Shown here in pieces: positions 1 through 56,618 of a stretch of 56,618 nt of DNA (positions within the stretch are counted from its first letter, which is position 1; every line of letters begins with the position of its first letter). The stretch is from IMG/VR virus record IMGVR_UViG_3300043353_000072, positions 1 to 56,618 of that record; one strand, given 5' to 3'. Origin of the DNA: a virus. Under the pieces are notes generated by a model that had not been told where the DNA came from, ran no database searches, and saw only the letters and a program-made list of their open reading frames with translations. Made by a program: the position numbers and the translations under genes.

Positions 1-127
1 TGTAGCGCCGGTTCTGGCTTTCCGACGCGCGAATCCCCATGACGCTGAAAAGGTCTTTGCCCTCCGGCGTGGGATATACCTGCTTCGAAATGATGCGGGT
101 GATGTCCATGGCGTCGATATGCGTGGC
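1..127. repeat. Left copy of 127-bp terminal direct repeat
   Basis: These bases are identical to the last 127 bases of the window. An exact overlap of 127 bases is what an assembler leaves at the ends of a circular contig built with a 127-base k-mer, so this is probably a closure artefact rather than a physical phage terminus. It lies inside a coding gene, as an arbitrary cut would. Confidence 0.95.
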
Positions 128-511
128 GATGGACGGCGGTTGCCGCACCCATTGGTCTGGTTGCAACTGCGGATCGAAAACCCACCAGTACGGATCGCGC
201 CGGTTGAACACGTTGACGATGGGCTGGTTGGCGACACACCAGCGGAAATTGACCTCCGGCCGCGCGGCCGTCCGCTCCGCGTATTCGAACGTCCCCGGGA
301 GCATGATTTCCTCGTCCCGCATGGAGACGTTGACGGGCAGCCGGCCGGTGGCCCGCGCCGCCATGATGGCCAGTTCCAGCACCACGCCGCTGTCTTTGCC
401 CGCGGAGAACGCGACCACCATGGTGTGGCCGTCCGCGTACAGTGCCGTCAGCCGGTCCAGTGCTTCCTCGAAGACGTCCCGCCCGGTGCGCGCACGGATT
501 TTGACGCTCAT
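1..511 (-). CDS. PAPS-reductase-like PP-loop protein, N-terminal part
   Basis: This is the first 170 codons of a gene of about 388 codons that crosses the circle junction and ends at 55836. The start ATG at 511 overlaps the stop of the gene before it (ATGA). Residues 35-42 read FSAGKDSG, a PP-loop that binds ATP in the PAPS reductase / ATP pyrophosphatase superfamily, followed by a strand-helix pattern and RDEEIMLPGTFEY, which suits sulfonucleotide-reductase-like folds. Similar proteins (DUF3440/IbrA type) in phages and prophages are usually paired with a ParB-domain gene, as here (55826-54879). Chemistry is unproven: the fold can adenylate a substrate or transfer sulfur. The linear ends of the window split it artificially, so it is not a pseudogene. 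Confidence 0.85.
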   Translation of the reverse strand, partial: MSVKIRARTGRDVFEEALDRLTALYADGHTMVVAFSAGKDSGVVLELAIMAARATGRLPVNVSMRDEEIMLPGTFEYAERTAARPEVNFRWCVANQPIVNVFNRRDPYWWVFDPQLQPDQWVRQPPSIATHIDAMDITRIISKQVYPTPEGKDLFSVMGIRASESQNRRY

Positions 512-687
512 GACCGCACCTGCTCGCGCAGCACGACTTCCAGTGGCAGCAGGGGACCGTCGAAGACGCCAATGCTGCCATCGGCGAATTGCACGCGGAA
601 ACGGCCGCCACCATCGGGTGCGATCAACCGGACATGTTGCGCGATGAAACAGTGGTCCGGTGTCCAGTCTTCCACGGGCTCCGTCAT
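508..687 (-). CDS. Small unknown protein (59 aa)
   Basis: Starts at ATG 687 and stops at 508, overlapping both neighbours by four bases, so it is very likely translated by coupling within the operon that leads into the PAPS-reductase-like gene. The sequence has a central RFRVQFADGSIGVFDG segment that looks like a small beta-barrel hairpin pair. No family recognised, and no membrane segment or metal-binding cysteines. Confidence 0.7.
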   Translation of the reverse strand: MTEPVEDWTPDHCFIAQHVRLIAPDGGGRFRVQFADGSIGVFDGPLLPLEVVLREQVRS

Positions 688-890
688 GGCGGCCGGACGT
701 CCTGCCAGAGCCCGCGCAGCCGCTCCGCGCGTTCCAGCATGCGTTCGCGGATGGCCGACTTCTTACGGCGCAGCAGCGCCTCCGCTTCCAGGTCCAGGGC
801 GCCGGTCAGCAGCAGGTCCGCGACCATGTGGCGGTCCTCGGCCGGGATCGTCAGCGTGGCCGGCCGAGGTGGCAGGAATGCGAGGCCCAT
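684..890 (-). CDS. Small unknown protein (68 aa)
   Basis: The N-terminal MGLAFLPPRPATLTIPAED is followed by a highly charged helix (about residues 35-60, rich in Arg, Glu and Leu) with coiled-coil character. It overlaps the next gene downstream by four bases (ATGA) and belongs to the same operon as the ParB-like and PAPS-reductase-like genes. No family recognised. Confidence 0.7.
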   Translation of the reverse strand: MGLAFLPPRPATLTIPAEDRHMVADLLLTGALDLEAEALLRRKKSAIRERMLERAERLRGLWQDVRPP

Positions 891-911
891 GTCATGCCTC
901 CATCCGCGTGG

Positions 912-1394
912 TCATATTTGTTCCAGGATTGGCTTGTCGGGGTTCGGGCAAGATTTAAGCAACTTGGTGATTTCGGCCACCCGATCACGGATGGCCTTGC
1001 CCTGTGATCTCAAGGTGACCAGCACGGCCTTTCTGACCTGACGCGGTGTGAGGGAGCCGAGTTTATACCGTTGCCCGTCCACATCGAACGTCTCGTTCAG
1101 CAGATCCATTTGCCCCTGCGTGGCGTTCTCGCTGGATAGTTTTGGCAGCAGGTACTTGTCCTGGGCACCGACAAAAATCCCCGCCGCCGACATGGCGGAT
1201 GCGTATGCTCCGTCAACATCATCCTCCCCGTCCGCGGGCTTCTTAACTCCCCATATCTCGTTGACGGTCTCAGTGATCGCCTTTTGTTTCAGGTCCCGCG
1301 TCATAACCGTGGCGTCACCGAACAACTCGCGAATTTTCTTACGCCATGGTTCCAGGTGCTCCCCGCGGGTGGGCTTCTCAGTTGTCTGACTCAT
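912..1394 (-). CDS. Unknown protein directly downstream of ParB-like gene
   Basis: A 160-residue soluble protein whose ATG overlaps the stop of the ParB-domain gene (ATGA at 1391-1394), so the two are translationally coupled and may act together. It is mostly helical and charged, with a basic C-terminal helix (RQVRKAVLVTLRSQGKAIRDRV). No catalytic motif or named family was recognised. Its position between two genes of a ParB / PP-loop operon is the only functional hint. Confidence 0.75.
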   Translation of the reverse strand: MSQTTEKPTRGEHLEPWRKKIRELFGDATVMTRDLKQKAITETVNEIWGVKKPADGEDDVDGAYASAMSAAGIFVGAQDKYLLPKLSSENATQGQMDLLNETFDVDGQRYKLGSLTPRQVRKAVLVTLRSQGKAIRDRVAEITKLLKSCPNPDKPILEQI

Positions 1395-2446
1395 GGCGTT
1401 GTTCCTCCCTCGATATAATCCCTAAGATCAGCCAGGAAGCCTGTCGTGGTCTCGATCGCGTCAAGCGCCGGCGCCGCGGTGTCCCCGTCGAAGTAGCTTT
1501 TCAGCCCGTCCAGTTCCGCCAGGGATTTAAGGGTCACGGCCATCACGCGCTCGACCTTGCGCAGCGCGTTGATCGCGTCTCGATGAGGTTTCCGTTGAAC
1601 GGCGGGCGGTATTTCCCCGGCGTCGTCGTCGTCCTCATCGTCGACCGCCATATCGCCCAACAGCGGCAGGAGCGGAGAAACGTCTATTTTGTAGGCCGGC
1701 CTTTTACCCTGCCCCGGCCTTGATACTTGTGACTTTGGATCAGGCGCCACGGCCTCCCGTTTCTCAATCACGGGCGCGGCCGGCGGGTCGGGCTTTTCAC
1801 CGGTCTTGCCACCCGTGGCACTTTCGGTAATTCGGGACAGGACATCTGAAACCGTCTGCTGTCCGATCTTCAGCGCCTTCCCGATGGCCTCCTGGCTGCG
1901 GCCGGCCGCGTGCATCTCCGCGATGCGCTGGTTTCGTTCCGCACGCTTTTGGTTCCGTGTTGGCAGCGATAGTTCCGTTGCCAACTGACGACTGCACCCA
2001 AGGATGGAGCGGACCTCATCGACCACTCTTTTTAGCGGGATTGACCGCAACAGGTCCCGGTCCACCATCATGCCGTAGGCCTTGCGGTAGTCAGCCTCAC
2101 GCAGCCGCTTCCCATGCACATGGTTGGCCTGAAGCGCGTACCGGATCGCGTCATCCATGCTGCCAGGCCTTATCTCGGCCAGCACCTCCGCCTTGCGTCC
2201 CTTGACCTTCAACGCGGCCAGCGCGGCGGCATCAACGCGATGGTAGCCGTCTGCCAGATAGCGGTCGCCCGACTCGTCTTCGAACACCACGACCGGCGGA
2301 AACGTCGTCCCTTCGATCATCGCGATGGCGTATTCCGCGATCAGCTTTTGGTCCGCCTGTTCACGAACCTGCGTTTCCGGATGCCGGGTTAAATCATCCG
2401 TGCGCAGCTTCATGATGCGCGGAACGAGCACGGTCATTTCGTTCAC
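1391..2446 (-). CDS. ParB/sulfiredoxin-fold protein with HTH (first ParB-like)
   Basis: A 351-residue protein. Residues about 10-100 form a ParB N-terminal (ParB/Srx) domain with the signature YLADGYHRVDAA, the DGxHR nucleotide-binding box. Residues about 110-215 carry helix-turn-helix elements (EVRSILGCSRQLATELS and GRSQEAIGKALKIGQQTVSDVL). The C-terminal third is Pro/Asp-rich linker plus a helical tail. Family knowledge: such domains bind CTP or ATP and DNA, acting in partition, transcription control or DNA modification. It is far from the ParA gene at 22955, so it is probably not the partition ParB. It heads the genes leading to the PP-loop protein and a second ParB-domain protein. Confidence 0.85.
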   Translation of the reverse strand: MNEMTVLVPRIMKLRTDDLTRHPETQVREQADQKLIAEYAIAMIEGTTFPPVVVFEDESGDRYLADGYHRVDAAALAALKVKGRKAEVLAEIRPGSMDDAIRYALQANHVHGKRLREADYRKAYGMMVDRDLLRSIPLKRVVDEVRSILGCSRQLATELSLPTRNQKRAERNQRIAEMHAAGRSQEAIGKALKIGQQTVSDVLSRITESATGGKTGEKPDPPAAPVIEKREAVAPDPKSQVSRPGQGKRPAYKIDVSPLLPLLGDMAVDDEDDDDAGEIPPAVQRKPHRDAINALRKVERVMAVTLKSLAELDGLKSYFDGDTAAPALDAIETTTGFLADLRDYIEGGTTP

Positions 2447-2622
2447 GACTGCGCCTCCGGCTGGTGCACGACATGCCGCACGCGGCCGTCAGGCAGCGTC
2501 ACGTTAAACGGCGGCGGTCCCATGGGTTTGAGGCCCGGCCCCTTGGGCAGCCTGATCCAGCCTTCCTCGGGGTGGATGTAGCCCCAGGGCAGGCCGTCAT
2601 CGGTTTCCGAATCGTCGCTCAT
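2443..2622 (-). CDS. Small acidic unknown protein (59 aa)
   Basis: I chose ATG 2622 because it overlaps the methyltransferase stop (ATGA); a longer reading would sit inside the methyltransferase. The protein starts MSDDSETDDGLPWGYIH and has a short conserved-looking end (NVTLPDGRVRHVVHQP). It overlaps the ParB-like gene by four bases. No family recognised. Confidence 0.7.
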   Translation of the reverse strand: MSDDSETDDGLPWGYIHPEEGWIRLPKGPGLKPMGPPPFNVTLPDGRVRHVVHQPEAQS

Positions 2623-3320
2623 GCGCGTGCTCCTTCCACGATCAGATACCGGCCCAGCCCAGGCAGAACCCGCGCCACCAGCGGCTCGGCGGCCATCAGC
2701 GGCCAGGGCAGCAGGGAGAACGCGGACACGCGCGTGACCTGGAAGCCGGCCAGCGTCAGGCGCCCCCGGGCCTGCCACGGGCACCACGCGGCCGGCGCGG
2801 TGTTGAGGTGGACGGCGCCCTCCTGGCGGACGTGCCCCGCGTACCAGCGCGGCGCGTTGACCATCAGCAGCACCCGGCCACCACGCGGCAGGACGCGCCG
2901 GAGATTGCTCAATGCCGTCACGGGCGCCGTCACGTAGGACAGCGCGCAATACAGCGACACCACGGCCGCCAGCCGCGGCAGGTCCTCGGGCAGCGGCTCG
3001 CAGACGTCGCCCTGGCGGAAGTCCGCGCGGGGGAAATTGCGCCGCGCCACGTCCAGCATGCCGGCCGACACGTCCAGCCCCGTGTAATCCTCCACGGGCC
3101 AGTCAGTCAGGCGGAGGAAATTGCCGGTCCCGCAGCCCACGTCGAGCACCGTCCCGGGTCCGACGCCACGCAGGAAGCGCCGCAGGTGGCGCGCCAGCAG
3201 CCGGTCCTCGGCCCGGCCCACGGCGTTGTCGAACATTTTGTCATAGCCGGGCGCCAGCCCGTCATAGGCGAACGCCACCGGCGGCGGCGGGCCGGCCTCA
3301 ATCCTCCGCACGTTCTGCAT
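2619..3320 (-). CDS. SAM-dependent methyltransferase, class I
   Basis: A 233-residue protein with the S-adenosylmethionine motif I VLDVGCGTGNFLRL at about residues 58-71, the acidic motif II (YTGLDVSAGMLDVAR) and a motif around RQGDVCEPLP. The fold is that of UbiE/Methyltransf_11-type small-molecule methyltransferases. It lacks the DPPY or NPPY motif of N6-adenine DNA methylases and the PCQ motif of C5 methylases, so a small molecule, protein or already modified base is a likelier substrate. Start ATG 3320 has a GAGGGG ribosome site and overlaps the upstream gene by 23 bases. A longer start at 3371 is less likely. Confidence 0.85.
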   Translation of the reverse strand: MQNVRRIEAGPPPPVAFAYDGLAPGYDKMFDNAVGRAEDRLLARHLRRFLRGVGPGTVLDVGCGTGNFLRLTDWPVEDYTGLDVSAGMLDVARRNFPRADFRQGDVCEPLPEDLPRLAAVVSLYCALSYVTAPVTALSNLRRVLPRGGRVLLMVNAPRWYAGHVRQEGAVHLNTAPAAWCPWQARGRLTLAGFQVTRVSAFSLLPWPLMAAEPLVARVLPGLGRYLIVEGARA

Positions 3321-3768
3321 AAATCCCCTCCACCCGTTCCAGTGCGTCGATGAACGCCGTCTGCGCGGCATAGGTCGTGGTGGCGCGCCGCCTGCCGATC
3401 ACGCGCCACGACAGGTCCAGGACGATGACGGCTTCCAGCAGCGCCATCTCGGGCCCGAGCACCTGGGCGACGCGGCGGAGCCGTTCCTGGGCATCCAGCA
3501 GGTCATCGGGTGGCGTCCGCGCGCCCGGCGTGACGCCGGACATGACGCCGCCGAAGGCCGGTGGCGGCAGGCCCGCCACGCGCTCGAAATCGTTTCTGAA
3601 ACGACCGGCCGCCGCGTAAATCTTCTGTGAAATCCTGGCGTTTTCGAACAGGCGGTCCAGTCGCGTGAGGACGGTCCAGCCGGTGCGACGCGCCTGTCGG
3701 TCTACCCGCGGTTCAAGGACCGCATGGTGTCGGATGAACTCAGCCGTGGGACGGGCTGATTGGCGCAT
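3298..3768 (-). CDS. Unknown helical protein
   Basis: A 156-residue basic, mainly helical protein. The segment GWTVLTRLDRLFENARIS and the C-terminal LSWRVIGRRRATTTYAAQTAFIDALERV recall small phage or prophage regulatory proteins, but I cannot name a family. Its first 67 bases overlap the end of the HTH gene upstream, so a shorter start within the reading frame is possible. Confidence 0.6.
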   Translation of the reverse strand: MRQSARPTAEFIRHHAVLEPRVDRQARRTGWTVLTRLDRLFENARISQKIYAAAGRFRNDFERVAGLPPPAFGGVMSGVTPGARTPPDDLLDAQERLRRVAQVLGPEMALLEAVIVLDLSWRVIGRRRATTTYAAQTAFIDALERVEGIYAERAED

Positions 3769-4067
3769 AAGGCTGATCTATCACCGCCGGTATCGTCCCC
3801 GTCAACGCGCGGGCTCCGCCAGCCGGCCGGCAATGGCATGGATTCGAGGCGTCGGAACGCTTCGTCATCGTCCGCCGGCGTGCGCGTAAGAGGTTCCGCC
3901 AGAAAAACGATCCACTCAGCCACGGCGGACGGTACGCGGTCCCGGCCGCTCAGAAAACGATGCGCCCGTCTCGGGTTTATCGACAACCTGCGGGCCAGGG
4001 CCTCCGCTGACCATCCCAGCAGGCGCAGCGCGTTGTGCAGTTGGTCCAGTGTCGGCGTCAGGCTCAT
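3702..4067 (-). CDS. Small helix-turn-helix DNA-binding protein
   Basis: Residues about 7-50 form an HTH of the lambda-repressor/Cro type (LDQLHNALRLLGWSAEALA then RLSINPRRAHRFLSGRDRVP), followed by a helix ending in FLAEPL. The tail is disordered. The first 152 bases overlap the end of the FlbT-like gene, an unusually long overlap for this compact genome, which suggests the FlbT-like gene lost its original stop codon. Probable role: local transcription regulator. Confidence 0.6.
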   Translation of the reverse strand: MSLTPTLDQLHNALRLLGWSAEALARRLSINPRRAHRFLSGRDRVPSAVAEWIVFLAEPLTRTPADDDEAFRRLESMPLPAGWRSPRVDGDDTGGDRSALCANQPVPRLSSSDTMRSLNRG

Positions 4068-4428
4068 GTGACACGTTATGGTCGATCAACGGCCGGAGCG
4101 CCATCAGGGCGTGATGGGACCGTCCGAGTTGCAGCGCGCGGGCCGCCACCTGGGCCTCCACCATGTCGGACACGTCGCCAAGCGCGTCCAGTGCGACCAC
4201 CAGCCGGGCGGCGTAGGATGACACCGGCGCGAGGTGGAGTTGCTGCACGGCGAGGTACGCGGCCAGCACCGGGCCGGCGTCCGCCTCCGCCGCTGCCACG
4301 ATGTCACGCTCGCGGAGGAACCGCGCCGAGTGCGGGAGCATGACCCGCGCCTGGGTTTCGAACAGCAGCATGCGGCCTTCGAAGAACAGCGTCTCGCCGG
4401 CGCGCACGGTGATGACCGGACCGTCCAT
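3916..4428 (-). CDS. FlbT-like flagellin post-transcriptional regulator
   Basis: A 170-residue protein. Residues 6-117 follow the FlbT pattern in order: a beta-rich start ITVRAGETLFFEGRMLL, then FLRERDI (37-43, compare LREKDI in FlbT), AAYLAVQQLHLAP (57-68, compare the Y-F-x-Q-x-x-Y-L-x-P stretch) and ALMALRPLI (107-115, compare ALKALRPLI). Family knowledge: FlbT of Caulobacter and relatives represses flagellin by binding the 5' region of flagellin mRNA. Residues 118-170 have no FlbT counterpart and overlap the HTH gene downstream. A phage copy could down-regulate flagella. Assignment is by motif reading only. Confidence 0.6.
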   Translation of the reverse strand: MDGPVITVRAGETLFFEGRMLLFETQARVMLPHSARFLRERDIVAAAEADAGPVLAAYLAVQQLHLAPVSSYAARLVVALDALGDVSDMVEAQVAARALQLGRSHHALMALRPLIDHNVSHEPDADTGPTAQRAAPAGMVSGGPGPQVVDKPETGASFSERPGPRTVRRG

Positions 4429-5007
4429 TCATAATCCCGTGGGCCGCCTGCCCGGCCATGTCGAGCCCTGGTCGGCGGTGCCGGCGGTGGCCTTCTCCGC
4501 CCATTCCCCGGTGACGTTCATGCTGGGCGGGATCAGCACCAGCCCGGCGCGGCTGTCCCAGCGCACGACCGCCATCACGCCATGCTCGCGCGCCAGCCGG
4601 TCCAGCCACGCCCGAAGTTTGGGCTCGCGGTGGGCGTTCCGGAACGCGGGATCGACCCAGATTTGCACCACGGGCATCGAGCGGTTGGCCTCCGCGATGA
4701 ACACGTAATCCGGCATCATGTCGATGACGTAGTGGCAGCGGTCCGGGCGCGGCAGGCCCGCCGTGTCGGGATCGACCAGCCAGCGGCAGTTCCACTCGTG
4801 ACATTCGCGTGAAACGGCGTTCAGCCGGGCATAGACCATGCACCCGAGGCCGTGGCGTTGGTGCTGGCATCGTCGGCCGGCGGGCTTGTCCAGGCTCCGC
4901 ACGGGCAGCAGCTTGCAGCACAACTGGCAATCGCCGCACTGACGGCCGCCCACCTTCTCGATCAACGTGATTTCCAGGTGGTGGTCGTTGGCCGGTTCGT
5001 CGCTCAC
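4429..5007 (-). CDS. YkgJ-type cysteine-cluster protein
   Basis: A 192-residue protein with the hallmark CGDCQLCCKLLP, then further cysteines in RRCQHQRHGLGC, SRECHEWNC and a final RW segment, as in YkgJ / zinc- or iron-sulfur-cluster binding proteins. The start GTG at 5007 overlaps the previous stop as GTGA, a pattern repeated throughout this phage. The C-terminal half has alternating strands and helices. The substrate of this family is unknown. The gene abuts the FlbT-like start. Confidence 0.75.
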   Translation of the reverse strand: MSDEPANDHHLEITLIEKVGGRQCGDCQLCCKLLPVRSLDKPAGRRCQHQRHGLGCMVYARLNAVSRECHEWNCRWLVDPDTAGLPRPDRCHYVIDMMPDYVFIAEANRSMPVVQIWVDPAFRNAHREPKLRAWLDRLAREHGVMAVVRWDSRAGLVLIPPSMNVTGEWAEKATAGTADQGSTWPGRRPTGL

Positions 5008-5216
5008 GCGTGCCCCGCCAGAGTGTGGTCCTCGATCCACTGGACAAAGCCCGGCGCGCAGAATTCCAGGTTTTCCCGGTGCACGGTCGTGAGATCCTCG
5101 GGCGTGTAGCCCTGGCCCGTCAGCACGAGATACGAGCGCAGCGCCCGCTCCGGCGTCACGGGATTGCCGCGCTCGGAAACGTCCTGACCGCAGCAAAGGC
5201 ATTTGAATGTCGGCAT
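5004..5216 (-). CDS. Small CxCC zinc-knuckle protein (70 aa)
   Basis: Begins MPTFKCLCCGQDVSERGNP, a possible half zinc site, followed by a helical region. Its leader (GGGGAAAACC before ATG) and first codons (MPTF) are duplicated at the next gene upstream (start 5427). It overlaps the YkgJ-like gene as GTGA. Function unknown. Confidence 0.7.
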   Translation of the reverse strand: MPTFKCLCCGQDVSERGNPVTPERALRSYLVLTGQGYTPEDLTTVHRENLEFCAPGFVQWIEDHTLAGHA

Positions 5217-5232
5217 AAGGTTTTCCCCAGTC

Positions 5233-5427
5233 TTATCGTCGGCCTCGTGTCACGCCACGGTAATCCAACCAAAGCCGCAGCCGCTCGTTTTCCAGTATGT
5301 CCCGCTGCATCCTCGTTTGCTCCATTTGCCAAAGCTTCTGGTCGATATCCCGATAGACACAGGCCGGTGTGACCAGGGGGAGGATCATGACCGGCAGGGT
5401 GCGAAGGCGCGTCGCGAATGTCGGCAT
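5233..5427 (-). CDS. Small lipoprotein (64 aa)
   Basis: ATG 5427 follows GGGGG with a suitable gap. The protein has a basic start (MPTFATRLR), a hydrophobic stretch LPVMILPLV and a lipobox-like TPAC, so Cys18 is a likely lipidation site. A charged helix follows (DIDQKLWQMEQTRMQRDILE). Size and design resemble Rz1-like spanins or phage morons, but there is no Rz partner next to it and proline content is low, so I call it only a lipoprotein. Confidence 0.6.
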   Translation of the reverse strand: MPTFATRLRTLPVMILPLVTPACVYRDIDQKLWQMEQTRMQRDILENERLRLWLDYRGVTRGRR

Positions 5428-5453
5428 CGGTTTTCCCCCTTCACAATCAAGCG

Positions 5454-5690
5454 TTAGTTCGGCCCCGCCCACGCCACGGCGCAGGGCACACAGAGTTTCA
5501 TGGGTCGTTTCGGAATGTAGGGCCGGTATCTGATTCCCACGCCGCAGCCGGCGCAAACGTCCAGCACGTCATCGGGGAAATGCACCGGAGCGCCCTGGCG
5601 CACGCAGACCACGATGTCCGCCGTCGCGGCCACGTCATCGGGGACCACATCCACCAGCGGCCCGCCCGGTCCGAGGCGAATGCGCCTCAC
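5454..5690 (-). CDS. Zinc-ribbon protein (78 aa)
   Basis: GTG 5690 overlaps the upstream stop as GTGA. Residues about 52-75 contain CAGCG and CVPCA spaced as a treble-clef or zinc ribbon (CxxC-x21-CxxC). The N-terminal half is acidic and strand-rich. Function unknown; one of many short zinc-ribbon genes in this genome. Confidence 0.65.
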   Translation of the reverse strand: MRRIRLGPGGPLVDVVPDDVAATADIVVCVRQGAPVHFPDDVLDVCAGCGVGIRYRPYIPKRPMKLCVPCAVAWAGPN

Positions 5691-6196
5691 GCGTTGCCCC
5701 GGGTGGGCAGCGCCATCATCACCAGCATGGCCTCGGCGGCGGTCCGCGCCGCCTTGTCCGGTGGCGCCTCCGGGAACAGCCGCGACAGTTCGCCGGCCAG
5801 CGTCGGCCCGCCGTGCCGCGTCTTTTCCTCCCCGAGCCCGCGCACCCGGCCCTTCTCGTCCCGGCGTATCTGGCGGGACCACGCCGCCGTCTGGTCCTGC
5901 GTCACCAGGATCACGCAGAGCAGGTCGTCCTCACGCGGTGGGTCGTCGCCGCCGTCCTCCGCCACGGGCACCATGGCGCCCTCGGACATCATGACCACGC
6001 TCTCCGCGCCCAGCGCGATGACCGCCAGTTTCACGCAGTCGTAGGTGGCCTGACGGCCTCCGTTGCCCGGGATCATGGCCGCGCGGCCGTCCTCCGCGCT
6101 GACCAGGAACGTGGGGACCACGACGCCATGGGTCAGCAGGGTGTTGGTCGCCAGCGCCTGGCCGACCTCGAAATGGTGTTGAAGCGTATCTTTCAT
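5687..6196 (-). CDS. Unknown protein (169 aa)
   Basis: I chose ATG 6196 because it forms ATGA with the previous stop. The protein has a two-layer look: strand-rich VVVPTFLVSAEDGRAAMIPG, then KLAVIALGAESVVMMSEGAMVP and LLCVILVTQDQTAAWSRQI. Similar unknown proteins occur in alphaproteobacterial phages. No catalytic motif was recognised. Confidence 0.7.
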   Translation of the reverse strand: MKDTLQHHFEVGQALATNTLLTHGVVVPTFLVSAEDGRAAMIPGNGGRQATYDCVKLAVIALGAESVVMMSEGAMVPVAEDGGDDPPREDDLLCVILVTQDQTAAWSRQIRRDEKGRVRGLGEEKTRHGGPTLAGELSRLFPEAPPDKAARTAAEAMLVMMALPTRGNA

Positions 6197-7065
6197 CCCG
6201 TTTCCTCCGGTTGCAGCGCATGGAGTCTTGAGCGGGCATAGTCCCGCGCCGTCTGGTCCCGCTCCGGATCGTCCGCGATGGCCCGCCACATGGCGATCAG
6301 CGTTGCGTTCGGCACGGCGGCCGGCGCCGGCGGGGGTGGCGCGACGGGCACCACGGGCGCCACGGGCTCCGGCTTGAGGGCCGCGCGCATGACCGCCAGC
6401 CGCGGCCGAATGGCGGCGTGGAGGATCATGGCCTCCGGGTCGGCCAGCTTGGCCTCGTAGGCCCGGGCCAGTTCCACCGGCGAGTCCATGGCGTCCTCGA
6501 AAATGGGCAGGGCGTCGGGGCGATGGCGCGCCAGCAGGCTGACGTACGTCTGGATCAGCACATGCCGCATGGGGTGGCCCTGGAAGGTCAACGCCGTCAC
6601 CCGCACCGTCTCGTCGGTGATTTCCGCCGTCCGGTCCGCCCGGACCTCGGTGGCGATCTGGCGCGCCAGCCTGGGCGCGTATGTCTCGATGAGGCTGCGG
6701 GCCAGCTTCTCGCCGGTCCTGCCGCGGTGCTTCTCCCAGTAGCCGGCCCAGGCCTGCTCGGTGACATTCCCGGCCACCACGGTGGACGGCGCGGCCGACG
6801 CGGCGGGTGGCGCGTGCTCCCGCAGCCAGGCGGCGAGGGCGTCCCGCAAGCCGTAGTACGTCGGCCAGACGGTGGACTGGGCCGCCAGCGCCTCCGCCAC
6901 CGCCGGCGCCGTGGCGTCGATGAACAGCGTAACGGGGAACTCCGCCAGCAGGCCGGTCGCTTGCGCCATGATGGTGCCGTCCGAGGGAGGCTCGGCCAGT
7001 TCCATCAGCCGGGCCACCCGGCGCAGCCAGATTTCAATTCCCAGGCTGGCGTCGTCATCCGACAC
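6193..7065 (-). CDS. Unknown protein following the replication initiator
   Basis: A 290-residue mostly helical protein with a Pro/Val/Ala linker (about residues 232-252) and a C-terminal helix that repeats the style of the first helices. It overlaps the lambda-O-like gene by 11 bases. By position it could be a helicase-loading or primosome partner (the lambda O-P arrangement), but no Walker motifs or zinc site are visible, so that role is only a guess from context. Confidence 0.65.
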   Translation of the reverse strand: MSDDDASLGIEIWLRRVARLMELAEPPSDGTIMAQATGLLAEFPVTLFIDATAPAVAEALAAQSTVWPTYYGLRDALAAWLREHAPPAASAAPSTVVAGNVTEQAWAGYWEKHRGRTGEKLARSLIETYAPRLARQIATEVRADRTAEITDETVRVTALTFQGHPMRHVLIQTYVSLLARHRPDALPIFEDAMDSPVELARAYEAKLADPEAMILHAAIRPRLAVMRAALKPEPVAPVVPVAPPPPAPAAVPNATLIAMWRAIADDPERDQTARDYARSRLHALQPEETG

Positions 7066-8221
7066 GGCGCGCCTGGGAGAAGGTGTCCGACACCACGGCG
7101 CGAGCGATCAGCACCTCCCGGCCCATGGGCGAGCCCTCGCACAAGGTCAGCGGGTTGAGCGTCTGCTTGCCGTCCAGCCAGTTGCGATCTTTCAGCCACC
7201 AGTGCGCCGCCTTGGGACGTTTCGGGTCATGCTTCCAGCGGAACAGCCCCAACATTAGGTCCGCGTGGGTGGCGATCCCGCTGGCGATGACGCGGGCGTA
7301 CTCCATTTCGGCCTGGTGCCTGTCCTGGTGGACCGGGTAGGCGAGCCAGAAGCCTTCGAAACTTACCGGATATTTATATTCTTTCCGGTGTGGTGTGGCC
7401 GGCGGTGGGTCCGCGCCCGCACCCGCGGCATTCACACTCCCCACTAGAAGGGATTCTTCACTTCCAGAATCAGACTCACACACACTATCAAGAGTCCGCA
7501 CTGGGTTATTCAATGATTTCAATGGGTCGCGGGCAGTAATTATTTGGGAATTGCCCTCTATCTCCGGACAATTCGAATTAATTGCCGAGGAACTCGAATT
7601 CGGCGCCGGGGAATTACCCGAATCTGTCAATGATTCCAGTGGTGCGGCAATTCCCGTGCAATTATCGGCGGCGGGTAATTCCGGGGAATTAGCCCCTAAT
7701 TCAGATGAACTCCCAGTAATTACGGCGCCGTCGCGACCGCCCGCCATGGGCAGCAGCATGGACGTCTGGCCGAGCGGGCCGCGCCGGCTGCCAGGCTTCG
7801 GTCCGGGCTTGCGCCGGCCCTCCATCCTGCGGCCGTCCGGTGACTGCAGGACCACGGGCATGCCCAGGTCGTCGGACTCGGTGTAGGCGATCATGTCCCC
7901 CGGCATGGGGTGTTGACGCATCGCCCGGCGCGGCCGGTTCCATCGTCGGAAATGGCGGACCGCCCCATACTCCCGGCCGTCCCAGGCGGTGTATCGGCGC
8001 ACGAGGTCCAGCGTCTCCATCTCGTCCAGCATGGGCGTGACGTCGATGCCGTCCCCGGGCATGCACCGCAGGCCGATGGATCTGGGCTTCCACTCGAAAG
8101 CCCCGGCGTCGTCGGTGCAATGGACCTGGATCAGCACCAGCAGCAGGCGCGCGGTGACGGACAGGTAGGAAATCATGTCATCGGTGGTGAACCCCGGATG
8201 CACCATGCGCATGCGGCTCAT
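7055..8221 (-). CDS. Lambda-O-like replication initiator
   Basis: A 388-residue protein with three parts: an N-terminal winged-helix-type region (about 1-110, including FTTDDMISYLSVTARLLLVLIQV and TAWDGREYGAVRHFRRWNRP), a Ser/Asn-rich linker (about 150-260) and a C-terminal domain (EGFWLAYPVHQDRHQAEMEY, then HWWLKDRNW) typical of O-like and DnaD-like phage proteins. The linker DNA is AT-rich with 13 AATT tetranucleotides, a layout like lambda, whose origin lies inside O. ATG 8221 forms ATGA with the small ORF before it; an ATG seven codons upstream is less likely. Confidence 0.65.
   Translation of the reverse strand: MSRMRMVHPGFTTDDMISYLSVTARLLLVLIQVHCTDDAGAFEWKPRSIGLRCMPGDGIDVTPMLDEMETLDLVRRYTAWDGREYGAVRHFRRWNRPRRAMRQHPMPGDMIAYTESDDLGMPVVLQSPDGRRMEGRRKPGPKPGSRRGPLGQTSMLLPMAGGRDGAVITGSSSELGANSPELPAADNCTGIAAPLESLTDSGNSPAPNSSSSAINSNCPEIEGNSQIITARDPLKSLNNPVRTLDSVCESDSGSEESLLVGSVNAAGAGADPPPATPHRKEYKYPVSFEGFWLAYPVHQDRHQAEMEYARVIASGIATHADLMLGLFRWKHDPKRPKAAHWWLKDRNWLDGKQTLNPLTLCEGSPMGREVLIARAVVSDTFSQARRVG
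7538..7721. other. Candidate replication origin inside initiator gene
   Basis: In 184 bp there are 13 AATT tetranucleotides, many within GGGGAATTA or GCAATT contexts (for example at 7549, 7612, 7649, 7677, 7687), in a genome that is otherwise strongly GC-rich. The patch encodes the low-complexity linker of the O-like initiator. In lambda-like phages such an intragenic repeat-rich, easily melted patch is the origin bound by the protein it encodes. The repeats are not perfect iterons, so this is an inference. Confidence 0.5.
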
Positions 8222-8379
8222 GACGATGCTCCCCCGTGCCATGAAACTATGATGGATTGATGTCTTGCAATCATCCGGCGGCGTGCCGAATATGGAACGG
8301 GCAGCCCGGGCAGCGGGTTGTCTGAGTCGCCCCGGACGTTCCTGACGTCCCCGGTGCGGGTGAAAACCGGATGTCGCAT
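8218..8379 (-). CDS. Small ORF coupled to initiator (53 aa)
   Basis: ATG 8379 has AAAGGA eight bases upstream, and its TGA overlaps the start of the O-like gene (ATGA at 8218-8221), so it probably sets translation of the initiator. The peptide starts MRHPVFTRTGDVRNVRG and is basic. Its 3' part (8249-8259) contains the complement of CAATCCATCAT, a word repeated at three promoter islands elsewhere. Confidence 0.45.
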   Translation of the reverse strand: MRHPVFTRTGDVRNVRGDSDNPLPGLPVPYSARRRMIARHQSIIVSWHGGASS

Positions 8380-8506
8380 TGTCATGGTCCTTTTGTGATG
8401 GTCCGGGTCCCGCGTGGGAATCAGCCCCGCACGCGGGATTTCACCGGCCCCGGTTAAGGGTCGTCTTGAGGGAAAGTCGGAGTATTGCTTGGCTGCATCG
8501 TGCCCA
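8380..8506. promoter_or_regulatory. Gap with long hairpin before initiator operon
   Basis: This 127-bp gap between the RuvC-like gene and the small ORF contains a perfect 9-bp inverted repeat (8408-8416 TCCCGCGTG with 8430-8438 CACGCGGGA, 13-base loop). No T-run follows on either strand, so it is a leader structure or operator rather than an intrinsic terminator. No clear sigma-70 boxes were found. Confidence 0.4.
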
Positions 8507-9043
8507 TCAGGCGGCCCGCCGAGCGTGCCGTTGCTCCGCCATCAGGCCGAGATAGAGGACGATTGCGTCCGCGATGTTGTCGTCCGCCACGGGCAGCCCG
8601 AGGCTCCGGACGTGCTCCACCACGATGTCTTTGATGCCCACCACGGGACCGCGGCCGAACAGGTCAACGGCGGTCCCGGTTGGCGCGCGGATGGAGCGGG
8701 TGCGGCCGATGATCCGCCGGCGCACCTCGTCCGCCGTGCGCTCGATGACGGGGACGCCGGCCTCGGCGCATTCGCCCTCCACGTACGCGGCGAGCCCGTA
8801 TTGCTGGCGGGCGGCGGCGGCGGACGTCTGGGCGGGGAGCGCCAACGGGGACTCCATGCACACACGGGCCGGCCGCCACTCGTCCAGGTGGTCCCATAAT
8901 GCGGTCCGGAACGCATACAGCCGCAGGCCTCGATTGCCGCGGAGGGTCCAGAGCCCGAACCGCTCCGGGACCGGGCCCGAGCCGTAGGCCCAGCCGACGT
9001 TGCCGGACAGGTCCAGACACAGCGTTCCCCCAGGCCCGGACAT
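8507..9043 (-). CDS. RuvC-like Holliday-junction resolvase
   Basis: A 178-residue RNase-H-fold nuclease. The first strand carries Asp11 (LCLDLSGNVGWAYG), the second acidic residue is Glu64 in VCMESPLAL, and the C-terminal DDNIADAIVLYLG supplies the last acidic pair, matching the RuvC D-E-D-D layout. Length suits RuvC (about 170-180). Phage RuvC-like enzymes resolve recombination or replication branches before packaging. Its ATG overlaps the stop of the RMF-domain gene. Confidence 0.8.
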   Translation of the reverse strand: MSGPGGTLCLDLSGNVGWAYGSGPVPERFGLWTLRGNRGLRLYAFRTALWDHLDEWRPARVCMESPLALPAQTSAAAARQQYGLAAYVEGECAEAGVPVIERTADEVRRRIIGRTRSIRAPTGTAVDLFGRGPVVGIKDIVVEHVRSLGLPVADDNIADAIVLYLGLMAEQRHARRAA

Positions 9044-9714
9044 CAGGCGGCGGGGTGGGCTTCGGCTCCGTTCACGCCGCCGCGTCGTCCACGTCCACGC
9101 CCGCCGCGCGAGCGCCCGACCGGGCTGGTTTCATCCGGTCCCATTTCCCCGGCGATGGCGGCCTGCCCGGCGTGCCATCGCTTGCACCAGATTTGATTGA
9201 GCGGGGAGCCCGCGACATGCGGGCAGTTGTCGATGGGCACGCCGCCCTTGCCGGCCGCGTAGCCGGCCTCGCCCGCTTCCCATTCCCGTTGCTCGATGGC
9301 GGCGGAATCTTTAACATCCGTATCGACGCCGGCATCCCCGAACATGTCGGTCTGCGTCGCGTAGGCGGCGCCCGTGATTGTCCCGTAACGAAACACGTCC
9401 CGGTAGTGCCGCGTGACTTCGTCTTGGTCGAGCGCGTGATTGGAAATGACCTCGGACATTGCCTTGACGTTGACGCCCTCGGATTTGGCGCGTTTGACCA
9501 CGGCGCGGTGGCGGCCTTGCGCCTCCGCTATCTCGCGCCGGGCGCCGGCCAGTTCCCGTCGAAACGACAGGATAACCTCCGGTGGCACGTTCGACGGGTT
9601 TTCGCCTTTGCTCCCGCTGTCGCGGGTGGACCTGGATGTTGATGCACGCGCCACGTTCGATGCTCCCCTGGTTGCTCGCGTGGCGCCCGCTCGATCAGGA
9701 ATCCCGGAAATCAA
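9043..9714 (-). CDS. Protein with C-terminal ribosome-modulation-factor domain
   Basis: A 223-residue protein. Residues about 45-85 are a charged helical segment (RRELAGARREIAEAQGRHRAVVKRAK). Residues about 145-190 match the RMF pattern: EAGYAAGKGG, then CPHVAGSPLNQIWCKRWHAGQ, compare the GYxAGxxG-CPY-W-GW layout of RMF. The tail is Arg/Gly-rich and basic. Family knowledge: RMF binds 16S rRNA and helps form inactive 100S ribosomes. It is the first gene of the leftward early operon, facing the repressor gene, so it would be made early or on induction. Confidence 0.55.
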   Translation of the reverse strand: MISGIPDRAGATRATRGASNVARASTSRSTRDSGSKGENPSNVPPEVILSFRRELAGARREIAEAQGRHRAVVKRAKSEGVNVKAMSEVISNHALDQDEVTRHYRDVFRYGTITGAAYATQTDMFGDAGVDTDVKDSAAIEQREWEAGEAGYAAGKGGVPIDNCPHVAGSPLNQIWCKRWHAGQAAIAGEMGPDETSPVGRSRGGRGRGRRGGVNGAEAHPAA

Positions 9715-9744
9715 CGTGCGTCGGCTATGAGAAGGGGACCGCGA

Positions 9745-10656
9745 ATGGACGTCACATCGGAACAGGGGGCTGATCCAGCCGTCAAAGTATCGCGCCCGTC
9801 AAGGCCGGCGCACGGGGGGACCTGTCCGGCTGTCAGCCGGAAGCCTGTCACGGGAGGGTCATTGATAAGAGAAACCGCAGTCCGAGACACAGAAAATGAT
9901 ATTGATCTGACGTTCACGACCGACAGCGGGGAGCGGATGGCGGTGCAGGCCAAGCGGTTCCGAACGAAACTAACCGTCCGGCGCACCACGCCGCGCGCCG
10001 ACGCGGATAACCTGGCGCGGACATTCGCCACGCCGGGGGAACGGTTGCGCGCGGTGCGCCTGTTGCGCGGTCTGTTCACCGCGGCCGATGCCGCCCACGC
10101 GCTAAAGGTCCCGGCCGTCACATACCGCGCTCATGAGCGAGGCATCCGAACGCTGGAACCAGAAGTCGCCAGACGGTACGCCAAATTTCTCGATGTGAAC
10201 CCGGATGTAATCCTTTATGGCGATGACGCGGTGGTGTTCCCCGACGCGGTGGGCCGGCGCGTTTTTTACAGCTTCGACGTGGCAGGCGTGGTCAACCGTT
10301 TCGGCCGCGTGGAAGCACTGACCGAAGGCGTGGTCGTGCCGGATGTGAAAGCGGAACGGTTCATGCCGGATGATCGGTTGAGCATGGTGCTGGTGGACGC
10401 GGACGAACTCGCGCCGGCGTATCGACGCGGTGACATGGTGTTCCACGATCCGCTGTTGCGCATTGCCGATCTGCCGGACCTTGACAGATGCGACGCGGTG
10501 GTCCGGGTGAACACGTCGCGCGTGTTCCTGGCGTTCATAACGCGGGCGAAACGCGACTGGATCGTGGAAGTGCCCGGCCAGTCCGAGCCGCGTACCCTGC
10601 CAATATTCGCGGCCGGCCGCGTGCGTTGGGTGCGCCGGGGGATAAGTCCCGGGTGA
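9745..10656 (+). CDS. Phage repressor with HTH and S24-like domain
   Basis: An XRE-type HTH (GERLRAVRLLRGLFTAADAAHAL, then VPAVTYRAHERG) lies near codons 96-140 of this reading. The C-terminal half has the S24/LexA-like strand order (LVDADELAPAYRRGDMVFHDP). The Ser-Met of the autocleavage site is absent, and no Lys stands where the catalytic Lys is expected, so RecA-triggered self-cleavage is doubtful. It faces the leftward early operon, as CI does. The start is uncertain: ATG 9745 has AAGGGG, TTG 9862 has GGGAGG, and ATG 9937 would leave a normal divergent control region. AT-rich bases at 9860-9915 may be the operator. Confidence 0.65.
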   Translation: MDVTSEQGADPAVKVSRPSRPAHGGTCPAVSRKPVTGGSLIRETAVRDTENDIDLTFTTDSGERMAVQAKRFRTKLTVRRTTPRADADNLARTFATPGERLRAVRLLRGLFTAADAAHALKVPAVTYRAHERGIRTLEPEVARRYAKFLDVNPDVILYGDDAVVFPDAVGRRVFYSFDVAGVVNRFGRVEALTEGVVVPDVKAERFMPDDRLSMVLVDADELAPAYRRGDMVFHDPLLRIADLPDLDRCDAVVRVNTSRVFLAFITRAKRDWIVEVPGQSEPRTLPIFAAGRVRWVRRGISPG

Positions 10657-10675
10657 CGGGTACGACACCGGAAAC

Positions 10676-10703
10676 TTGACGGCCGCGATACTGGCTGCAT
10701 GAT
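10676..10703 (+). promoter_or_regulatory. Putative sigma-70 promoter for rightward genes
   Basis: TTGACG at 10676-10681 and CATGAT at 10698-10703 are separated by 16 bases, between the repressor stop (10656) and a small ORF with a strong ribosome site. It would drive the genes from 10743 to 14748. Assigned by eye only. Confidence 0.4.
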
Positions 10704-10742
10704 GACCGTTCACCCGGGGGATAACCCAGTGGGGGAGTCATC

Positions 10743-10799
10743 ATGGCGAGGCATCATGTCCGGCCGCATGCTTTCCTGATTCACACCGCGCCAGCATGA
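10743..10799 (+). CDS. Histidine-rich leader ORF (18 aa)
   Basis: ATG 10743 follows GGGGGAG at ideal spacing. The peptide MARHHVRPHAFLIHTAPA ends with TGA overlapping the next ATG (ATGA at 10796-10799), so it may serve as a translational lead-in for the following gene. Four of 18 residues are His. A leader-peptide role is a guess. Confidence 0.4.
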   Translation: MARHHVRPHAFLIHTAPA

Positions 10800-11140
10800 C
10801 GTGGGACCCAGACACGCCAGCCCGGCGCGTGGACCGGCCCGAGCCCGGACTGTATCGGATGCGCCTCGTGCGCCGCGGCCCCTGGACCGCCTGCCGCATC
10901 GACCATGAGGCTGGACTCTGGCGGGCCTTCTTCAATGACATCCCGCAGGGACCGCCGGCGGCGGAGCCCGAGCACGCCTGCAATGTGTTCCATATCTGGA
11001 CGTGGGGGGAGCGGATCGACGCGGGCGAATACGCGCACCTGATCCGGCTGCACCTCTGGGCCATCCACCATGCGCCGGCGCACCCGGCCGCGCGGCCCTC
11101 GGTGGCCTACGACCCGCGCACCGCCGCGCCGGTGTTTTGA
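10796..11140 (+). CDS. Unknown protein (114 aa)
   Basis: First full gene of the rightward early cluster, coupled to the leader ORF and ending in TGATG with the next gene. Strand-rich start (GLYRMRLVRRGPWTACRID), then aromatic and His residues (NVFHIWTWGERIDAGEY, LHLWAIHH). No family recognised. Confidence 0.7.
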   Translation: MTWDPDTPARRVDRPEPGLYRMRLVRRGPWTACRIDHEAGLWRAFFNDIPQGPPAAEPEHACNVFHIWTWGERIDAGEYAHLIRLHLWAIHHAPAHPAARPSVAYDPRTAAPVF

Positions 11141-11442
11141 TGCGCGTGGTGCTCGAATCGTCGGACGAAACCGTGACGGCCCAGGGCCACGCGGTCCGCG
11201 TCTGGCGTGGCTACAGCCAGGGAGGGGTCCAGGTGCGCGCGTTCATTCTCGGCGTGGTGCTGGAAGCGGACCGGGACCCGAAACTCAGGGCCAGTGACCT
11301 CGCGGAACTGTCCCGGCTGAACGGTTTTCCGATGGAGGAAACGGACCATGAGCGACACGATGGAGAAGGAGTCCCCGGCGGGCCTGGGCCACAACCTGCC
11401 GCCCCAGCCCCTCGACGCCGCCGAGGTGCCGGACTGGCTTGA
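11140..11442 (+). CDS. Unknown protein (100 aa)
   Basis: ATG 11140 shares a base with the previous stop (TGATG). Residues 1-70 look folded (VVLESSDETVTAQGHAVRVWRG, then FILGVVLEADRD). The last 30 residues are read over the start of the next gene (95-base overlap) and are low complexity, so the functional part is probably the N-terminal two thirds. Confidence 0.5.
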   Translation: MRVVLESSDETVTAQGHAVRVWRGYSQGGVQVRAFILGVVLEADRDPKLRASDLAELSRLNGFPMEETDHERHDGEGVPGGPGPQPAAPAPRRRRGAGLA

Positions 11443-12106
11443 GATCCAGTTCACCGACCTGCGGACCCGCCGGGATGCCCTGGTGGCGGCCGTCGCCCGG
11501 TTCCGGACGAACCACGTCACGATTGACGACGACGAAACGCAGGGCCAGGCGGCGGAATTCATGCGCCAGTTGCGCGGGTTCCTGACCACCTGCGAGGGCC
11601 ACCGCGCCACCGTGGGCGCGCCATACCTGGATTGCACCGCCGCGCTCAATCGGTACTTCGCCGGGCTGACCACGCAGGTGGACGCCGGCCGGGTGCTGGT
11701 GAACAAAACGATGAAAGTCTACGCCGACGCCAAGAAGGCGCGGGTGAAAGCGCAACGGGACGCCCTGGCCCAGCAGCGCCGGGCGGCGGCCGACGCGGCG
11801 GAGCGGCGGGCCATGACGACCCAGGCGGAGCCCGACTGGAACCGCGCGGTGGAGACGGCGAAGGTCGCGGAGAAGGCGGACAAGGCCGCCGGCGCCGGCG
11901 TGGCTGATCTTTCCCGGGTGCGCGGCGAGCAGGGCGCCGTCGCCAGCCTCGCGGAGCACTGGACGTATGAGGAAGAAGACCTGTCGCTGGTGCCCAGGGA
12001 GTTCATGGTCATCGACCCGGCCCTGGTGCGCGCCGCCATCGCCGCCGGCGTGCGCGAAATCGCAGGCCTGCGCATCTTCAACGAGACGCGGATGGTGGCA
12101 CGATGA
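11348..12106 (+). CDS. Coiled-coil phage protein of recombination-type cluster
   Basis: A 252-residue protein with a long Ala/Arg/Glu helix (about residues 110-190) and a C-terminal block WTYEEEDLSLVPREFMVIDPALVRAAI followed by IAGLRIFNETR. This C-terminal block occurs in phage proteins that usually sit next to single-strand annealing or recombinase genes. Its precise role is unknown. Start MSDTMEKE has GGAGG upstream. ATGA overlap with the next gene supports a joint function. Confidence 0.65.
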   Translation: MSDTMEKESPAGLGHNLPPQPLDAAEVPDWLEIQFTDLRTRRDALVAAVARFRTNHVTIDDDETQGQAAEFMRQLRGFLTTCEGHRATVGAPYLDCTAALNRYFAGLTTQVDAGRVLVNKTMKVYADAKKARVKAQRDALAQQRRAAADAAERRAMTTQAEPDWNRAVETAKVAEKADKAAGAGVADLSRVRGEQGAVASLAEHWTYEEEDLSLVPREFMVIDPALVRAAIAAGVREIAGLRIFNETRMVAR

Positions 12107-14004
12107 ACGTCCCCGTCCCCATGCCCACGCGGGCGGGCTCCCGCATGCTGGAAGCGGTGCCCATGGCATCCTTCGATCCGGACGTCTGGCACGTCATGGA
12201 AAAGCGCGACAACGCGCTGATCGAGGATGAGCTGCTGCACGGGTCCGTCACCCGGAAATTCGTCTACAGCTTTGACATAGGCGGCACGGTGGTGTCCGGC
12301 ATTTCCGTCATCGGCGCCCGCCACCTGGCGCACCACTACGGCGGGTTGAAGCATCGAATCGTCGCCTCCGTGCGGAAAATCGGCAAGCTGTTCACGTTCA
12401 CCAGCTATCCCAGCCCGGGCATGCCGATGTCGGTCCAGGTCAGTGCCCTGCCGGAACTTGAGGAAGAACCGGACAGCTACAGCGCCATCATCGAGATCGG
12501 GGACATCAAGACCGGGAACGCGGTGCAGATGGAGAGCCAGGAGGCCCGTTGGGAACGGCGTCGCGACGGGTCGCTGTTCGAGCGCCCGCAATACGCCAAG
12601 ATCGCCCAGGCCAAGGCCTACCGGAACGCGGTGCTCGCGCTGATCCCGCAGGACGTGCAACTCGTGTGGAAAGCCCGCGCCCTGGAAGCCGGCGAGCGGG
12701 ACGTCATCACCCAGGACGTCATTGGGGAGAAGCGCGCCGGCGTGCTCCAGTACGCCACCCGGGCCGGCATCGCCGTCGACCGGCAGGCCATCGCGGCAAT
12801 CGGCTGGGATCAGATTTCCGGCCTGTCCGACGCCGCCCGGGACAGCCGGGAGGCCTTCACGGCCGCGCTGTACGCGCTGAACCTCGCGCCCGGGCAGGTG
12901 GCCGAGCGGGTGGAGGCGCCGGCCGCGCGCCGGTCCGCGCCACCGCCGGCGGGACAGCCCCAGGGACAGCAGCAGCAGCGCCCCAGGCAGCCCGAGCCGG
13001 CCCAGGGGGGACAGGCGGGTGGACAGCCCGCCGGCCAGCAGCCGGCCGGCCAGCAGCAGCCCGGGACACAACAGCCCGGGACACAACAGCAGACCACGCA
13101 ACAGCCGAGGCAACAGCAGGCGCCGGCCGCCACCAGAGTCCAAACGGGATTCGCCATGCCCCTGGTGGACGAGGTGGGCGAGTTCGACCCGCGCGGGGAT
13201 TTCACCGACCCGGGCTTGTGGGCGGAGGCGTTCCTGGCCATCGCGGATCGGTGCTTTCCGCCGGACCTGGCGACGCTGCGGGAGAACAATGAGAAGGCCC
13301 TGGTGCTGGCGGCCGGCTATCCGAATGTCGGGGACCTGCTACGCGGCCACCTGCCGGCCAATCCTCGCATGTCGCCCGTGCCGCTGGACCGGAACAAAGA
13401 CGGGGTGCCGCAACTGACGCGCTATGTGAACATGGTCCGGGTGGACCTCGCCCAGATGACGGCGGAGCGCATGGCGGAGTTCGCCGCGGTCAACCGGCCG
13501 GTGTGGGCAGGCCTGCCCTCCGACACCCGGACCGAATGCGAGCGCGCGGTGGCGCAGCGGTGCTCCGTCCTGGGCATCGTGGTTCCCTCGACCGACCCGG
13601 CGGTCGCCGCGGCCATGGCCCAGCCGGAGGCCGGCCAGGGCGTGTTCGTTTCTCCGACCTCGGATGAGGTGGCGAAAGTGGACACGCCGGCCCAGGTGGC
13701 GGAGCCCGCCGCCCAGGTCCCCGAGGCCGCCCAGCAGGCGGAGCCCGCCCAGGTGGGCGGCCCGACGCCGCCGCCAGCCCAGCCCGAGCCGCCGGCGGGA
13801 CAGCAGGCGCCGGACCGCGACGCTGAAATGGTTGAACTGATGATAATCGACATCGAGGCGCAGCCCTCGAAGGATGACCTGGAACAGCACATCGCGCAGA
13901 GCGGATGGCAGGGCACGGCGATCCGGCTGGCGAAGGAACGGCCGGACCTGCACGAGCGGTTGCTGCGCACGCTGGCGGCCATGCGCATGGGCTTCTCGCA
14001 ATGA
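12103..14004 (+). CDS. Large protein, possible recombination function, with Pro/Gln linker
   Basis: A 633-residue protein. The N-terminal domain (about 1-245) is well folded in appearance, with FVYSFDIGGTVVSGISVIGARH, SAIIEIGDIKTGNAVQMES and AKIAQAKAYRNAVLALIP; the last helix recalls Rad52/Erf-type annealing proteins. Residues about 265-345 are a Pro/Gln/Gly linker with short repeats (GTQQPGTQQ). A second domain (about 346-500) and a second Pro/Ala linker (about 530-570) precede a C-terminal helical piece. Function is not proven. Position beside the coiled-coil gene is what one sees for phage recombinase modules. Confidence 0.6.
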   Translation: MNVPVPMPTRAGSRMLEAVPMASFDPDVWHVMEKRDNALIEDELLHGSVTRKFVYSFDIGGTVVSGISVIGARHLAHHYGGLKHRIVASVRKIGKLFTFTSYPSPGMPMSVQVSALPELEEEPDSYSAIIEIGDIKTGNAVQMESQEARWERRRDGSLFERPQYAKIAQAKAYRNAVLALIPQDVQLVWKARALEAGERDVITQDVIGEKRAGVLQYATRAGIAVDRQAIAAIGWDQISGLSDAARDSREAFTAALYALNLAPGQVAERVEAPAARRSAPPPAGQPQGQQQQRPRQPEPAQGGQAGGQPAGQQPAGQQQPGTQQPGTQQQTTQQPRQQQAPAATRVQTGFAMPLVDEVGEFDPRGDFTDPGLWAEAFLAIADRCFPPDLATLRENNEKALVLAAGYPNVGDLLRGHLPANPRMSPVPLDRNKDGVPQLTRYVNMVRVDLAQMTAERMAEFAAVNRPVWAGLPSDTRTECERAVAQRCSVLGIVVPSTDPAVAAAMAQPEAGQGVFVSPTSDEVAKVDTPAQVAEPAAQVPEAAQQAEPAQVGGPTPPPAQPEPPAGQQAPDRDAEMVELMIIDIEAQPSKDDLEQHIAQSGWQGTAIRLAKERPDLHERLLRTLAAMRMGFSQ

Positions 14005-14258
14005 GTGACTTCAACGCCCTGGCGCGTGGCGCGGACGTGCCGATACGGGACCAGATCGCTGAACTGGTGGAGGAACAGGAATGGCGCCGCGGTCGCTACC
14101 GGGACCTCGTCCGGTCCGGCCGCATGCGCCAGGAGAACGCCACCATGCGACTGGCCCGCATCGGCGCCGCCATCGAGACATTGCGCCAGGTCCAGCGGAC
14201 CATCGAGACATTGCGCCAGGTGCAGCGGATCGCCGGCGATGCGCCGCGTGCTCGATAA
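14001..14258 (+). CDS. Small helical protein with internal duplication (85 aa)
   Basis: ATG 14001 overlaps the previous stop (ATGA). It is almost wholly helical and charged. Near the C-terminus a 10-residue unit (IETLRQVQRT / IETLRQVQRI) is duplicated by a 30-bp tandem DNA repeat, lengthening a coiled coil by ten residues. Function unknown. Confidence 0.65.
   Translation: MSDFNALARGADVPIRDQIAELVEEQEWRRGRYRDLVRSGRMRQENATMRLARIGAAIETLRQVQRTIETLRQVQRIAGDAPRAR
14171..14230. repeat. Two tandem copies of a 30-bp unit
   Basis: 14171-14200 and 14201-14230 are identical at 28 of 30 positions. The unit is a multiple of three, so the frame is kept. It looks like a recent slippage duplication within a coding region. 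Confidence 0.9.
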
Positions 14259-14748
14259 TCCCGCGATACCGATGGACCTGCCGGAAGCGGCGCGCGATGC
14301 TGCGACGTTGATGGTCCTGCCACCGCAATCGCGCATTCAGCGGCGCGGACACTATGGACGTCCGGGCGACGGCCCCAAAGGCGAGACGTGTGGAACCTGT
14401 GTGCATTACGTTTCGATTCAGGGCGGAGTTAAGAAGCATCCTAAGTGCTGGTTGAGGCGTAAGACGTGGACGGGCGGACCGGGAAGCGACATCAGAAAAC
14501 GGGACCCGTCGTGTGCATCATGGGAGGGAAGCATGGAAGCGATCGTCAAGGTGCAACTGGCCCAGGTGCCCCCGGAGGCGCCGGCCCTCATTTACGACCA
14601 GGAACGCCAGCACATGGAGTATCGTCGCCTCGCCAAGCGGGACGTCGCCGTGATGCGCGGCGCCCAGAAGGTGTTTCGGCAGGCGGAATGGAACGGCCGC
14701 GCGCAGAAGTGGACCCTGGGCGCGGTGGTCGATCAACAGACGTGGTGA
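14239..14748 (+). CDS. Cys4 zinc-binding protein with C-terminal extension (169 aa)
   Basis: Residues about 50-98 hold CGTCVHYVS, KCWLRR and PSCASWEG, a Cys4 site seen in short phage proteins that normally end just after the PSCxxWE motif. Here the frame runs on without a stop into MEAIVKVQLAQVPPEAPALI, whose ATG (14533) has its own GGGAGG ribosome site. It may be a fusion of two small genes, or the second half may also be made separately. Confidence 0.6.
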   Translation: MRRVLDNPAIPMDLPEAARDAATLMVLPPQSRIQRRGHYGRPGDGPKGETCGTCVHYVSIQGGVKKHPKCWLRRKTWTGGPGSDIRKRDPSCASWEGSMEAIVKVQLAQVPPEAPALIYDQERQHMEYRRLAKRDVAVMRGAQKVFRQAEWNGRAQKWTLGAVVDQQTW

Positions 14749-14989
14749 ATCTCGGGATGCTGACAGCACCTCCCACCGTCTCAGGTGCGCAGTTCAGCAC
14801 GCGGCAGGTCGGAAGGCCTGCCGCATTAAAGCGGGTTCGGACGGCGCCGGCGATGGCAAGTAAAGCCGCTGGCGCCGCCGGCCCGGCCGGACAGTAGAGG
14901 CAAGCATACGCTCCGCGTGGAGCGTTCGGCGCCGATGCTCCACTGGCCGGTATTTGCTTTGACTTTCAAAAAATGCCGCAGAAGGTGAT
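14749..14989. other. Convergent gap with two hairpins
   Basis: No gene seen. Between the rightward cluster and the end of a leftward operon there are two inverted repeats: 14801-14808 with 14817-14824 (8 bp, GCGGCAGG) and 14908-14914 with 14919-14925 (7 bp, ACGCTCC, 4-base loop). Neither is followed by a clear U-tract, so termination here may be Rho-dependent or weak. Confidence 0.45.
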
Positions 14990-15301
14990 TTATGTTAATT
15001 CGCGGCCGTCCGGGGTCATGGGCGGGTACTCCGGCCGGCCGGCCATCGGGACCTCGGCCGCCGCCTCCAAGGCCAGCAAATTCGCCGGGGTCAGCTTCAA
15101 CGCCACCCAGTCAGCGGGCGGCTGGGTGGCCCAGCCCTCGTCAACCCCGGTCACGAAGCCGCGGGCGATCAGCCGCCGCGCCGCCTTCGCCCAGCGTGGC
15201 GCGGGAAGATAGGCCCGGCCCTGTTGCGCCGCCGCCGCGGTGTCCTGGATCAGCCGCAGTTCCGTGATCGACAGGTCAAGGATGCACAGATGGAACCTCA
15301 T
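14990..15301 (-). CDS. Unknown protein, last gene of P1 operon
   Basis: A 103-residue protein with a small winged-helix look (ITELRLIQDTAAAAQQG, RWAKAARRLIARGFVTGVDE, WVALKLTPANLLALEAA). Possibly DNA-binding, but no family was recognised. It ends the leftward operon that begins at the promoter element near 17701-17759. Confidence 0.65.
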   Translation of the reverse strand: MRFHLCILDLSITELRLIQDTAAAAQQGRAYLPAPRWAKAARRLIARGFVTGVDEGWATQPPADWVALKLTPANLLALEAAAEVPMAGRPEYPPMTPDGRELT

Positions 15302-15304
15302 GGC

Positions 15305-15562
15305 TCACTCCCGGGTCGGCGGCACGTAGGACGCCGGCGGCCGGTCCGGTTCCACCCCCGACTCCCGCGCCGCCACGTCATGCGCGAAACACATGAGCCG
15401 CGCGGTATCTTCCTCCGTCACCATGACGACCCGCGTCAGGTTTGGCAGTTCCCGGATGACGGCCGCGCGCACGGCGGCGGCGTTGCCGGCGGTGCTGACA
15501 TCATGGCGGATCAGCACCAGGTCGTCGGTCTCGATCAGCACCATCACGGCGATGGATGCCAT
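15305..15562 (-). CDS. Unknown protein (85 aa)
   Basis: Alternating hydrophobic strands (SIAVMVLIETDDLVLIRHD, LTRVVMVTEEDTARLMCFAHDV) suggest a small alpha/beta fold. It lies 3 bases upstream of the next gene in a leftward operon. No family recognised. Confidence 0.65.
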   Translation of the reverse strand: MASIAVMVLIETDDLVLIRHDVSTAGNAAAVRAAVIRELPNLTRVVMVTEEDTARLMCFAHDVAARESGVEPDRPPASYVPPTRE

Positions 15563-15574
15563 GGTCCCCTCCCC

Positions 15575-15733
15575 TCACAGATACCCGGCCACCAGCAGGA
15601 TCAGCAGCACCAGCAGCGCGAGGCCCAGCCCGCCGGACGGGTAATAACCCCAGCCGGTGGAGTAGGGCCAGGCGGGCAGCGCCGCCACCACGACCAGGAT
15701 CAGCAAGAGCAGCAGCGCGAATCGTTGGGTCAT
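15575..15733 (-). CDS. DUF3309-type small membrane peptide (52 aa)
   Basis: I chose ATG 15733 because AAAGGAG precedes it. The peptide MTQRFALLLLLILVVVAAL has one hydrophobic segment, then PAWPYSTGWGYYPSGGLG and a second hydrophobic segment LALLVLLILLVAGYL. The GWGYYPSGGLG turn is the signature of DUF3309, a host-type peptide common in proteobacterial chromosomes and rare in phages. A membrane role is certain by sequence; the function is unknown. Confidence 0.8.
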   Translation of the reverse strand: MTQRFALLLLLILVVVAALPAWPYSTGWGYYPSGGLGLALLVLLILLVAGYL

Positions 15734-15747
15734 CGACGCGTCTCCTT

Positions 15748-16071
15748 TCAGTTGGGTCGGGACGTCTTGTGGATGTCGCCCCATAGCAGGTTCATCGCGA
15801 GGTTGCCGGCCTGCAGTCGCGCCAGTTCCGGCGCCGCCTCCGCCATGGTGGCGAATCGGGTGCGCCGCACCTCGTAGCGCCAGGTGGCGCGGTTGGCGTT
15901 ACAGATGGCGCACCACGGGTTGATGGCGCCCGACGCCAGCATGCCCACGACGTCCCGGCGCAACGGCTGGCGGACCTCCCGCTCCGCCTCCGCCTCGGTT
16001 TCCACCTCGCCAGTCGCGGCCACGATGCAATGGCGGGACGGGCACAGGCACTGAGCGATCCAGAGGGCCAT
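15748..16071 (-). CDS. Cysteine-containing unknown protein (107 aa)
   Basis: Two cysteine pairs (CLCPSRHC near the start, WCAICNAN near residue 55) could bind a metal. The C-terminal half is helical (RTRFATMAEAAPELARLQAG). It belongs to the leftward small-gene operon. No family recognised. Confidence 0.6.
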   Translation of the reverse strand: MALWIAQCLCPSRHCIVAATGEVETEAEAEREVRQPLRRDVVGMLASGAINPWCAICNANRATWRYEVRRTRFATMAEAAPELARLQAGNLAMNLLWGDIHKTSRPN

Positions 16072-16073
16072 GG

Positions 16074-16349
16074 TCAGTGTCCTATCTTCTCGCGGTCAAT
16101 GACGTTGCGCGGTCCGCCGCCGGCCTCCGCCTCCCAGCGCGCCGCCTGCTCGTCCATGCGTCGGGCGGCCTCCGCGCGGGTGATGAATGTGCCGGTGCCA
16201 GCCGCGGCCATTGGCACGGGCGGCCAGTCCATGGCGGCCTCGGCCCGCAGGTCCCGGGCCAGTTCGCGGCAGGTGCGGCCCATCTGGGCGGGGTTGAGCG
16301 GGTACTTGGTCCGCTGGGCGCCACGGGAAGAGTCCCGGCCCGGGCTCAC
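16074..16349 (-). CDS. Unknown helical protein (91 aa)
   Basis: GTG 16349 overlaps the upstream stop as GTGA, which fixes the start; longer readings are antisense artefacts. Charged helices (AQMGRTCRELARDLRAEAAM, TRAEAARRMDEQAARWEAEA). No family recognised. Confidence 0.6.
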   Translation of the reverse strand: MSPGRDSSRGAQRTKYPLNPAQMGRTCRELARDLRAEAAMDWPPVPMAAAGTGTFITRAEAARRMDEQAARWEAEAGGGPRNVIDREKIGH

Positions 16350-16543
16350 AGGTCCAGGCTCCGGGCCGCCTCGCGCCGCAGCCGGTCCCGGCAGTCCGGG
16401 CATACGGTGGCGCCGTGGGAACTGAACCAGTGCTCGCACGCCCGGCAGTAGCGTTTCTCGGTGCCGGGCGGCGACCACCAGTTGGGCATGCGTTTGGGAT
16501 CGTCAGGCGGGTCAACATCATGGCGTCGACCCTGGCGGGTCAT
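16346..16543 (-). CDS. Zinc-ribbon protein (65 aa)
   Basis: YCRACEHWFSSHGATVCPDC gives a CxxC-x13-CxxC zinc ribbon in the middle of a short protein, flanked by a basic helix (RDRLRREAARSL). Overlaps both neighbours by four bases. Possible nucleic-acid binding; no family named. Confidence 0.65.
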   Translation of the reverse strand: MTRQGRRHDVDPPDDPKRMPNWWSPPGTEKRYCRACEHWFSSHGATVCPDCRDRLRREAARSLDL

Positions 16544-16788
16544 CCGGGCCGGGTGCCCCGTTCACGGTCCCGCTCCGCCAGCGCGCGTTCGTTCCAGCCC
16601 AAGGTCCAGGACAGCCGGGCGGCCGTGAACGTCAGCCCCTCCCCGTGCGGGTCCTGGTGCGGGTTCTGGTGGAAGCCGAGGCCCTCCCGGTGCGCCAGGA
16701 TGCCGTCCGCGAAGGCGTCCAGGTCCAGGTCCCGGAGGGTGGCGCCGCCCCGCAGCAGGCGCTCATAGCGCGGGTCGGCGGTGCTCAT
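16540..16788 (-). CDS. Unknown protein (82 aa)
   Basis: Contains a His/Gln-rich stretch (FHQNPHQDPHGEG) and a helix (LGWNERALAERDRERG). It overlaps its neighbours by four bases in the P1 operon. No family recognised. Confidence 0.65.
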   Translation of the reverse strand: MSTADPRYERLLRGGATLRDLDLDAFADGILAHREGLGFHQNPHQDPHGEGLTFTAARLSWTLGWNERALAERDRERGTRPG

Positions 16789-16916
16789 ATCAGGCCCAGC
16801 TTGTGCAGCAGCGCGGCGACGATGAACATCCCGATCAGCAGCAGCGGACCGCCCGGCCTGGGCCGGCGGCGCCGGTTGACCACCCGGTAGATCATCATCC
16901 GTCCGAAGGCGTTCAT
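16785..16916 (-). CDS. Single-pass membrane peptide (43 aa)
   Basis: ATG 16916 overlaps the previous stop (ATGA). A basic N-terminus (YRVVNRRRRPRPGG) precedes one hydrophobic segment (PLLLIGMFIVAALLHKLGLI), so an N-in orientation is expected. Too short to name; it lies in an operon of accessory genes, which argues against a holin. Confidence 0.55.
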   Translation of the reverse strand: MNAFGRMMIYRVVNRRRRPRPGGPLLLIGMFIVAALLHKLGLI

Positions 16917-17230
16917 GCCACGGGCTCCGGGACGCGGGCCCGAACCCGCCTGGGCGCGGGCTCCGGTTCTGGCTCCGGTCGGAACCGCGCGTCCCCGGGA
17001 CCCATCACGCCGGTTTCGTGCATGAGGTTCAGCATGCGTTCCAGCCAGAACGGCGCCGGGCTGGTGCCGTTGAGCCAGTGCCGCATGGTCCGCTCGGGCA
17101 CGCCCACCCAGGTGGCGAACGTCGCCTGGGTGAAGGCCAGCGCCACCAGGGCGTCCCGCATGTCCGCGTTGCTCATGAAGCGCCGAGGGGCGCGGACTCC
17201 CGTCCGCGCCTTGGTTGGTTGTTTCGTCAT
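16913..17230 (-). CDS. HTH regulator, YdaS/XRE-like (105 aa)
   Basis: Residues about 20-72 form an HTH: NADMRDALVALAFTQATFAT, then WVGVPERTMRHWLNGTSPAP, typical of small XRE-like or YdaS-like proteins. The C-terminus is a Pro/Glu/Arg tail. Possible regulator of the small-gene operons. Confidence 0.7.
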   Translation of the reverse strand: MTKQPTKARTGVRAPRRFMSNADMRDALVALAFTQATFATWVGVPERTMRHWLNGTSPAPFWLERMLNLMHETGVMGPGDARFRPEPEPEPAPRRVRARVPEPVA

Positions 17231-17472
17231 GGCCGCACGGACTCCGACAGGTCCAGCCGCCGCTCGATCCGGTCCAGCCGCGCCTCGATCCGATCCAGCC
17301 GCCGGGACTGGTTGGCGAAGTCACCGTGCAGGCCGGCGACCTGGGCTTCCAGGGAGGTCATGCGGGTTTTGAGGTCGGCCATGTCCTCCCGCAGCCGGTC
17401 CAGGCCGGTGTGGACCCGCGCGAACTGTTCGCGCAGGTAATCCAGCACCTCGGCGTTCGGGTTGTCGCTCAC
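17227..17472 (-). CDS. Coiled-coil protein (81 aa)
   Basis: GTG 17472 overlaps the upstream stop as GTGA. Heptads run through most of the protein (LREDMADLKTRMTSLEAQVA, then SRRLDRIEARLDRIERRLDL). This is a widespread alphaproteobacterial and phage coiled-coil type with no known function. Confidence 0.7.
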   Translation of the reverse strand: MSDNPNAEVLDYLREQFARVHTGLDRLREDMADLKTRMTSLEAQVAGLHGDFANQSRRLDRIEARLDRIERRLDLSESVRP

Positions 17473-17681
17473 TGGGCGGCCTCCCGCACCTGCTGGAACG
17501 TCCACACGCGGCCCGTGCCGCGGTCGTCCACCTTGTAGGCGGTGGTGGCGTCCAGGAAGCCCAGGACCGGGCTCGGGATCGACGTCAGGCCCAGCACCCG
17601 GATGCCGCGCCGGGTCAGCACCCGCATGGCGGTGTCGCCAAAGTGGCGGACCGCGATTTGTTGGGAAACGGAAGCACTCAT
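17469..17681 (-). CDS. Unknown protein, first gene of P1 operon (70 aa)
   Basis: I chose ATG 17681, which has GGAG nine bases upstream; a TTG start five codons earlier is less likely. It lies 19 bases after the conserved leader of promoter element P1. Small alpha/beta look (RHFGDTAMRVLTRRGIRVLG). No family recognised. Confidence 0.65.
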   Translation of the reverse strand: MSASVSQQIAVRHFGDTAMRVLTRRGIRVLGLTSIPSPVLGFLDATTAYKVDDRGTGRVWTFQQVREAAQ

Positions 17682-17700
17682 CGAAGGAAACTCCAACCGG

Positions 17701-17759
17701 CCCGGGCTGTATTGCCCGCGGCACGCCCTCTAATTAGGCCACCGTTGCCGCTCGGTCAA
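17701..17759 (-). promoter_or_regulatory. Repeated promoter-leader element P1
   Basis: On the minus strand: -35 TTGACC (17754-17759), 17-base spacer, -10 TAATTA (17731-17736), then the leader GCCGCGGGCAAT plus ACAGCCCGGG (17701-17722), which can fold CGGGC with GCCCG. The same arrangement recurs at P2, P3 and P4. Drives the operon 17681-14990. Confidence 0.75.
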
Positions 17760-17776
17760 TCCATTTCCTGCTACTA

Positions 17777-17808
17777 TTCCATCACTCCATCAATCCATCA
17801 TTCCATCA
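17777..17808. repeat. Four tandem 8-bp repeats (NTCCATCA) upstream of P1
   Basis: Four consecutive units, each ending TCCATCA, lie just upstream of the P1 -35 box. Tandem 7-8 bp direct repeats are typical binding sites of ribbon-helix-helix repressors, and an RHH protein is encoded at 23596. The included word CAATCCATCAT (17791-17801) recurs upstream of P3, P4 and the initiator gene. Confidence 0.6.
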
Positions 17809-17813
17809 AACTG

Positions 17814-18092
17814 TCATTCATCCCTGGCCCGGTTGAGGATGCGGGACTGCCGGATGTCGTGCGTCATGACCCAGTATTTCCAGCCGTCCCCGAGGCGCAG
17901 ATAGCGGTAGGTGGTCCGCCCGTATGGCGCGTCATCGCCCCGCTCCCGGATGGCGGTGAACAGGGCCGCGTAGACGTTCTCGTTGTGCGGACCGCGCACG
18001 ATGTAAAAGTGCGGGTTCTCCGGCATGGTCTTGGCGAACACCCAGTTGAGCGGCTCAACGGCCAGCCGCAGTTCCTCGTTGGTCATCGGCAT
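17814..18092 (-). CDS. Unknown protein (92 aa)
   Basis: ATG 18092 has GGAG seven bases upstream. It contains HFYIVRGPHNENVYAALFTA and TTYRYLRLGDGWKYWVMTHD, a small alpha/beta protein of a type found in plasmids and phages of proteobacteria. Last gene of the P2 operon. Function unknown. Confidence 0.7.
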   Translation of the reverse strand: MPMTNEELRLAVEPLNWVFAKTMPENPHFYIVRGPHNENVYAALFTAIRERGDDAPYGRTTYRYLRLGDGWKYWVMTHDIRQSRILNRARDE

Positions 18093-18163
18093 GGACAATC
18101 TCCTGAAAGCACGAGCGGCACGCCGGTATAGCGTGCCGTCCGCGTGGGGTCAGCGATTGCGGG

Positions 18164-18346
18164 TCAGTCGTGCTGGCGGACCTTTATGGTGTCCCCGATG
18201 GACAGGTGGCCGGCCTCGCGGATCATTTCCAGCGCGGCCTCCGTGATGCCGGCCTCCAGGTCATCGCCCTCGTGGCCGCGAACCAGCCGGTGGTCCAGTT
18301 CGCCGCCCTCGTTGCAGAAGGATACTCTCGCCCAGGTGGTGCTCAT
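18164..18346 (-). CDS. Unknown acidic protein (60 aa)
   Basis: Short protein with a strand (TWARVSFCNEGGELDHRLV), then a helix (GITEAALEMIREAG) and a closing strand (IGDTIKVRQHD). Part of the P2 operon. No family recognised. Confidence 0.6.
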   Translation of the reverse strand: MSTTWARVSFCNEGGELDHRLVRGHEGDDLEAGITEAALEMIREAGHLSIGDTIKVRQHD

Positions 18347-18373
18347 GGTGGTGCTCCGTGTTGATGGTGGTGG

Positions 18374-18715
18374 TCAGTGCAGCAGGTCCCCGAGGCCCAG
18401 GGCCACGAAAGCGGCCTTGAGATCCTCGGAGAAGCCGGGATCAATCCCCGGCCGGCGGCCGTCCCGTTCCTCATACCAGGCGAAGGTTTCCCGGACGTAG
18501 GCCACGAACTCCGCGTCGGTGTCGCAGCGGATCAGCGTGGTGTCCCCCTCCGTGTAGGAGAACCAGATGCGCTTGGTCGGGTTGATCCAGTTGCCGAAGT
18601 ATTCGGCGTCCTGCCGGCTGTCGAACTGGGCGAAGCCGTTGCCGGTGGAGCACGCCCCAAAGTCGTAGAGGTAGCGGCTGGCCGGCGCGAACTCGTCGGT
18701 GCGGTGCACGGCCAT
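18374..18715 (-). CDS. Unknown protein (113 aa)
   Basis: ATG 18715 starts two bases after the upstream stop; a longer frame start lacks support. Aromatic-rich (YLYDFGACSTGNGFAQFDS, YFGNWINPTKRIWFSYTEGD), then an acidic C-terminal helix. Part of the P2 operon. No family recognised. Confidence 0.65.
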   Translation of the reverse strand: MAVHRTDEFAPASRYLYDFGACSTGNGFAQFDSRQDAEYFGNWINPTKRIWFSYTEGDTTLIRCDTDAEFVAYVRETFAWYEERDGRRPGIDPGFSEDLKAAFVALGLGDLLH

Positions 18716-18717
18716 GG

Positions 18718-18948
18718 TCAGGCCCTCACCTTGTCGGCGCCGATGATGGCGCACATGGAATAGGACCCGTGCGGTTTGAATTGCTCCACGCCCTCGTAGA
18801 CGTACAGGCGCCGGAGGCGACTGGCGCCGTTTACCTGGATCGTCACCGTCTGTTCGGTGCGGCCCAGGATTTCGAAGGCGTGGATGGAGTCGTGGTCCAC
18901 GATGGAGCGGGTCCAGTAGGTCTTGCCGACTTCGAATTTGGTGGTCAT
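18718..18948 (-). CDS. Conserved unknown protein, MTTKFEVGKTY family (76 aa)
   Basis: Starts MTTKFEVGKTYWTRSIVDHD and ends VEQFKPHGSYSMCAIIGADK, a conserved pattern seen in plasmids, phages and genomes of many proteobacteria, without known function. All-beta in appearance. I chose ATG 18948; a GTG at 18960 that overlaps the previous stop is the alternative. Confidence 0.75.
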   Translation of the reverse strand: MTTKFEVGKTYWTRSIVDHDSIHAFEILGRTEQTVTIQVNGASRLRRLYVYEGVEQFKPHGSYSMCAIIGADKVRA

Positions 18949-18956
18949 GGCGGGCC

Positions 18957-19169
18957 TCACGAGTTGTCGTTGCGGGACATGGTGCGGGCGTACGCCTCGC
19001 TGACCGGTTCGGTGAGCCGGACCTGGGCCGGCCGGACGGAGAAGATCACGGCGATGGGACCGTGCACCGCGCGGACCTTGGCGGCCGGGTCCCCGTCGTC
19101 GGAGATAAGCATGCGGCCCGGGCCGCCCTCCGCCGCGTAGCCGCGCGGCCAGAATTCAACGATCCTCAT
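18957..19169 (-). CDS. Unknown protein (70 aa)
   Basis: ATG 19169 lies 4 bases after the upstream stop. Strand-rich (MRIVEFWPRGYAAEGG, AVIFSVRPAQVRLTEP). Second gene of the P2 operon. No family recognised. Confidence 0.6.
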   Translation of the reverse strand: MRIVEFWPRGYAAEGGPGRMLISDDGDPAAKVRAVHGPIAVIFSVRPAQVRLTEPVSEAYARTMSRNDNS

Positions 19170-19173
19170 GGGG

Positions 19174-19353
19174 TCAGCCCTCCGCCGAAAGCGCGGTGTA
19201 GAACCGCTCGCCGCGGGCCATGCCGGCCGCCGCGCGGTCAATCGCCGCCAGCCGCGCCTTGTAGGTTTCCTCGGTCATTTCCGAGGTCATGTAGCGCCGG
19301 TCCAGCGCGTCCGTCTGGCGCGCGGTCCATGCTTCGATTTGTTGTTCAGTCAT
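19174..19353 (-). CDS. Small helical protein, first gene of P2 operon (59 aa)
   Basis: ATG 19353 lies 19 bases after the P2 leader. The protein, MTEQQIEAWTARQTDALDRR and onward, is helical and charged, with YMTSEMTEETYKARLAAID in the middle. Too short for many gene finders but supported by promoter and spacing. Function unknown. Confidence 0.65.
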   Translation of the reverse strand: MTEQQIEAWTARQTDALDRRYMTSEMTEETYKARLAAIDRAAAGMARGERFYTALSAEG

Positions 19354-19372
19354 GTGGGTTCGGCCTTGTCTC

Positions 19373-19433
19373 GCCCGGGCTGCATTGCCCGCGGCGCGGC
19401 TCAGTAATTAGGCCACCATTGCCGCATCGTCAA
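19373..19433 (-). promoter_or_regulatory. Repeated promoter-leader element P2
   Basis: Minus strand: -35 TTGACG (19428-19433), 17-base spacer, -10 TAATTA (19405-19410), then the conserved leader at 19373-19395. The spacer GCGGCAATGGTGGCC is nearly that of P1. It drives 19353-17814. Confidence 0.75.
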
Positions 19434-19442
19434 CGGGAAATG

Positions 19443-19482
19443 TGATGCCAACGTATGATTACATCAACATACGTTGGCATCA
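19443..19482. promoter_or_regulatory. 15-bp perfect inverted repeat upstream of P2
   Basis: 19443-19457 (TGATGCCAACGTATG) pairs perfectly with 19468-19482, with a 10-base loop. The right arm extends into ATACGTTGGCATCATGATG (19469-19487), a 19-base word found again exactly at 22942-22960, at the start of parA. It is a candidate operator or partition site. A second, shorter palindrome (GGCAT at 19476 with ATGCC at 19490) overlaps it. Confidence 0.7.
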
Positions 19483-19495
19483 TGATGTCATGCCG

Positions 19496-20449
19496 TCAGC
19501 CCACCTGATAGTGGCTCCGTTTGGCCAGGAAGTCGGCCCGCGCCTCCGGCAGCACGTTGACCAGGGTGTCGCGGATGAACGACCGGGCGCCGTCCGCGTA
19601 GTGGCGGAAATGACCGCGCCGGATATGCGGGACCGGGCTCGCGTGGTGCCCGTCCCCGGCGGCCTGCCGAGGCCCGCCGTGGCGCGCCCGCAGGGCCGTG
19701 ACGTACGGCCCGGAGTCGATGGTGGTGTAGGGCGGGATCGTCGGCTTGCCGGAGCGCCTCCGCGCCCGGTTCAGCTTGTCCGAGGCGGCTACCACGCGCC
19801 GGTCCAGCCCGTTGGTGTTCAGCAGCATGAGGGCCGCCATCAGCGGGTCCAGGACGTTGCCGGCGGCGGCGTTCTCCGGCGACCCGCCGTTGTTGATTAC
19901 CTCCATGCCGCGCTCGTAGCGCCAGGCCGAGGGCGCCACCGAACAGTTGTACTTCGCGTCGAACGGCATGCCCGGGTCCGGCCCGAACAGCAGCGCGCGG
20001 TCCCCGATGGTCAGCAGGCGCCGGCCGCCGATGCTGGCGGGTTGCAGTTCCACCACCTCGCAGTCATCGCCCACCGGATTGACCAGATAGGCGGCCGTCT
20101 CGTTGAGATCCTCGCCGGGCCGCAGGCCTCCCCAGGTGTGCACGAACAGCCAAGGGTCGCGGAACGGCTGCGGCAGGGCGCCGGCGTAGAACATCTTGGC
20201 GCCACGGTTGCCGCAGTCCATCAGCAGGTCGTTGTCCAGCCGGCCCAGGTCGAAGACGCGGCCCGCCTGGACCGCCTCCACGGCCATCTCACAGGTGACT
20301 TCGACCTCATGCTGGGTGGGCATGTGCTGCGGCGGTCCGGCCTCCGGGAAGGCCTGCGTCACCAGGAAGTCCAGCACCGCCTCGCGGATGCCCGGGACGG
20401 TGGCGTGCCACGGCAGGAAGTCATCGACGGGGTGAGCATAAGTGTTCAT
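19496..20449 (-). CDS. AcrVA2-like protein
   Basis: A 317-residue protein. The C-terminal region reads VPHIRRGHFRHY followed by an exposed strand ending RDTLVN, matching the PHIRRGHWxxY motif near the C-terminus of AcrVA2, the Cas12a anti-CRISPR that lowers Cas12a mRNA. AcrVA2-like proteins are widespread in phages and plasmids, and most have not been tested. The N-terminal domain (LPWHATVPGIREAVLDFL and after) is less clear. It is the last gene of the P3 operon. I chose ATG 20449 (overlaps previous stop). Confident about the motif, not about activity. Confidence 0.55.
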   Translation of the reverse strand: MNTYAHPVDDFLPWHATVPGIREAVLDFLVTQAFPEAGPPQHMPTQHEVEVTCEMAVEAVQAGRVFDLGRLDNDLLMDCGNRGAKMFYAGALPQPFRDPWLFVHTWGGLRPGEDLNETAAYLVNPVGDDCEVVELQPASIGGRRLLTIGDRALLFGPDPGMPFDAKYNCSVAPSAWRYERGMEVINNGGSPENAAAGNVLDPLMAALMLLNTNGLDRRVVAASDKLNRARRRSGKPTIPPYTTIDSGPYVTALRARHGGPRQAAGDGHHASPVPHIRRGHFRHYADGARSFIRDTLVNVLPEARADFLAKRSHYQVG

Positions 20450-20682
20450 GGCCGGCCTCCGTGACAGGTGCTGTAGGTGTTGCCGAACGGGTCGGTGCGC
20501 GAGGTGCACGAGGTGCGCGGACCGCCACGCTCCCCGAATGTCTCATGGGTATATCCCAGCGGATCGGTCCGCTCGGACCGGGCCAGGGACCGCTCGGGCG
20601 GCGCGCGGCGGACGGGCTCCGCCACGCAGGCGCCGGCCGCCAGCCCGAAGGCGGCGGCCAGCAGCGTGAGGCGCGGGCTCAC
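20446..20682 (-). CDS. Small lipoprotein (78 aa)
   Basis: GTG 20682 overlaps the upstream stop as GTGA. The signal (SPRLTLLAAAFGLAAGAC) ends in a lipobox with Cys about residue 19. The mature part holds two related units (RTDPLGYTHETFGERGG and RTDPFGNTYSTCHGG). Exported and lipid-anchored by sequence. A surface-exclusion or moron role is possible but unproven. Confidence 0.65.
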   Translation of the reverse strand: MSPRLTLLAAAFGLAAGACVAEPVRRAPPERSLARSERTDPLGYTHETFGERGGPRTSCTSRTDPFGNTYSTCHGGRP

Positions 20683-20975
20683 GGGCGCCCCGTCAGGGAC
20701 GGATGGCGCACGCAGCGGTCGACCAGGGCTTGCCACCGATAGCTGCCAATCGGGCAGCCGCGGGTTTCCAGTTCCCGCGCGATGATGCGGTAGGGCCGGC
20801 CGGCCAGGGCCTCGGCCCGACGCCGGGCCAGGCGCATGCGCTGGACCTCACCGCGCGACACCTGGGTATGGCACTCGCTCGGCGCGTGCCACGCATCGAC
20901 GTCCGCGTGAAGGTCTATCTCGACGGCCTCGCATTTCGCCAGGATGGTGGCCACCCGGCCCAGGTGGCGGATCAT
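20679..20975 (-). CDS. Unknown protein (98 aa)
   Basis: Begins with a hydrophobic helix (GRVATILAKCEAVEIDLHAD), then a basic helical part (RMRLARRRAEALAGRPYRII). It overlaps both neighbours by four bases. Possibly nucleic-acid binding from its basic charge. No family recognised. Confidence 0.65.
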   Translation of the reverse strand: MIRHLGRVATILAKCEAVEIDLHADVDAWHAPSECHTQVSRGEVQRMRLARRRAEALAGRPYRIIARELETRGCPIGSYRWQALVDRCVRHPSLTGRP

Positions 20976-21196
20976 CGGCCGGCCTCCGCCACGTGATACA
21001 GGTCGCCGTCCTGGCGCAACTGTCCGGCGCGCACGAGCCCGCCCATGATTTGCTGGTACTGGTGGAGGGTGCAGCCCTGGCCCATCAGGGCGGCGTAAAT
21101 CACGCCACCCGGCGCCCCGGTCGGGCCAGCGGCCCGGACCGAGTCAATGATGGCGGATGCGACCATGCGCAGCAGGCGGATTTGTTCCTGGGTCAT
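20972..21196 (-). CDS. Small winged-helix-like protein (74 aa)
   Basis: Pattern of helix (EQIRLLRMVASAIIDSVRAA), GAPGGVIYAALMGQG, helix (YQQIMGGLVRAGQLRQ), then a short wing (DGDLYHV), typical of small winged-helix DNA-binding proteins of phages. Possible regulator; target unknown. Confidence 0.65.
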   Translation of the reverse strand: MTQEQIRLLRMVASAIIDSVRAAGPTGAPGGVIYAALMGQGCTLHQYQQIMGGLVRAGQLRQDGDLYHVAEAGR

Positions 21197-21531
21197 CGGC
21201 CGCCTCCGGTCGTCACGCGAAGCTGGAAGGTGCCCACGGCGTTCTCCCCGGTCAGCCGGGTCCAGCCGCAGCGGTCGCAGTAGAAGGAGTCGCCGCCGTC
21301 GATGGCCACCACGTCCGACATGGACATGGAAGCGAAGCGGAAGCCCTCCGGATGGTCCACGTTGAAGACGCGGAACAGTTCTTCCAGGGCGGCCTCAGCC
21401 GGCATGTCCGGCAGGTCGTCGGCCCAGATCATTTCGTAACGGCTGTAGTCGACGTGGCCAATGGCATCCAGCGAACGGTAGTTGAATTCACGCTGGAACT
21501 CGTCGCGAAGGCGCAGGAAACGGTATCTCAT
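21193..21531 (-). CDS. YodL-domain-like protein, first gene of P3 operon (112 aa)
   Basis: The central region FNVDHPEGFRFASMSMSDVV resembles the YodL domain pattern (P-x-FRG-x-SLSVSDVV), followed by a cysteine pair (FYCDRCGW). ATG 21531 is 15 bases after the P3 leader. YodL-type domains are common in plasmid and phage DNA-processing proteins, with unclear function. Confidence 0.6.
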   Translation of the reverse strand: MRYRFLRLRDEFQREFNYRSLDAIGHVDYSRYEMIWADDLPDMPAEAALEELFRVFNVDHPEGFRFASMSMSDVVAIDGGDSFYCDRCGWTRLTGENAVGTFQLRVTTGGGR

Positions 21532-21546
21532 GGTGTGGTCCTCTGT

Positions 21547-21605
21547 GCCCGGGCTGCATTGCCCGCGGCTGAACGTATTTAGGCCAAGGTTGCCGGTAGT
21601 GTCAA
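21547..21605 (-). promoter_or_regulatory. Repeated promoter-leader element P3
   Basis: Minus strand: -35 TTGACA (21600-21605), 18-base spacer, -10 TAAATA (21576-21581), then the conserved leader (21547-21569). The spacer ends CCGGCAACCTTGGCC, identical to P4. It drives 21531-19496. Confidence 0.75.
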
Positions 21606-21636
21606 TCCATCAATCCATCATGACAGCATGATGTCA
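21602..21636. promoter_or_regulatory. Repeat cluster upstream of P3
   Basis: Two direct TCAATCCA-type units run into CAATCCATCAT (21611-21621) and then TGACAGCATGATGTCA (21621-21636), an imperfect palindrome. The cluster overlaps the outer edge of the P3 -35 box, where a repressor would compete with RNA polymerase. Confidence 0.6.
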
Positions 21637-21650
21637 CGCGCGCCGGGCAC

Positions 21651-21678
21651 AAAAAAACGGCGCCCGCGAGAGCGCCGT
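21651..21678 (-). terminator. Intrinsic terminator of the P4 operon
   Basis: Read on the minus strand, a perfect 7-bp GC-rich stem (ACGGCGC with GCGCCGT, 8-base loop) is followed at once by a run of seven T. It lies 58 bases after the stop of the last P4-operon gene (21737) and ahead of the P3 control region, so each operon is insulated. Confidence 0.85.
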
Positions 21679-21736
21679 ATTGAGGGGGGTTTTGAAGTCA
21701 TCGGATACCGCCTGTACATGGCGGCGGGTCGATTCT

Positions 21737-21922
21737 CTAGTCTTCGTCGAGGGGTTCGTCCATTTCATAATGCGGGTCAGTGAGGACCTCCGGGCGGAAG
21801 CCCCTGGTGCGCTCCCGCTCGCATCGATGGCAGGCGAAGGTCAGGAAGATGCCGCGGGCGTCATGGACCGCCCGCGGGTAGTGGCCGCTCCCGCAGCGGC
21901 AGGGTTCGTTGACGATGCTCAT
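21737..21922 (-). CDS. Zinc-ribbon protein (61 aa)
   Basis: CRCGSGHYPRAVHDARGIFL followed by FACHRCERERTRGF forms a CxC-x20-CxxC zinc ribbon of a small family common in alphaproteobacterial phages and plasmids. The acidic tail ends DEPLDED. I chose ATG 21922, which overlaps the upstream stop. Function unknown. Confidence 0.7.
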   Translation of the reverse strand: MSIVNEPCRCGSGHYPRAVHDARGIFLTFACHRCERERTRGFRPEVLTDPHYEMDEPLDED

Positions 21923-22119
21923 GGCAGGCGCTCCGATCCGCGCACGTCGCAACCGGGCAGGTGGCCCGGGTCGATCAGCCATTGCACCGCGTCCCGCCAG
22001 TCGCGGATGACGCCCGGGCTGTTGCCCTCCGTCCTGGCACGAGCGCGGGCGGCCTTGATGACCGCCCGCTTGTCGAAGCACCGCACGTCGACGGTGATGG
22101 TCACGCAATCATCCGTCAT
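21919..22119 (-). CDS. Unknown protein (66 aa)
   Basis: Begins MTDDCVTITVDVRCFDKRAV, a strand-helix start, then a basic helix (IKAARARARTEG) and WRDAVQWLIDPG. Middle gene of the P4 operon. No family recognised. Confidence 0.65.
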   Translation of the reverse strand: MTDDCVTITVDVRCFDKRAVIKAARARARTEGNSPGVIRDWRDAVQWLIDPGHLPGCDVRGSERLP

Positions 22120-22121
22120 GG

Positions 22122-22808
22122 TCAGCCCGCCGCATGCTGGACGGCCGCCACGCCGGCCGGCGTGAGGGACAGCTTCGACTTGGTCTTGGTCGCCATGGCG
22201 GTGACGATCAGGCCGCGCCGTTGCAGGGCGTTCAGCACGCCGGGGACCTGGCGCGGCGGCAGGGCGTGCGGCGTCGGGCTGTCATTGAGCGTCGGGTAGA
22301 GCACCCAGGCGTCCGCTTGGCCGGCGCAGTCGGGGTGGTCATACACGGCCACCAGCACCCGCAGGTGCGCGTCCGGCAGCAGCCCGGGCTCGGCCGCCGG
22401 CGCGGGCTTCGGCGCCACCACGGGAGCGGGGACGGGCTCCGCCACGGGAGCGGCCGGCGCCAGGCCGGTCAGCGCCTCGCAATGGGCCAGCACGGCGGCC
22501 GGGCGGAGGCCCAGCGGCGTCACGCCGGGCAGGGCAGGGACCTGCGGCGTGGGCTTCTTGCGGAGGAATGGCACCAGCACGTCATCCTCCGAGGCGCCGT
22601 TCAGCACGTCCCGGACCTGGGAGAGGAACACCAGGCCGCCCTGGGTGGGGGAGGCCTCGTTCGCGGCGGTGGCGCGGAGGCTGAAACCGCCCTCCACGGG
22701 TGCGACCTCCCAGGCGTCCGCGCGGAGTTCGCCGGCGGAAACGGCCTTCAAGAAATCGCGCTTGCAGTTGGATTTCTGCGTGTAAACCTTGGAAACGTTC
22801 ATGGTCAT
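22122..22808 (-). CDS. Unknown protein, first gene of P4 operon (228 aa)
   Basis: Two folded ends are joined by a Pro/Ala/Val linker (about residues 115-145). The N-terminal part starts MNVSKVYTQKSNCKRDF. The C-terminal part looks like a winged helix (HLRVLVAVYDHPDCAG, PPRQVPGVLNALQRRGLIVT, SKLSLTPAGVAAVQ). It could be a transcription regulator. An alternative start is two codons in. Confidence 0.65.
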   Translation of the reverse strand: MTMNVSKVYTQKSNCKRDFLKAVSAGELRADAWEVAPVEGGFSLRATAANEASPTQGGLVFLSQVRDVLNGASEDDVLVPFLRKKPTPQVPALPGVTPLGLRPAAVLAHCEALTGLAPAAPVAEPVPAPVVAPKPAPAAEPGLLPDAHLRVLVAVYDHPDCAGQADAWVLYPTLNDSPTPHALPPRQVPGVLNALQRRGLIVTAMATKTKSKLSLTPAGVAAVQHAAG

Positions 22809-22818
22809 GGTCCTGGCT

Positions 22819-22879
22819 GCCCGGGCTTCATTGCCCGCGGCTGGATGTGTATTTAGGCCAAGGTTGCCGGTGAGTATAG
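22819..22879 (-). promoter_or_regulatory. Repeated promoter-leader element P4
   Basis: Minus strand: -10 TAAATA (22850-22855), spacer CCGGCAACCTTGGCC as in P3, and the conserved leader (22819-22841, one mismatch). The -35 is degenerate (CTATAC, 22874-22879), so this copy may be weak or need an activator. It drives 22808-21737. Confidence 0.65.
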
Positions 22880-22921
22880 ACCCAATCGTTACGCCTTGAG
22901 CGCATGCCCGGCATGTGATTG

Positions 22922-22960
22922 CAATCCATCATGACATGATGATACGTTGGCATCATGATG
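22922..22960. promoter_or_regulatory. Repeat cluster at the parA start
   Basis: Contains CAATCCATCAT (22922-22932), CATGACATGATG, and the 19-base word ATACGTTGGCATCATGATG (22942-22960) shared exactly with the P2 inverted repeat. It overlaps the parA start codon, so a protein bound here could autoregulate parA and also affect P4. It may double as a partition site. Confidence 0.65.
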
Positions 22961-23596
22961 CTAACCCTGGTCATGGCAAGTCAGAAAGGCGGCGTGGGCA
23001 AGACCATGCTCAGTTGCGCGCTCGCGGTGGAGGCGAGCCAGCGCGGGTTCTCGCGCGTGGCCCTGCTGGACCTGGACGAACAGAACGCCTCCACCCGCTG
23101 GGCCATGAAGCGCGAGGCCGCCGGCATGCCCGGCGTCACGATGGTGTCCGGCCGGCGGAGCGGCCACCTTCGCGCCACCGTCACGGGACTGGGCCGGGAC
23201 GGGTTCGACCTGCTGGTGATCGACACGCCGCCGGCGGTGTCCCGCGTGGCGGCCGACGCCATGGCGGTCGCGGACCTGGTGGTGGTCCCCGTCCAGCCGT
23301 CGCCCGATGACGTGGAAGCGGTGGGCGCGACCATCGAACTCGCGGAGCGGTCCGGCGCGCGGACGGTGTTCGTGCTGAACCGCGTCAAGCCCAGGGTCGC
23401 GCTGACCCGGGAGTCCATTATCGCCTTGTCCCAGGGCGGCCCGGTGTCCCCGGTTATGATCTGGGACCGGGTGGTGCACGCCGAGGCCCGCATAACCGGC
23501 CGGGTGGCCGGTGAGCTGCGCCCCGGTGGCAAGGCCGCCGAGGAAATGGCCGCTCTGTGGCTGTATTTGTCCGATCAGTTCAAAAGGAAACACTGA
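22955..23596 (+). CDS. parA: ParA-type partition ATPase
   Basis: A 213-residue short ParA without an N-terminal HTH. The deviant Walker A KGGVGKT lies at residues 11-17, with LLDLDEQNAST (A' region) and LLVIDTPP (Walker B). Small ParA proteins of this kind work with a ribbon-helix-helix centromere-binding partner, which follows immediately (TGATG overlap at 23594-23598). It moves and separates copies of a low-copy replicon, so it implies an episomal prophage. Repeats around the start codon may be operator and centromere. Confidence 0.9.
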   Translation: MMLTLVMASQKGGVGKTMLSCALAVEASQRGFSRVALLDLDEQNASTRWAMKREAAGMPGVTMVSGRRSGHLRATVTGLGRDGFDLLVIDTPPAVSRVAADAMAVADLVVVPVQPSPDDVEAVGATIELAERSGARTVFVLNRVKPRVALTRESIIALSQGGPVSPVMIWDRVVHAEARITGRVAGELRPGGKAAEEMAALWLYLSDQFKRKH

Positions 23597-23805
23597 TGCC
23601 CGAGGCCGCGCGTTTCAGCCCCGTGAATGATACCGCGACGGAACGCGCGGCCAGGGAACCGGATCGCGCGAAGCTGGTGGTGACCACCGTCCGCCTGCCG
23701 CGCGAACTCCACAAGTGGCTGGCCATCCACGCGGCGACCGAGAACACCTCCATCCAGCAGATCATGCTGGACCTGCTGGGCGAGTACCGGCGCGACCACT
23801 CATAG
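23596..23805 (+). CDS. Ribbon-helix-helix partition/operator-binding protein (69 aa)
   Basis: The disordered N-terminus (about 25 residues) is followed by LVVTTVRLPRELHKWLAIHA and TSIQQIMLDLLGEY, the strand and two helices of a CopG/ParG-like RHH fold. Gene order and overlap with parA make it the likely partition partner. RHH proteins bind short direct repeats, which are present upstream of P1, P3, P4 and parA. Whether it binds them is an inference. Confidence 0.8.
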   Translation: MPEAARFSPVNDTATERAAREPDRAKLVVTTVRLPRELHKWLAIHAATENTSIQQIMLDLLGEYRRDHS

Positions 23806-23840
23806 CGGATCGATGTTAGCACTCATAGCGGATCGATGTT
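23797..23840. repeat. 21-bp direct repeat at convergent gene ends
   Basis: CACTCATAGCGGATCGATGT and one more T occur at 23797-23817 and again at 23820-23840. The first copy holds the stop of the RHH gene; the second holds the stop of the opposing leftward gene. A short tandem duplication with a 2-base gap. Confidence 0.9.
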
Positions 23841-24275
23841 CATTTCCTCGGCCCGGCGCAGCCAGCGGTCGATGTCGGCCCGGGTGGCGATTTCGTCCAC
23901 CGAGGTGCGCAGCACGTCCACCAGGGGACCGATCCACGGCCCGGCCACCCATTGCCGGAGGTAGGCCCGCATGGCGCCGATGTGCTCCGGCGTCATGGGC
24001 ATGTTTTCAAGATAGGCCTCCACCGCCGGCCGGAAGGCGCCGGACGTCTCGTGCATCCAGTAGCCGGGGGACGCCGTGACGGTGAATTCTGAGTTGTCGA
24101 TGACGGAGCGCCACGTCCCATCGTCCTGCATCAGCAGCGGCGCGCGGCCCACATGGCCGCCGATCATTCCCTCGAAATCGACCATGATGGAGCGGCCGTT
24201 GGCGGAGGCGAGCGTCACGACGCCGTGGCAGGTCCGGCCCGCGCCGGTGATGATGACCTGATCGCCCAGCTTCAT
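23823..24275 (-). CDS. Conserved unknown protein (150 aa)
   Basis: I chose ATG 24275 (overlaps previous stop). A beta-rich start (LGDQVIITGAGRTCHGVV, VDFEGMIGGHVGRAPLLMQD) leads into SPGYWMHETSGAFRPAVEAY and a helical end with WLRRAEEMNIDPL. The EGMIGGHVG and SPGYWMHETSG motifs recur in unknown proteins of alphaproteobacterial plasmids and phages. No function known. Confidence 0.7.
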   Translation of the reverse strand: MKLGDQVIITGAGRTCHGVVTLASANGRSIMVDFEGMIGGHVGRAPLLMQDDGTWRSVIDNSEFTVTASPGYWMHETSGAFRPAVEAYLENMPMTPEHIGAMRAYLRQWVAGPWIGPLVDVLRTSVDEIATRADIDRWLRRAEEMNIDPL

Positions 24276-24550
24276 GGCGCGTTCACCAGTTCCACCGTGT
24301 AGGCGGTCAGCGGCCGGTTGGGCTGCCCGTCCGGCCGCAGCGCCCGTTTCAGGCTCTTGGTGCGCCAGAATTCCAGCGCCTCCACGACCGTGGGGAAAAG
24401 CGCCGCCTGGGTGATGTCGTCGGTGGTGGGAATCCAACTCCGGCCGTCATGGCCGGCCACGTCGAACTGACACAGGTAGCGGCCGGACTCCGGGACGAGG
24501 ACCGTGCCATCCGGCATCTGGGCGCCGACCACCTTGATGGCCACGGTCAC
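24272..24550 (-). CDS. Unknown protein (92 aa)
   Basis: GTG 24550 overlaps the upstream stop as GTGA. It contains GTVLVPESGRYLCQFDVAGH and an aromatic helix FPTVVEALEFWRTKS. Probably a small alpha/beta fold. No family recognised. Confidence 0.65.
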   Translation of the reverse strand: MTVAIKVVGAQMPDGTVLVPESGRYLCQFDVAGHDGRSWIPTTDDITQAALFPTVVEALEFWRTKSLKRALRPDGQPNRPLTAYTVELVNAP

Positions 24551-25236
24551 GCGACGGCCTCCACCAGCGCGGGCAGGTACAGGTCCGGCTCGGGCAGCAG
24601 CAGCCGCGCCACGCCCAGCAGCCGGTTTAGTTCCTTGACCGCCGCGGCGTCCTCCGCCTCCGCGATCATGCGTAGCTTCACGGCGCCGTTGGCGAACGCG
24701 TCGGCCGCCTCCCGGGGTGTCGCGCGCCGGCCCAGGGTCCACCACTGAACCGACCCGGTGGGCGCGTCGATTTCCAGCAGCGGCCCATTGTCCATCCGGA
24801 TGACGCGATAGTCCTCCGTTGGCCAGAGCAGCATGATCCCAGGGTTGCGGTCGTCGTGCATGCCCGCCGGGGGAATGATCTTGCCGCCGGGAACCTTGGC
24901 CTCGGGCACCCGACCCATGCGCGGATTGACGATGAACGGGCAGACCATGACGGCATAGGTGGCGCAGTCCAGGTGGCACGGCGGCTCGGACGTGATGCGG
25001 TTGATCGCGCACATCGGACCGATGCAGAACACCAGGGTGCGGCCCAGCGGCTCGCCGCAGACCCAGCAGCGACGGGACTGCCGGTAAACCGCGCGGCGCC
25101 ACTTTTGCGGATCGAACGCGGGGAACACGGGCTCCCCGTCCTTCCAGACCACGAACCAGGGGACAATCCAGCCGCGCTCGTCGCGTGGCAGCGCCGCCAT
25201 GTGCCGAGGGACAGGGGTGGACCTGCGATCACTCAT
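24547..25236 (-). CDS. Conserved zinc-binding unknown protein (229 aa)
   Basis: Starts with PRHMAALPRDERGWIVPWFV, then CWVCGEPLG, FCIGPMCAINRITSEPPCH and CATYAVMVCPF, a cysteine-rich metal site shared by a family often found in phages and plasmids. The second half (NPGIMLLWPTEDYRV and on) is strand-rich. The function of the family is unknown. First gene of a short leftward operon. Confidence 0.75.
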   Translation of the reverse strand: MSDRRSTPVPRHMAALPRDERGWIVPWFVVWKDGEPVFPAFDPQKWRRAVYRQSRRCWVCGEPLGRTLVFCIGPMCAINRITSEPPCHLDCATYAVMVCPFIVNPRMGRVPEAKVPGGKIIPPAGMHDDRNPGIMLLWPTEDYRVIRMDNGPLLEIDAPTGSVQWWTLGRRATPREAADAFANGAVKLRMIAEAEDAAAVKELNRLLGVARLLLPEPDLYLPALVEAVA

Positions 25237-25345
25237 GCGTGGCCTCCGAGATCCGGAATCCCGCGACGCTACAGGCCGCCGCGGCGCCTGAGAAGCCCGT
25301 GGGCAGGTGTCCGATATTGGCGGACAGTTGGAATGGGGGAGGGGA

Positions 25346-25969
25346 TCAGGTCCGGGTGGCGGTCCTCCGGGCGGCCCAGGCCGCCAGCAGGCGCGCCTGG
25401 ATGCCGGCGTTCACGCGTTCCTGGGTGGCCTTGTCCGGCGTTTCCAGGCCCGCCGGAAGCCTGACTGCCAGGCTGGCCGAGGAACCGTTAAGGATAGGTT
25501 TTACTGGGAAAACAGGCTCGGGAACGGGTCCGGGGTTTTCCGCCGGCGTGCGCAGAACGTAGGCGTTGGAGGTCTGGCGGGCGCCGTGGGCGGTCCGGAC
25601 CATGCGACGTTGCCGGCCGAGCAGGCATAAACGCTCGAGCACGGGCAGCGCGCGGGCCACGGTGCGGGGATGGCAGCGGGCGCGGCGGGCAATGGACTCC
25701 ACTGACGGGTCCAGCCGGCCGTCCGGACCCAGGAAGTCGGGCAAGGCCTCCGCCACGTCCTGGTGGCAGGCGGACAGACTGCCGGCGGAGCGGTGGGCGC
25801 GGACAAGAAACAGGAAGCGGGCGCGTTGTTCCCGGGTGAGCGGCCGGCGGTCCCCGGGTCCATAGACGGAGTCCCGGCGCCAGCGGCGGCCGGGTCGTTG
25901 CGGGTGTTGGCATGTTTCCACGGTGCGAATCTCCGCGAAACCGGCCGCATTCGGGACGCGCGCCTCCAC
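25346..25969 (-). CDS. HTH protein, possible plasmid-type replication or control protein
   Basis: A 207-residue protein. Residues about 45-135 show helices and an HTH (LTREQRARFLFLVRAHRSAG, then SVESIARRARCHPRTVARAL, then LERLCLLGRQRRMV), as in helix-turn-helix Rep-like proteins of alphaproteobacterial plasmids. The C-terminal tail is less structured. The start is GTG 25969 with no strong ribosome site, so it may be shorter. Could be a second replication initiator for the plasmid state. Confidence 0.55.
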   Translation of the reverse strand: MEARVPNAAGFAEIRTVETCQHPQRPGRRWRRDSVYGPGDRRPLTREQRARFLFLVRAHRSAGSLSACHQDVAEALPDFLGPDGRLDPSVESIARRARCHPRTVARALPVLERLCLLGRQRRMVRTAHGARQTSNAYVLRTPAENPGPVPEPVFPVKPILNGSSASLAVRLPAGLETPDKATQERVNAGIQARLLAAWAARRTATRT

Positions 25970-26250
25970 GCCCCAAAATGGGGCTTGTCAAAACGGGCTT
26001 TGATGGTGGAAGGTCCGGAAAGCATTTTGGACCTGGGACGGCCGGCGAAGCCGCTCCACAATCAGATAGTTTTGGAAGGCGGCCCTTGTGGCCGCTTTTC
26101 GCTTTCTGGGTGGTTGGGTATCCTTCCGAGACTCCGGCGCGGAGTCCGCCGGCGCGGAAACGCTAGGCCCGGAATCGCAATGATTGCAATGCGCTATTTG
26201 CCCGGGCTGGTATTTTCCCAGAACAGAAGCCCTGAACCGGAGGTAAAGCG
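25970..26250. promoter_or_regulatory. Divergent gap with several hairpins
   Basis: No gene is supported in these 281 bases. Inverted repeats: CCCCA/TGGGG around 25971-25983; GCGGCC/GGCCGC at 26079-26095 followed by TTTT (a terminator-like hairpin on the plus strand); and GACTCC/GGAGTC at 26130-26146. GCAATGATTGCAATGCG lies near 26177. The structures could be an attenuator ahead of the ProQ/FinO operon or an antisense RNA, but no promoter was clear. Confidence 0.4.
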
Positions 26251-26532
26251 GTGAAAATCACAGTCCATCCCACCGATCTGTTCTTCCATGCCGGCGACGA
26301 GGCGGTCCGCTTGTGGTCCGGCGTGGACGAGTCGGGCCAGCCGGTGCACGCGCTGATCGCCGTGGTCGTGACGCCCGACAGGCTGGCCCAGGCGCTCCGG
26401 CGCGTCCGGCCGCCCACGGCGCCCGAGTCGTACACCTGCCCACGCTGCGAATCTGTGAGCCACCATCCCGAGGACGTGAAACAGCGGTATTGTGCGCGGT
26501 GCCACCGATTCGAGGACGCCTGGGCGGTCTAG
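26251..26532 (+). CDS. Zinc-ribbon protein (93 aa)
   Basis: GTG 26251 follows GGAGG at good spacing. The N-terminal part is strand-rich (MKITVHPTDLFFHAGDEAVR). The C-terminus holds CPRCESVSHHPEDVKQRYCA and CH, a zinc ribbon. First gene of a short rightward unit with the ProQ-like gene. Confidence 0.7.
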   Translation: MKITVHPTDLFFHAGDEAVRLWSGVDESGQPVHALIAVVVTPDRLAQALRRVRPPTAPESYTCPRCESVSHHPEDVKQRYCARCHRFEDAWAV

Positions 26533-26573
26533 TTTTGTTCCCTGTGGCGGGGGACGATTCGAGGGAGGAAAGA

Positions 26574-27176
26574 ATGGGGACATTGAGTTTGCCCGGGCAT
26601 CTGGTCCGGGAAGCGTTGGCGGCGCACCCGAAGCTGGCGAAACCGGAACCGGAGCCAGAGCCAATACCGGAGCCCGCACCCGATCCCGAGCCAATACCGG
26701 AGCCAGCGCCGGAACCAGAGCCGGAGCCCCAGGCGGCGTCGGTCGTGCCGGCCCAGGTGCCGTTCCGGAATTCAAGGCAGAGGTTCCGGGCCAGGAAACG
26801 CGCGGAACGGGCAATCGCGAGGCGGCAGGCGTGGCGGGAGCGGGTGCACGAATTGTCGGACCTGGAAGCCACCTTGCGCGCCACCTGGCCCGAGGCCTTC
26901 ACGCGACCGGGGAAGCCGCTGGTGGTGGGCGTGCATCGGAAGATCGCGACGGAACTGGAATGCGACGTGGAATTACTGTCGTTGTTCCTCGGGCGGTGGG
27001 TACGCTCCCCCGGCTATATGGCCGCGACGGCGGCCGGGCATCCGCGGATCAACCTGGATGGCAGCGTCGTTGAGGCGGAATCATTGGCGATTCGCGGGGA
27101 CCTGCGGGCAGGCGATTTGCCGCTCGATGAGGCCCCGCAGGTGGCCCAGTTCCCGCTCGTTGAGGTCGAGTCGTAG
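26574..27176 (+). CDS. ProQ/FinO-family RNA chaperone
   Basis: A 200-residue protein. ATG 26574 follows GAGGGAGGAA. Residues about 20-48 are a Glu-Pro repeat linker (EPEPIPEPAPDPEP), with a 17-bp DNA word repeated at a 30-bp period. Residues about 92-190 match the FinO/ProQ domain: LRATWPEAFTRPGKPLVVGV, then LGRWVRSPGYMAATAAGHP and RINLDGSVV. Family knowledge: FinO and ProQ proteins bind stem-loop RNAs and often control plasmid conjugation or copy-number antisense RNA. This fits an episomal phage. The 3' end overlaps the opposing gene by 96 bases. Confidence 0.8.
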   Translation: MGTLSLPGHLVREALAAHPKLAKPEPEPEPIPEPAPDPEPIPEPAPEPEPEPQAASVVPAQVPFRNSRQRFRARKRAERAIARRQAWRERVHELSDLEATLRATWPEAFTRPGKPLVVGVHRKIATELECDVELLSLFLGRWVRSPGYMAATAAGHPRINLDGSVVEAESLAIRGDLRAGDLPLDEAPQVAQFPLVEVES

Positions 27177-27371
27177 CTGGATGGTGCGGCCCGGCATGAG
27201 GCCCGCCTTGGTGGTTTCCACGTCCACCCGCATGTTCTCCATCGACGCCGTGAGCGCGGCCAGGGTGTGGCTGTTCTGCCAGGCCAGCGTGACCAGCCCG
27301 CCCAGCGCCAAGGGGATCAACCCGAGGATGACCCGGGTCCAGTCCAGCCGCGGGCCTCCGGGTGCCTCCAT
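27081..27371 (-). CDS. Single-pass membrane protein with coiled tail (96 aa)
   Basis: One membrane segment (VILGLIPLALGGLVTLAWQ) is followed by a heptad-like region (TLAALTASMENMRVDVETT) and a basic helix. It is the last gene of the leftward virion operon, where lysis genes often sit, so a holin or i-spanin role is possible. No endolysin is next to it. The 3' end overlaps the ProQ-like gene on the other strand. Confidence 0.55.
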   Translation of the reverse strand: MEAPGGPRLDWTRVILGLIPLALGGLVTLAWQNSHTLAALTASMENMRVDVETTKAGLMPGRTIQLRLDLNERELGHLRGLIERQIACPQVPANRQ

Positions 27372-27377
27372 GGCGCG

Positions 27378-27608
27378 TCAGCAGGCCTGGGTGTCGGGGT
27401 GCGGGTCCGCGCCGTTGGCCTTGGCGGGGACCTCCGCCGCCGGCGCCGGTGCCGGCATGGCCGGCGCCTGCTCGGCCGCGCGGGCCTGGGCGCCGATTTC
27501 CGCGATAAGTGGCGCCGCCACCCGGTAGGCCACGTCGTGCAGGATGGTGACGATCTGGTTCCACTGTTGCGCCTGCAGTCGGATTGAAAAGCTGTCGGTC
27601 GGTTCCAT
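27378..27608 (-). CDS. Unknown protein (76 aa)
   Basis: A helical start (SFSIRLQAQQWNQIVTILHD) leads into a Pro/Ala-rich tail (APAMPAPAPAAEVPAK). It lies between the tail-fibre gene and a small membrane protein at the end of the late operon. Function unknown; possibly part of an unrecognised lysis cassette. Confidence 0.55.
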   Translation of the reverse strand: MEPTDSFSIRLQAQQWNQIVTILHDVAYRVAAPLIAEIGAQARAAEQAPAMPAPAPAAEVPAKANGADPHPDTQAC

Positions 27609-27619
27609 GACTTCCTCCG

Positions 27620-29002
27620 TTACACGCCCGCGACAGGCAGCCAGGACGTGCCGCCCTGGCCGATGTAAATCCGGGTGCCCACTCCGCCATCGTTGCGCAG
27701 ATAAACCGAGCCGGATGGCATGCTGGCGGTGGGCGCGCCCGCGCCGACGCTGAGGGACGGGCCGGTGACGGCGAATTGCAGCGCGCCCGCATCCGTGAGG
27801 CGCATCCGCTCGCTCACGAGTACGGATGGAGCCGAGCCGATCGGTGCGGTGTGGAAACTGATGTACGCGCCCTGCGCTGTGTCCGTGAAATTCTCGGCCG
27901 CGCTGAAAGCGATCCTCGCGCGCTCGTTGCCCGAGAAGCCCGCCGGGCTGGAACCGTAGGCGCGAAACGCCATGAACGTGTCGTTGAGCACCGAAGCCGT
28001 TCCGGGATAGAGGCCAGTCGCGCGCCGCCCGTCGAAAAAGACTGAACCGCCATAGGCGTCGTGCACCAGCCGCACATTGCCGCCATTGCCCGCGATATAC
28101 GTTACGGTCGCGTTGGGGAGCGTGGGAACTCCCGGCCAAGGATTGACCCCGTTCCGAGACAGCAACACGAGCGGCGCGGTCGTGTTGGTGGCGATCAGCG
28201 TCGGGAGAACCAGCCCACCCGTGCCGGATGCCGCGAGCGTCGCGGGATCGGCGGCGGTCAAGCCAGGGGTCAGCGACACCACGTTGCTGGTGCCCGTCAG
28301 GCCGACCCGGAGCACACCCGCGTCCGTGATCCGCGCCCGCTCGATGCCGCCCCCAATCGAACCAATGGGAGCCGTGGAGAATGCGATATAAGAACCCGCC
28401 GCCGTATCGGTGAATGTCTCCGCCGCATACAGGGCGAAATAGCCTCGCGCGTTCGCGAGGTAGCCAGTCGTGCCCCGCCCGTAAGCCTGGATGCCGGCCA
28501 ATACCTGATCCGCGAGAACCGGGGTCGGCGCGGCGGCGGTGCCCCCGGCTCGGCGGCCCGTGAAGAAAGGATTTCCGTTGATGGCGTCGATAACGGCCCG
28601 CGCGTTTCCGCCCGCCGTGCTGAACACGACGAAATTCGAGCCGCCGATATAGGATGCCGGGACAGCCCCCGCCGCGTTCGTGACAACCAGGGGATTCGTC
28701 CCGCCCGTCACCGCTATCGGGCCTGTCATCGTGCCGCCCGCGAGCGGCAGATACGCGCCCAGCCCCGCGTCGACGTACTGCTTGGTGGCCGCCTGTAGCG
28801 CCGAGATGGGATCGCCGGCCAGCCGGAGGGCGCCGGTCAGCGTGCCGCCCGTGAGAGGCAGGTATGGCGCGCCGCCGCCGGCCACCGCGTCCATGGCCGA
28901 CTGCAGCGCCTCGATCTCACTCTTGGCCGCGGCGAAGTTGTCCCGGACTGACTGGGTGGTGGGCTCGCCTTCAACGGGCTTGGTCGGATCAATGAACGAC
29001 AT
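27620..29002 (-). CDS. Tail fibre protein with DPTKPVEG N-terminal module
   Basis: A 460-residue protein. The first 30 residues (FIDPTKPVEGEPTTQSVRDN) are nearly the same as those of the 139-residue protein at 31629, which suggests a shared attachment module. After this, YLPLTGGTLTGALRLAGDP and YLPLAGGTMTGPIAVTGG are phage tail-fibre repeats. The rest is strand-rich with two similar units (ETFTDTAAGSYIAFSTAPIG and ENFTDTAQGAYISFHTAPIG). Probable receptor-binding fibre. Confidence 0.8.
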   Translation of the reverse strand: MSFIDPTKPVEGEPTTQSVRDNFAAAKSEIEALQSAMDAVAGGGAPYLPLTGGTLTGALRLAGDPISALQAATKQYVDAGLGAYLPLAGGTMTGPIAVTGGTNPLVVTNAAGAVPASYIGGSNFVVFSTAGGNARAVIDAINGNPFFTGRRAGGTAAAPTPVLADQVLAGIQAYGRGTTGYLANARGYFALYAAETFTDTAAGSYIAFSTAPIGSIGGGIERARITDAGVLRVGLTGTSNVVSLTPGLTAADPATLAASGTGGLVLPTLIATNTTAPLVLLSRNGVNPWPGVPTLPNATVTYIAGNGGNVRLVHDAYGGSVFFDGRRATGLYPGTASVLNDTFMAFRAYGSSPAGFSGNERARIAFSAAENFTDTAQGAYISFHTAPIGSAPSVLVSERMRLTDAGALQFAVTGPSLSVGAGAPTASMPSGSVYLRNDGGVGTRIYIGQGGTSWLPVAGV

Positions 29003-29014
29003 GGCGGCCTCCGA

Positions 29015-31213
29015 TCATACCCAGATGACGCGGCTGTTCGGCGTCTCGATGCCACTCAGCGCCAGCACGTTCCAGGCGGCGCCAATGAGGCAGGGGAACG
29101 TCTCGATGGGCTGAGTCGGGTCCCGTTTCAGCGTGTATTTGTAGGACCCGTCTGGCAGTTGTCCCCGGGCCATGGTCGCGATCAGCCCGTTGGCGCGTTT
29201 CGGATCGGCGTTGCGGAGCGCCAGGACCATGCCGAACGATCCTTCACACCACGGGCTCATGACGACGCCCGGGTAGCCGTCCTCGGGGATGAACGTGCAG
29301 AAGCCGGACAGGTGAACGTCGCTGTCGGTGACATAGTATTTCGCATAGGCGCGGGCGATGGCGGTGTCCCGGTCCGCCGGCCTGCCCCACTTTTCCAGAA
29401 GCACGCCGCCCCACGAATGCATATCAAGCGCGTGGCTCCCGTCATTGTCGGTGTCGACGGTGTGGCCTCCGCCCTGCCAGAATATCCCGTCCACCAGATC
29501 CCAGCCGTAGGACAGCAGCCCCGCCTTCACGCCGTCCGCGTACCAGCGCCAGTTGAAATCCACGGAGCCGTACAGCGTGTCCGCTAGGTCGAGACACCAC
29601 CAGCAGTCGATATTGTGTTCCGTGCTCCACCATGGGGTGGTGCCGCTCGGGTCGATGCCGCCCTTGAAAAGTCCAATGCTGTTCAGCGTGTTGTAGACGA
29701 TCCACTTCAACGCGTCGGTGGCGGCCGTGGTGGTGCGCGTGGTCCAGCGCCCACGGTAGGCCGGCTGATCCGCGATCAACAGCGCGTAGACCACCCATGC
29801 GATGGCGCCAGTGCGCAACAGCGAATAATCGTTGCCGCCCATAATGAACTGGTTCTTGGCGAAGGGGAACGATCCGCCATCGTTTTGGGTCAGCAGCAGC
29901 GCGTCGATGAGGGATTGCGCCGCCGCCCACTCGCCTTGTTGCAGCAGCGCGATGAGCATCACCGCCTGGTCGTACAGCGCGCATGCGTCCAGGAACGTGT
30001 CGTAATAAACGCCAGTGGTGGTCTGGCCGAAGTCGGACGCTGGCACGTTGTAGGACCGCGCGAGCCCGGTGCGCATGGAGTGCTCCCCGAGCACCTTGCG
30101 GGTGTTCATGTCCACGAGCCGGACCCTGCCCACGGTGTTCTGGGTGTGGGCCACTGACCAGGAAAGGTCACGTTTGGCCGCCTGCGTGCGCGTTGGAAAA
30201 CTCGGGATGGTCGTATCGATTGAGAAATACTCCACCCGCAGGTCCGGAAACGCGGAGGCGTCGGCCGCGTTGGCCTGGTTCCACGCCGGACCGATGGCGC
30301 GGATCGGCGCGTGGGACGTGTCACCGATCTCGATAAGGCGCAGCGTCAGCGTGCCGGTGAACGTCAGGTCGTGCGGCACCTCGAAGTGGTTGCCCACGAC
30401 ATCGGCCATCAGTTGCACATACTCAACGTCCTGTTCTTCCGTCAGGATCACGCGATAATGGCAGCCGGCCACGGGAGTCCACCGCGCCGGGTCCAGGTCG
30501 CCCGACAGCAGGTTGTGCGGTCCGGAGGGGACATTGGAGACGTTGAGGAACAGCGGCGCGGCCGGTGCCCAATAGCGGCCGTTCCAGTAGCGGCGGATGT
30601 CGCCGCCGTGGTCCGTCTGGTTCCAGGGGTTGCCGATCAGCCGGCGGTTGGTGTCCGCGGCGTCGTCGGCCTGGGTGTTATAGGTCGCCAGTTGGAATGA
30701 CCAGCCGGTGCCCGCCGGCGGAGCGGCCACCACGGCCGACCATGAGCGGTTGGCCGCCACCCGGGCGCGGAACTGGGTGGCGCCGCCGCGGGACCCGATG
30801 ACGTAGTACGTGCCCCAGTTGTTCGCCGTCTCGTTGCCATTGTAGGCGGAGGCCGGATCAATGCCGTTGGCCGGGTCGCCGCCGATGTATCTTATGCCGG
30901 CGAAGCCTTCCAGGGAGCCCCATGGCGCGTCCACCAGCCCGGTGAAGGTCACTTCCTGGCCGGCGATGATGGGAAACCAGACGGGACCCTGCAACATGAC
31001 CGGGGTGTCCAGCAGCCCGGCGTTGATGGTGTTGTCGGGCATGGTCCAGGTGCCCGCCCAGGTGCCGGCCGAGGGCCGCAGGAACGCGGGATCGTTCGGT
31101 GTAAGGGACGATGACGGGTAGACCGCGCGCGGCGTCTGCATGCCCTTGGCGAAGGCCAGGGAACGGTCCGCCGAGGCTTTGACCATGGCGGCCACGCTGG
31201 CGGCGGATGTCAT
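29015..31213 (-). CDS. Large tail fibre/tailspike with glycosidase-like domain
   Basis: A 732-residue protein. The N-terminal part (about 1-330) is beta-rich with TWTMPDNTINAGLLDTPVML and similar. Residues about 380-730 read like an alpha/alpha-barrel (six-hairpin) enzyme: paired helices with DACALYDQAVMLIALLQQGE, TEHNIDCWWCLDLADTLYG and HSWGGVLLEKWG, and acidic residues that could be catalytic. It lies among fibre genes, so it may cleave host surface polysaccharide. Catalytic assignment is an inference. Confidence 0.65.
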   Translation of the reverse strand: MTSAASVAAMVKASADRSLAFAKGMQTPRAVYPSSSLTPNDPAFLRPSAGTWAGTWTMPDNTINAGLLDTPVMLQGPVWFPIIAGQEVTFTGLVDAPWGSLEGFAGIRYIGGDPANGIDPASAYNGNETANNWGTYYVIGSRGGATQFRARVAANRSWSAVVAAPPAGTGWSFQLATYNTQADDAADTNRRLIGNPWNQTDHGGDIRRYWNGRYWAPAAPLFLNVSNVPSGPHNLLSGDLDPARWTPVAGCHYRVILTEEQDVEYVQLMADVVGNHFEVPHDLTFTGTLTLRLIEIGDTSHAPIRAIGPAWNQANAADASAFPDLRVEYFSIDTTIPSFPTRTQAAKRDLSWSVAHTQNTVGRVRLVDMNTRKVLGEHSMRTGLARSYNVPASDFGQTTTGVYYDTFLDACALYDQAVMLIALLQQGEWAAAQSLIDALLLTQNDGGSFPFAKNQFIMGGNDYSLLRTGAIAWVVYALLIADQPAYRGRWTTRTTTAATDALKWIVYNTLNSIGLFKGGIDPSGTTPWWSTEHNIDCWWCLDLADTLYGSVDFNWRWYADGVKAGLLSYGWDLVDGIFWQGGGHTVDTDNDGSHALDMHSWGGVLLEKWGRPADRDTAIARAYAKYYVTDSDVHLSGFCTFIPEDGYPGVVMSPWCEGSFGMVLALRNADPKRANGLIATMARGQLPDGSYKYTLKRDPTQPIETFPCLIGAAWNVLALSGIETPNSRVIWV

Positions 31214-31629
31214 GCCGGGACGTTCTGGGCGGTCAGCCAGACCAGCACGCGGGACCCGTCCGCCCGCAGCTCATACACGTCCTTTCGTCCGGCGGCCGAG
31301 GTGGGCACGGGCGCGCCCGTCACCAGGGTCCAGGCTCCCCAGTTCACGGTCCGCGCGGTGCCGTCCGCGATCAGTTCCAGTTGCCGCGTGGTGACGCCGC
31401 CGGCCGGGACGCCGGCCAGGGACAGCGCCACGATGTTCGCGCTGAAATTCACGCGGAACACGCCGCCGGTGGTGACATCCAGCACGAGCGTCCCGGCGAC
31501 TATCCCGGGGGTGGCGATGGCCGGCGTCTGTAGCGCGCCAATCTCCGCCTTGGCCGCGGCGAAGTTGTCCCGCACGGATTGCGTGGTCGGGTCGCCTTCA
31601 ACGGGCTTGGTCGGGTCGATGTTGGACAT
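31210..31629 (-). CDS. Short tail-fibre-associated protein sharing N-terminal module
   Basis: A 139-residue protein beginning MSNIDPTKPVEGDPTTQSVR, the same module as the fibre at 29002, then a compact beta domain (GIVAGTLVLDVTTGGVFRVN and RTVNWGAWTLVTGAPVPT) like those of phage fibre tips. ATG 31629 overlaps the previous stop. It may be an adaptor or a minor fibre. Confidence 0.7.
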   Translation of the reverse strand: MSNIDPTKPVEGDPTTQSVRDNFAAAKAEIGALQTPAIATPGIVAGTLVLDVTTGGVFRVNFSANIVALSLAGVPAGGVTTRQLELIADGTARTVNWGAWTLVTGAPVPTSAAGRKDVYELRADGSRVLVWLTAQNVPA

Positions 31630-32219
31630 CAGGGTATCGTGATTTCCATGGACGGCCACGCCGGCGTCCCGCCGCCGTCCAGCACGAGGCCCTGGGCATC
31701 GAGCGTGGCGCGAACGTCGGCCTGGGCCAGATAGAGCGCCGTCACCTGCTCGGGCGTCAGATCGTGCCGCGTGCCGTCGATGTCGGCATAGGGCACCGTC
31801 GCCGCCGCGCTCCGCGCACCGCGCGTCGTGCCGGTCGGCGGCACCGTCGAGTCGGGCAGGCCGAGGCCGCTGGCCACGTCGCGGGCGTACGAGCCGAGCA
31901 GCGCGACGGCGGCATTGTCGAGCGGATAGGTGGCGCTCGCCGCTGGTGTCCCGGTCGAGGTCGCGATGAGGCCCTGTGCGATGCGGACCTGCTGTTCTTG
32001 CCAGCCGTTGAGCGGCGGCGGCGGCGGTGGCGCGAGTAGAGTCCAGACGCCGCCGGTATCCGTCGCCGTCCAGCCGACCTGGGCCGGCGGGTCCAGGTCC
32101 GTGACGTCCACCGTGGGGAACTGATCCTCGTTCCATTCCGGCAGTTGCGTGATGTCGAACAGCCAGGCCACCAGCCCGCCCGCGATGTGAGCATAGATAT
32201 GCCCGTCCACAGCTTGCAT
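31629..32219 (-). CDS. Tail fibre assembly / DUF4376-like protein
   Basis: A 196-residue protein. The N-terminal half (HIYAHIAGGLVAWLFDITQL and the acidic block after it) resembles tail-fibre assembly proteins, with a Pro run. The C-terminal half (YADIDGTRHDLTPEQVTALY) matches the DUF4376 style found next to fibres in Mu-like phages. I chose ATG 32219, just after the upstream stop. Probably a chaperone or a fibre-linked part. Confidence 0.65.
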   Translation of the reverse strand: MQAVDGHIYAHIAGGLVAWLFDITQLPEWNEDQFPTVDVTDLDPPAQVGWTATDTGGVWTLLAPPPPPPLNGWQEQQVRIAQGLIATSTGTPAASATYPLDNAAVALLGSYARDVASGLGLPDSTVPPTGTTRGARSAAATVPYADIDGTRHDLTPEQVTALYLAQADVRATLDAQGLVLDGGGTPAWPSMEITIP

Positions 32220-32220
32220 C

Positions 32221-33084
32221 TTACCACTCCACCAGCAGAAAACCGTTGACGCCCGCGAGGCCGTTGGCGGGGTTCGGCGTCGTGCCCGATCCAAAGTTCG
32301 CGAAGCCGCCCCTGCCGCCGCCGCCTATGACGCCGAAGGCGGTCAGCCCCCCGGCCCCACCGTTGAAGCCGGAGTTCTGCATCTGCGGCAAAGTCGAGCC
32401 CTGCCCTTCCGTGCCGTTTTGACCACCGAAGGTGCCCACGGCCGGTGCGCCACCGTCGCCCCCACCGCCGGTAGAGCCGGTGCCGGGAATGGTGTTGCCA
32501 CCGCCGCCCCCCTGACCACCCGGCAGGGTCAGCAACGACCCGAAGCTGGTCGCCCCACCCGCGAGGCCCGGCCCCGCGTAGATCGAGCCTGACGTCGTGC
32601 CGCTCCCACCCGCACCGCCGAGCCCGACCGAGACCGGAATAACGGCACCGGGTGTGACGTTGACCAGCAGGTTGAGGCATGACGCCCCGGACCCGCCGCC
32701 ACCACCGGAGAACAGGTTGCCGCTGCCACTCGCGCTGCCGCCGCCACCGCCCGCACCGCCCGCCGCGCCGCTCAATCGAACCTTTGTCACCCACCCTGGG
32801 ACGGGAAATGAGCCGTTGGCGCCGAACACCTGACGGAAGCCGAGGCGCATGGTCCGCAGCGCCTCTAGCACCTGGGTAAAATTGGTCCCCGTGGTGTCCG
32901 GAGCGATGCCGGCCGCCGCCAGCAGGTTCATGAGTTCCTCTTGCATCATGTTCGCCCACCACGCCTTGACGATGGTGGGCAGCGCGATGCCGGGACTGCC
33001 GGGAGTGAAGAAGCCCACGGGACCGGACAGGGCAGGCGTCGATGGCAATGACGGAGAGGCGGTCGAGTCCTGGATGCGTTGCAT
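32221..33084 (-). CDS. Glycine-rich tail fibre tip protein
   Basis: A 287-residue protein. The N-terminal 100 residues (GIALPTIVKAWWANMMQEEL and so on) are the usual attachment part of such fibres. Residues about 105-280 are loops of glycine runs between short strands (GGAGGGGGSASGSGNLFSGG). This architecture is known from gp38-type adhesins and contractile-tail phages, where glycine-rich loops bind receptors. Probable host-range determinant. Confidence 0.8.
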   Translation of the reverse strand: MQRIQDSTASPSLPSTPALSGPVGFFTPGSPGIALPTIVKAWWANMMQEELMNLLAAAGIAPDTTGTNFTQVLEALRTMRLGFRQVFGANGSFPVPGWVTKVRLSGAAGGAGGGGGSASGSGNLFSGGGGGSGASCLNLLVNVTPGAVIPVSVGLGGAGGSGTTSGSIYAGPGLAGGATSFGSLLTLPGGQGGGGGNTIPGTGSTGGGGDGGAPAVGTFGGQNGTEGQGSTLPQMQNSGFNGGAGGLTAFGVIGGGGRGGFANFGSGTTPNPANGLAGVNGFLLVEW

Positions 33085-33098
33085 GGCGTTTCCTTGCG

Positions 33099-33806
33099 TC
33101 AGTCCGCGCCGTCGTCCGGCGCCTGATCCCAGATGGAGGCGCCGGAATCCCAGATGCTGGCGCCGTTGTCCCAGTCCGACTCGTCCGCGATGTCCCAGAT
33201 GATTACCGTGTGCGCGGGCTTTAACTTCGCGAAAAGGCAGAGCAACTGGTCATGACTGTAGGCTTCCAGTGGTTCTTCGACCGTGCTCACGTCGACCCGG
33301 AAGTAGGTGATGTGCGGGCCGCCGGCGACGGTGATGCGCCATGCGAACATCCAGGACTCGTCGTAAAGCGGTTGCTCCACCGTGTTCGTTTCGACGCGGA
33401 AGGGTTCGAACGTCTCGATGGTGATGCTGTAGCCAAGCGCGGCGGCCAGTTCGATGAAGTATTGTTCGGAAGACCCGCCGGTGGCGGCCAGGGCGGCGCA
33501 GACGGCGATGCGCCGCTGTTGCAGGGTGGCAAGCGGTCCGGTGCACGGGTCCGGCAGGCCGCAGATGCGCTCCCAGTCCTCAATCGACTCAGTAGCGCCG
33601 CACGGGTAGGCCTCGGCCAGCAGGTCGCAGTTGCGATCCGTCCAGCGCGCCCATTCCTCCGCCAGCCCGCGCATGGCCAGCATGATGGTGGCGTCCGGGT
33701 CGCGCGGCCACGCCGCGCCGCGTGGCAGCAGGTCCGCGAGCACCCGGGCATAGTCGTCCCCGGTCAGTCCGCAGAGCGGCTGATTGTCCAGTGTGACGGC
33801 CGCCAT
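33099..33806 (-). CDS. Tail protein, Mu gp48-like (DUF2313)
   Basis: A 235-residue protein. The start, YARVLADLLPRGAAWPRDPD then LAEEWARWTDRNCDLLAEA, and the block LPDPCTGPLATLQQRRIAVC are the DUF2313/YmfQ signature. The C-terminus has a repeated D-N-G-A-S-I-W-D type motif (WDNGASIWDSGASIWD). In Mu-like phages the product is a baseplate wedge part. The gene follows gp47. Confidence 0.85.
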   Translation of the reverse strand: MAAVTLDNQPLCGLTGDDYARVLADLLPRGAAWPRDPDATIMLAMRGLAEEWARWTDRNCDLLAEAYPCGATESIEDWERICGLPDPCTGPLATLQQRRIAVCAALAATGGSSEQYFIELAAALGYSITIETFEPFRVETNTVEQPLYDESWMFAWRITVAGGPHITYFRVDVSTVEEPLEAYSHDQLLCLFAKLKPAHTVIIWDIADESDWDNGASIWDSGASIWDQAPDDGAD

Positions 33807-33809
33807 GGG

Positions 33810-34874
33810 TCAGGTGTAGGTGACGGTGCCGAGGGTCACGATATGGTTGGCGTCCGGCAGGACCGAGGCCGCCGGCGCCACCAGCCGGAACTTCTCCACC
33901 AGCGGCGCCGCGTTGATGGCACCGATGACCTGGGAAGGATAAATCTCGCCGCCGGGCATGGCCTCCCGCACCAGCATGTCCAGCAGTTCCGCGTTGATGT
34001 CGGTGCGCGTCGGCGGCGTGTCCTGGATCAGCCCGTTGATGGTGACGTCCATGGGTAGCGCCACGGGCGCCAGGACGAACAACTGGGCGGTGACCGGCTT
34101 CAACGCCTCGATGTATTCCTGCACCAGCGCCACGTCGCCGGCGGTGGGGATGCCCTGGGCGTCCGCCCGCACCACGTCCATCATGAAGCGGACCACGACC
34201 GTGCCGGGCCCGAACTCCGTGGGGAAGCACCAGGCCCGCGTCACGCCGGGGACCTCCATGGCCCACATGACATAATCGTCGGCCGTGCCGCCGTGCGGTG
34301 GCGCCTGAATGCGCGCCAGCAGCCGGGCGCGTAGTTGGTCGTCGGGCTCCACGTCCGCGCCGCCCACCAGCCCGTCCGGGATGACCACGGCGGTGGCGGA
34401 CACGCCGGGGACGGTGGTGTTCACGGTCAGTTCCGTGCCGGCGTCGGTGTCGGTGTCCGCGCCCGGGGTGGTGGCGACCACGGCGGTGTCGATGATCCCG
34501 CCGGCCTCGGAAACGCCCACGAGCACCTGGAACTGAACGCCGTCGCCCCGTTGCACGATGGTGCCGGCGGGGACCGAGGCGCCCGGGTTGGCGGCGAAGC
34601 GGACGGGTCCCGCGGCCGGTGTGGCCGGCCGCCGCTCCACGCCCCAGATGCCCGCCCAGCGGTCCAGGAACTCGCTCTCGGCGGTGTCCGGGAACAACTG
34701 ATCGAAGGACCATTGCAGCCGGCCGTAGAGCAGCCAGGCAATGCCCGCCTCCACGTCCGCGATGATCCGCAGGTTGGTGAACCGCAGCATGGCGTCGGTG
34801 CCCGGCAGGCGGCTCATGAGATCCTGCCGCACCCGCAGCCGCAGGGCGTCCAGGTCGGGCCGGTCAAACGGCAT
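33810..34874 (-). CDS. Baseplate J-like protein (Mu gp47)
   Basis: A 354-residue protein with the baseplate J pattern: RTNLRIIADVEAGIAWLLYG-type N-terminus (here RFTNLRIIADVEAGIAWLLY), the FLDRWAGIWGVER block, and GGTADDYVMWAMEVPGVTRA with the AWCFP strand near residue 210. It forms the wedge that attaches to the tail tube in contractile tails. Sits between gp46-like and gp48-like genes, as in Mu. Confidence 0.9.
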   Translation of the reverse strand: MPFDRPDLDALRLRVRQDLMSRLPGTDAMLRFTNLRIIADVEAGIAWLLYGRLQWSFDQLFPDTAESEFLDRWAGIWGVERRPATPAAGPVRFAANPGASVPAGTIVQRGDGVQFQVLVGVSEAGGIIDTAVVATTPGADTDTDAGTELTVNTTVPGVSATAVVIPDGLVGGADVEPDDQLRARLLARIQAPPHGGTADDYVMWAMEVPGVTRAWCFPTEFGPGTVVVRFMMDVVRADAQGIPTAGDVALVQEYIEALKPVTAQLFVLAPVALPMDVTINGLIQDTPPTRTDINAELLDMLVREAMPGGEIYPSQVIGAINAAPLVEKFRLVAPAASVLPDANHIVTLGTVTYT

Positions 34875-34883
34875 GGCGTGTCC

Positions 34884-35351
34884 TCACGGTAGAAATTCCT
34901 GCGCCCAGGCCCAGCCGAAGATGCCCTGGAACACGCGGTCGCCGGCGCGCACGAGTTGCACGCCCATGTTGATCCGGCCCAGTTCGGCCATCTCGGCCGC
35001 CACCAGCACCTCGTCCGCCACGCCGTCCGCCGTGACCCAGGCGAGCGCCTCGCGGGCATAGTCCTCCGCCCGCAGCCGTACCTCGTTGGTCCATTTCTCG
35101 CGGGACAGCAGCCAGAGCCGGGAGCCGATGTTCTCCGGCGGATCGTTCGACGTATCGCCCCACCAGCCGCGGCGGTCCCCGGTGGTCGGGTCCGGCAGGC
35201 GGTCGTCGGGCAGCGCCAGCCGATCCGTGAACAGCGAAATGATGATGGCGGTCCGCAGGTCCGCGTCGCTCCCCAGGTCCGGCGGGTCGATGAACCAGTC
35301 CCCGTAGAGGTGGTTCGGGTCGGGGTTCCAGCGGTGCGCGACGTCCGTCAT
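34884..35351 (-). CDS. Baseplate protein, Mu gp46-like
   Basis: A 155-residue protein. DADLRTAIIISLFTDRLALP, then RRGWWGD and RLWLLSREKWTNEVRLRAED, are typical of the phage GP46 family. ATG 35351 overlaps the gp45-like stop. A wedge component of the contractile-tail baseplate. Confidence 0.85.
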   Translation of the reverse strand: MTDVAHRWNPDPNHLYGDWFIDPPDLGSDADLRTAIIISLFTDRLALPDDRLPDPTTGDRRGWWGDTSNDPPENIGSRLWLLSREKWTNEVRLRAEDYAREALAWVTADGVADEVLVAAEMAELGRINMGVQLVRAGDRVFQGIFGWAWAQEFLP

Positions 35352-35842
35352 GGCGTGGGCAGCGGCACACCCGATTGGCCGCCTCCGGGCTGGGTGTCTT
35401 TGTGCCGGTGATGCATCAGGCTGATCTTGGTGCCGTCGCAGTCCGCGATGACGTCCCCCGTCACCAGCACGCCACCCGGCGCCGTGATCTTCACCTGGGT
35501 GGTCTGAATCTCGATGCGCCGGCCGCGCTTGAGGATGATGGTATCGCCCTCGTCCGTGTAGATCGCCACCTCGCCGCCGGCGAGACCCCGCAGGCGGACG
35601 GTCCGATGGTCCACCGCGACGATCTTGCCGTTGTCCCGGGCGCCGCCGAAGAACATCATGATGGCCTCGGCGCCGGGCAGCGGGACCGAGGAAAACCCAT
35701 AGTTCTGGAATCGTTCCACGCCCGCCTTCGCCTCGTCGTGGAGCATGCTGACGTCATGCTGCTGGACGCCATGCGCGTCGTTGGTGGCCTCCACCACGGC
35801 ATGCACCATCATGTTCATGACGCGCTCGCGGGTGTCGCTCAA
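35348..35842 (-). CDS. Baseplate spike, Mu gp45-like
   Basis: A 164-residue protein. RFQNYGFSSVPLPGAEAIMM, then KIVAVDHRTVRLRGLAGGEV and DEGDTIILKRGRRIEIQT lead into a C-terminal beta region, VKITAPGGVLVTGDVIAD, ending HHRHKDTQPGGGQSGVPLP. The OB-fold plus beta-helix tip with a His-rich end matches gp45/gpV membrane-piercing spikes, where the histidines bind iron at the tip. Confidence 0.9.
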   Translation of the reverse strand: MSDTRERVMNMMVHAVVEATNDAHGVQQHDVSMLHDEAKAGVERFQNYGFSSVPLPGAEAIMMFFGGARDNGKIVAVDHRTVRLRGLAGGEVAIYTDEGDTIILKRGRRIEIQTTQVKITAPGGVLVTGDVIADCDGTKISLMHHRHKDTQPGGGQSGVPLPTP

Positions 35843-37212
35843 TGGTGGCCCTCCGGTGGAGGCTGGACCGGCGGGTGCGCCGGGTCCGGCGTTTCAGTGG
35901 GCGGTGCGCCCGGGACAACCTTCACGAGGTCCTGCCAGGAGTTGCCGGGCGGCTTGACCGCTTTCCGGAAGTGGTCGGGCAGGAAGGCGTCGGGGAGCGT
36001 CAGTTCCATCCGGGTGTTCTGGCCCTCCGGCCCCATCGTGTAGGTGACCTCGGAAATCAGCATGTCGCGCTCGAGCGAGAGCCAGTCCACCTCGCAGGGC
36101 ACCATTTCATTGACGGTCCAGAGGCGGCGGTCCGCCTGCCGCCAGCCCACCACGGTGACGGTGGCCTTGTGCGCCTTGGCCACCCGCCGGCGCATTTCCC
36201 AGTCGGCCCGCTTGGCCGCGTCCGCCGGGCTGGCCTGGGTTTCCGCCACGATGACCTTCGGCCGGTAGCGGTGGATGCCCGGGTCCTTCACGGTGCCGGT
36301 GATCTGGGTCAGCACCTTGGCGCCCTTGCCGCCGCCGCCGGCCCTGGGCGCCGCCGCGCGACGCGCCCGCCATTCCAGCAGGACCGCCGACTCGCCCGGG
36401 ATGAACGGGACGGCGCGCGGTTCCTCGCCGCCTTCCCCCGGGTTCAGGTCCGAGGTTTTGTCCCCGGGCTTCTGGGCTTTGACCATGTAGTCGGAGAAGC
36501 GGTGCGCGTCATCGTAGACGGCCTCCGCCACGGCGACATTGACGCCTTGTTTGAGGGTGGAGGAACAGCGGTCATTGCCCGCCCGCGTGAGGATAAGACG
36601 CCCATCCGGGTCATCAGTGATGAGATACTCCTGCAAACGCGACAACCGCTCGATAAGGCCAAAGCACGTCTCCCCCTGTTGCAACTGGACCTCGGGAATG
36701 GGCTCGCCGGTGACTTTCGCGACGACCTCGATCTTGAACGGCTCGGCCAGCTTGCGGGCCAGGGCCTCCAAGGTCATGCCCTTGAACTGGGCCGCCGGGT
36801 CGACCACGGAACTGTCCACGAAGTCGCCGGTCTTGCTCCGGCCGGTGACGCGGACGTCATGGGACGTGGCGGTGAACTTCGGGCGGTAGCTATCCACCCA
36901 ACCGGTCAGCACGGTGTCCCCGTTAACCTTGAGCACGCAGGCCGCGCCGGGCCGGATGCGCCAGGGCTCCGGCGCCGGCTGGCTGATAGGCCAGCGTTCC
37001 GAGACCCCCAGGTCGAAGTCCGACGCCGCCCGCTCCATGCCGCGGGTGACGCGGATTTCCTTCCAGCCGGAGAATTCCTTGCCGTCCACCAGCAGGCTGA
37101 CGACCTCCGGGACCGCCAGCGTCGAAAGCGGGATCGGTGGGGGTTTTGGCGTGGCCGGCGCCGGCAGCGGAGCCGTCACGTCGAGCGTGGGCAGCACGAT
37201 GTCGTCGGTCAT
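35839..37212 (-). CDS. Tail hub protein, Mu gpP (gp44)-like
   Basis: A 457-residue protein. VSLLVDGKEFSGWKEIRVTR near the start, RPKFTATSHDVRVTGRSKTG and LEALARKLAEPFKIEVVA in the middle fit the gpP/late-control-D hub fold, which anchors the spike. The C-terminus is Pro-rich. Overlaps neighbours by four bases. Confidence 0.85.
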   Translation of the reverse strand: MTDDIVLPTLDVTAPLPAPATPKPPPIPLSTLAVPEVVSLLVDGKEFSGWKEIRVTRGMERAASDFDLGVSERWPISQPAPEPWRIRPGAACVLKVNGDTVLTGWVDSYRPKFTATSHDVRVTGRSKTGDFVDSSVVDPAAQFKGMTLEALARKLAEPFKIEVVAKVTGEPIPEVQLQQGETCFGLIERLSRLQEYLITDDPDGRLILTRAGNDRCSSTLKQGVNVAVAEAVYDDAHRFSDYMVKAQKPGDKTSDLNPGEGGEEPRAVPFIPGESAVLLEWRARRAAAPRAGGGGKGAKVLTQITGTVKDPGIHRYRPKVIVAETQASPADAAKRADWEMRRRVAKAHKATVTVVGWRQADRRLWTVNEMVPCEVDWLSLERDMLISEVTYTMGPEGQNTRMELTLPDAFLPDHFRKAVKPPGNSWQDLVKVVPGAPPTETPDPAHPPVQPPPEGHH

Positions 37213-38522
37213 GACGCCAGCACCAGCCCGGACGTGGGCAGGAACGCGGGATTGATGGCCGCGGTGCGGGCCACCACGTCATCGCCCCGGTTGGCGTCCT
37301 GATACATCCGCCACGCCAGGGTCAGCGCGTTGGTTGAGCGAGCGGTGTGGAAACTGGTGATCACCGGGAGTTGCAGCATGCGCCGGGTCAGGTCCGCGAT
37401 AACCGCGTTCTCCGTCTCCGCGAGGTTGACGTAGGTGTCGTCATTGCCGGCGGCGGCGGCGTCTTCCCGGGCCGCGTCGAACAGCGCGACGATCTGTTCC
37501 CGGGCCAGGGCCGCGTCCTGGGCGGACGTCAACGGCAGGTTCGGCGTGGCGTAGGCGACCTCCACCAGTGCCGCGCGCCGGACAAGGTTCTGGAAGGCGA
37601 AGGCGTTGGCCGCCTCCGTGAGCCGGCCCTGGGTGGCGGTGGCGCCCGTGGAGTCCGCTCGCGCGCCAACGTAGGGCAGGGACGGCGCCGCGCGGGTGGG
37701 CGGCCCGCCGGCGGCCGGGACGCCGGGGACGGTGTGGCTGGTGAAACTGGACCCGAGGGAGGCCATGGACCGCCAGGTGGTGGCGAAGCCGCCGTTCTCT
37801 CCGAACAACTGGGTGACTTTCTGCACACCGTCATTCAGCAGGCCGGGCGCGTAGACCAGGGCCTGGGCGCCGCCGGACATGACGTTGAGCGCGGTGGTCA
37901 GCCCCAGCTTGTCCGCGCCGGGGATCATGTTCGCGAGCGACGTCACCTGGGTGGTGAACGAGAGCACGTCGCCCACGGCGGAGGATGCCAGGAAGGTGTC
38001 CAGCCCCTTGCCGAAGTCGGCGGCGAAATCCAGGCCCAGGCTCTTGACCAGTTTGGAAGCGGCGCCCTCGATGCCGGCGACGGTGCTGGTGGCGGCCGAG
38101 GGTTCCAGCAGTTGGCCGGCCTCCGCGAACGCCAGGCGGAAGCCGGTGTAGTTGCCCTCATGGCGTTGCTCGGTGAACGAGCACTCCACGCAGACGGCCT
38201 GCATGGCGGCCATGGTCGGGTAGACCAGGGCGCCGGGTCCCTTGGCCCGGCAGGCGGCCAGCAGCAGGTCCCGTTTCAGCAGGTGGCCGGGTCCGATCAC
38301 GTAGGCGTCGAAGGTGAATGACCACGCCTTGCGCCCGAGATCCTCAACGTAGGGGACGTCGCGGCCGGGATACTCGTGCAGGGCCGCGCGCCGGCCGGTG
38401 GTGCCGCCGCTCGAATCGACATGGAAGCCGACGCCGCGGAACGAGGCCGGGCGGAGCGCCGCGATCCAGTTGCCCAGGCCCCGGGTGACGACGCTCTCGA
38501 TGGCGCCGAGGAAGCCGCTCAT
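37209..38522 (-). CDS. DNA circularisation protein, Mu gpN-like
   Basis: A 437-residue protein. The first 100 residues (RPASFRGVGFHVDSSGGTTG, then HEYPGRDVPYVEDLGRKAW) match the DNA circularisation protein N-terminal domain (Mu gp43/N). The C-terminal part is helical. In Mu-like phages the product is a tail or baseplate-associated protein and is needed after infection. Confidence 0.85.
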   Translation of the reverse strand: MSGFLGAIESVVTRGLGNWIAALRPASFRGVGFHVDSSGGTTGRRAALHEYPGRDVPYVEDLGRKAWSFTFDAYVIGPGHLLKRDLLLAACRAKGPGALVYPTMAAMQAVCVECSFTEQRHEGNYTGFRLAFAEAGQLLEPSAATSTVAGIEGAASKLVKSLGLDFAADFGKGLDTFLASSAVGDVLSFTTQVTSLANMIPGADKLGLTTALNVMSGGAQALVYAPGLLNDGVQKVTQLFGENGGFATTWRSMASLGSSFTSHTVPGVPAAGGPPTRAAPSLPYVGARADSTGATATQGRLTEAANAFAFQNLVRRAALVEVAYATPNLPLTSAQDAALAREQIVALFDAAREDAAAAGNDDTYVNLAETENAVIADLTRRMLQLPVITSFHTARSTNALTLAWRMYQDANRGDDVVARTAAINPAFLPTSGLVLAS

Positions 38523-40690
38523 GCGAGCAACGGCATGCTGTAGCCGACATTCGGCGCGATGGACTCGCCGCTGGTCCTGGCGCTCACGGTGGTGCCCGGC
38601 GGGACGTTGCCGCCGAGCATGACGGATACCTCCACCTTGCCGCCCATGCGCCCGAGGATGCCCGGGTCATATCCCGAGGTGCTGGGCAGGGGGAGCGGCA
38701 TCATGGGCGGACCCGTGGGCGTGCCACGGCCGCCACGGCCGGATCGGTTGATGCTGTCCATCAGCCAGGGCGGGACGGGATCGGTCAGCGGGTTGCTCGA
38801 TGGCGGGTAGGTTTCATCGCCCGGGACCACACCGGCCGGCGGCGTGACCCGCGGTCCGAGCGGGCCGGTGGCGCCGCCTCCGCCCATGGCCGGCGCGAAG
38901 GTGCCGCCGCCGAAGGACTCGGACAGTTTGAACAGCCAGTTGATGAAACGGTTGGCGGAGAAAATGTCGCTGATGTCATCCAGCACCGCCCGGAAATACC
39001 CCTTGAGGCTGTCCCAGCGCCGCTTGATGGCGTCGGGCAGGTCCAGCAGGCCGGACGGCCGCAGCAGGCCGGCGGCGGCCGTGAAGATGCGGCCCAGCCC
39101 CGCGAACATGCCGGCGAAGAAGTCGGGCAGGCCGGCCCAGAGGTCCTTGACGCCCTGCCAGGCTGCTTCGAACATGCGGGACAGGCCGCGCCAGTTGGCG
39201 ATGAGGGTATCGGGGATGATGTCCAGGCCGATGGCGCGGAGCCCGTCCGCCGCCGCCTTGAAGATGCCGGAAATCAGGCCCCACTGGAACGTGAAGTAAG
39301 CGGCCACGCCGCCCCAGGCGACCAGCAGCGGGCGCGGGACGTAGCCCTTGCTGAACTTGTCGAGGTCCGCCTGGGCCTTGTGGAACGAGGCGGTGGTGTC
39401 CTTCCAGAGCCCGGCGAAGAAGGCGGACACGCCATCCCAGTTCCGGTACAGCAGGTAGGCGGCGGCGGCGATGGCGGCCACGGCCAGGATGAACCAGCCC
39501 ACGGGGGTGGTGAACAGGGCGGCGGTCAGGCCGATCAGCGCCCGGGACAGCAGGGCCACGAATCGCACCGTCTGCACGCCGATGATCCAGCCCAGCTTGC
39601 CGAAGGTCACGCCCACCATCAGCAGGGACGAAATGAGCGTCCCGTTCATGTAGATCACCAGGAATATCAGGGCGTTTTTGAAACCGCCCACGCCATTGAC
39701 CAGATATTTGAGCCAGCCCCAGAAGGTCTTGAATCCCTCCACCACGTCCTTCGGTTTCACGTCATGGAGCGCGTGCGCCAGCCCCAGCAGCGCCTCCGAG
39801 AACGCTGTCACCAGTTCGGGCACCAGCGGCTTCATGAGCGCCCGGAAGTGCACCAGCAATTCGCTGAACGCCGGCAGGACCTTGCCAAACACCTGGTTGC
39901 GCATGCCGACGAAGACGGAGATCAGTTCCTTTTGCTTGTCGGAAAACTCCGAGGCGGCGGCGGCGTTCTCCGTCGTTATCTCGCCGTCTTCCTTGTTGGC
40001 GTGGGCATGTTCTTCCAGTGCCTTGCGGCCCCCGCGCAGCAGCGGGATCATCCACGCCAGGCCCTTGCCCACCAGCAGGTTGTTGAACGCGGCCAGCCCC
40101 GCCGCGCTGGTCTGTGCTTTGTAGGCGTCGGCCAGTTGAGGCAGCAGGTCCACGCCGGTGCGGGTCCCCTCCGCCACGCCCTTGAGGGAAATGCCCAGTT
40201 TGTTGAACGCCGCCGCCAGCTTCTCGTTGGTGCCCTGGGCCGCGCTGCGCACGTTCATGTTCAGCTTTTGCAGGCCCTTGTCGAATGATTCGATTTCGAT
40301 GTCCGCCATGTAGGCGGCGCGGTGGAGCCCGCCGAGATTCTCCACCGAGGTTCCCAGGACAACCGACAGCTTTTCCAGGCTCTCGCCCAGGGACACATAG
40401 CTTTCGATGCTTTTGACCAACGCGAAGCCGCCGGCGAGCCCGGCCAGTTCCAGCATGGGTTCCAGCAGTTCGCGGGCGCCGTGGCCGGCCTCCCGCAATC
40501 CCTCGTGCAGGTGCTTGACGTTGTGGTGCAGCCCGCCGAAGGCGCCGGCGTTCGCCATGTTGTGGAAGCCGTGGCCGACCGCGGCGGCCGTCTTGCCGAG
40601 CGCGGCCACGCTGCGGTTGATGGCCTCGATCGCCGGCGTGGCCGCGTCGTTGGCGCGGATGGTGGCGGTGACTTCGACGTGGTCGCTCAC
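38519..40690 (-). CDS. Tape measure protein
   Basis: A 723-residue protein with long helices and membrane-like segments (GFKNALIFLVIYMNGTLISS, then LLSRALIGLTAALFTTPVGW and FILAVAAIAAAAYLLY), typical of tail tape measure proteins of contractile-tail phages. The C-terminal 90 residues are Gly/Pro-rich. It lies between the chaperone frameshift unit and gpN, as expected. Sets tail length: about 100 nm at 0.15 nm per residue. Confidence 0.9.
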   Translation of the reverse strand: MSDHVEVTATIRANDAATPAIEAINRSVAALGKTAAAVGHGFHNMANAGAFGGLHHNVKHLHEGLREAGHGARELLEPMLELAGLAGGFALVKSIESYVSLGESLEKLSVVLGTSVENLGGLHRAAYMADIEIESFDKGLQKLNMNVRSAAQGTNEKLAAAFNKLGISLKGVAEGTRTGVDLLPQLADAYKAQTSAAGLAAFNNLLVGKGLAWMIPLLRGGRKALEEHAHANKEDGEITTENAAAASEFSDKQKELISVFVGMRNQVFGKVLPAFSELLVHFRALMKPLVPELVTAFSEALLGLAHALHDVKPKDVVEGFKTFWGWLKYLVNGVGGFKNALIFLVIYMNGTLISSLLMVGVTFGKLGWIIGVQTVRFVALLSRALIGLTAALFTTPVGWFILAVAAIAAAAYLLYRNWDGVSAFFAGLWKDTTASFHKAQADLDKFSKGYVPRPLLVAWGGVAAYFTFQWGLISGIFKAAADGLRAIGLDIIPDTLIANWRGLSRMFEAAWQGVKDLWAGLPDFFAGMFAGLGRIFTAAAGLLRPSGLLDLPDAIKRRWDSLKGYFRAVLDDISDIFSANRFINWLFKLSESFGGGTFAPAMGGGGATGPLGPRVTPPAGVVPGDETYPPSSNPLTDPVPPWLMDSINRSGRGGRGTPTGPPMMPLPLPSTSGYDPGILGRMGGKVEVSVMLGGNVPPGTTVSARTSGESIAPNVGYSMPLLA

Positions 40691-41144
40691 GTCCCGTCCC
40701 CGGCGCGGTCATTGGCCATGCGCTGTTCCTCGATCAGGCGCGCGGTCTGTTCCTCGTATGTCACGAGTTCGTCGAAGTCGAGAGGGAGGAAGTCGCCGGG
40801 GCGGGCTCGCCAGATCCAGGCAAGATTGAAGTACCGTTCAAGGATGTAGGCGCCGCCGCCGGCTGGAAAAAACCCATGACGGCGCCCATGCACGCCTGCC
40901 AGTCCTCAAGGGGGAGCGCCCGGACGGTGGACAGCGGCACGCCGCCCAGGCGGGAAATATACTGGGCGATGGCGGCGGGCTGCGGCTCCACGCCGGCGTT
41001 CTCGCCGTCGCCATACAGCCGGACCGGGTAGCCGCAGGCGGCCACGTCATCGCCCCTGGGTGGCCGGATGGTTAGTTTCGTCACGGTCTCGCCGTGCGCC
41101 TGGACGGGTTCCGATAACGGAACGATTACGGATTCGCGCGCCAT
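40687..41144 (-). CDS. Tail assembly chaperone, -1 frameshift product
   Basis: Ribosomes that slip -1 at the heptamer T TTT TTC (40866-40872) leave the frame of the 127-residue chaperone and continue as FPAGGGAYILERYFNLAWIW, ending at 40687, about 152 residues in total. The added tail (LDFDELVTYEEQTARLIEEQ) is the type seen in gpGT-like extensions, and its stop overlaps the tape measure start. The position just before the tape measure and the perfect slippery site support this. Confidence 0.75.
40761..41144 (-). CDS. Tail assembly chaperone, Mu gp41-like
   Basis: The zero-frame product is 127 residues. VTKLTIRPPRGDDVAACGYP, then AIAQYISRLGGVPLSTVRAL and DWQACMGAVMGFF match the phage tail assembly chaperone family (TAC_7, Mu gp41). 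ATG 41144 begins MARESVIVPL. A small share of ribosomes shifts frame near residue 92 to make the longer form. Confidence 0.85.
   Translation of the reverse strand: MARESVIVPLSEPVQAHGETVTKLTIRPPRGDDVAACGYPVRLYGDGENAGVEPQPAAIAQYISRLGGVPLSTVRALPLEDWQACMGAVMGFFQPAAAPTSLNGTSILPGSGEPAPATSSLSTSTNS
40866..40872 (-). other. -1 ribosomal frameshift site
   Basis: On the minus strand the sequence is G GGT TTT TTC C, containing the canonical slippery heptamer T TTT TTC in the right phase (zero frame GGT TTT TTC). After slipping, the new frame is open to 40687. GC-rich bases follow and could form a stimulatory structure. Confidence 0.8.
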
Positions 41145-41221
41145 GCTTCCTCGCGATGCTCGCGGGTGCCGACGATGCGCCGGCTGTAGGGTTTTACTGG
41201 ATGAAACGAAACGGCGCCGCC

Positions 41222-41599
41222 TCACGCGGGCATCACTTCCTCGCCCTTCATGCCTTCGAACTTCACGCTGACCTGCCCGTCCGAGACGTTCAGTTCCCGG
41301 GCGGTGGACGTCCAGGCGTTGCGCAGCAGGTAGGTTTTCCCGGTGGCCAGTTCCGCCGTGACGGTGGCGTTGCACACGGCGGACAGGTCATCGAGCGACA
41401 TGCCGGCGGTGTCGCTGAAATCGCCCTGGATGAACGGGACGCGCGGGGTTTCCTTGTAGCCGTGCACGCCGTCCATTCCGGCGATGCCCTCGCGTTCGAA
41501 GGCATCTATGGAAATGGTCAGCGCGCCCTTGAGGGCATACTGCACGCCATCGACACGGAGGAACGCCACGCCGGCGATCCGGTTGGGACACATTGCCAT
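41222..41599 (-). CDS. Tail tube protein, Mu gpM-like
   Basis: A 125-residue protein. NRIAGVAFLRVDGVQYALKG, then FIQGDFSDTAGMSLDDLSAV and SDGQVSVKFEGMKGEEV are the pattern of Mu-type tail tube proteins. It follows the sheath gene, as in all contractile tails. Polymerises inside the sheath. Confidence 0.9.
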   Translation of the reverse strand: MAMCPNRIAGVAFLRVDGVQYALKGALTISIDAFEREGIAGMDGVHGYKETPRVPFIQGDFSDTAGMSLDDLSAVCNATVTAELATGKTYLLRNAWTSTARELNVSDGQVSVKFEGMKGEEVMPA

Positions 41600-41638
41600 T
41601 GAAGTCTCCTGTCAGGGGCTCGGGGAAACGCGAACGGC

Positions 41639-43141
41639 CTAAGCGGCGAGCGCCGGGTATTGCAGGCGGAACTCCACCAGGGCGGCGAAGATGCGCAACT
41701 GGTTGATGAGGTCCGGCGGGAACAGCACGTTGATCCGGTTCGGGTCGTTAACGTCCCGCTCCACGATCAGATATGCCTTGAACGCCTGGATGTTCTCCAC
41801 CAGCCCCACCTCCATCATTTCGCTGTAGGCGGCGATCAGTTCGGCGCGGATCACGCTCGGCGTGACGACCGCCTGGCCCGGCCCGTAGCTGGTGCCATCG
41901 TCGGCCAGCTTGGAGCGGGGGAACTTCTGCGTGATGCGGTCCCGCAACTCGCGCACGATGCGGGTCAACGTCGCGAGCGTGTTGTAATCCAGGTAGGACG
42001 GGTCGGACTGGCCCCACTCGTTTTTCTGGTAGGTCGTGATGCAACGGCTGATGCGGACCATGCCGGAGGACTGATCCTCCGTGGCGATGCCGCTGTACAG
42101 CAACGAATTGTTCATGCTCAACGTGAAGCGGGACTGCGGCGGCGGCGGCAGGACGCCGATCAGCGGCAGGGTTTGCAGCGGCCGGGCCGGGTCGATCCGG
42201 ATCGACGCCGCGGCCTGGGCCGTGAGCGCCGCGGCACGCTGCCAGTACGGGGACGGGGAGGGCCCGAAGCCCAGCATCGTCATGTGCGGATCGTTCCGGG
42301 TGCGGCCGAACGTCACCAGCCCGGACCCGTCCGGGTCCTGTTTCGCCGTGAAGGCGTGCCCGTAAATCTGCCGCGACCACGCCCAGCGGCCGGTGATGTC
42401 GTTCATGAGCGTCTGGAATTCATCCAGCACGGTGTTGTCGTTGTAGGCCAGGCCGATGAAGTCATATTCCTCGTCGCCCATGTTGAGGATGGCGGTGTCC
42501 AGCAGCGCCTGCCCGGTCCCGCCGGTCATGGGCGTGGTGATGGCGCCGGTCATGCCGGCCGGGAACATTTCCCCGGCGGCCAGCCCCGCATAGTTGAATT
42601 GCAGGCCGATGGCGTCTCCGATCAGCCCGGGTTGCTTCGCGGTCAGGTCCACGGCGCCGGCGGCGGCCACGGCGGAAACGAGGCAGAAGGGTTGCGCGTT
42701 GATGGCGGCGGCGAGCGCGGAGGCGGCCACGGCGGGGGTGTTGCCCACCGCGACGGCCGCGACGATCTTCATGCCGCCCACGTAAAGGTTCAGGTTCCCG
42801 GCGCCGGAGGCGTTGTTCGTGATCGTGACCACGCCGGTGGCGGCCACGGCGCCCACGGCCGGCGCCAGGGGGATGCACCACAATTCCCCGAAACTGTCGT
42901 TCATCCGGTAGGTGTTCACCATGTCCGCGAGCACGCTGCCCACGCCGAACAGCGTGTAGGCCTGCGAGGGCGAGACGATCAGGACGGGGATGTTCGCCGC
43001 GGCGGTGCCGGTCGCCAGCATGGGACCGATCAAAAGCGCCTTCTGGTTCTCTTGCAGAAAGCCGGCCTGCCGGTTGGAGATTTCCGCGTAGAACATCGGC
43101 ACGCGGATGTTGGCGGGGATGTTGGCGAACGAGATTGCCAT
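41639..43141 (-). CDS. Contractile tail sheath protein, Mu gpL-like
   Basis: A 500-residue protein. It opens IPANIRVPMFYAEISNRQAG, then QKALLIGPMLATG, and has FIGLAYNDNTVLDEFQTLMN and GHAFTAKQDPDGSGLVTFGR in the middle, a strong match to the Mu gpL family. The C-terminal handshake region ends LRIFAALVEFRLQYPA. This proves a myovirus-type contractile tail. Confidence 0.95.
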   Translation of the reverse strand: MAISFANIPANIRVPMFYAEISNRQAGFLQENQKALLIGPMLATGTAAANIPVLIVSPSQAYTLFGVGSVLADMVNTYRMNDSFGELWCIPLAPAVGAVAATGVVTITNNASGAGNLNLYVGGMKIVAAVAVGNTPAVAASALAAAINAQPFCLVSAVAAAGAVDLTAKQPGLIGDAIGLQFNYAGLAAGEMFPAGMTGAITTPMTGGTGQALLDTAILNMGDEEYDFIGLAYNDNTVLDEFQTLMNDITGRWAWSRQIYGHAFTAKQDPDGSGLVTFGRTRNDPHMTMLGFGPSPSPYWQRAAALTAQAAASIRIDPARPLQTLPLIGVLPPPPQSRFTLSMNNSLLYSGIATEDQSSGMVRISRCITTYQKNEWGQSDPSYLDYNTLATLTRIVRELRDRITQKFPRSKLADDGTSYGPGQAVVTPSVIRAELIAAYSEMMEVGLVENIQAFKAYLIVERDVNDPNRINVLFPPDLINQLRIFAALVEFRLQYPALAA

Positions 43142-43168
43142 GGCGGTTGATCCTTTTGCGGGCGCCGG

Positions 43169-43801
43169 TCAGGGCGGCGGTGGGTTGTCCAGGTTCGTGA
43201 TGGCGGCGCCGATCTCGATGCGGCCGTCCGGTCCCGGGTAGCCGCCCGGGTAGCCGTCCGGCGGATCGGTTGGGTGGCCGGTGGTGTTCGGATCGGCCGC
43301 CGGGTCGATGGCGTCGATCATGAGCAGCACGGTTTTCAACTGGTCCGGGATGGAGGTCGGCACGCCGGTGACGCCGTATTCGCTGTAACGGATCGTCATC
43401 GTGATGGTGGCCGTGGCGGTGCGCACCTCGCCTTCGACGTTGCTTTCGTAAACCGTTTCGATGCTGGGTATCAGTTCGGCGTTGCACATGAAATCGACAG
43501 ACGACAGCAGGGCCAGTTCCACCGCCTCGCAATACAGGTCCAGCAGGTCCGAGGCGGCCGGGTCCGCGTTGGCCTCCGAGACAACCTGGATTATCAGGTC
43601 CGCGTTGCCGATGTAGCCGGACACGTTGTTCATCGTGCTACGGCTGACCCGGTTGTCCCGCAGCGTGTAGATGCGCGCCGCCGGCAGCAGGTCCCGCCGC
43701 AGCGCCGGCATGCGGGAATTGAACACGTTACCGTTAAAGAACGAGAGCGCGGCCAGCACCTCCGTGGCGACCGTCCGCAGGTTAGCGAGATACAGGCCCA
43801 C
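43169..43801 (-). CDS. Tail terminator-like protein
   Basis: A 210-residue protein. RTVATEVLAALSFFNGNVFN, then DLIIQVVSEANADPAASDLL and ATATITMTIRYSEYG give the alpha/beta fold of Mu gp37/gpU-type tail terminators, located between head connector and sheath as expected. The C-terminus is a Pro/Gly-rich extension. Confidence 0.75.
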   Translation of the reverse strand: MGLYLANLRTVATEVLAALSFFNGNVFNSRMPALRRDLLPAARIYTLRDNRVSRSTMNNVSGYIGNADLIIQVVSEANADPAASDLLDLYCEAVELALLSSVDFMCNAELIPSIETVYESNVEGEVRTATATITMTIRYSEYGVTGVPTSIPDQLKTVLLMIDAIDPAADPNTTGHPTDPPDGYPGGYPGPDGRIEIGAAITNLDNPPPP

Positions 43802-44141
43802 GGTCGCCCGCCTTAATCAGCCGGTAGCCCAGTTCGCCCAGATCGTCGGTGTCGAGCAGGACGATTTCGTACCAGCCGCCCCGGACGAACAGCAGGTCAT
43901 GCTCCCCGGGCACGCGGCCCAGCGCCGCGTCCACCGCCCGGGTGTCGCAGTAGAACCACGTCTGCGTGGTGTTGAGGCCCTCCGGGACCACCGATCCCAG
44001 GGGAACCTCCATCGGGTCGATACGGAAGCGGCCGAAGATGGACGCCAGCACGCCGCTCCCGTCCGGAACAGCCCACCGCGCCGTCTCCCCGAAGGCCGTC
44101 GCCAGCGCGGGCAGCAGGCCGTCGAAGTCGGACAGCGGCAC
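43782..44141 (-). CDS. Head-tail connector, gpFII-like
   Basis: A 119-residue protein, beta-rich (GVLASIFGRFRIDPMEVPLG, then TWFYCDTRAVDAALGR and DLLFVRGGWYEIVLLDTDDL). Size, position after the capsid gene and strand pattern suit lambda gpFII / phage attachment proteins, which join head and tail. The last 20 bases overlap the terminator gene. Confidence 0.7.
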   Translation of the reverse strand: MPLSDFDGLLPALATAFGETARWAVPDGSGVLASIFGRFRIDPMEVPLGSVVPEGLNTTQTWFYCDTRAVDAALGRVPGEHDLLFVRGGWYEIVLLDTDDLGELGYRLIKAGDRGPVSR

Positions 44142-44144
44142 GGA

Positions 44145-45518
44145 TCAGCCCTTGGTGCGGCCCTGTCCGCCGCCGGCGCCGCCGGTGTCGTGCCCGTGGC
44201 CAGTCCCGTGGCCGCCAGCCGCGCCCGAGGTGGTGGTAGCCGTGGCGGGACGGGCAGCACCGCCCGACACGGTGGAGGAACGGCCGGCCCTGCTAGGACC
44301 GGCGCCGGGCACGTTAACGGCGGAGCCGTCAGCGGCATTCATGACGGTGTTCTCGGCGGTCGGGTCCTCGGTCTGGCCGAACACGTCCTGCGGCTCCGCC
44401 TCGCCCGTGCCGTCATCGGCCGGCCCCACCACGGCGGTGCCGGCGGCGAACGTCAGCGTGGTGGCGGTGGCGGTCGCTTCGAACAGCACCCGGGGGATGG
44501 TGCACACGGGGATGACGTTCATCTGGGATTCCAACTGGACGCCCCGGTCGAAGTCCATGACCTCCTGCTTGGCGTAGCGCGGCAGGGCCAGTGTGTTCAC
44601 CGTCTCAATGTAGTCCGCCGGCGCGTAGGCCTCCACGAACAGCCCGGGGACGCCGGTGGGGAAGAAATAGGCCTTGTTCGGCGCCACGAACTGAAGCGCG
44701 CCCACGCCGCCGATGTACTCCACGAAGGTGACGCCCTGGTAAGTGACCTGGGCGCCGTAGTTGTTCTCCCGCAGGGATGCGGCGGCCACCGTGTTGAGGT
44801 AGGTGGCGCGGACCTCCGGCGAGCCGGTGACGGCGTCGAAGAACTGGGAACCGCAGATCGCCATGATGTTGCCGAACATCGGCAGCCCGCCCAGTTCCGC
44901 CGCCATCATGCGGCGCAGCGAGGTGCAAAGGCTGGCGATGACGCCGGCCCAGGACTGGCTCTGCACGAACCCGGTCGCCGGCGGCAGGATGGGCCAGGTG
45001 AGGGTGGCCTGCTTGGTCACGCCGAACAGCGCGAACAGGTCCACGGTTTGCAGCGGCGCGCCGGTGTCCCGGTCCACCCGGGTGATGACCACGCCCTTGC
45101 AGCCGCCCAGGCGGAGCCATTCCAGGGTCACGTCCAGCTTGTCATTCATCCCCGACAGCCGTTGGTCCACCTTGTCGCTCCACGCCTCAAGCTGGTTGTC
45201 GGTACCGAAGGCCCGCACGCCCAGCAGTTCGTCCGCCAGGATGCTCGAATCGAGCGGGAAATGCGGCACGACAACGGGCACCAGGCTGCGCCGCTCGGGC
45301 AGGTCCACCGTCGCCGGCGCGCCCCTGGGCAGGGCCGGGACAAGCGCCAGCGTGTTGTTTCGCTGTTCGAACAGCGCCACCGTCTGGGACAGCGGCGATG
45401 GCGTGTACAGGTTCAACCGGCCGATCAGCCCGGGCTTGTAGGGCATCCGGTTGATGGCGCCGGTCAACGAGTAGACGTTGAACATCGCCTGCGTTTGGAA
45501 CGCGGACAGCATGGGCAT
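44145..45518 (-). CDS. Major capsid protein, lambda gpE-like
   Basis: A 457-residue protein. The first about 345 residues follow the gpE family (TVALFEQRNNTLALVPALPR, then VDQRLSGMNDKLDVTLEWLR and FVEYIGGVGALQFVAPNKAY). The last about 110 residues are an extra Gly/Thr/Ala/Pro tail with no gpE counterpart, possibly a surface-exposed extension. ATG 45518 follows AAAGGAG. Confidence 0.9.
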   Translation of the reverse strand: MPMLSAFQTQAMFNVYSLTGAINRMPYKPGLIGRLNLYTPSPLSQTVALFEQRNNTLALVPALPRGAPATVDLPERRSLVPVVVPHFPLDSSILADELLGVRAFGTDNQLEAWSDKVDQRLSGMNDKLDVTLEWLRLGGCKGVVITRVDRDTGAPLQTVDLFALFGVTKQATLTWPILPPATGFVQSQSWAGVIASLCTSLRRMMAAELGGLPMFGNIMAICGSQFFDAVTGSPEVRATYLNTVAAASLRENNYGAQVTYQGVTFVEYIGGVGALQFVAPNKAYFFPTGVPGLFVEAYAPADYIETVNTLALPRYAKQEVMDFDRGVQLESQMNVIPVCTIPRVLFEATATATTLTFAAGTAVVGPADDGTGEAEPQDVFGQTEDPTAENTVMNAADGSAVNVPGAGPSRAGRSSTVSGGAARPATATTTSGAAGGHGTGHGHDTGGAGGGQGRTKG

Positions 45519-45533
45519 GACGAAAAACTCCTT

Positions 45534-45650
45534 TCACGCCGGAGCGTGCGGGGGTGGACGATCCGTTTGGGACGGCGGTTGCGACGGCGCGTTGGGAGGC
45601 GTGGGCGGAGGCGTGACGGGGAGCCCGGGCACGTCCTCCGCCGCTGTCAT
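45534..45650 (-). CDS. Proline-rich peptide between gpD and gpE (38 aa)
   Basis: ATG 45650 overlaps the gpD stop (ATGA). It begins MTAAEDVPGLPVTPPPTPPN and stays Pro-rich. Too short for usual calling, but coupled translation supports it. Possibly a linker or maturation factor. Function unknown. Confidence 0.45.
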   Translation of the reverse strand: MTAAEDVPGLPVTPPPTPPNAPSQPPSQTDRPPPHAPA

Positions 45651-46111
45651 CACGGAGGCGTGATCGACGTATTGCCGAGCGGTCCGTAGGGCGTGTTGGC
45701 AAGCGCCGGGTCGGTGGTGCGCGGGCCGCCGGCGTAGGTGCCGCCCGGGCCGTCCAGCACCGCCGGCCGGACCGCGATGCCCATGGTGAGCAACTGCGTC
45801 CTGACGGTGGCGGCCACCATGGTCTGGTAGATCAGCATCGACTCGTTGACCTCCGCGTCGCGCACGATGACCGAGGACTCCTGGGCCAGCGTGGTGGTGT
45901 CCACCGCGTAGAGCAGGATAGCGGTTATAAGCGCCTCGTCGGTGGGCACCCGGCAGGGCACGTACGCCGTCGGCGGCCCCTTGAGCGGCGTCCCGGGCGC
46001 CAGCACGCCATTGCCGGCGGCGATGGTGCCCCAGCCGCGGCTTCGGCTCCCGTTGGCCTCGCTGATGACGAAGCCCCCCATCACGGGGATTTGTTGCGGT
46101 GTCATCGCCAT
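45650..46111 (-). CDS. Head decoration protein, lambda gpD-like
   Basis: A 153-residue protein. The segment GNGVLAPGTPLKGPPTAYVP leads into EALITAILLYAVDTTTLAQE and SSVIVRDAEVNESMLIY, the pattern of HDPD/gpD proteins, which trimerise on the capsid. Longer than gpD (110) because of a C-terminal Gly/Pro-rich piece. The gene order C-D-E matches lambda. Confidence 0.85.
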   Translation of the reverse strand: MAMTPQQIPVMGGFVISEANGSRSRGWGTIAAGNGVLAPGTPLKGPPTAYVPCRVPTDEALITAILLYAVDTTTLAQESSVIVRDAEVNESMLIYQTMVAATVRTQLLTMGIAVRPAVLDGPGGTYAGGPRTTDPALANTPYGPLGNTSITPP

Positions 46112-46112
46112 G

Positions 46113-46610
46113 TCAGTGGCTCCCTGCTGGTGGTTGGTAGACCGTGCGGTGCTTCATCACCTCGCGGGAGAACCCGGGTGTGATGCCTGACGCCGCCGCG
46201 GTGGCCTCGGCGTTGGTGTCCACGGGCAGCGTCACGTTGGCGTCCGCCGCCCGGGTCTTGCGCGACTGCAGTTCGGTCCTGATCTGGTCCAGCGTCAGGC
46301 TCGACGCGATCATTTCCTTGGCGGTGGTCAGGCTGGCGCCGGCGAGCTCGCACGCCGCGAGGATCTCGGTGTCCATGCGCTGGCGGGCGCCGGTGACGGC
46401 CGCGACGTCCAGGTGGACCACGTTGCCCCCGGGGAGCGGGACGGCGGCGGCGTGGGCAGCCTGGGCGGGCTGCGCCGGCGGGTCCGGCTGCGGCTGCGGC
46501 GCGGGTGGCGCCGGCGGGTTGGGGTTCGCCGGCGGGTCCGGCTGCGGCTGCGGGTTGGGGTTCGGGTCCGACTGCAGGCGGACGGGTGCCGCCGGTGTGT
46601 GCTCGCTCAT
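46113..46610 (-). CDS. Possible nested scaffold (internal start in protease gene)
   Basis: The ATG at 46610 (MSEHTPAAPVRLQ) has GGGAG at eight bases and lies at the border between protease and scaffold domains, as the internal Nu3 start does in lambda gpC. The product would be 165 residues: a Pro/Asn linker and a helical C-terminus. Expression is not proven. Confidence 0.45.
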   Translation of the reverse strand: MSEHTPAAPVRLQSDPNPNPQPQPDPPANPNPPAPPAPQPQPDPPAQPAQAAHAAAVPLPGGNVVHLDVAAVTGARQRMDTEILAACELAGASLTTAKEMIASSLTLDQIRTELQSRKTRAADANVTLPVDTNAEATAAASGITPGFSREVMKHRTVYQPPAGSH

Positions 46611-47516
46611 GCGTGGTGCTCCCATGCTGGAAGGATTGACGGCCTCGGCCAGCGCGCCGCGGGCGTCCGCCGGCGTGCCCAGTTCATCCGCGAGGCCGGC
46701 GGCCAGCGCGTTCGGTCCGTAGAAACAGCCGGCCTCGGTGTCGCGGACGGCCGCCGCCGTGATGCCGCGGTGGCCGGCGATGCCCTCGCACATCATCCCG
46801 TACAGCCGGTCCACCTCGGCCTGCGCCAGCCCGTGCGCTTCTTCCGAAAGCGGCTGGTGCGGGTTGAGGTCGACCTTGCGGGCGCCGGCGTGGATGTAGG
46901 TGAAACGCAGGCCTTCGGCGGCGTCCCGTTCGCTGCGGTCCGCGTGCAGCGCCATGACGCCGATGGAGCCCGCGCCGCCGGTATTGGTGACCCAAACCCG
47001 GGAAGCGGCGGAGGCGATGACGTAGGCGGCGGAAAAGGCGTCGTCGTTGGCGATGGCCCAGATTGTCTTGACGGCGCCGGCGGCGCGTATCTCGCGCGAC
47101 AGGTCAAGCACCGCGCCGGCCTCGCCCCCAGGGGAGTCCACGTCCAGCAGCACCGCCCGCACCTGCGGATCGTTCAGCGCGAAGGTGAGGCTGGCCTTGA
47201 TGCGGTCATAGCTTTGCAGCGGGGTGCTGTCCGGCGTCATTTGGCCGGGCTTGCGCACGAGCACGCCTTGCACGGGAAGGATGGCGACGCCGCCGCGGGC
47301 GACCTGATAGCCTGGGTTGCGTGGCGGGGGAGCCCCGCCCTCCGTCTCCATGCGCGCGGTGGCGCGTGCGAGCCGGTCCGGGTTGTGGCTTCCCCGTCGC
47401 GCTATGATGCCCGGCAGGCCTGGGAGCATGGCTTCCAGCTTCGCCGGCGCGATCATCAGCGGCGTGTTGAACACCCGCGCCATGAGGTGCGGTAGCAGCC
47501 TGGGCATCTCGTTCAT
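46113..47516 (-). CDS. Head maturation protease, S49 / lambda gpC-like, with scaffold
   Basis: A 467-residue protein. The N-terminal serine peptidase (S49, SppA/GpC) shows VLLDVDSPGGEAGAVLDLSR, IANDDAFSAAYVIASAASRV (nucleophile Ser in FSAAY) and TNTGGAGSIGVM, with ARKVDLNPH supplying the Lys. After about residue 300, Asn/Pro/Gln repeats lead to a helical C-terminal domain that looks like a scaffold, as in gpC-Nu3. ATG 47516 overlaps the portal stop. Confidence 0.9.
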   Translation of the reverse strand: MNEMPRLLPHLMARVFNTPLMIAPAKLEAMLPGLPGIIARRGSHNPDRLARATARMETEGGAPPPRNPGYQVARGGVAILPVQGVLVRKPGQMTPDSTPLQSYDRIKASLTFALNDPQVRAVLLDVDSPGGEAGAVLDLSREIRAAGAVKTIWAIANDDAFSAAYVIASAASRVWVTNTGGAGSIGVMALHADRSERDAAEGLRFTYIHAGARKVDLNPHQPLSEEAHGLAQAEVDRLYGMMCEGIAGHRGITAAAVRDTEAGCFYGPNALAAGLADELGTPADARGALAEAVNPSSMGAPRMSEHTPAAPVRLQSDPNPNPQPQPDPPANPNPPAPPAPQPQPDPPAQPAQAAHAAAVPLPGGNVVHLDVAAVTGARQRMDTEILAACELAGASLTTAKEMIASSLTLDQIRTELQSRKTRAADANVTLPVDTNAEATAAASGITPGFSREVMKHRTVYQPPAGSH

Positions 47517-49183
47517 GCGGCCTGCCCCTGATTTTGGTCCGGGTTGTTCGCGTCCGGCGCCGCGTTCGGGTCGGCGTTCGGGTCCGCGTTGGGATCGACG
47601 GTTTCGGCCGGTGCGCCGGCCACCTTGGTGTTCGGCGTGAAGGACAGGCCCAGGCGTTTCTCCCGGGCACGGTCGGCGGCGATGCGCGCGTCCGTTTCCT
47701 CCGGGTCATAGCCCTCCGCCTCGATGACGTCGCTCCGTGCCTTGAACCCGTTCTGCACCGCCAGCGCCTCGGCCTGCCGGTCCTTGAGCGGATCGACCCA
47801 GGGCATGCGCGGAGTGATCGCCTTGAAGGCGCGATAGGTGGCCTTGTCCGCCACATACTCCGCCGCGGTAATGGGCAGGACGCCGGCGAGCACGGCCGCG
47901 TCCATCCAGGCGTTCCAGACGCCGCGAAGCAACTGGTAGACCAGGACCGCATGCTGGAAGGCCTCCACCTCGGTGCGGAAGGAGAGGATGCCGGCGCGTG
48001 ACGAGGCGTAGCTGGCCTTGGTCTGGTCCCCGGTCATTTCGTTGTAGGGGACGCCCAGGGCGGCGGCGATTTGCAGCAGGGTGCGGAACTGGAACGGTTC
48101 ATAATTGCCGCCCACGTCCGCCGGGTCCGAAAACTTGATGTCGGTGCCGTCATCCAGTTCCAGGAAGGCGCCCGGGCCGTAGTACGGCAGACCGCCGTAG
48201 CTGGGCACCACGGTGCCGCCGTCGACGGGCTCCCCCTCGGTGGTCTGCCCGGGCAGCGGCGTGAGGTTCTCCGGCGGTGGCCGCGTGACGAAGGCCGCGA
48301 AACGGGCCGCCTGCTTCTTTCGTTCCAGTTCCGCGTCGTCGTAAATGTCCATCTGGAACAGCTTGACGATGGCGGCGGCCATGCCGGTGAGGCCTCGGAT
48401 TTGCCCGCCCTCCACCGGATCGAAAACGTGGATGATTTCGGCCGCCGGGATGCGGGACAGCCGGCCGGCGTTCAGCGCCTGCGTCCAGGTCAGCGTCGCG
48501 TCCGCCGTGTTGGTCGAGTAGAACCAGTACGCCACCCGCTTGCCGATGGGGCTGAATTCGATGCCCAGGCGGATGGTGTTGCCGTTGGGCAGAACCTCTT
48601 GCTTCCACAACGGCAGTTGCTCCGTGGGGAGCATCTGCAACTGGATCGGCACGGAGAGCCCGTCCGAGGCCAGCCTGGGCCGCAGGCGGATGAACACCTC
48701 GCCGGCCAGGAAGGCCTCCCGGGAGGCGCGCCGCAACTGGCCGTAGAAATCCGTGATCCCCTCGGCGTCGGACTCGTCGGTCCAGGTCAGCCACGCCTTG
48801 GACACGGCGGCCTTGAGCGCCGGGTCCTCGATCAGCGGCGAGGGTTTGATGCCGGCGCCGACGGTGGCGGCGGACCACGCCCGCATGCCCTGCTTCGCAT
48901 AGCCGTTGTTCCGCACCAGCCAGCGCGCCCGCGCCACGGTGGTCAGCCCGGCGTTGCGGATCAGGTTGTTAACGTGATCCTGGGCGGTGTTGATCGAGGC
49001 CATGCGCCCCCGCCTGGACCCGCCCTCAAGTCCCGGCTGGGCGTTGGCCCATATGGCCGTGGGACCGGCGAGCGCGCCGGCGGCCGGGTCGCCTCCGAAA
49101 CCGGACATTCGCGGTTCCAGGCGTGGCGCGCTGGCGACCCGGCCAGGCTGGCGTCCGGGGAGGAAATTTGACCAGAACGCCAA
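47513..49183 (-). CDS. Portal protein, lambda gpB-like
   Basis: About 556 residues. INTAQDHVNNLIRNAGLTTV, then FYGQLRRASREAFLAGEVFI, HVFDPVEGGQIRGLTGMAAA and QIAAALGVPYNEMTGDQTKA are strong lambda-portal-family motifs. The C-terminal tail has PNADPNADPNA repeats. The start is uncertain: TTG 49183 has AAGGGA upstream and comes straight after the gpW stop; ATG 49108 is the alternative. Confidence 0.9.
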   Translation of the reverse strand: MAFWSNFLPGRQPGRVASAPRLEPRMSGFGGDPAAGALAGPTAIWANAQPGLEGGSRRGRMASINTAQDHVNNLIRNAGLTTVARARWLVRNNGYAKQGMRAWSAATVGAGIKPSPLIEDPALKAAVSKAWLTWTDESDAEGITDFYGQLRRASREAFLAGEVFIRLRPRLASDGLSVPIQLQMLPTEQLPLWKQEVLPNGNTIRLGIEFSPIGKRVAYWFYSTNTADATLTWTQALNAGRLSRIPAAEIIHVFDPVEGGQIRGLTGMAAAIVKLFQMDIYDDAELERKKQAARFAAFVTRPPPENLTPLPGQTTEGEPVDGGTVVPSYGGLPYYGPGAFLELDDGTDIKFSDPADVGGNYEPFQFRTLLQIAAALGVPYNEMTGDQTKASYASSRAGILSFRTEVEAFQHAVLVYQLLRGVWNAWMDAAVLAGVLPITAAEYVADKATYRAFKAITPRMPWVDPLKDRQAEALAVQNGFKARSDVIEAEGYDPEETDARIAADRAREKRLGLSFTPNTKVAGAPAETVDPNADPNADPNAAPDANNPDQNQGQAA

Positions 49184-49185
49184 CG

Positions 49186-49488
49186 TCAGAGTCCCTTGAC
49201 CTGCGGGACGGTGTAGAGGCGCGCGGGTCCGCGTGGCCACGCGCCGGTGGTGCAGTAGGCCACCTCGGCCTCAAGCCCCTTGATGGCCCGGACGAGGTCC
49301 GTCTGGTCGCGGTAAGTGACGGAGCGGCCCCGGTCGCCCACGGCCTGCACGCCGCCATAGAGGCGCGCCCGCAGGTCCGCGATCTGTTTCAGTTTGTCGG
49401 CCATGCCCTCCGGCGAACAGTCGAGATAGCCGGTCCCGGTGGATACCCAACCGGGCGGCAGGACGGGCAACTGAGCGGGTCCGGACAT
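49186..49488 (-). CDS. Head-tail joining protein, gpW-like
   Basis: A 100-residue protein with the gpW core KLKQIADLRARLYGGVQAVG and DQTDLVRAIKGLEAEVAY. In lambda it lies between terminase A and portal B, as here. ATG 49488 overlaps the stop of the gpZ-like gene. gpW stabilises the packaged head before tail joining. Confidence 0.8.
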   Translation of the reverse strand: MSGPAQLPVLPPGWVSTGTGYLDCSPEGMADKLKQIADLRARLYGGVQAVGDRGRSVTYRDQTDLVRAIKGLEAEVAYCTTGAWPRGPARLYTVPQVKGL

Positions 49489-50066
49489 CAGTGGTGCACC
49501 GTCTTCGTCTTGGTGTGCTGGGAGCGCCGCACGGCCGACTGCAGTTGGCGCGCGAGGTTGCGGGGGAGCTGCTCGCGCAGCCGCGCCTCGATGCCCGTCC
49601 GCACGTCCGGCGTGAGGAAGGTCCCGTAAACCGTTGGCCCCCAGAGTTGCTGGATCGGCAGGCGGCCGGCGCCGGGCAGCCGGCGGTAGATGCCCCGGTG
49701 TCCGCTTTTCATGGTGGCGGCGAAGGCGGATTTGAGCACCTGGGCCTTGCCCCACGCCTTGGTCTGGATGCCCTCCCGCGTCTGGGTGAACGGGAAGGCG
49801 GCCAGCGGGACCGGCCGGCGCGAACAGCGGATGCGCGTCACGTAGGTGCCCACGGCCACGAAATCAGTGTGGATGAACTCCCGCACCACGCGGGACGGGA
49901 CCGACATGTGTTTGGCGATCATGCCGGTGGCCCGCACCTTGCCGTTGTTCGCCGTCTGCCGCAGCGCCACCGCTATCGCCTGGTCCGCCTTCGGCGGCTT
50001 GAGCGCGGCGATGGTGCCCAGGAAGTCCTCCGTCCTGAACTCCACGGTAATCATGGGAGCGGCCAT
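49488..50066 (-). CDS. Minor tail protein, gpZ-like
   Basis: A 192-residue protein with RQTANNGKVRATGMIAKHMS, KSGHRGIYRRLPGAGRLPIQ and QQLWGPTVYGTFL, the pattern of prophage minor tail Z proteins. Here it is upstream of gpW and portal rather than beside the tail genes. Basic C-terminus. Confidence 0.8.
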   Translation of the reverse strand: MAAPMITVEFRTEDFLGTIAALKPPKADQAIAVALRQTANNGKVRATGMIAKHMSVPSRVVREFIHTDFVAVGTYVTRIRCSRRPVPLAAFPFTQTREGIQTKAWGKAQVLKSAFAATMKSGHRGIYRRLPGAGRLPIQQLWGPTVYGTFLTPDVRTGIEARLREQLPRNLARQLQSAVRRSQHTKTKTVHH

Positions 50067-50076
50067 GGCGAGACGC

Positions 50077-50736
50077 TCAGCCGCGCCGGCGTTTCCAACC
50101 GAGCCCCAGCAGGCCCGCGCCGAGGACCGCCATCGAGGTGGGTTCCGGGATATTGGCGGAGGCGTCCCCGGCCACGGAGGCGTTGAAATCCTGGATGGTC
50201 AGCCCCGAGGTGGTGCCCAGGGCGGCCACCACGTCCACCGCCGGCGCCACGTTGGTCAGCGCGAAGGACAGGGAGCGCGGCAGGTCCAGGGCCGTGATCA
50301 CGTCACTGTTGAACGTGGTGGACGGCGCGAACACGGCGATGGCGGTGGCGCCCTGGGCGGTCAGCGCCCCGTCGTTGAACGTGCCGGACAGGAAATTGAT
50401 GCCGGAGTTGTCCGCCAGCCGGTTGATGCTGAACGAGCCCGTGAAGTGCTCCACGATCAGGTTGGGCGGACCGACGATGAGGGTGGCGCCCGCCGCGGTG
50501 GAGGTCGCCGTCACGTCCAGGAAGGCCGCGATGGGCGTGGGGTTGATGGCGTCGATCTGGGTAATGGTGACGGGGATGTCCAGGCCGCCCCAGGTGGTGC
50601 CGCCGGCGTTGGCGGTGCCGCTGATGGTGTTGCCGCCGATGGCCTGGCCGAAGGCCACGATCAGGGTGGCGGAAGCGGGAATGACGGAGCCGAGCAAGGC
50701 AAGCGCGGCCAGCCCGGCGAGCAGGTGTTTACGCAT
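50077..50736 (-). CDS. Exported PEP-CTERM protein
   Basis: A 219-residue protein. The N-terminal signal peptide (RKHLLAGLAALALLGSVIPA then SA) ends near residue 23. The mature part is Thr/Ala/Gly-rich and beta-like. The C-terminus is IPEPTSMAVLGAGLLGLGW followed by KRRRG: the PEP motif, a hydrophobic segment and a basic tail recognised by exosortase EpsH. ATG 50736 has AAAGGAAATCCG before it. It lies between the terminase and gpZ-like genes. Family knowledge: PEP-CTERM proteins are exported and linked to exopolysaccharide in biofilm-forming bacteria. A phage moron of this type is unusual and requires a host with exosortase. Confidence 0.85.
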   Translation of the reverse strand: MRKHLLAGLAALALLGSVIPASATLIVAFGQAIGGNTISGTANAGGTTWGGLDIPVTITQIDAINPTPIAAFLDVTATSTAAGATLIVGPPNLIVEHFTGSFSINRLADNSGINFLSGTFNDGALTAQGATAIAVFAPSTTFNSDVITALDLPRSLSFALTNVAPAVDVVAALGTTSGLTIQDFNASVAGDASANIPEPTSMAVLGAGLLGLGWKRRRG

Positions 50737-50771
50737 CGGATTTCCTTTCGGTTGAGAAAAGCGTGGGGCGG

Positions 50772-52790
50772 TTAGAGCCGTCCCAGGTTCATGAAGCGCC
50801 GGCGCAGCACCGGCCGCCGCACGGGCTGGGCCAGTACGCCCGCCTGCGGGGTGGAAGTCGTGGCCGCCGGGTTGACCGGAGGCTCCGCCGGCATCGGCGG
50901 CGGTGGTGGTTCAAGGCCCAGTTGCGTCTCAAGGTCCCGCCAGTGCACGTCGGTCCAGCGGTCCGCCCCGGCCATCCAGACGGCGGCCCGCGCGTAGACC
51001 CGCATGTCCAGGGCCTCGTTACGTGGCCGTAGCTGACGCCACTCGGTTTTGACCGCCCAGCCGCGCCGGCCGCGCACGATGACGCGCTGTTCGGCCACCA
51101 GTTGCTTGATCCACTCGTCATTGAGCGTTAGCGGCAGGTGGACGTAGCCGGCCGGGTAGCCATAGGTCGCCAGATCCGCATCGGTCGGCCGGTCCAGTTG
51201 CAGCAGCTTGTATGTCTCGCTTTTGAAAAACGAGACGCTCACGGTCCAAAGGCTCACGCCCCGCTTGATCCTCCGGCCGTTCTGCGCGACCTCCACGTAG
51301 ACCGGGCCCGACACGGGCACGGAGCGGTCGTATTGCGGGACGCCCTTGACCGCCAGCACCGTGAGCCGGGACTGCTTGCGCACCCAGGCATAGACCTGCT
51401 GGGTGAAGGCGCCGGTGTCGATCGCGAGCCGTTGCAGCACCAGACGCTTGCCCGAGGCGTGCCTCCATGTGGTCGACAACAGGTTGGTCAGGTGTTCCCA
51501 GGTGCCAGCCTCGCCCGGGTCCCCGTAAACGACCATGTGCTCCACCAGCCAGGACTCCAGCCCCCGGCCCCAGGCCCAGACGTCCAGTTCGATCCGGTCC
51601 GCCTGCACGTCCGCGCCGGCGGTCAGGAACAGCCCCCGCATCGGCACGCCACGGAACGGCCAGTCTTCCCGGCGCTCGTAGAGGCGTTGCCAGTCCGGGA
51701 CGATTTCCGCTTCTTCCTCGTACTCCTCGCCCAGCACCGTGTTGATGAAACTCTTGCGTTTCTCAACGTCGTTGATGGAGCCCTCATAGAACGCGACGAC
51801 CTCCGCCCATGACATCCAGCCGATGGGCGAATACAGCGCCGACAGGTGGTAGCCGCGCACCGAGCGGTCATTCGTTTCGGCCGTGGCGCGCCACTCCCCG
51901 CCGGCCAGCATGGCGGTCTTGTGGTGCTCCCGCATGGCGCCGTCGCAGCCCTCGCACTGATACGTGACGGTGCGCGGCTGCCCGGCCTCCCACTTCATGC
52001 GGTTGAAGTTGAGCACCTGCTTGAGACCACAATGCGGACACGGAACGAAGTAGAACCGCTTGTCCGTGGCATCGAATTCACGGGTTATGCGGGACGTGCC
52101 TTTTAGTTTCGGCGTCGATGCGAGCAGTATCTTGGACCGCACGCCGAAGGTGCGCGTGCGCGCCTCGGCCAGCGCCACCGGGTCGCCCTCGTCCTCGATG
52201 TCGCCCGGGTAGGCGTCAACCTCATCGAGCATCAGGTATCGCACTGGCATGGACCGCAGGCCGACAGCGGAGTTGGCGCCGGTGATGATCAGCACGCCGC
52301 CCACGAATTCCTTCATGAGCATGGTGTTCGTTGTGTCCCGCGAACGGTTGCGCGATACCTTGCCGCGCAACTGCGGGGAGTCGTCGATCAACGGTTGCAG
52401 CCGTTGCGTGGAAAAGCGTTTCGCGGTGTCAACGGTGGGCTGCACCATCATGACCGGCCCGGGGACCTGATCCATTATGTAGCCAATCCAGCAAACGCCC
52501 GCTTCGGAGGCGCCAATCTGCGCGCCTTTTTTGAACACCACGCGCCGCACGGGTGACAGCGCGCTCAAACTGTCCATTATTTCCTTGATGTATGGCGCGC
52601 GTGAGGTTCGATATCGACCGGCCTCCGCCGCGCCACGGGATGACAGGATGCGGTAGCGGTCCGCCCATTCCGAGACGGTCAGTTCCGGGTCCGGCGCCAG
52701 CCCCTCGTCCCAGGCCCGGGCCAGGATGTCGTCCGGGTGGAACGGTGGCGGGGTGAAAGGATACGCGGACGTGACGGATATGTCAGTCAC
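50772..52790 (-). CDS. Terminase large subunit, lambda gpA-like
   Basis: About 672 residues. The ATPase half has VVFKKGAQIGASEAGVCWIG (Walker A type) and RYLMLDEVDAYPG (Walker B). A cysteine pair, CPHCGLKQ and CEGCDG, forms a zinc site. The nuclease half begins GADVQADRIELDVWAWGRGL with the first catalytic Asp. It cuts concatemers and packages DNA. Start GTG 52790 (VTDISVTSAYPF) lies in a palindrome shared with the divergent small-terminase-like gene; ATG 52826 is the alternative. Confidence 0.95.
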   Translation of the reverse strand: MTDISVTSAYPFTPPPFHPDDILARAWDEGLAPDPELTVSEWADRYRILSSRGAAEAGRYRTSRAPYIKEIMDSLSALSPVRRVVFKKGAQIGASEAGVCWIGYIMDQVPGPVMMVQPTVDTAKRFSTQRLQPLIDDSPQLRGKVSRNRSRDTTNTMLMKEFVGGVLIITGANSAVGLRSMPVRYLMLDEVDAYPGDIEDEGDPVALAEARTRTFGVRSKILLASTPKLKGTSRITREFDATDKRFYFVPCPHCGLKQVLNFNRMKWEAGQPRTVTYQCEGCDGAMREHHKTAMLAGGEWRATAETNDRSVRGYHLSALYSPIGWMSWAEVVAFYEGSINDVEKRKSFINTVLGEEYEEEAEIVPDWQRLYERREDWPFRGVPMRGLFLTAGADVQADRIELDVWAWGRGLESWLVEHMVVYGDPGEAGTWEHLTNLLSTTWRHASGKRLVLQRLAIDTGAFTQQVYAWVRKQSRLTVLAVKGVPQYDRSVPVSGPVYVEVAQNGRRIKRGVSLWTVSVSFFKSETYKLLQLDRPTDADLATYGYPAGYVHLPLTLNDEWIKQLVAEQRVIVRGRRGWAVKTEWRQLRPRNEALDMRVYARAAVWMAGADRWTDVHWRDLETQLGLEPPPPPMPAEPPVNPAATTSTPQAGVLAQPVRRPVLRRRFMNLGRL
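52771..52790. promoter_or_regulatory. Palindrome holding two divergent start codons
   Basis: GTGACGGATATGTCAGTCAC reads GTGACTGACATATCCGTCAC on the other strand. Each strand starts a gene with GTG-Thr-Asp: VTDMSVT rightward and VTDISVT leftward. It may be an operator or a cos-proximal binding site for the small terminase. Confidence 0.55.
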
Positions 52791-53259
52791 GGCATACGCC
52801 CGGGCGCGGGACGTGCCGCACTCCACGGTGTTCGAAGCCGTCCGCGCCGGGCTGATCCAGGCCCGGGACGGCCAGGTGAACGTGGAGGAAACCGACGCCG
52901 GCTGGTACGCCGATCATCTTGCCCGGAAGGACAGGGTGGTCAGCCTGGAAGAATTCCGGGTGCGCCAGCGCGGCGCCTCGGTGGTGGACAGCATGGCCCG
53001 GATAGCCGGGCTCAAGCGGCAGGTGGAACAGATACGCAAGACCACGGCCCTCCGCGGCGCCATAGAGCCGGCCGCGACGCGCCGTGCCAGCAGGCTCCGC
53101 GCCGCCCTCGGCGTCCTGCCCACGCTGCACGCCCTGGAAGCCCTGGAAGGCCTGCGGACCCAGCCCGACACCGCCCAGGCGGTGCTGGAACGGTTCGCCG
53201 CCCGGTTGGCGGCGGACCTGGGCGACCTGGACGTGCCCTACCGGGCGCCGGACGGATAA
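52771..53259 (+). CDS. Small-terminase-like HTH protein
   Basis: About 162 residues. MSVTAYARARDVPHSTVFEA, then VRAGLIQARDGQVNVEETDA is a Nu1-like HTH used to bind packaging sites. The helices after it and the C-terminal AARLAADLGDLDVPYRAPD suit oligomerisation. GTG 52771 has AAAGGA upstream; ATG 52780 also fits. It diverges from the large subunit, unlike the usual Nu1-A order. Confidence 0.7.
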   Translation: MTDMSVTAYARARDVPHSTVFEAVRAGLIQARDGQVNVEETDAGWYADHLARKDRVVSLEEFRVRQRGASVVDSMARIAGLKRQVEQIRKTTALRGAIEPAATRRASRLRAALGVLPTLHALEALEGLRTQPDTAQAVLERFAARLAADLGDLDVPYRAPDG

Positions 53260-53263
53260 CCCC

Positions 53264-53722
53264 ATGGCCGTCAGTCCCCAGGACGTTGCCCGCCTCCGCG
53301 CCGACGAGGCCATGCTACGCGCCCAGTACCATCGGCTGCGGGAACAGGTCCGCGCCGGGGAACTGGTGGCCCTGGAACCGTTCAACGCGCATTTGTTCCA
53401 GGAAGCCCGCCGGCTGCGGGATGCCATCCTGGCGGCCCCCGCGCGATACGCGGCGGAACTTGCCGCCGAATTCGACGTCCCGGAGTGGGACATGCTGGTG
53501 GTGCTCAACTCGGCCGCCCGCCGCCTGCTTACGTTGGCCGCCGGGTCGGGTCCGTTTCCCGGGCTCCCGGAGGCGCCAGAGCCAGCCCCGCCGGTTGCCG
53601 CTCCGGTTAAGCGGCGGAAGCGCGCCGCCGCCCAGAGCACCGCGCCGGCGCCGAGGAAGCGGCCGAAACCGAAGGCGCCCCGCAAACGGCGCCGGAAATC
53701 GCCCCGCATGGCCGCCGAGTGA
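53264..53722 (+). CDS. Nu1-like helical protein with basic tail
   Basis: A 152-residue protein starting two codons after the previous stop. LREQVRAGELVALEPFNAHL, then EARRLRDAILAAPARYAAEL resembles the second part of Nu1-type small terminases, which normally follows the HTH in one protein. The tail is Pro/Lys/Arg-rich (KRRKRAAAQ, RKRPKPKAPRKRRRK), probably DNA-binding. So terminase small subunit functions may be split over two genes. Confidence 0.65.
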   Translation: MAVSPQDVARLRADEAMLRAQYHRLREQVRAGELVALEPFNAHLFQEARRLRDAILAAPARYAAELAAEFDVPEWDMLVVLNSAARRLLTLAAGSGPFPGLPEAPEPAPPVAAPVKRRKRAAAQSTAPAPRKRPKPKAPRKRRRKSPRMAAE

Positions 53723-53833
53723 CGCCGGAGGCCGAACCAGAGCCGTGTCTGTCGGTTTTGGAATCGCTCAGCGACTAGTGAAATCCCGGGCTGTCCGCCC
53801 CCGCATTGGCTCGAATCGCTCGGAAGGACCCGC
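53723..53833. other. Short gap after small-terminase genes
   Basis: No gene seen. A short palindrome TCGCT-C-AGCGA (53764-53774) lies here, and GAATCGCTC occurs twice (53761 and 53814). These could be terminase-binding repeats near a cos or pac site, but no cohesive-end signature can be defined by eye. Confidence 0.3.
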
Positions 53834-53917
53834 GTGAGTTGCGAAGGCCTGAACCACAACCAATGCGTGTGCTGGCGCGAGGCCCTCAAACGACCTGCCC
53901 GGGCCGTCTGGCCCTGA
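53834..53917 (+). CDS. Possible 27-aa cysteine-containing ORF
   Basis: GTG 53834 has GGAAGGA upstream. The peptide reads SCEGLNHNQCVCWREA and ends at 53917. Short, with three cysteines. Its end overlaps the opposing gene by 32 bases. Coding status uncertain. Confidence 0.3.
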   Translation: MSCEGLNHNQCVCWREALKRPARAVWP

Positions 53918-54305
53918 CCGGCGAGGCGCGCCGGACCGGGTGGCGGGCCATCTCGTAGGCCTCGGCCTCCGCGGCCTGCCGTGCCGTCCGAGCCATGGCC
54001 ACCATGGTCGACGCGGGCAGCCTGCCCAGCGTGGTGCCGGGCAGCAGCGTGAGGCTGTCACCGCACCGCACCAGCCACGCCATGGGACGCAGACCCAGGC
54101 TCGATACGTGCTCCGTATTGAGCCGATGGTCCGCGCGGTGGCGTGGGCTGGTTTGGGGGACAAGCGGGTGACAGAGCCCGGCCTGTGCATCCGTGACCAC
54201 GAACAGGCGTGAGCCAGCCGTGAGCACGTCTCCTGGGTGTACCGTAGGGGGGTCGCCCGCACCTGTGGCGAGCGTGACGAAATTGGTAGGGCCGGTGCGT
54301 TTCAT
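53886..54305 (-). CDS. Unknown protein, end of modification-type operon (139 aa)
   Basis: A beta-rich start (TNFVTLATGAGDPPTVHPGD, then VLTAGSRLFVVTDAQAG) and MAWLVRCGDSLTLLPGTTL suggest a small barrel. The C-terminus is a basic helical tail. Last gene after the glycosyltransferase-like gene in the leftward operon. No family recognised. Confidence 0.65.
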   Translation of the reverse strand: MKRTGPTNFVTLATGAGDPPTVHPGDVLTAGSRLFVVTDAQAGLCHPLVPQTSPRHRADHRLNTEHVSSLGLRPMAWLVRCGDSLTLLPGTTLGRLPASTMVAMARTARQAAEAEAYEMARHPVRRASPVRARRPGQVV

Positions 54306-54330
54306 CCGTCAAGCCCCTTGATGCGCGTGG

Positions 54331-54879
54331 TCACGGCAGGAACGTCTCGGACTGCCGCCCCACTGGCCGGCGCGGGTTTATCTCGGACCTGATGGGCCGG
54401 TGCTGCACCAGGGAGGGGACGTGTAGCCAGTAACGTTCGCGCCTGTCCCCCAAAAAGTCCGCCACCATGAGGTCGAAGCCCGTGGGGTGCTCCACCGCGC
54501 GACGCCAGCCTGGGCGGTAGGCGTGGATGGCGGGCGCGTGGCCGGCCGGCAGGTAGAAGCATTGCGTCATGATGAACGAGCGGCCCGGCATTTCCCTGGA
54601 ACCGAGCCGCGCGTCCGACCGCTTGATGCTGAAAAACTGGATGACCTGCCCTGGGTTTTTGTCGATTTCCGCTTCCACCTTGGCGGTGAAATCCCGCGTC
54701 AGGATGATGTCGTCCTCAAGGTGCACCGTGGGATCGTTCTGGCTGGCCGTCATGGCGTAAAGGAACGTGGTCATGGCGTCGCGCGAGAAGTCCCGCATGA
54801 TTTCCAGGCCGGGAATCCCCGCCGTGAGATCCGGCAGGAAATGCTCACGCTCTCGCACCACGCGCACCAGATACCGCAT
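54331..54879 (-). CDS. Glycosyltransferase-like protein
   Basis: A 182-residue protein. DPTVHLEDDIILTRDFTAKV (EDD at residues 55-57) resembles the DxD metal/nucleotide-sugar site of GT-A enzymes, with the strand before it. GFDLMVADFLGDRRERYW is a later motif like those of GT25-type enzymes, and VQHRPIRSEINPRRPVGRQS closes it. Short for a GT. ATG 54879 overlaps the ParB-like stop. Adjacent to ParB and PP-loop genes, so it may add sugar to DNA, RNA or protein. Confidence 0.65.
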   Translation of the reverse strand: MRYLVRVVREREHFLPDLTAGIPGLEIMRDFSRDAMTTFLYAMTASQNDPTVHLEDDIILTRDFTAKVEAEIDKNPGQVIQFFSIKRSDARLGSREMPGRSFIMTQCFYLPAGHAPAIHAYRPGWRRAVEHPTGFDLMVADFLGDRRERYWLHVPSLVQHRPIRSEINPRRPVGRQSETFLP

Positions 54880-55826
54880 CAGGCCGCCTCCGCCGTCTCC
54901 CGCTGGCAGATGGACAGCAGCCGTTCCGCCGGCCGATCCCCCAGCACCCGCTTGACGATTTCCGCTTCGCTGTCCGCGAACATGAGATTGATCCGGTAGA
55001 ACACGCGGTCCTTCCGTACCAGCTCACGTTCCTCGTCAGTGCGCGCGGCGGCCAGCTTTTGCTCGTGCTCCCGTTGCGCCTCCAAGGCTTGCATCGACAT
55101 GGCGGACGTTATGACGATGCTCCCGTTGTTCACGTCCGAGGCCACCACGGAGGCGCGGCCGTCCTGGTCGCTCCGCGCCTCCGGATTCCAGGCGGCGGTG
55201 TACTCGTCGCCGGCGAGCGCGTCCGGTGCCGGAATGTCCGCCAGCAGCTTCTCAATCTCGGCCTCACTGAGCATGAGACTGTCGGCGGCCCAGTCCAGGG
55301 CTCCGAGTTTCTCAAGGTCCCGCAGCACCTCGGCCGACAACTGGATGTCTTCCGATCCGCGCGCCCGGTTATGCCGCAGCGTGGCGATGCGCATTTGTTC
55401 CGCCGTCATGTCCACCAGCACCACGGGCAACGTCTCCATGCCCAGGGCCGCCGCGGCGCGCCAACGGTGCTCGCCATCGACAATGCGGTGTCCGTCCCGC
55501 TGCACGATGACCGGCTGGGTGAAACCGTCCTCCCGCATGGAGCGCAGCAGCAACTCGAAATCCTTCTCGCTCATGCGGTTGGGATTGTACTCGTTGGGGT
55601 GGATGTCGCTGACCGGCAGGTATTCGATATTGAGCCGTTCCAGCATGATGTTGGTCTTGATGGGCGGCGCGCGTTTGCGTCCCGCCATTCGTTGCGGTCG
55701 CGGTGGATCTGCTGATGGTGGAGCGTGCGCGCCATTGGTTTTCGCGGCGGCCTTGCGCGCCGGTGCCTTGGCTGGTGGTGGTGGTGGGCTCGCCGCTTTT
55801 TTGGCGGCCGTTTGCTTGCGAGGCAT
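54879..55826 (-). CDS. ParB-domain protein, IbrB-like (second ParB-like)
   Basis: A 315-residue protein. The first about 55 residues are an Ala/Lys/Pro basic tail. Residues about 65-200 are a ParB/Srx domain: LNIEYLPVSDIHPNEYNPNR, then HRIVDGEHRWRAAAALGMET (GEHR box) and TLRHNRARGSEDIQLSAEVL. The C-terminus is helical (LEAQREHEQKLAAARTDEER). IbrB-like proteins lie next to PAPS-reductase-like IbrA proteins, as here (gap 9 bases). It may act in gene control or DNA modification. Confidence 0.85.
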   Translation of the reverse strand: MPRKQTAAKKAASPPPPPAKAPARKAAAKTNGAHAPPSADPPRPQRMAGRKRAPPIKTNIMLERLNIEYLPVSDIHPNEYNPNRMSEKDFELLLRSMREDGFTQPVIVQRDGHRIVDGEHRWRAAAALGMETLPVVLVDMTAEQMRIATLRHNRARGSEDIQLSAEVLRDLEKLGALDWAADSLMLSEAEIEKLLADIPAPDALAGDEYTAAWNPEARSDQDGRASVVASDVNNGSIVITSAMSMQALEAQREHEQKLAAARTDEERELVRKDRVFYRINLMFADSEAEIVKRVLGDRPAERLLSICQRETAEAA

Positions 55827-55835
55827 ATCGTTTTC

Positions 55836-56618
55836 CTATGTCCAGGTGGGCGCGAAGCCGCCCCATGTGCCCGATCCGGCGCGGAAGAAATCGGGCTCCA
55901 TCGCCCGGTTGCCACCAATGCCGAAGGTTTTGAGTGCGAAAGGGTCGCCATTGTAGAGGGCCAGCGTGAGGGATCGCCAACAGCCCAGGTTGCCGCTGCA
56001 CATATAGCAAGGCCGGCTCTCCGGCAGGTCCGTTGTCGCGTGGTGCGCATGGGTGTGGACAATGGCCTCGCTGACCTTGGCGGCACGCTCCGCCAGCCAC
56101 GCCGCCGGCGCCTCCGCGATGCACTCGCGCATGAACGTGTCGCGCCACGTTTCGCCCAGCCGACGATGCGGCAGGACGCTTTTCATGCCGAACTGGGAAA
56201 TGGTTTTGGCGCCGGGCAGGCGTGTCTCCACGCGGTCGAACCATCGCGGCCATGCCTTGCGCGCCATGGTCAACAGATACACCGAGGCGGAGTTGAGCGT
56301 GGGCGGTGCTATGCGCATGAACTTCATGGGCACGTCGAAACGAACCATGGCGTTGTAGGCCGTGTTGTAATCCCACTTCTGGTCCCGCACCGCGCGCCAG
56401 ACGTCCGCGTCCTGCCAGTCGTAGATGGGCCGGCAGTTGCGCGTCCCGATGACGTTTCGTTTCGTCATGTGACCGCCGGCGGAGAACACGCTGTAGCGCC
56501 GGTTCTGGCTTTCCGACGCGCGAATCCCCATGACGCTGAAAAGGTCTTTGCCCTCCGGCGTGGGATATACCTGCTTCGAAATGATGCGGGTGATGTCCAT
56601 GGCGTCGATATGCGTGGC
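55836..56618 (-). CDS. PAPS-reductase-like PP-loop protein, C-terminal part
   Basis: Continues the gene that starts at 511 across the circle junction. The part seen here includes KDLFSVMGIRASESQNRRYS, NCRPIYDWQDADVWRAV, typical of PAPS-reductase-like C-terminal regions (a W-D-VW motif), and SRPCYMCSGNLGCWRSLTLA, a CxxC-x5-C group as in DUF3440/IbrA proteins that might hold a metal or Fe-S cluster. Total length about 388 residues. The next gene begins 9 bases on. Confidence 0.85.
   Translation of the reverse strand, partial: ATHIDAMDITRIISKQVYPTPEGKDLFSVMGIRASESQNRRYSVFSAGGHMTKRNVIGTRNCRPIYDWQDADVWRAVRDQKWDYNTAYNAMVRFDVPMKFMRIAPPTLNSASVYLLTMARKAWPRWFDRVETRLPGAKTISQFGMKSVLPHRRLGETWRDTFMRECIAEAPAAWLAERAAKVSEAIVHTHAHHATTDLPESRPCYMCSGNLGCWRSLTLALYNGDPFALKTFGIGGNRAMEPDFFRAGSGTWGGFAPTWT
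56492..56618. repeat. Right copy of 127-bp terminal direct repeat
   Basis: Identical to bases 1-127. Removing one copy gives a 56,491-bp circle in which the PAPS-reductase-like reading frame is continuous. Confidence 0.95.

Follow-up and report, generated by a model that had tools for sequence, protein, structure and literature searches.

A divergent FlbT-like protein encoded in a closed phage genome, with a possible role in flagellin control

The analysed window, a viral contig of 56,618 bases taken over its whole length, encodes a protein whose N-terminal domain belongs to the FlbT family of flagellar regulators. The domain is strongly diverged from its bacterial relatives, and its occurrence in a phage suggests, as far as sequence can tell, tampering with the host flagellum. 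Our preferred explanation, to which we assign a probability of about 0.45, is that a divergent FlbT captured from a flagellated host acts early on flagellin control and changes, most likely lowers, flagellin synthesis.

A real gene in a closed phage genome

The contig carries an exact 127-bp repeat at its ends (1-127 and 56492-56618), typical of assembler overlap in a circular contig, and the genome is closed at 56,491 bp. It encodes terminase, portal, protease, capsid, tape measure, baseplate and tail fibre. The closed genome and the phage genes flanking the FlbT-like gene rule out host contamination, and the phage location given in the original prediction is thereby supported.

The FlbT-like open reading frame (ORF) runs on the minus strand from ATG 4428 to a stop at 3916 (170 aa) and is a real gene; the original prediction had named no strand. 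GC content by codon position across its first 120 codons (0.79/0.43/0.88) is that of coding sequence and follows the pattern of the real genes of this genome; the last 50 codons do not look coding (Table 1). This tail overlaps the neighbouring helix-turn-helix (HTH) gene in a different frame, and the HTH gene's own frame appears to be coding. The non-coding character of the tail and the overlapping coding frame together indicate that the meaningful protein spans approximately residues 1-120, the tail being probably a read-through after stop loss or a sequence error. The start codon immediately follows the TGA of the upstream gene, so the two genes are probably translationally coupled.

Table 1. 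Features of the FlbT-like gene and its genomic context (positions in the window)
Feature	Position	Strand	Evidence
FlbT-like domain (residues about 1-120)	4069..4428	-	Pfam, hhalign, coding GC pattern, AlphaFold pLDDT 84.8
ORF tail (residues 121-170), probably non-functional as coding sequence	3916..4068	-	codon-position GC 0.78/0.69/0.55
HTH protein; its start falls within the 3' end of the FlbT-like gene's ORF	3702..4067	-	Pfam HTH_31 E 9e-5 (below cut-off); PHROG 1590 E 1e-5
Cys-rich phage protein, directly upstream; true start probably within the ORF	4429..5202	-	44 viral-contig relatives; no Pfam match
Replication initiation-like protein, in the leftward block of the FlbT-like gene	7055..8242	-	PHROG 1408 E 1e-14
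RuvC-like Holliday junction resolvase, in the leftward block of the FlbT-like gene	8507..9043	-	PHROG 159 E 1e-11
CI-like repressor, transcribed away from the leftward block; probable true start near 10030	9727..10656	+	PHROG 4 transcriptional repressor, residues 102-242
Terminase large subunit	50772..52826	-	PHROG 15 E 1e-234

Membership of the FlbT family

The original prediction had rested on four sequence blocks (RAGE, FLRERDI, YLAVQQLHLAP and ALMALRPLI), all of which are present in that order, and had proposed a profile search as the check. Pfam FlbT (PF07378) matched the phage protein with 34.9 bits (E = 1.7e-8) over residues 6-117 and nearly the whole profile (3-120 of 125), above the curated cut-off of 27 bits, and no Pfam family besides FlbT was matched. 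A hidden Markov model (HMM) built from 80 bacterial FlbTs scored the phage domain at 30.8 bits, while the top score among 4,826 scored shuffles was 11.9 bits and all other ORFs of the window stayed at or below 3.4 bits. Comparison with ten plasmid-borne bacterial FlbTs by hhalign gave a probability of 96% (E 2e-9) at 19-27% identity, and identity to the aligned bacterial FlbTs did not exceed about 30%. The likeness to FlbT is thus borne out by the Pfam match, by hhalign, by pairwise matches to bacterial FlbTs and by the matching predicted secondary structure, and it is not a product of chance composition.

A sample of 299 genomes was drawn from the family to which a Pseudoroseomonas genome belongs, most likely the Acetobacteraceae; pairwise searches gave matches in 153 of them, mostly at 24-35% identity. 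All ten of the best-matched genomes contained an FlbT match, most of them adjoining flaF and/or flagellin genes; at one bacterial locus (L142), a flagellin-like ORF lies beside the FlbT. Ordinary FlbTs from two genomes of this group score 92-126 bits, which marks the phage protein as a true but remote relative. A chance or convergent resemblance, with no homology to FlbT, is very improbable: low identity and the missed equivalog cut-offs (below) speak for it, as does the construction of the structure model on an alignment containing FlbTs, and against it stand the Pfam E-value, the distance of every shuffle from the observed score and the pairwise matches in half of the genomes searched.

The two NCBIfam FlbT equivalogs were not reached (NF001995, 30.2 against a cut-off of 125 bits, about a quarter; NF009432, 23.9 against 153 bits), and PHROGs gave no match for the FlbT-like protein. 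FlaF had no match anywhere in the phage genome, and no flagellin was found among the phage genes scanned. Because the equivalog cut-offs are missed, the flaF company is missing and the divergence is strong, the phage protein is, on its sequence, a FlbT-domain homologue and not an FlbT orthologue.

AlphaFold2, run on an alignment with 49 bacterial FlbTs, modelled the phage domain with a pLDDT of 84.8 and a pTM of 0.78. The predicted five short strands followed by helices occur in the same order in a bacterial FlbT model (pLDDT 86.8), a comparison of models that were not superposed and that is biased by the bacterial FlbTs in the input alignment of the phage model. Sequence searches of the PDB yielded no solved FlbT structure, and Foldseek against PDB and BFVD returned nothing significant. 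A FliS-like helical part (Z 7.7 for the phage model) was absent from the list of the bacterial model and was set aside as a generic helical bundle.

Divergence from bacterial FlbT

Taking as the conserved set the 16 positions common to two separate FlbT clades, we found that the phage protein retains eight (G18, A35, A49, P53, Y58, A107, L108 and R112) and is altered at the other eight (L4, L6, L8, N17, R56, F59, Y105 and E118). The R25-R26 pair is missing as well; it is conserved in the majority of FlbTs, not in all. The phage domain carries a net charge of -3, compared with a bacterial median of +2 (some bacterial FlbTs also go down to -3), and the N-terminal 45 residues have no net charge, against +4 in the bacterial comparison. 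What is shared with bacterial FlbT (PF07378) comprises the full-length profile match, the predicted five strands and subsequent helices, the E-x5-G and FLRExD blocks, Y58, A107-L108 and R112; what differs is that half of the family-wide residues are changed, that the protein is less basic and phage-borne, and that neither FlaF nor flagellar genes lie beside it. In the tree, the phage branch was saturated and too long for its placement to be read, although features recognised by eye, such as RF-xT and ARFL, are common to the phage protein and the clade of the bacterial loci L137-L146 and the Indioceanicola FlbT.

Because several family-wide residues are lost, the phage protein may not work as an ordinary silencer of flagellin mRNA. 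Its low charge appears unfavourable to RNA binding, with the proviso that charge alone is weak evidence. One alternative, which we regard as rather unlikely, is a dominant-negative mimic. Instead of binding RNA, it would compete with host FlbT for its partner flagellin, or trap host FlbT in dead complexes, and flagellin synthesis would be unlocked or mis-timed. The loss of basic residues, the neutral N-terminal region and the retained core of the predicted fold are in its favour, as is the finding that Caulobacter FlbT works together with the flagellin FljJ (PMC7591256); the weakness of charge as evidence counts against it, as does the literature consulted, which gives no map of the residues with which FlbT binds RNA or its partner.

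An apparently early gene block and a probable alphaproteobacterial host

The FlbT-like gene belongs to a minus-strand block, from 9714 to about 900, that also contains the genes for the replication initiation-like, RuvC-like, Cys-rich and HTH proteins, a methyltransferase and an HTH protein that reads like ParB (1391-2446, with only weak matches to HTH profiles). By its lambda-like organisation, with divergence from the CI-like repressor, this leftward block is apparently an early lytic operon, and the FlbT-like gene would accordingly be expressed early. The original prediction had envisaged silencing of motility in lysogeny or infection; given the place of the gene among replication genes, in a leftward operon that diverges from a repressor-like gene, early lytic action would fit better than silencing in lysogeny.

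The same location bears on a second alternative, a protein repurposed to regulate mRNAs of the phage itself, for example those of its own gene block, in the manner of a phage CsrA-like protein and without a part in flagellar control. We regard it as unlikely: the gene does lie within the replication block beside an HTH gene, and CsrA-like regulators are present in Bcep22-like phages, but no RNA target is known, and the literature consulted knows FlbT only from flagellin control.

Genomes of the Pseudoroseomonas family contain prophage terminases with identities of up to 59-61%, and terminases of metagenome viral contigs are 63-69% identical. These identities fit an Acetobacteraceae-like alphaproteobacterium, which is probably the host. 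The genome also encodes a ParA-like partition protein (22955-23596) and a ParB-like protein (54879-55826), and no integrase was seen among the phage genes scanned; together with the replication initiator and the second ParB-like protein at 1391-2446, these features make a plasmid-like prophage or phage-plasmid possible. At 54879-56600, the ParB-like protein adjoins a protein related to an ORF of locus L165 whose sequence suggests a PAPS-reductase-type enzyme; the two may resemble the IbrB/IbrA pair of phages.

Distribution among phages

Three scans of different construction detected no relatives of the FlbT-like protein among 2.9 million viral contigs. GenBank phages and plasmids yielded none either, and genome contigs gave no close match; scans of these collections require short near-exact peptide matches and have limited sensitivity accordingly. 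The FlbT profile was likewise absent from all 44 viral-contig records carrying relatives of the Cys-rich gene. Across the loci of this upstream gene, the relatives found by terminase and the prophage regions, the sole match to the FlbT HMM was the FlbT in L162, which lies on a separate contig of a bacterial genome that had been included because it was already a match. An orphan FlbT in a Pseudoroseomonas-family genome (L137:1483-1875), with no flagellar gene in the 3 kb read, was considered as a possible prophage copy, but the ORFs beside it read as dnaN-like and LOG-like and not as phage genes. Within reach of these scans, the trait is rare. The literature consulted on FlbT with phages, prophages and auxiliary metabolic genes also mentions no phage FlbT, and the earlier statement that none had been described agrees with PHROGs, GenBank phages, the viral contigs and that literature.

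As FlbT was found in no other phage, nothing indicates that the trait has been under selection for long. An acquired flbT copy decaying without present function is nevertheless improbable. Its confinement to this genome among those searched, the change of half the family-wide residues and the continuation of the frame beyond the domain into the next gene would agree with decay; the strong coding pattern (GC3 0.88), the coupled start codon and a frame intact across the whole domain despite great divergence argue against it.

A possible phage entry into flagellin control

In Caulobacter, FlbT binds the 5' untranslated region (UTR) of flagellin mRNA and promotes its decay; the Brucella FlbT is reported or proposed to be an activator (review PMC4347634), and therefore the direction of any phage effect cannot be assumed. 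Caulobacter FlbT also binds the flagellin FljJ, which is needed for repression (PMC7591256). For phage OLIVR4, whose infection is linked to flagellar function, the listed Agrobacterium mutants include transposon insertions in flbT (PMC10132094). Control of flagellin by phages is well established: temperate phages remodel host flagella via TldR (PMC13418256).

In the early flagellin control that we favour, flbT would have been acquired long ago from a flagellated alphaproteobacterial host and would then have diverged strongly. Made early, in infection or induction, the phage FlbT would enter the host FlbT-flagellin control point at the flagellin 5' UTR and/or at FlbT's partner flagellin, and new flagellin synthesis would be altered, most likely lowered. 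The phage might benefit from saved resources or from a cell closed to flagellum-dependent rivals. The changed residues appear compatible with a second FlbT or with a competitor of host FlbT. Against a flagellin regulator count the equivalog cut-offs that are far from reached, the retention of only 8 of 16 residues, the less basic domain and the absence of FlaF. A broader proposal, that phages of flagellated alphaproteobacteria use captured, stripped-down FlbTs as post-transcriptional antagonists of the host FlbT-flagellin checkpoint, is speculative and, in our estimate, rather unlikely.

Two known phage systems invite comparison. TldR (PMC13418256) is a phage product that acts on the expression of host flagellin, as the FlbT-like protein may do. 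The two are unrelated kinds of protein: TldR derives from TnpB and is an RNA-guided DNA binder that works at the level of transcription. Like the CsrA-like regulators of Bcep22-like phages (Skulduggery, BcepIL02), the FlbT-like protein is small, phage-encoded and similar to a post-transcriptional regulator of the host. We do not claim homology with CsrA: the idea was prompted by one phage CsrA-like protein and was rejected, as canonical CsrA scored against FlbT and the phage protein by hhalign within the shuffled range. The CsrA-like regulator of Skulduggery (L056:795-980) does resemble bacterial FlbT over the first 35 residues (hhalign 93%).

Significance

As a control point of flagella, FlbT is widespread in alphaproteobacteria; we found no solved structure of it. 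Within the searches made, the gene described here would be the first case of a phage-borne FlbT. Beside TldR and the CsrA-like proteins, a phage FlbT would be a third way, independent of these two, for phages to reach flagellin or mRNA control. If still folding, so divergent an FlbT would show which residues the regulator really needs.

Follow-up and report, generated by a model that had tools for sequence, protein, structure and literature searches.

Four near-identical promoter-leader elements, P1 to P4, precede four operons of small genes in the viral genome IMGVR_UViG_3300043353_000072, whose 56,618 bases form the window analyzed here, and they raise the question of what control these operons share and in which state of the virus they are expressed. 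The record has a 127-bp direct repeat at its ends, in keeping with a complete, circular genome of about 56.5 kb, and one open reading frame (ORF) spans the end join (window 1-511 and 55836-56618), so that the record closes into a circle even though automated annotation lists no end repeats for it. This circular map fits a plasmid prophage; a permuted virion genome would look identical. The structural genes encode a gpA-type terminase, a lambda-type portal, capsid protein E, and Baseplate J, with the nearest terminases occurring in viral contigs (≤69% identity), alphaproteobacterial genomes (≤60%), and Rhodobacter phages (56%). The genome also carries a CI-like repressor gene (9937-10656) and a replication-initiator-like gene (7055-8221, minus strand), the latter assigned from partial PHROG matches. 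On the plus strand, the ORF of a 213-aa ParF-like ParA ATPase (22955..23596) overlaps that of a 69-aa ribbon-helix-helix (RHH) protein (23596..23805), a candidate ParG-like centromere-binding protein and regulator. ParA matches the ParF structure (4dzz, E 3e-11) and had no relatives among viral contigs. The RHH protein matched no PDB entry by sequence, ParG included, and the best PDB match of its single-sequence model was ParG, at a weak E of 0.15. No tyrosine or serine recombinase or integrase domain was detected in the genome. Given the circular genome, the ParA/RHH pair, the CI-like repressor, the initiator-like gene, and no detected integrase, the virus is probably a temperate phage of an alphaproteobacterium that is kept as a plasmid; structural genes together with partition and replication-type genes, and no integrase, constitute the gene content of a phage-plasmid.

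The four elements occupy gaps between operons, all on the minus strand: P1 at 17700-17760, P2 at 19373-19433, P3 at 21547-21607, and P4 at 22819-22868. In each, block A (GGCAANNNTGGCCTAAWTA) is followed after 6-9 nt by block B (GCCGCGGGCAATNNAGCCCGGGC). Both the layout of block A, GGCAA-N3-TGGCC-TAATTA/TAAATA, and that of block B, GCCGCGGGCAAT-NN-AGCCCGGGC, are exact in every copy, in agreement with a sequence-only reading that had described four near-identical elements with a GGCAA...TGGCC spacer. That reading would have been refuted by random occurrence of the motif elsewhere at a similar score. Scanning of the genome revealed no extra copy of block A at ≤3 mismatches or of block B at ≤4, and neither full block occurred in 100 first-order Markov simulations of the genome. 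Beyond this genome, the combined A+B pattern was absent from GTDB genomes, and searches of viral contigs with block A, block B, and A+B patterns returned unrelated sites only; divergent versions would escape both pattern searches. A fuzzy search of 1.34 Mb of loci likewise found no A+B pair. Identity among the four copies is 0.87 for block A and 0.96 for block B, versus 0.24-0.40 for the segments around and between them. Because the segments between the blocks differ in length among the copies and are of near-random identity, the blocks look as if they had been kept by selection rather than by recent copying.

The core had been read as sigma-70-like, with TTGAC 17-18 bases from TAATTA or TAAATA, and three elements have boxes so spaced. 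P1 (core at 17731..17759) has TTGACC, a spacer with GGCAACGGTGGCC, and TAATTA; P2 (19405..19433) has TTGACG, GGCAATGGTGGCC, and TAATTA; and P3 (21576..21605) has TTGACA, GGCAACCTTGGCC, and TAAATA, all on the minus strand with the -35 TTGAC 17-18 bp from TAAWTA. The combination TTGAC-spacer-TAAWTA is found three times in the genome, always at P1-P3, compared with 0.01 expected. P4 departs from this pattern in that its block A (GGCAACCTTGGCCTAAATA; 22850..22868, minus strand) is accompanied by no TTGAC, and CTATAC/TATACT stands at the corresponding place. We infer promoter activity from these boxes; measured against a sigma-70-type promoter, with a TTGACA-like -35 and a TATAAT-like -10 at 16-19 bp spacing, the -10 TAAWTA deviates from TANNNT, and a consensus promoter scanner listed none of the four. 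Within block A, a 13-bp imperfect dyad, GGCMA-N3-TKGCC, adjoins the -10 and lies between it and the -35. A sigma-54 promoter was rejected as a reading of this sequence, since its GG and GC are 8 bp apart, not 10.

Block B occupies 17700..17722 in P1, 19373..19395 in P2, 21547..21569 in P3, and 22819..22841 in P4 (minus strand throughout). It follows the -10 at 6-9 nt and leaves 10-19 nt to the start codon; from this position, it would form the 5' end of the mRNA. The leader had been put at 22-23 bases able to form a hairpin: the length is 23 nt in all four elements, and the predicted hairpin is the same in each, its 8-bp stem bearing a bulged G and ending in a six-base loop, with a folding energy of -14.7 kcal/mol and z-scores of -2.3 to -3.1 relative to shuffled sequences. 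The stem is invariant across the four copies and hence offers no covariation support for an RNA structure, and a comparison with Rfam gave no match. Block B was rejected as an intrinsic terminator, with three copies having no T-run and P1 giving only a weak overlapping call. The 11-mer GCAGCCCGGGC, which makes up the 3' half of the P2 and P3 copies of block B, is also seen at window 8301-8311 on the plus strand, upstream of the replication-initiator-like gene.

ORF calling places three genes behind P4, five behind P3, six behind P2, and 10-11 behind P1, consistent with the 3-11 small genes per operon reported earlier; all four operons are on the minus strand. The P1 operon (14990..17681) encodes a helix-turn-helix (HTH) protein (16913-17230), a coiled coil protein (17227-17472), and a DUF3309 protein (15575-15784) among its small ORFs. 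The six small ORFs of the P2 operon (17814..19353) have no assigned function. The P3 operon (19496..21531) begins with a YodL-like gene (21193-21531) and ends with a 317-aa ORF of no assigned function, and the P4 operon (21737..22808), whose first ORF is of 228 aa, gave no family match. A strong intrinsic terminator that sets the P4 operon apart from P3 (21657..21678, minus strand) was overlooked in the sequence-only reading. Padloc and Pfam provided no function for most of these small genes. The DNA of the region has no relatives among phages, and its proteins have none in viral contigs or phages except for the P2-operon protein at 18374-18718; a search of the region's proteins against 385 alphaproteobacteria, run with no positive control, gave no matches. 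Relatives of the 18374-18718 protein occur in the marine phage Nohivirus S31C1 (41.7%), on plasmid II of Magnetospirillum XM-1 (55.8%), and on Cupriavidus plasmids, and the A+B element is absent from the neighborhoods of the Nohivirus and Magnetospirillum relatives. On the Magnetospirillum plasmid (L109: 6554, 7254, 9468, 10260), a GC-rich hairpin, CGCGTCCTCT...GGGAGGACGCG, is repeated between the genes of a small-gene array. As the element is unique to the four sites, lies on the same strand, and in every case stands 10-19 nt ahead of the first gene of an operon, the proposed regulon of four accessory operons is well supported by the sequence.

A further feature, also overlooked earlier, is a set of AT-rich 8-bp repeats (TGATGGAT) at P1, P3, and P4/parA that recur upstream of the replication-initiator-like gene. 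At P1, the upstream site (17757..17824, minus strand) contains four contiguous 8-bp TGATGGAN units (17778-17809), an array found only there, and ATGGATTG overlapping the -35. The P3 site (21602..21636, minus strand) has TGATGGATTGATGGATTG overlapping the -35, plus TGACATCATG. Between P4 and parA, a repeat site with ATGGATTG and CATCATGATGCCAACGTAT (22913..22960) extends to the parA start codon, and TGATGGATTGATG lies upstream of the initiator-like gene (8250..8262, plus strand). P2 has no ATGGATTG repeat, only a second type of site that it has in common with P4/parA: its upstream site (19440..19490), a perfect 15-bp inverted repeat (19443-19457/19468-19482), shares 79% identity with the P4/parA intergenic site over 48 bp. 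Of the six occurrences of ATGGATTG in the 56.5 kb, P1 and P3 have two each, and the remaining two lie, one each, between P4 and parA and upstream of the initiator-like gene. The p-values of the ATGGATTG enrichment test are optimistic, since the five regions had been selected beforehand; the placement of all six occurrences is independent of these values. The shared repeats suggest one control circuit for P1-P4, parA, and the initiator-like gene.

We propose that P1-P4 are co-regulated sigma-70-type promoters of a probable plasmid phage, each combining an upstream repeat, a spacer dyad, and a leader hairpin, and that the accessory regulon follows the maintenance state of the plasmid prophage, an account to which we give about an even chance of being right. 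RHH proteins are known to act on repeats over several promoters, and so the AT-rich repeat site would most likely be bound by the RHH protein whose ORF overlaps that of the ParF-like ParA; this protein may serve both as centromere-binding protein and as regulator. Because the repeat overlaps the -35 at P1 and P3, occupancy should mainly repress: by covering the -35, the RHH protein would restrain P1 and P3, and analogous restraint may be expected at P2, P4, parA, and the initiator-like gene. We infer both this repression and the identity of the regulator from the arrangement of sites. The GGCMA-N3-TKGCC dyad next to the -10 would form the second module, where another regulator may bind the spacer. 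The third would be the near-invariant 23-nt hairpin at the 5' terminus, directly upstream of the Shine-Dalgarno region, which most likely protects the message and/or places the start of every operon in a uniform context for translation initiation; alternatively, it may bind a protein or modify the polymerase.

This scheme has precedents. In pSM19035, the RHH ParB (omega) binds parS heptads that overlap the copS, delta, and omega promoters (PMC9499535). As in that delta/omega system, the present genome has a ParA with a small RHH protein (an assignment that is weak by sequence) and short iterated repeats over several promoters, that of the parA homologue among them, here also upstream of the initiator-like gene. 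In contrast to the 7-bp WATCACW of pSM19035, the candidate sites are 8-bp TGATGGAN-type units, and accessory operons are included, with an extra spacer dyad and leader hairpin. The pairing of a 213-aa ParF-like ParA with an adjoining 69-aa RHH ORF, together with ATGGATTG repeats at par and other promoters, fits a type Ib ParA/RHH partition system with a pSM19035-like multi-promoter centromere. In TP228, ParG binds parH and represses parFG (PMC7308502); our ParA matches ParF by sequence and the RHH model has ParG as its best, weak match, whereas here the repeats lie at several distant operons and the RHH protein shows no sequence similarity to ParG. By analogy with pSM19035, the accessory operons are probably tied by their repeats to the partition and replication circuit. 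Expression in the plasmid-prophage state, which resembles the lysogen expression suggested earlier, is plausible in view of the repeats shared with parA and the initiator-like gene; alternatively, the P1-P4 operons may be expressed early in lytic growth. In a bolder version that we consider unlikely, the centromere-like repeats would couple the four accessory operons, the initiator, and the partition genes, the partition protein would read plasmid dose and set accessory expression, and the 5' hairpin would mark the mRNAs for one phage factor. No relatives carrying the element, which might have shown co-conservation, turned up in the collections searched.

The repeats could instead be the sites of a different DNA-binding protein, the CI-like repressor (9937-10656) or the HTH protein (16913-17230). 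A related explanation places control at the block A dyad, bound by either of these two proteins, and regards the operons as an ordinary immunity or early regulon and the upstream repeats as unrelated partition sites. All four elements have the dyad between -35 and -10, and both candidate regulators are encoded in the genome. However, the promoter of the CI-like gene itself has no nearby copy of block A, where autoregulation would be expected, and the overlap of the upstream repeats with the -35 of P1 and P3 argues against unrelated partition sites, so that we hold this explanation to be rather unlikely. The shared upstream repeats also suggest regulation and thereby speak against constitutive promoters furnished with a 5' stabilizing hairpin and no dedicated regulator, their similarity stemming from gene-start cassettes spread by recombination. 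Repeated gene-start cassettes are known in phages: Cluster K mycobacteriophages carry 11-19 copies of a 13-bp asymmetric sequence (SAS/ESAS) proposed for translation initiation, about half of the SAS with an inverted repeat just upstream (PMC3203893). Like P1-P4, these are repeated phage-specific sequences at the starts of non-structural genes (translation starts in the case of SAS), but the present element exists in four copies that combine promoter boxes with a 23-nt leader hairpin, and identity with SAS was rejected, as its GGGATAGGAGCCC differs from the P1-P4 leader sequence. The near-random identity between and around the blocks and the differing spacer lengths argue against recent cassette copying, and we judge the constitutive model quite improbable.

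The leader hairpin might instead be the main regulator and secure read-through of long operons, either as a put-like antitermination RNA that modifies RNA polymerase or as the target of a phage RNA-binding protein. Such a role would suit a near-invariant 23-nt hairpin that bears a bulged G and lies where each transcript is predicted to begin, and HK022 putL, which is located just downstream of PL (PMC9378689), provides a precedent for structured RNA at the beginning of phage transcripts. The put RNA is about 70 nt long with two stem-loops (PMC9378689), compared with a single 23-nt hairpin with no Rfam match here, and we rejected identity with put on these grounds. Moreover, the P4 operon has only three genes. 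We therefore judge the hairpin very unlikely to be the main regulator, and favor the repeat-based control of P1-P4 described above.

Repeated phage-specific start elements and RHH-controlled multi-promoter regulons are known. The combination of a promoter, a spacer dyad, a near-invariant leader hairpin, and partition-type repeats on phage accessory operons was not found in the viral contigs and GTDB genomes searched by pattern, and is new in that range. If the proposed control is correct, the many tiny uncharacterized genes of phage-plasmids can belong to the maintenance circuit rather than being loose cargo, and a defined promoter set with a candidate regulator is available. The near-invariant 5' hairpin is a compact, testable RNA element. 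Certain viral contigs (L072, L077/L081, and L087) carry a repeated promoter-leader of their own, in 1-3 copies per contig, which consists of a -10-like box, the hairpin GTCRGC-GGGCAAW-GCTGGC, GGAG, and a start codon, and is unrelated to the P1-P4 element beyond a short match.

What the first reader, a model, noticed from the sequence alone, without database searches (positions are those of the whole stretch)
19496..20449. AcrVA2-like protein in a P-element operon
The C-terminal VPHIRRGHFRHY region matches the hallmark of AcrVA2. Distant homologues are common in mobile elements and largely untested. Position in an operon of tiny accessory genes suits counter-defence, and other genes in the operon deserve testing for inhibitor activity.
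Basis: partly seen in the sequence, partly recalled or inferred. Interest (0 to 1): 0.7.

Follow-up and report, generated by a model that had tools for sequence, protein, structure and literature searches.

The report
Distant cousin of anti-CRISPR AcrVA2
A temperate phage with plasmid-like genes carries, in a tight operon of small genes, a protein built like the CRISPR inhibitor AcrVA2 but from a separate, widespread and apparently untested branch of that family, in a kind of bacterium that seems to lack AcrVA2's known target.

Summary
The ORF is real (317 aa, minus strand 19496-20449) and carries VPHIRRGHFRHY at residues 273-284. It is related to AcrVA2: PHROG hit to the AcrVA2 family (E 0.0055), profile-profile scores of 68-109 against at most 21 in 60 shuffles, and an AlphaFold2 model whose two best PDB matches of 996 chains are the AcrVA2 structures (Z 7.4/7.1; next 4.0); a model of a distant relative repeats this. 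It is not AcrVA2 proper. On a 135-row tree it lies in a sister clade separated at 100/100. Motif position +7 is Arg in 59/59 of its clade, His in 83/85 AcrVA2-type proteins. Cas12a was found in 0/249 genomes of the inferred host family and 0/49 genomes with relatives; the same search does find Cas12a elsewhere. The gene ends a five-gene operon with 4-nt overlaps, behind one of four copies of a repeated promoter-like 'P element', on a phage-plasmid. Most likely it is an AcrVA2-fold inhibitor with another target; co-translational mRNA loss is inference, anti-Cas12a activity unlikely.

The parts
19496..20449 (-). AcrVA2-fold protein of the R-type sister clade, 317 aa
19598..19651 (-). codons of the conserved core GHHASPVPHIRRGHFRHY (residues 267-284); invariant H275, R277, H280, R282 in the aligned relatives
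   Evidence: position computed from the ORF
20446..20682 (-). 78-aa gene, lipoprotein-like start (LLAAAFGLAAGAC, read by eye); overlaps the gene above and below by 4 nt
   Evidence: no PHROG
20679..20975 (-). 98-aa gene of the operon, no family
20972..21196 (-). 74-aa gene of the operon, no family
21193..21531 (-). first gene of the operon, 112 aa, YodL-like (PF14191)
   Evidence: E 1.9e-14
21547..21597 (-). P element of this operon: promoter-like stretch (TTGACA upstream, CTAAAT) and leader hairpin GCCGCGGGCAATGCAGCCCGGGC
   Evidence: promoter hexamers read by eye, the consensus scan did not list them
21657..21678 (-). terminator-like hairpin with T-run that separates this operon from the one upstream
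19443..19482 (.). palindrome TGATGCCAACGTATG..CATACGTTGGCATCA between the end of this operon and the next P element; likely operator
   Evidence: function inferred
19373..19426 (-). P element of the next operon
22819..22871 (-). P element of the operon before this one
17700..17752 (-). fourth P element

Best explanation
The gene encodes a full-length AcrVA2-fold protein from a separate sister clade ('R-type') carried by phages and plasmids. Shown here: homology, clade and operon. Inferred: it is made together with other small accessory genes from a shared promoter module as a counter-defence or host-takeover factor. Its divergent N-terminal and middle part would bind a peptide of some host protein other than Cas12a, probably while that protein is being made, and the conserved C-terminal HxRRGHxR domain would do what it does in AcrVA2, leading to loss of that protein's mRNA. 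My step-wise estimates: AcrVA2-fold relative 0.93; outside the AcrVA2 clade 0.9; counter-defence or host-takeover role 0.6; co-translational mRNA loss as in AcrVA2 0.4; target not Cas12a 0.85.
For: PHROG hit to AcrVA2. hhalign prob 93.5-98.4%, real scores 95.1 and 68.6 against maxima of 20.5 and 20.8 in 60 shuffles. Reciprocal HMM detection with decoys far below. Two AlphaFold2 models rank 7CI2 and 7CI1 first and second with a gap of 2.5 Z or more to the next entry. Seven of 86 AcrVA2-type proteins carry the G-x-HASPR-x-H-x-RR lead-in of the window's clade. Separate clade at 100/100. No Cas12a in 0/249 and 0/49 genomes, with a working control. N-terminal part far more divergent than the C-terminal part. 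AcrVA2 mechanism from PMC13131331 and PMC12908700 (passages).
Against: No experiment. Sequence similarity outside the C-terminal domain is not detectable (prob 0.1-5.5%), and masking about 20 core residues drops the close-set comparison to 1-12%. Both Z values are below 8 and Foldseek alone is not significant. Whether the peptide-binding pocket is kept could not be mapped. A conserved C-terminal part with a divergent N-terminal part is common and does not prove target switching. No anti-defence neighbour was identified with confidence.
Confidence: 0.4

Rival explanations
1. It has the AcrVA2 fold but another job: a phage or plasmid regulator or peptide-binding protein, for example one acting on the element's own proteins, with no mRNA decay and no counter-defence role.
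For: Present in many unrelated phages and plasmids; R instead of H at the diagnostic position; nothing in the operon is a recognised anti-defence gene.
Against: Sporadic presence (7 of 249 genomes of one family) in small-ORF accessory regions fits counter-defence better than a core function.
Confidence: 0.4
2. It is a genuine AcrVA2 that inhibits Cas12a.
For: Motif, C-terminal homology and fold.
Against: Outside the AcrVA2 clade, H-to-R and W-to-F changes in the core, no Cas12a in the sampled host family or carriers.
Confidence: 0.06
3. Only a small C-terminal motif is shared, by convergence or as a common mobile domain; the rest of the protein is unrelated to AcrVA2.
For: Most of the sequence signal is in about 20 residues (masking test); N-terminal half gives prob 0.1-5.5%.
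Against: Both models put AcrVA2 first, the second over the N-terminal and middle part without the motif; with the core masked the broad profile still aligns the preceding helix in register (prob 72-77%); bridging sequences exist.
Confidence: 0.07

Closest known systems
AcrVA2 of Moraxella phages (PDB 7CI1/7CI2; phrog_6160), inhibitor of Cas12a
   Same: Fold by structure comparison; C-terminal domain with HxRRGH core; carried by mobile elements in accessory regions
   Different: Sister clade; R for H at +7, F for W at +6, no W at +10; no Cas12a found in the inferred host family; no detectable sequence similarity in the N-terminal half
AcrVA2-type proteins of other phages (Shewanella Y11, Leptospira, Pasteurella, Erwinia, Lactobacillus JCL1032)
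   Same: Same domain and core; some share the HASPR lead-in
   Different: HWH core and W..G following it; other side of the 100/100 branch
Unnamed R-type proteins on plasmids and phages (Pseudomonas aeruginosa plasmid p1, Burkholderia vietnamiensis G4 plasmid, Paraburkholderia pBN4, Pseudomonas phage Noxifer; L008-L021)
   Same: SPxxHxRRGHxR core and KLNxxR..GK element; those placed on the tree lie in P0001's clade (the G4 plasmid copy was seen only as a tblastn hit)
   Different: 17-52% identity to P0001 among the rows; annotated as hypothetical proteins where annotated

Membership tests
AcrVA2 superfamily (AcrVA2 fold) | C-terminal domain with HxRR[GA]H core, recognised by profile | tested here: met
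   phrog_6160 E 0.0055; hhalign prob 93.5-98.4% with shuffles far below; HMM E 1.6e-4
AcrVA2 superfamily (AcrVA2 fold) | Overall fold of 7CI1/7CI2 | tested here: met
   First and second of 996 chains, Z 7.4/7.1, rmsd 6.4/6.0, 203/197 residues; next 4.0; repeated with a distant relative. Z below 8, so taken together with the sequence evidence
AcrVA2 proper (anti-Cas12a) | Core HWH (His at +7, Trp at +6) | tested here: not met
   P0001 has F at +6 and R at +7; 83 of 85 AcrVA2-type proteins have H at +7, 59 of 59 window-type have R
AcrVA2 proper (anti-Cas12a) | Falls within the AcrVA2 clade | tested here: not met
   Separate side of a 100/100 branch
AcrVA2 proper (anti-Cas12a) | Cas12a-peptide binding pocket of the middle domain | not testable with these tools
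   No residue-level structural map was available
AcrVA2 proper (anti-Cas12a) | Cas12a present in hosts | tested here: inconclusive
   0 of 249 genomes of the inferred host family, 0 of 49 genomes with relatives, control rings; the host of this contig is unknown
AcrVA2 proper (anti-Cas12a) | Inhibits Cas12a by translation-dependent loss of its mRNA | not testable with these tools
   needs an assay

The most novel reading that the evidence does not exclude
The R-type clade (240 confirmed IMG/VR stretches in one pattern scan, 82 in prokaryote genomes) is a large, unrecognised set of mobile-element proteins that silence individual host genes during translation: a fast-changing peptide-reading part chooses the target and a constant HxRRxHx(R/H) C-terminal domain is the shared effector or docking part. 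AcrVA2 would then be one specialised branch of a general nascent-chain-guided mRNA-decay system aimed at many defence genes.
Probability: 0.22. Interest if true: 0.85.

Novelty: new variant of a known kind. Interest (0 to 1): 0.52.

Why it matters
AcrVA2 is described as the first prokaryotic example of destroying an mRNA by reading its nascent peptide, and its decay machinery is unknown (PMC13131331, passages). A large sister clade with the same fold, a core differing at one diagnostic residue, and carriers without Cas12a offers a direct way to look for other targets and to learn which residues carry the activity. It also warns against annotating such genes as anti-Cas12a on the motif alone.

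Tried and rejected
Pfam, NCBIfam and PADLOC gave no hit for P0001. phmmer against PDB gave one weak arsenate reductase hit (E 0.0094), and the 6-row profile one hit at E 1.2; I treat both as chance. The first viral scan with P0001 alone confirmed no relative. Foldseek against PDB gave no hit at E <= 0.001; against BFVD it gave 11, among them Pseudomonas phage Noxifer. Results against the AcrVA2 reading: the masked-core and N-terminal-half profile tests. No single locus among the 80 + 77 held both motif types in the regular-expression scan, but contig IMGVR_UViG_3300049574_000230 gave one locus of each type (L039, L204). Considered and rejected: (a) an artefact of the antisense ORF 19442-20464, because relatives align in the minus frame; (b) a conjugative plasmid, because terminase, portal, capsid, sheath and baseplate genes are present. 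Rows dropped before counts: of 80 viral loci 76 had proteins of 220-400 aa and 52 remained after removing rows over 75% identical; Brigit and L256 lack the motif by my expression; the tree uses 59 window-type rows and 76 of 86 AcrVA2-type rows (L254 and L256 left out, identical or short segments removed).

The mechanism preprint on AcrVA2 (doi 10.1101/2022.11.29.518452) is not in the library; I know it only as cited in PMC13131331. Whether it already describes these relatives I could not see. Paper searches: 'AcrVA2' (17 papers hold it, 16 listed; passages of six read), and the combinations (listings only).

Full report
Observation. The window is an IMG/VR record of 56,618 bases. The reported ORF is real: 317 aa on the minus strand, 19496-20449, with VPHIRRGHFRHY at residues 273-284. 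It is the last of five genes that overlap by 4 nt each (21193-21531, 20972-21196, 20679-20975, 20446-20682, 19496-20449; coordinates, the start of the fourth read by eye). The first gene is YodL-like (PF14191, E 1.9e-14). Genes two to four have no PHROG match; genes two and three have none in Pfam, gene four was not scanned with Pfam. The operon lies behind one of four copies of a repeated element (core at 17700, 19373, 21547, 22819; 0 expected in 100 shuffles). In minus orientation the element has an invariant CGGCAA..TGGCCTAA.T stretch and a leader hairpin, and a terminator-like hairpin precedes the copy of this operon (21657-21678).

What carries it. I scanned 32 window proteins other than P0001 with Pfam out of 75 ORFs picked, a rough pick. 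Terminase, portal, S49 protease, capsid E, tail sheath, DNA-circularisation, GpP-like and baseplate J proteins identify a contractile-tailed phage. ParA (22955-23596), a weak HicB/ribbon-helix-helix match (23557-23805), a weak HTH_36 match (25346-25969) and a ParB_N protein (54879-55826) suggest a phage-plasmid. No integrase was seen among the scanned proteins, which does not exclude one. The terminase is closest to Rhodobacter phages (56%) and ParA to plasmids of Acetobacteraceae (Lichenicola, Roseomonas; 45-47%). The host is therefore probably an alphaproteobacterium, perhaps of Acetobacteraceae; this is inference.

Relation to AcrVA2. P0001 has no Pfam, NCBIfam or PADLOC match. PHROGs gives phrog_6160 (E 0.0055, residues 266-291 on profile positions 277-302 of 322) and one weaker family (E 0.056). 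phrog_6160 is AcrVA2: the annotated AcrVA2 of Shewanella phage Y11 matches it at 1e-58 and matches PDB 7CI1 'AcrVA2' at 1.5e-72. Relatives of P0001 were found in 10 plasmid records, in 240 IMG/VR stretches (80 kept) and in 82 stretches of prokaryote genomes (80 kept). A 13-row profile with P0001 against nine AcrVA2-type phage proteins gives prob 93.5-95.7%, a 58-row profile 97-98%, aligned over residues about 191-307. Real scores of 95.1 and 68.6 compare with maxima of 20.5 and 20.8 in 60 column shuffles. An HMM of the nine AcrVA2-type proteins finds P0001 at E 1.6e-4 in 2,613 sequences; the best made decoy is at 6.7. A larger AcrVA2 set of 79 gives prob 97.3-98.4%.

Limits of the sequence signal. 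Most of it lies in about 20 residues. With that core masked in both profiles the broad profile keeps prob 72-77% for the preceding helix, the close profile 1-12%. The N-terminal half alone gives 0.1-5.5%.

Fold. AlphaFold2 with a 40-row alignment gives a confident model (pLDDT 85.2, pTM 0.85). Foldseek alone has no PDB hit at E <= 0.001. VIA-align over 996 chains puts 7CI2 (Z 7.4, rmsd 6.4, 203 residues, model 19-299) and 7CI1 (Z 7.1, rmsd 6.0, 197 residues) first and second; the third entry is HAT1 at Z 4.0. Z values under 8 alone would not be decisive. A second model, of the distant relative L023 (pLDDT 80.9, pTM 0.73), again puts 7CI2 (Z 6.9, rmsd 4.4, 176 residues) and 7CI1 (Z 6.1) first and second, next 3.6, over model residues 1-232, so without the motif. 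Two models agreeing with the sequence evidence make a shared fold very likely.

Not AcrVA2 proper. A scan with six AcrVA2-type proteins gave 77 IMG/VR loci. Of 86 AcrVA2-type proteins 85 have the motif, and position +7 is His in 83; of 60 window-type proteins 59 have it, and position +7 is Arg in 59. The search patterns fixed parts of H-x-R-R-x-H but not position +7. Seven of 86 AcrVA2-type proteins have the G-x-HASPR-x-H-x-RR lead-in typical of the window's clade, linking the two. On a tree of the C-terminal segment (135 rows) the two types are two sides of one branch at 100/100; P0001 pairs with L008 (100/87), then L010 and L009 (the bootstrap had not fully settled).

Target. The Cas12a model TIGR04330 rings in 0 of 49 genomes that carry relatives (50 of 80 loci given, one not held) and in 0 of 249 genomes drawn from the family of Roseomonas sp. 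CECT 9278. The same search finds a 1,274-aa match at 1,298 bits in one of 293 genomes drawn from the order of a Pseudomonas genome, so it works. A profile of the window's clade matches 7 of those 249 genomes. The relatives in genomes are mostly far from P0001 (matches chiefly to its C-terminal part), so this is evidence about the clade rather than about this phage's own host.

How it probably works. PMC13131331 (passages) reports that AcrVA2 recognises the nascent N-terminus (LSKT) of Cas12a and triggers loss of its mRNA, that a crystal structure shows it bound to another Cas12a peptide, and that the decay machinery is unknown. PMC12908700 (passages) reports that AcrVA2 can be aimed at tagged Cas9 and Cas12f. 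In the window's clade the N-terminal part is much more divergent than the C-terminal part (26% against 45% mean pairwise identity in the close set, 16% against 35% in the broad set; 22% against 29% in nine AcrVA2-type proteins). I read this as changing recognition on a constant core. Shown: homology, clade, operon, no Cas12a in the sampled genomes. Inferred: counter-defence role, peptide recognition, mRNA loss, identity of the target.

Print. PMC7162821 (passage) notes huge-phage proteins that cluster with AcrVA2; PMC10846135 (passages) describes the Y11 protein; PMC7913775 and PMC7556299 were read as passages. In the passages read I saw no description of the R-type clade; the mechanism preprint was not available, so I make no claim that the clade is unpublished.

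Noticed in passing
window 17700-17752, 19373-19426, 21547-21597, 22819-22871 (-): Four copies of a promoter-like module with an invariant leader hairpin drive separate small-gene operons; absent from all fetched loci other than the window's own. It looks like a co-regulated accessory regulon whose other genes could be tested for inhibitor activity.
   Followed up: partly
window 19443-19482 and 22916-22960; repeats near 17766-17824 and 21602-21636: Palindrome around ACGTTGGCATCATGATG near two P elements (one beside the parA start) and tandem GATGGATTGATGG repeats near two others: possible operators.
   Followed up: no
window 24547-25236 (-); L008 8879-9424; L013 3642-4196: A cysteine-rich 229-aa protein whose relatives lie next to or near the AcrVA2-fold gene in L008 and L013 (38% and 35% identity); no Pfam or PHROG match.
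   Followed up: partly
IMGVR_UViG_3300049574_000230 (L204 and L039): One 19.8-kb contig yields both an AcrVA2-type (L204) and an R-type (L039) gene, which suggests that the two types are not redundant.
   Followed up: no
L235, about 5586 (+) and 3756 (-) in the frames: Two AcrVA2-type HLRRAHWH motifs on opposite strands within one phage locus.
   Followed up: no
window 26313-27176 (+): ProQ/FinO-family protein on the phage-plasmid (PF04352, E 7e-10).
   Followed up: no

Follow-up and report, generated by a model that had tools for sequence, protein, structure and literature searches.

The known phage morons of the cell envelope use lipoprotein or membrane-protein routes. A phage protein family linked to exosortase would add a further sorting route to those exploited by phages. 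Such a family would also hint at the hosts of uncultured phages, in which an exosortase is to be expected, and give a handle on how phages cope with matrix-coated bacteria of soil and biofilms, whose PEP-CTERM proteins are mostly without known function. According to the accessible part of the description by Haft et al. (PMC1569441), PEP-CTERM proteins combine a signal peptide, a PEP motif, a hydrophobic helix and a basic end with a body that is rich in Thr, Ser and Asn and poor in Lys, Arg and Cys. One of them, the floc protein PepA (NF033554), is able to change how exopolysaccharide is held, as stated in an excerpt of the respective study (PMC9850573). Llp of phage T5, which acts in superinfection exclusion, is likewise a small protein that a phage directs to the envelope of its host, and serves here as an analogy only: in the sections at hand of the source (PMC9586334), Llp is a lipoprotein with a known receptor target and such proteins are expressed early, in which it differs from the protein described below. 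Proteins of the TIGR03118 type with an exosortase-interaction domain occur in viral contigs from Yellowstone, where 13 were counted as horizontal transfers (PMC11003980, partial text). TIGR03118 was not among the 13 NCBIfam families touched by our protein (P0001). A survey-level search of the literature on PEP-CTERM proteins or exosortases in connection with phages, prophages or viral contigs returned no report of the family presented here. As far as this survey goes, exosortase-tagged proteins in viral contigs have been mentioned in passing before, and a body family found so far only in phages is new.

We analyzed a window of 56,618 bp, which comprises the whole of IMG/VR record IMGVR_UViG_3300043353_000072. 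The PEP-CTERM gene lies on the minus strand, which had not been specified in the sequence-only reading of this DNA. The relevant features are as follows.

1..127, direct terminal repeat, copy 1 (exact 127-bp repeat)
44145..45518, minus strand, major capsid protein E (PF03864)
45650..46111, minus strand, head decoration protein D (PF02924)
46113..47516, minus strand, S49 head maturation protease (PF01343, phrog_53)
47513..49240, minus strand, portal protein (PF05136)
49186..49410, minus strand, head-tail adaptor Ad1, gpW-like (phrog_2545)
49488..50066, minus strand, gpZ-like/Neck1 protein, downstream neighbor (PF06763, phrog_27)
50077..50736, minus strand, PEP-CTERM protein gene, 219 aa (ORF and translation, PF07589, TIGR02595)
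50080..50151, minus strand, PEP-CTERM sorting tail, residues 196-219, with PEP motif, hydrophobic helix and basic end (profile matches, model)
50152..50667, minus strand, beta-rich body, residues 24-195, family-specific domain (homology, alignment, AlphaFold2, composition)
50668..50736, minus strand, signal peptide, residues 1-23, with predicted cut after ASA (sequence; A-x-A kept in the family)
50741..50748, minus strand, ribosome-binding site AAAGGAAA (sequence)
50772..52826, minus strand, terminase large subunit of the gpA type, upstream neighbor (phrog_15, profile matches)
56492..56618, direct terminal repeat, copy 2, identical to copy 1 (exact 127-bp repeat)

On the minus strand, the order of genes is terminase, PEP-CTERM gene, gpZ-like, gpW-like, portal, S49 protease, decoration protein D and capsid E. 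The PEP-CTERM gene is tightly embedded in this series, with 35 bp between the TAA stop codon of the terminase gene and its own ATG and 10 bp between its stop codon and the ATG of the gpZ-like gene, and AAAGGAAA is located just 5′ of its start codon. The placement between terminase and gpZ-like genes and the separate ribosome site thus agree with what had been read from the sequence. In this position in a phage virion operon, the gene differs from cellular PEP-CTERM genes, which form single-gene operons after a large gap.

The 219-aa protein itself resembles cellular PEP-CTERM proteins (PF07589/TIGR02595; exosortase EpsH, PF09721) in its signal, PEP motif, helix, basic end and body bias. It scored above the cut-offs of both PF07589 (30.0 bits, cut-off 20.7) and TIGR02595 (21.4 bits, cut-off 16), and the PEP-CTERM match in a search of the whole record reached 34.2 bits, which bears out the proposed sorting tail. 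The predicted signal peptide, of the Sec type, is supported by a hydrophobic N-terminal stretch followed by an A-x-A site (judged by eye), of which Ala23 is conserved in all 21 and Ala21 in 19 of the 21 aligned homologs. The Thr/Ala-rich, beta-like character attributed to the body was also found: residues 24-195 contain 13.4% Thr, 16.3% Ala, 7.6% Ser and 7.0% Asn, only 1.2% Lys plus Arg and no Cys, compared to 6.1% Thr, 11.0% Lys plus Arg and 0.9% Cys in all called proteins of the window. This Thr-rich bias, poor in Cys and Lys plus Arg, is the one described for PEP-CTERM proteins in the accessible text of Haft et al. (PMC1569441). The 219-aa ORF almost certainly encodes a real PEP-CTERM protein carried by a phage.

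An AlphaFold2 model of the protein, built with 21 family rows, showed a body made up entirely of beta structure, with residues 200-218 forming a helix at the C-terminus (mean pLDDT 82, pTM 0.74). Foldseek with this model gave no match at E ≤ 0.001, and the best VIA fold match (Z 8.5, rmsd 4.3, 125 aligned residues, 11% identity) was closely followed by unrelated folds and had a Z score close to the range common for unmatched models. The beta-barrel families compared with the body, namely dirigent proteins, PloI4 and small outer-membrane barrels, matched weakly. No catalytic or receptor-binding feature was recognized in the body, the fold comparison gave no function, and the PHROGs contained no match for the protein. 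Its NCBIfam match to PepA, at 29.6 bits, fell well short of the 80-bit cut-off; the tail is shared, and there was no indication of kinship between the two bodies.

Bases 1-127 of the window are identical to bases 56492-56618. The record stands among records that are classed by their ends, where 'linear' denotes those without detected end repeats. Closure of the genome gives a length of about 56.5 kb, with the PEP-CTERM gene inside; the genome is complete, either circular or terminally redundant. As the exact 127-bp terminal repeat marks a closed phage genome, the gene is not part of a host flank; a host flank or a chimera was ruled out by this repeat together with the wide occurrence of the body among viral contigs described below.

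Elsewhere in the window, a PAPS-reductase-like gene spans the genome join (2-511 and 55836-56600). In addition, the window encodes ParA, followed by a small ORF, a protein resembling replication initiators and two others similar to ParB (22955-23805, 7055-8242, 1391-2446, 54879-55826). These proteins suggest that the phage may be able to maintain itself in plasmid form.

The insertion site was compared with that of relatives. The gap between terminase and gpZ-like genes measures 706 bp in the window. Among 15 relatives in which the site could be seen, it measures 18-36 bp in four (L003, L281, L282, L306) and is filled by different, mixed content in the others. The terminase-gpZ gap is therefore an insertion hot spot in near relatives. 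Neither the body nor a PEP-type tail was present in any of 80 portal relatives, in 64 of which the terminase was visible, and this absence indicates that the gene is dispensable. Within the lineage of the window, it seems to have been acquired once and sporadically at the hot spot. Portal-bearing regions from bacterial genomes contained no insert and no gpZ; in L280 the terminase was out of view and the site not visible. The earlier designation of the gene as a moron is in line with its sporadic occurrence and with the fact that it separates two genes which are direct neighbors in some relatives. Cargo of the hot spot in L286, L287, L289, L296, L283 and L284 includes, for example, an exonuclease-like protein (named by eye) and a protein of 345-351 aa.

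Searches with the single sequence of the window protein yielded no confirmed relative in IMG/VR and none in 50,697 phage records or in plasmids. Likewise, two further family members (L132, L174) and representatives of other phage-borne PEP-CTERM families (L090, L139, L125) had no match in the phage records. The family was detected only via the tail pattern and alignment searches. A DNA pattern for the PEP tail occurred in 115 IMG/VR stretches, and the control order E-P-P in none. In the fetched stretches, 105 of 120 pattern matches lay at the end of an ORF of more than 60 aa, with no more than 45 aa separating motif and stop, and most of these 105 ORFs had a signal-like N-terminus. With signal and tail removed, the window body was homologous to 21 of them (alignment A1; E 6e-36 to 2e-5), all of which also matched PF07589. 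A search of IMG/VR with the alignment returned 149 stretches, confirmed by tblastn with the whole protein including its tail; the best 80 of the 149 were examined, and the 69 ranked below them may match in the tail alone. An HMM of the body alone found 94 genes in the fetched loci, including that of the window, 79 of them with a strict [VIL]PEP motif near the end and 15 with a variant EP tail. The retention of the tail in all 94 body-bearing genes and the result of the E-P-P control (0 versus 115) show that the tail is not due to chance.

Some contigs occurred under two locus ids; after entries with identical ends had been merged, 67 distinct contexts remained of the 94 genes. A codon comparison of 69 distinct sequences gave a median dN/dS of 0.21 over 100 non-independent pairs with 70-98.5% identity, a value indicating that the body family is under purifying selection. 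The gene of the window, called unusual as a phage moron in the sequence-only reading, is not an isolated case: it belongs to a family of wide distribution, which has so far been seen only in viral contigs. IMG/VR holds many other phage-borne PEP-CTERM families as well.

In 398 Pseudomonadota genomes, the body alignment (A2) had no match, and in the positive control it matched 14 of 14 viral records; this result is confined to the Pseudomonadota among the phyla rich in PEP-CTERM proteins. The full alignment matched 44 of 385 Alphaproteobacteria; among the matches listed, most covered only the tail end and some reached the body region. Twelve loci fetched from the Alphaproteobacteria with tail matches gave no match to the body HMM even at E 10. 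As far as tested, the sequence searches thus suggest a body family that is phage-specific so far. The phage, which has no exosortase of its own, and its protein, whose body was absent from 398 bacterial genomes, differ in this from cellular PEP-CTERM systems.

The family members are frequently found close to virion genes. Terminase, portal, capsid or a virion-structural cluster was located within five called genes in 31 of the 67 distinct contexts, and a scan of 20 more neighbors added five contexts with head or packaging genes and three with tail genes. In total, genes for packaging, head or tail stood no more than five genes away in at least 39 of 67 contexts, a lower bound as part of the neighbors was scanned and many contigs are short. 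The directly adjacent genes shared the strand of the PEP-CTERM gene in 112 of 126 cases. The adjoining terminases belong to PHROGs 15 (window), 38 (L177), 2 (L208), 9 (L206) and 979 (L233), from which we conclude that the PEP-CTERM gene has passed from one phage type to another. Genes that often accompany it encode a Pro/Gly-repeat protein (26 loci), a small single-helix protein (24 loci), a beta-helix-like protein named by eye (12 loci) and a second PEP-CTERM gene (eight loci).

No exosortase (PF09721) was detected in the 43 virus records with the family, that is the window and 42 others; processing would thus need a host enzyme, and the dependence on host exosortase assumed in the sequence-only reading is consistent with this result. 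In the Alphaproteobacteria sample, PF09721 was present in 31 of 44 genomes with tail matches versus one of six without. Alphaproteobacterial genomes with a related portal contained an exosortase in only two of 18 cases. The terminase of the window shared 56% identity with that of Rhodobacter phages and 40-43% with terminases in five alphaproteobacterial or Magnetococcales genome contigs, which loosely indicates Alphaproteobacteria as the host group. Because of its sorting signals, as characterized in the accessible part of Haft et al. (PMC1569441), the protein is expected to be exported and processed; in an exosortase-positive host, processing by exosortase is very probable.

The best explanation overall, to which we give about even chances, is that the gene is a moron encoding an exosortase substrate. 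Against it speak the exosortase in only two of 18 genomes with a related portal, the weak fold matches of the body and the absence of the gene from the 80 portal relatives. The protein would be translated together with the late virion genes and exported by Sec, and signal peptidase would remove its N-terminus. Anchored in the inner membrane by its C-terminal helix, the protein would then present the PEP motif on the periplasmic side, where the host exosortase would cut and hand the beta domain on to the cell exterior, either the outer surface or the matrix of exopolysaccharide. As to the job of the protein, we tentatively favor a late alteration or masking of the attachment layer, which would keep rivals and the phage's own progeny from adsorbing to a cell already doomed, or to what is left of it. 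The late position of the gene favors such control of adsorption to dying cells and debris, comparable to the purpose given for T5 Llp in the available excerpt (PMC9586334). Extended to the whole family, it is conceivable, with somewhat greater reserve, that these phage-only exosortase substrates are head-module cargo passed between phage types of exosortase-bearing hosts and hijack surface sorting late for adsorption or release.

If the protein were instead made in lysogens, it might alter aggregation or exopolysaccharide retention in the manner of PepA, a protein that retains exopolysaccharide in bound form and thereby promotes the formation of flocs (PMC9850573, partial text). The ParA, ParB-like and replication-initiation-like proteins of the window would suit such a lysogenic conversion of the matrix by a phage-plasmid, but the mere 35 bp upstream and the late virion genes around it make expression in lysogens doubtful, and with a PepA model score of 29.6 against 80 bits we regard this alternative as rather unlikely. 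A late-gene position, along with a tail common to several unrelated phage-borne PEP-CTERM families, could also be expected of a decoy, an abundant late substrate that floods the host exosortase, starves the host's own PEP-CTERM proteins, loosens the matrix and lets progeny escape. A mere decoy would not need a conserved body under purifying selection, and this role appears improbable. For a protein carried in or on the particle speaks the location of the gene between terminase and head-tail genes; the signal peptide and sorting tail would lead the protein away from the cytoplasm, where virions assemble, and the gene is missing from 80 related loci, so that a virion or assembly part is very unlikely. 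A host gene carried along as a passenger, or a chimeric contig, with no role in the phage is likewise very unlikely: bacteria commonly have PEP-CTERM proteins and this one is sporadic in its phage lineage, but the genome is closed, the body occurs in 94 viral-contig genes and in none of 398 bacterial genomes, and it shows the mark of purifying selection.

With respect to the partner genes, the Pro/Gly-repeat protein has no PHROG match and is often encoded directly upstream (L239 7270-8007, L119 5704-6315, L248 5326-5937). At the same site in L002, a similar-looking Pro/Gly protein is encoded, which gave a blastp E value of 5e-11 to one member of this cargo (c0), compared to 8e-4 for the best of 20 shuffles. 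An HMM search for c0 did not recover the L002 protein, and a relationship between the two is suggestive only. The small single-helix protein (L221 439-675 and 23 other loci) has about 50-78 aa and likewise no PHROG match. At least two PEP-CTERM matches were present in seven of the 43 virus records. A second large phage-borne PEP-CTERM family was found at 17 loci (L066, L069, L072, L080, L082, L090 and others), with a body unrelated to that of the window at the threshold used. In an unrelated phage, two different PEP-CTERM proteins are encoded (L063 1910-2476 and 4122-4832, also in L062), and in L063 the pair is located near genes that by eye resemble lysis and replication genes.
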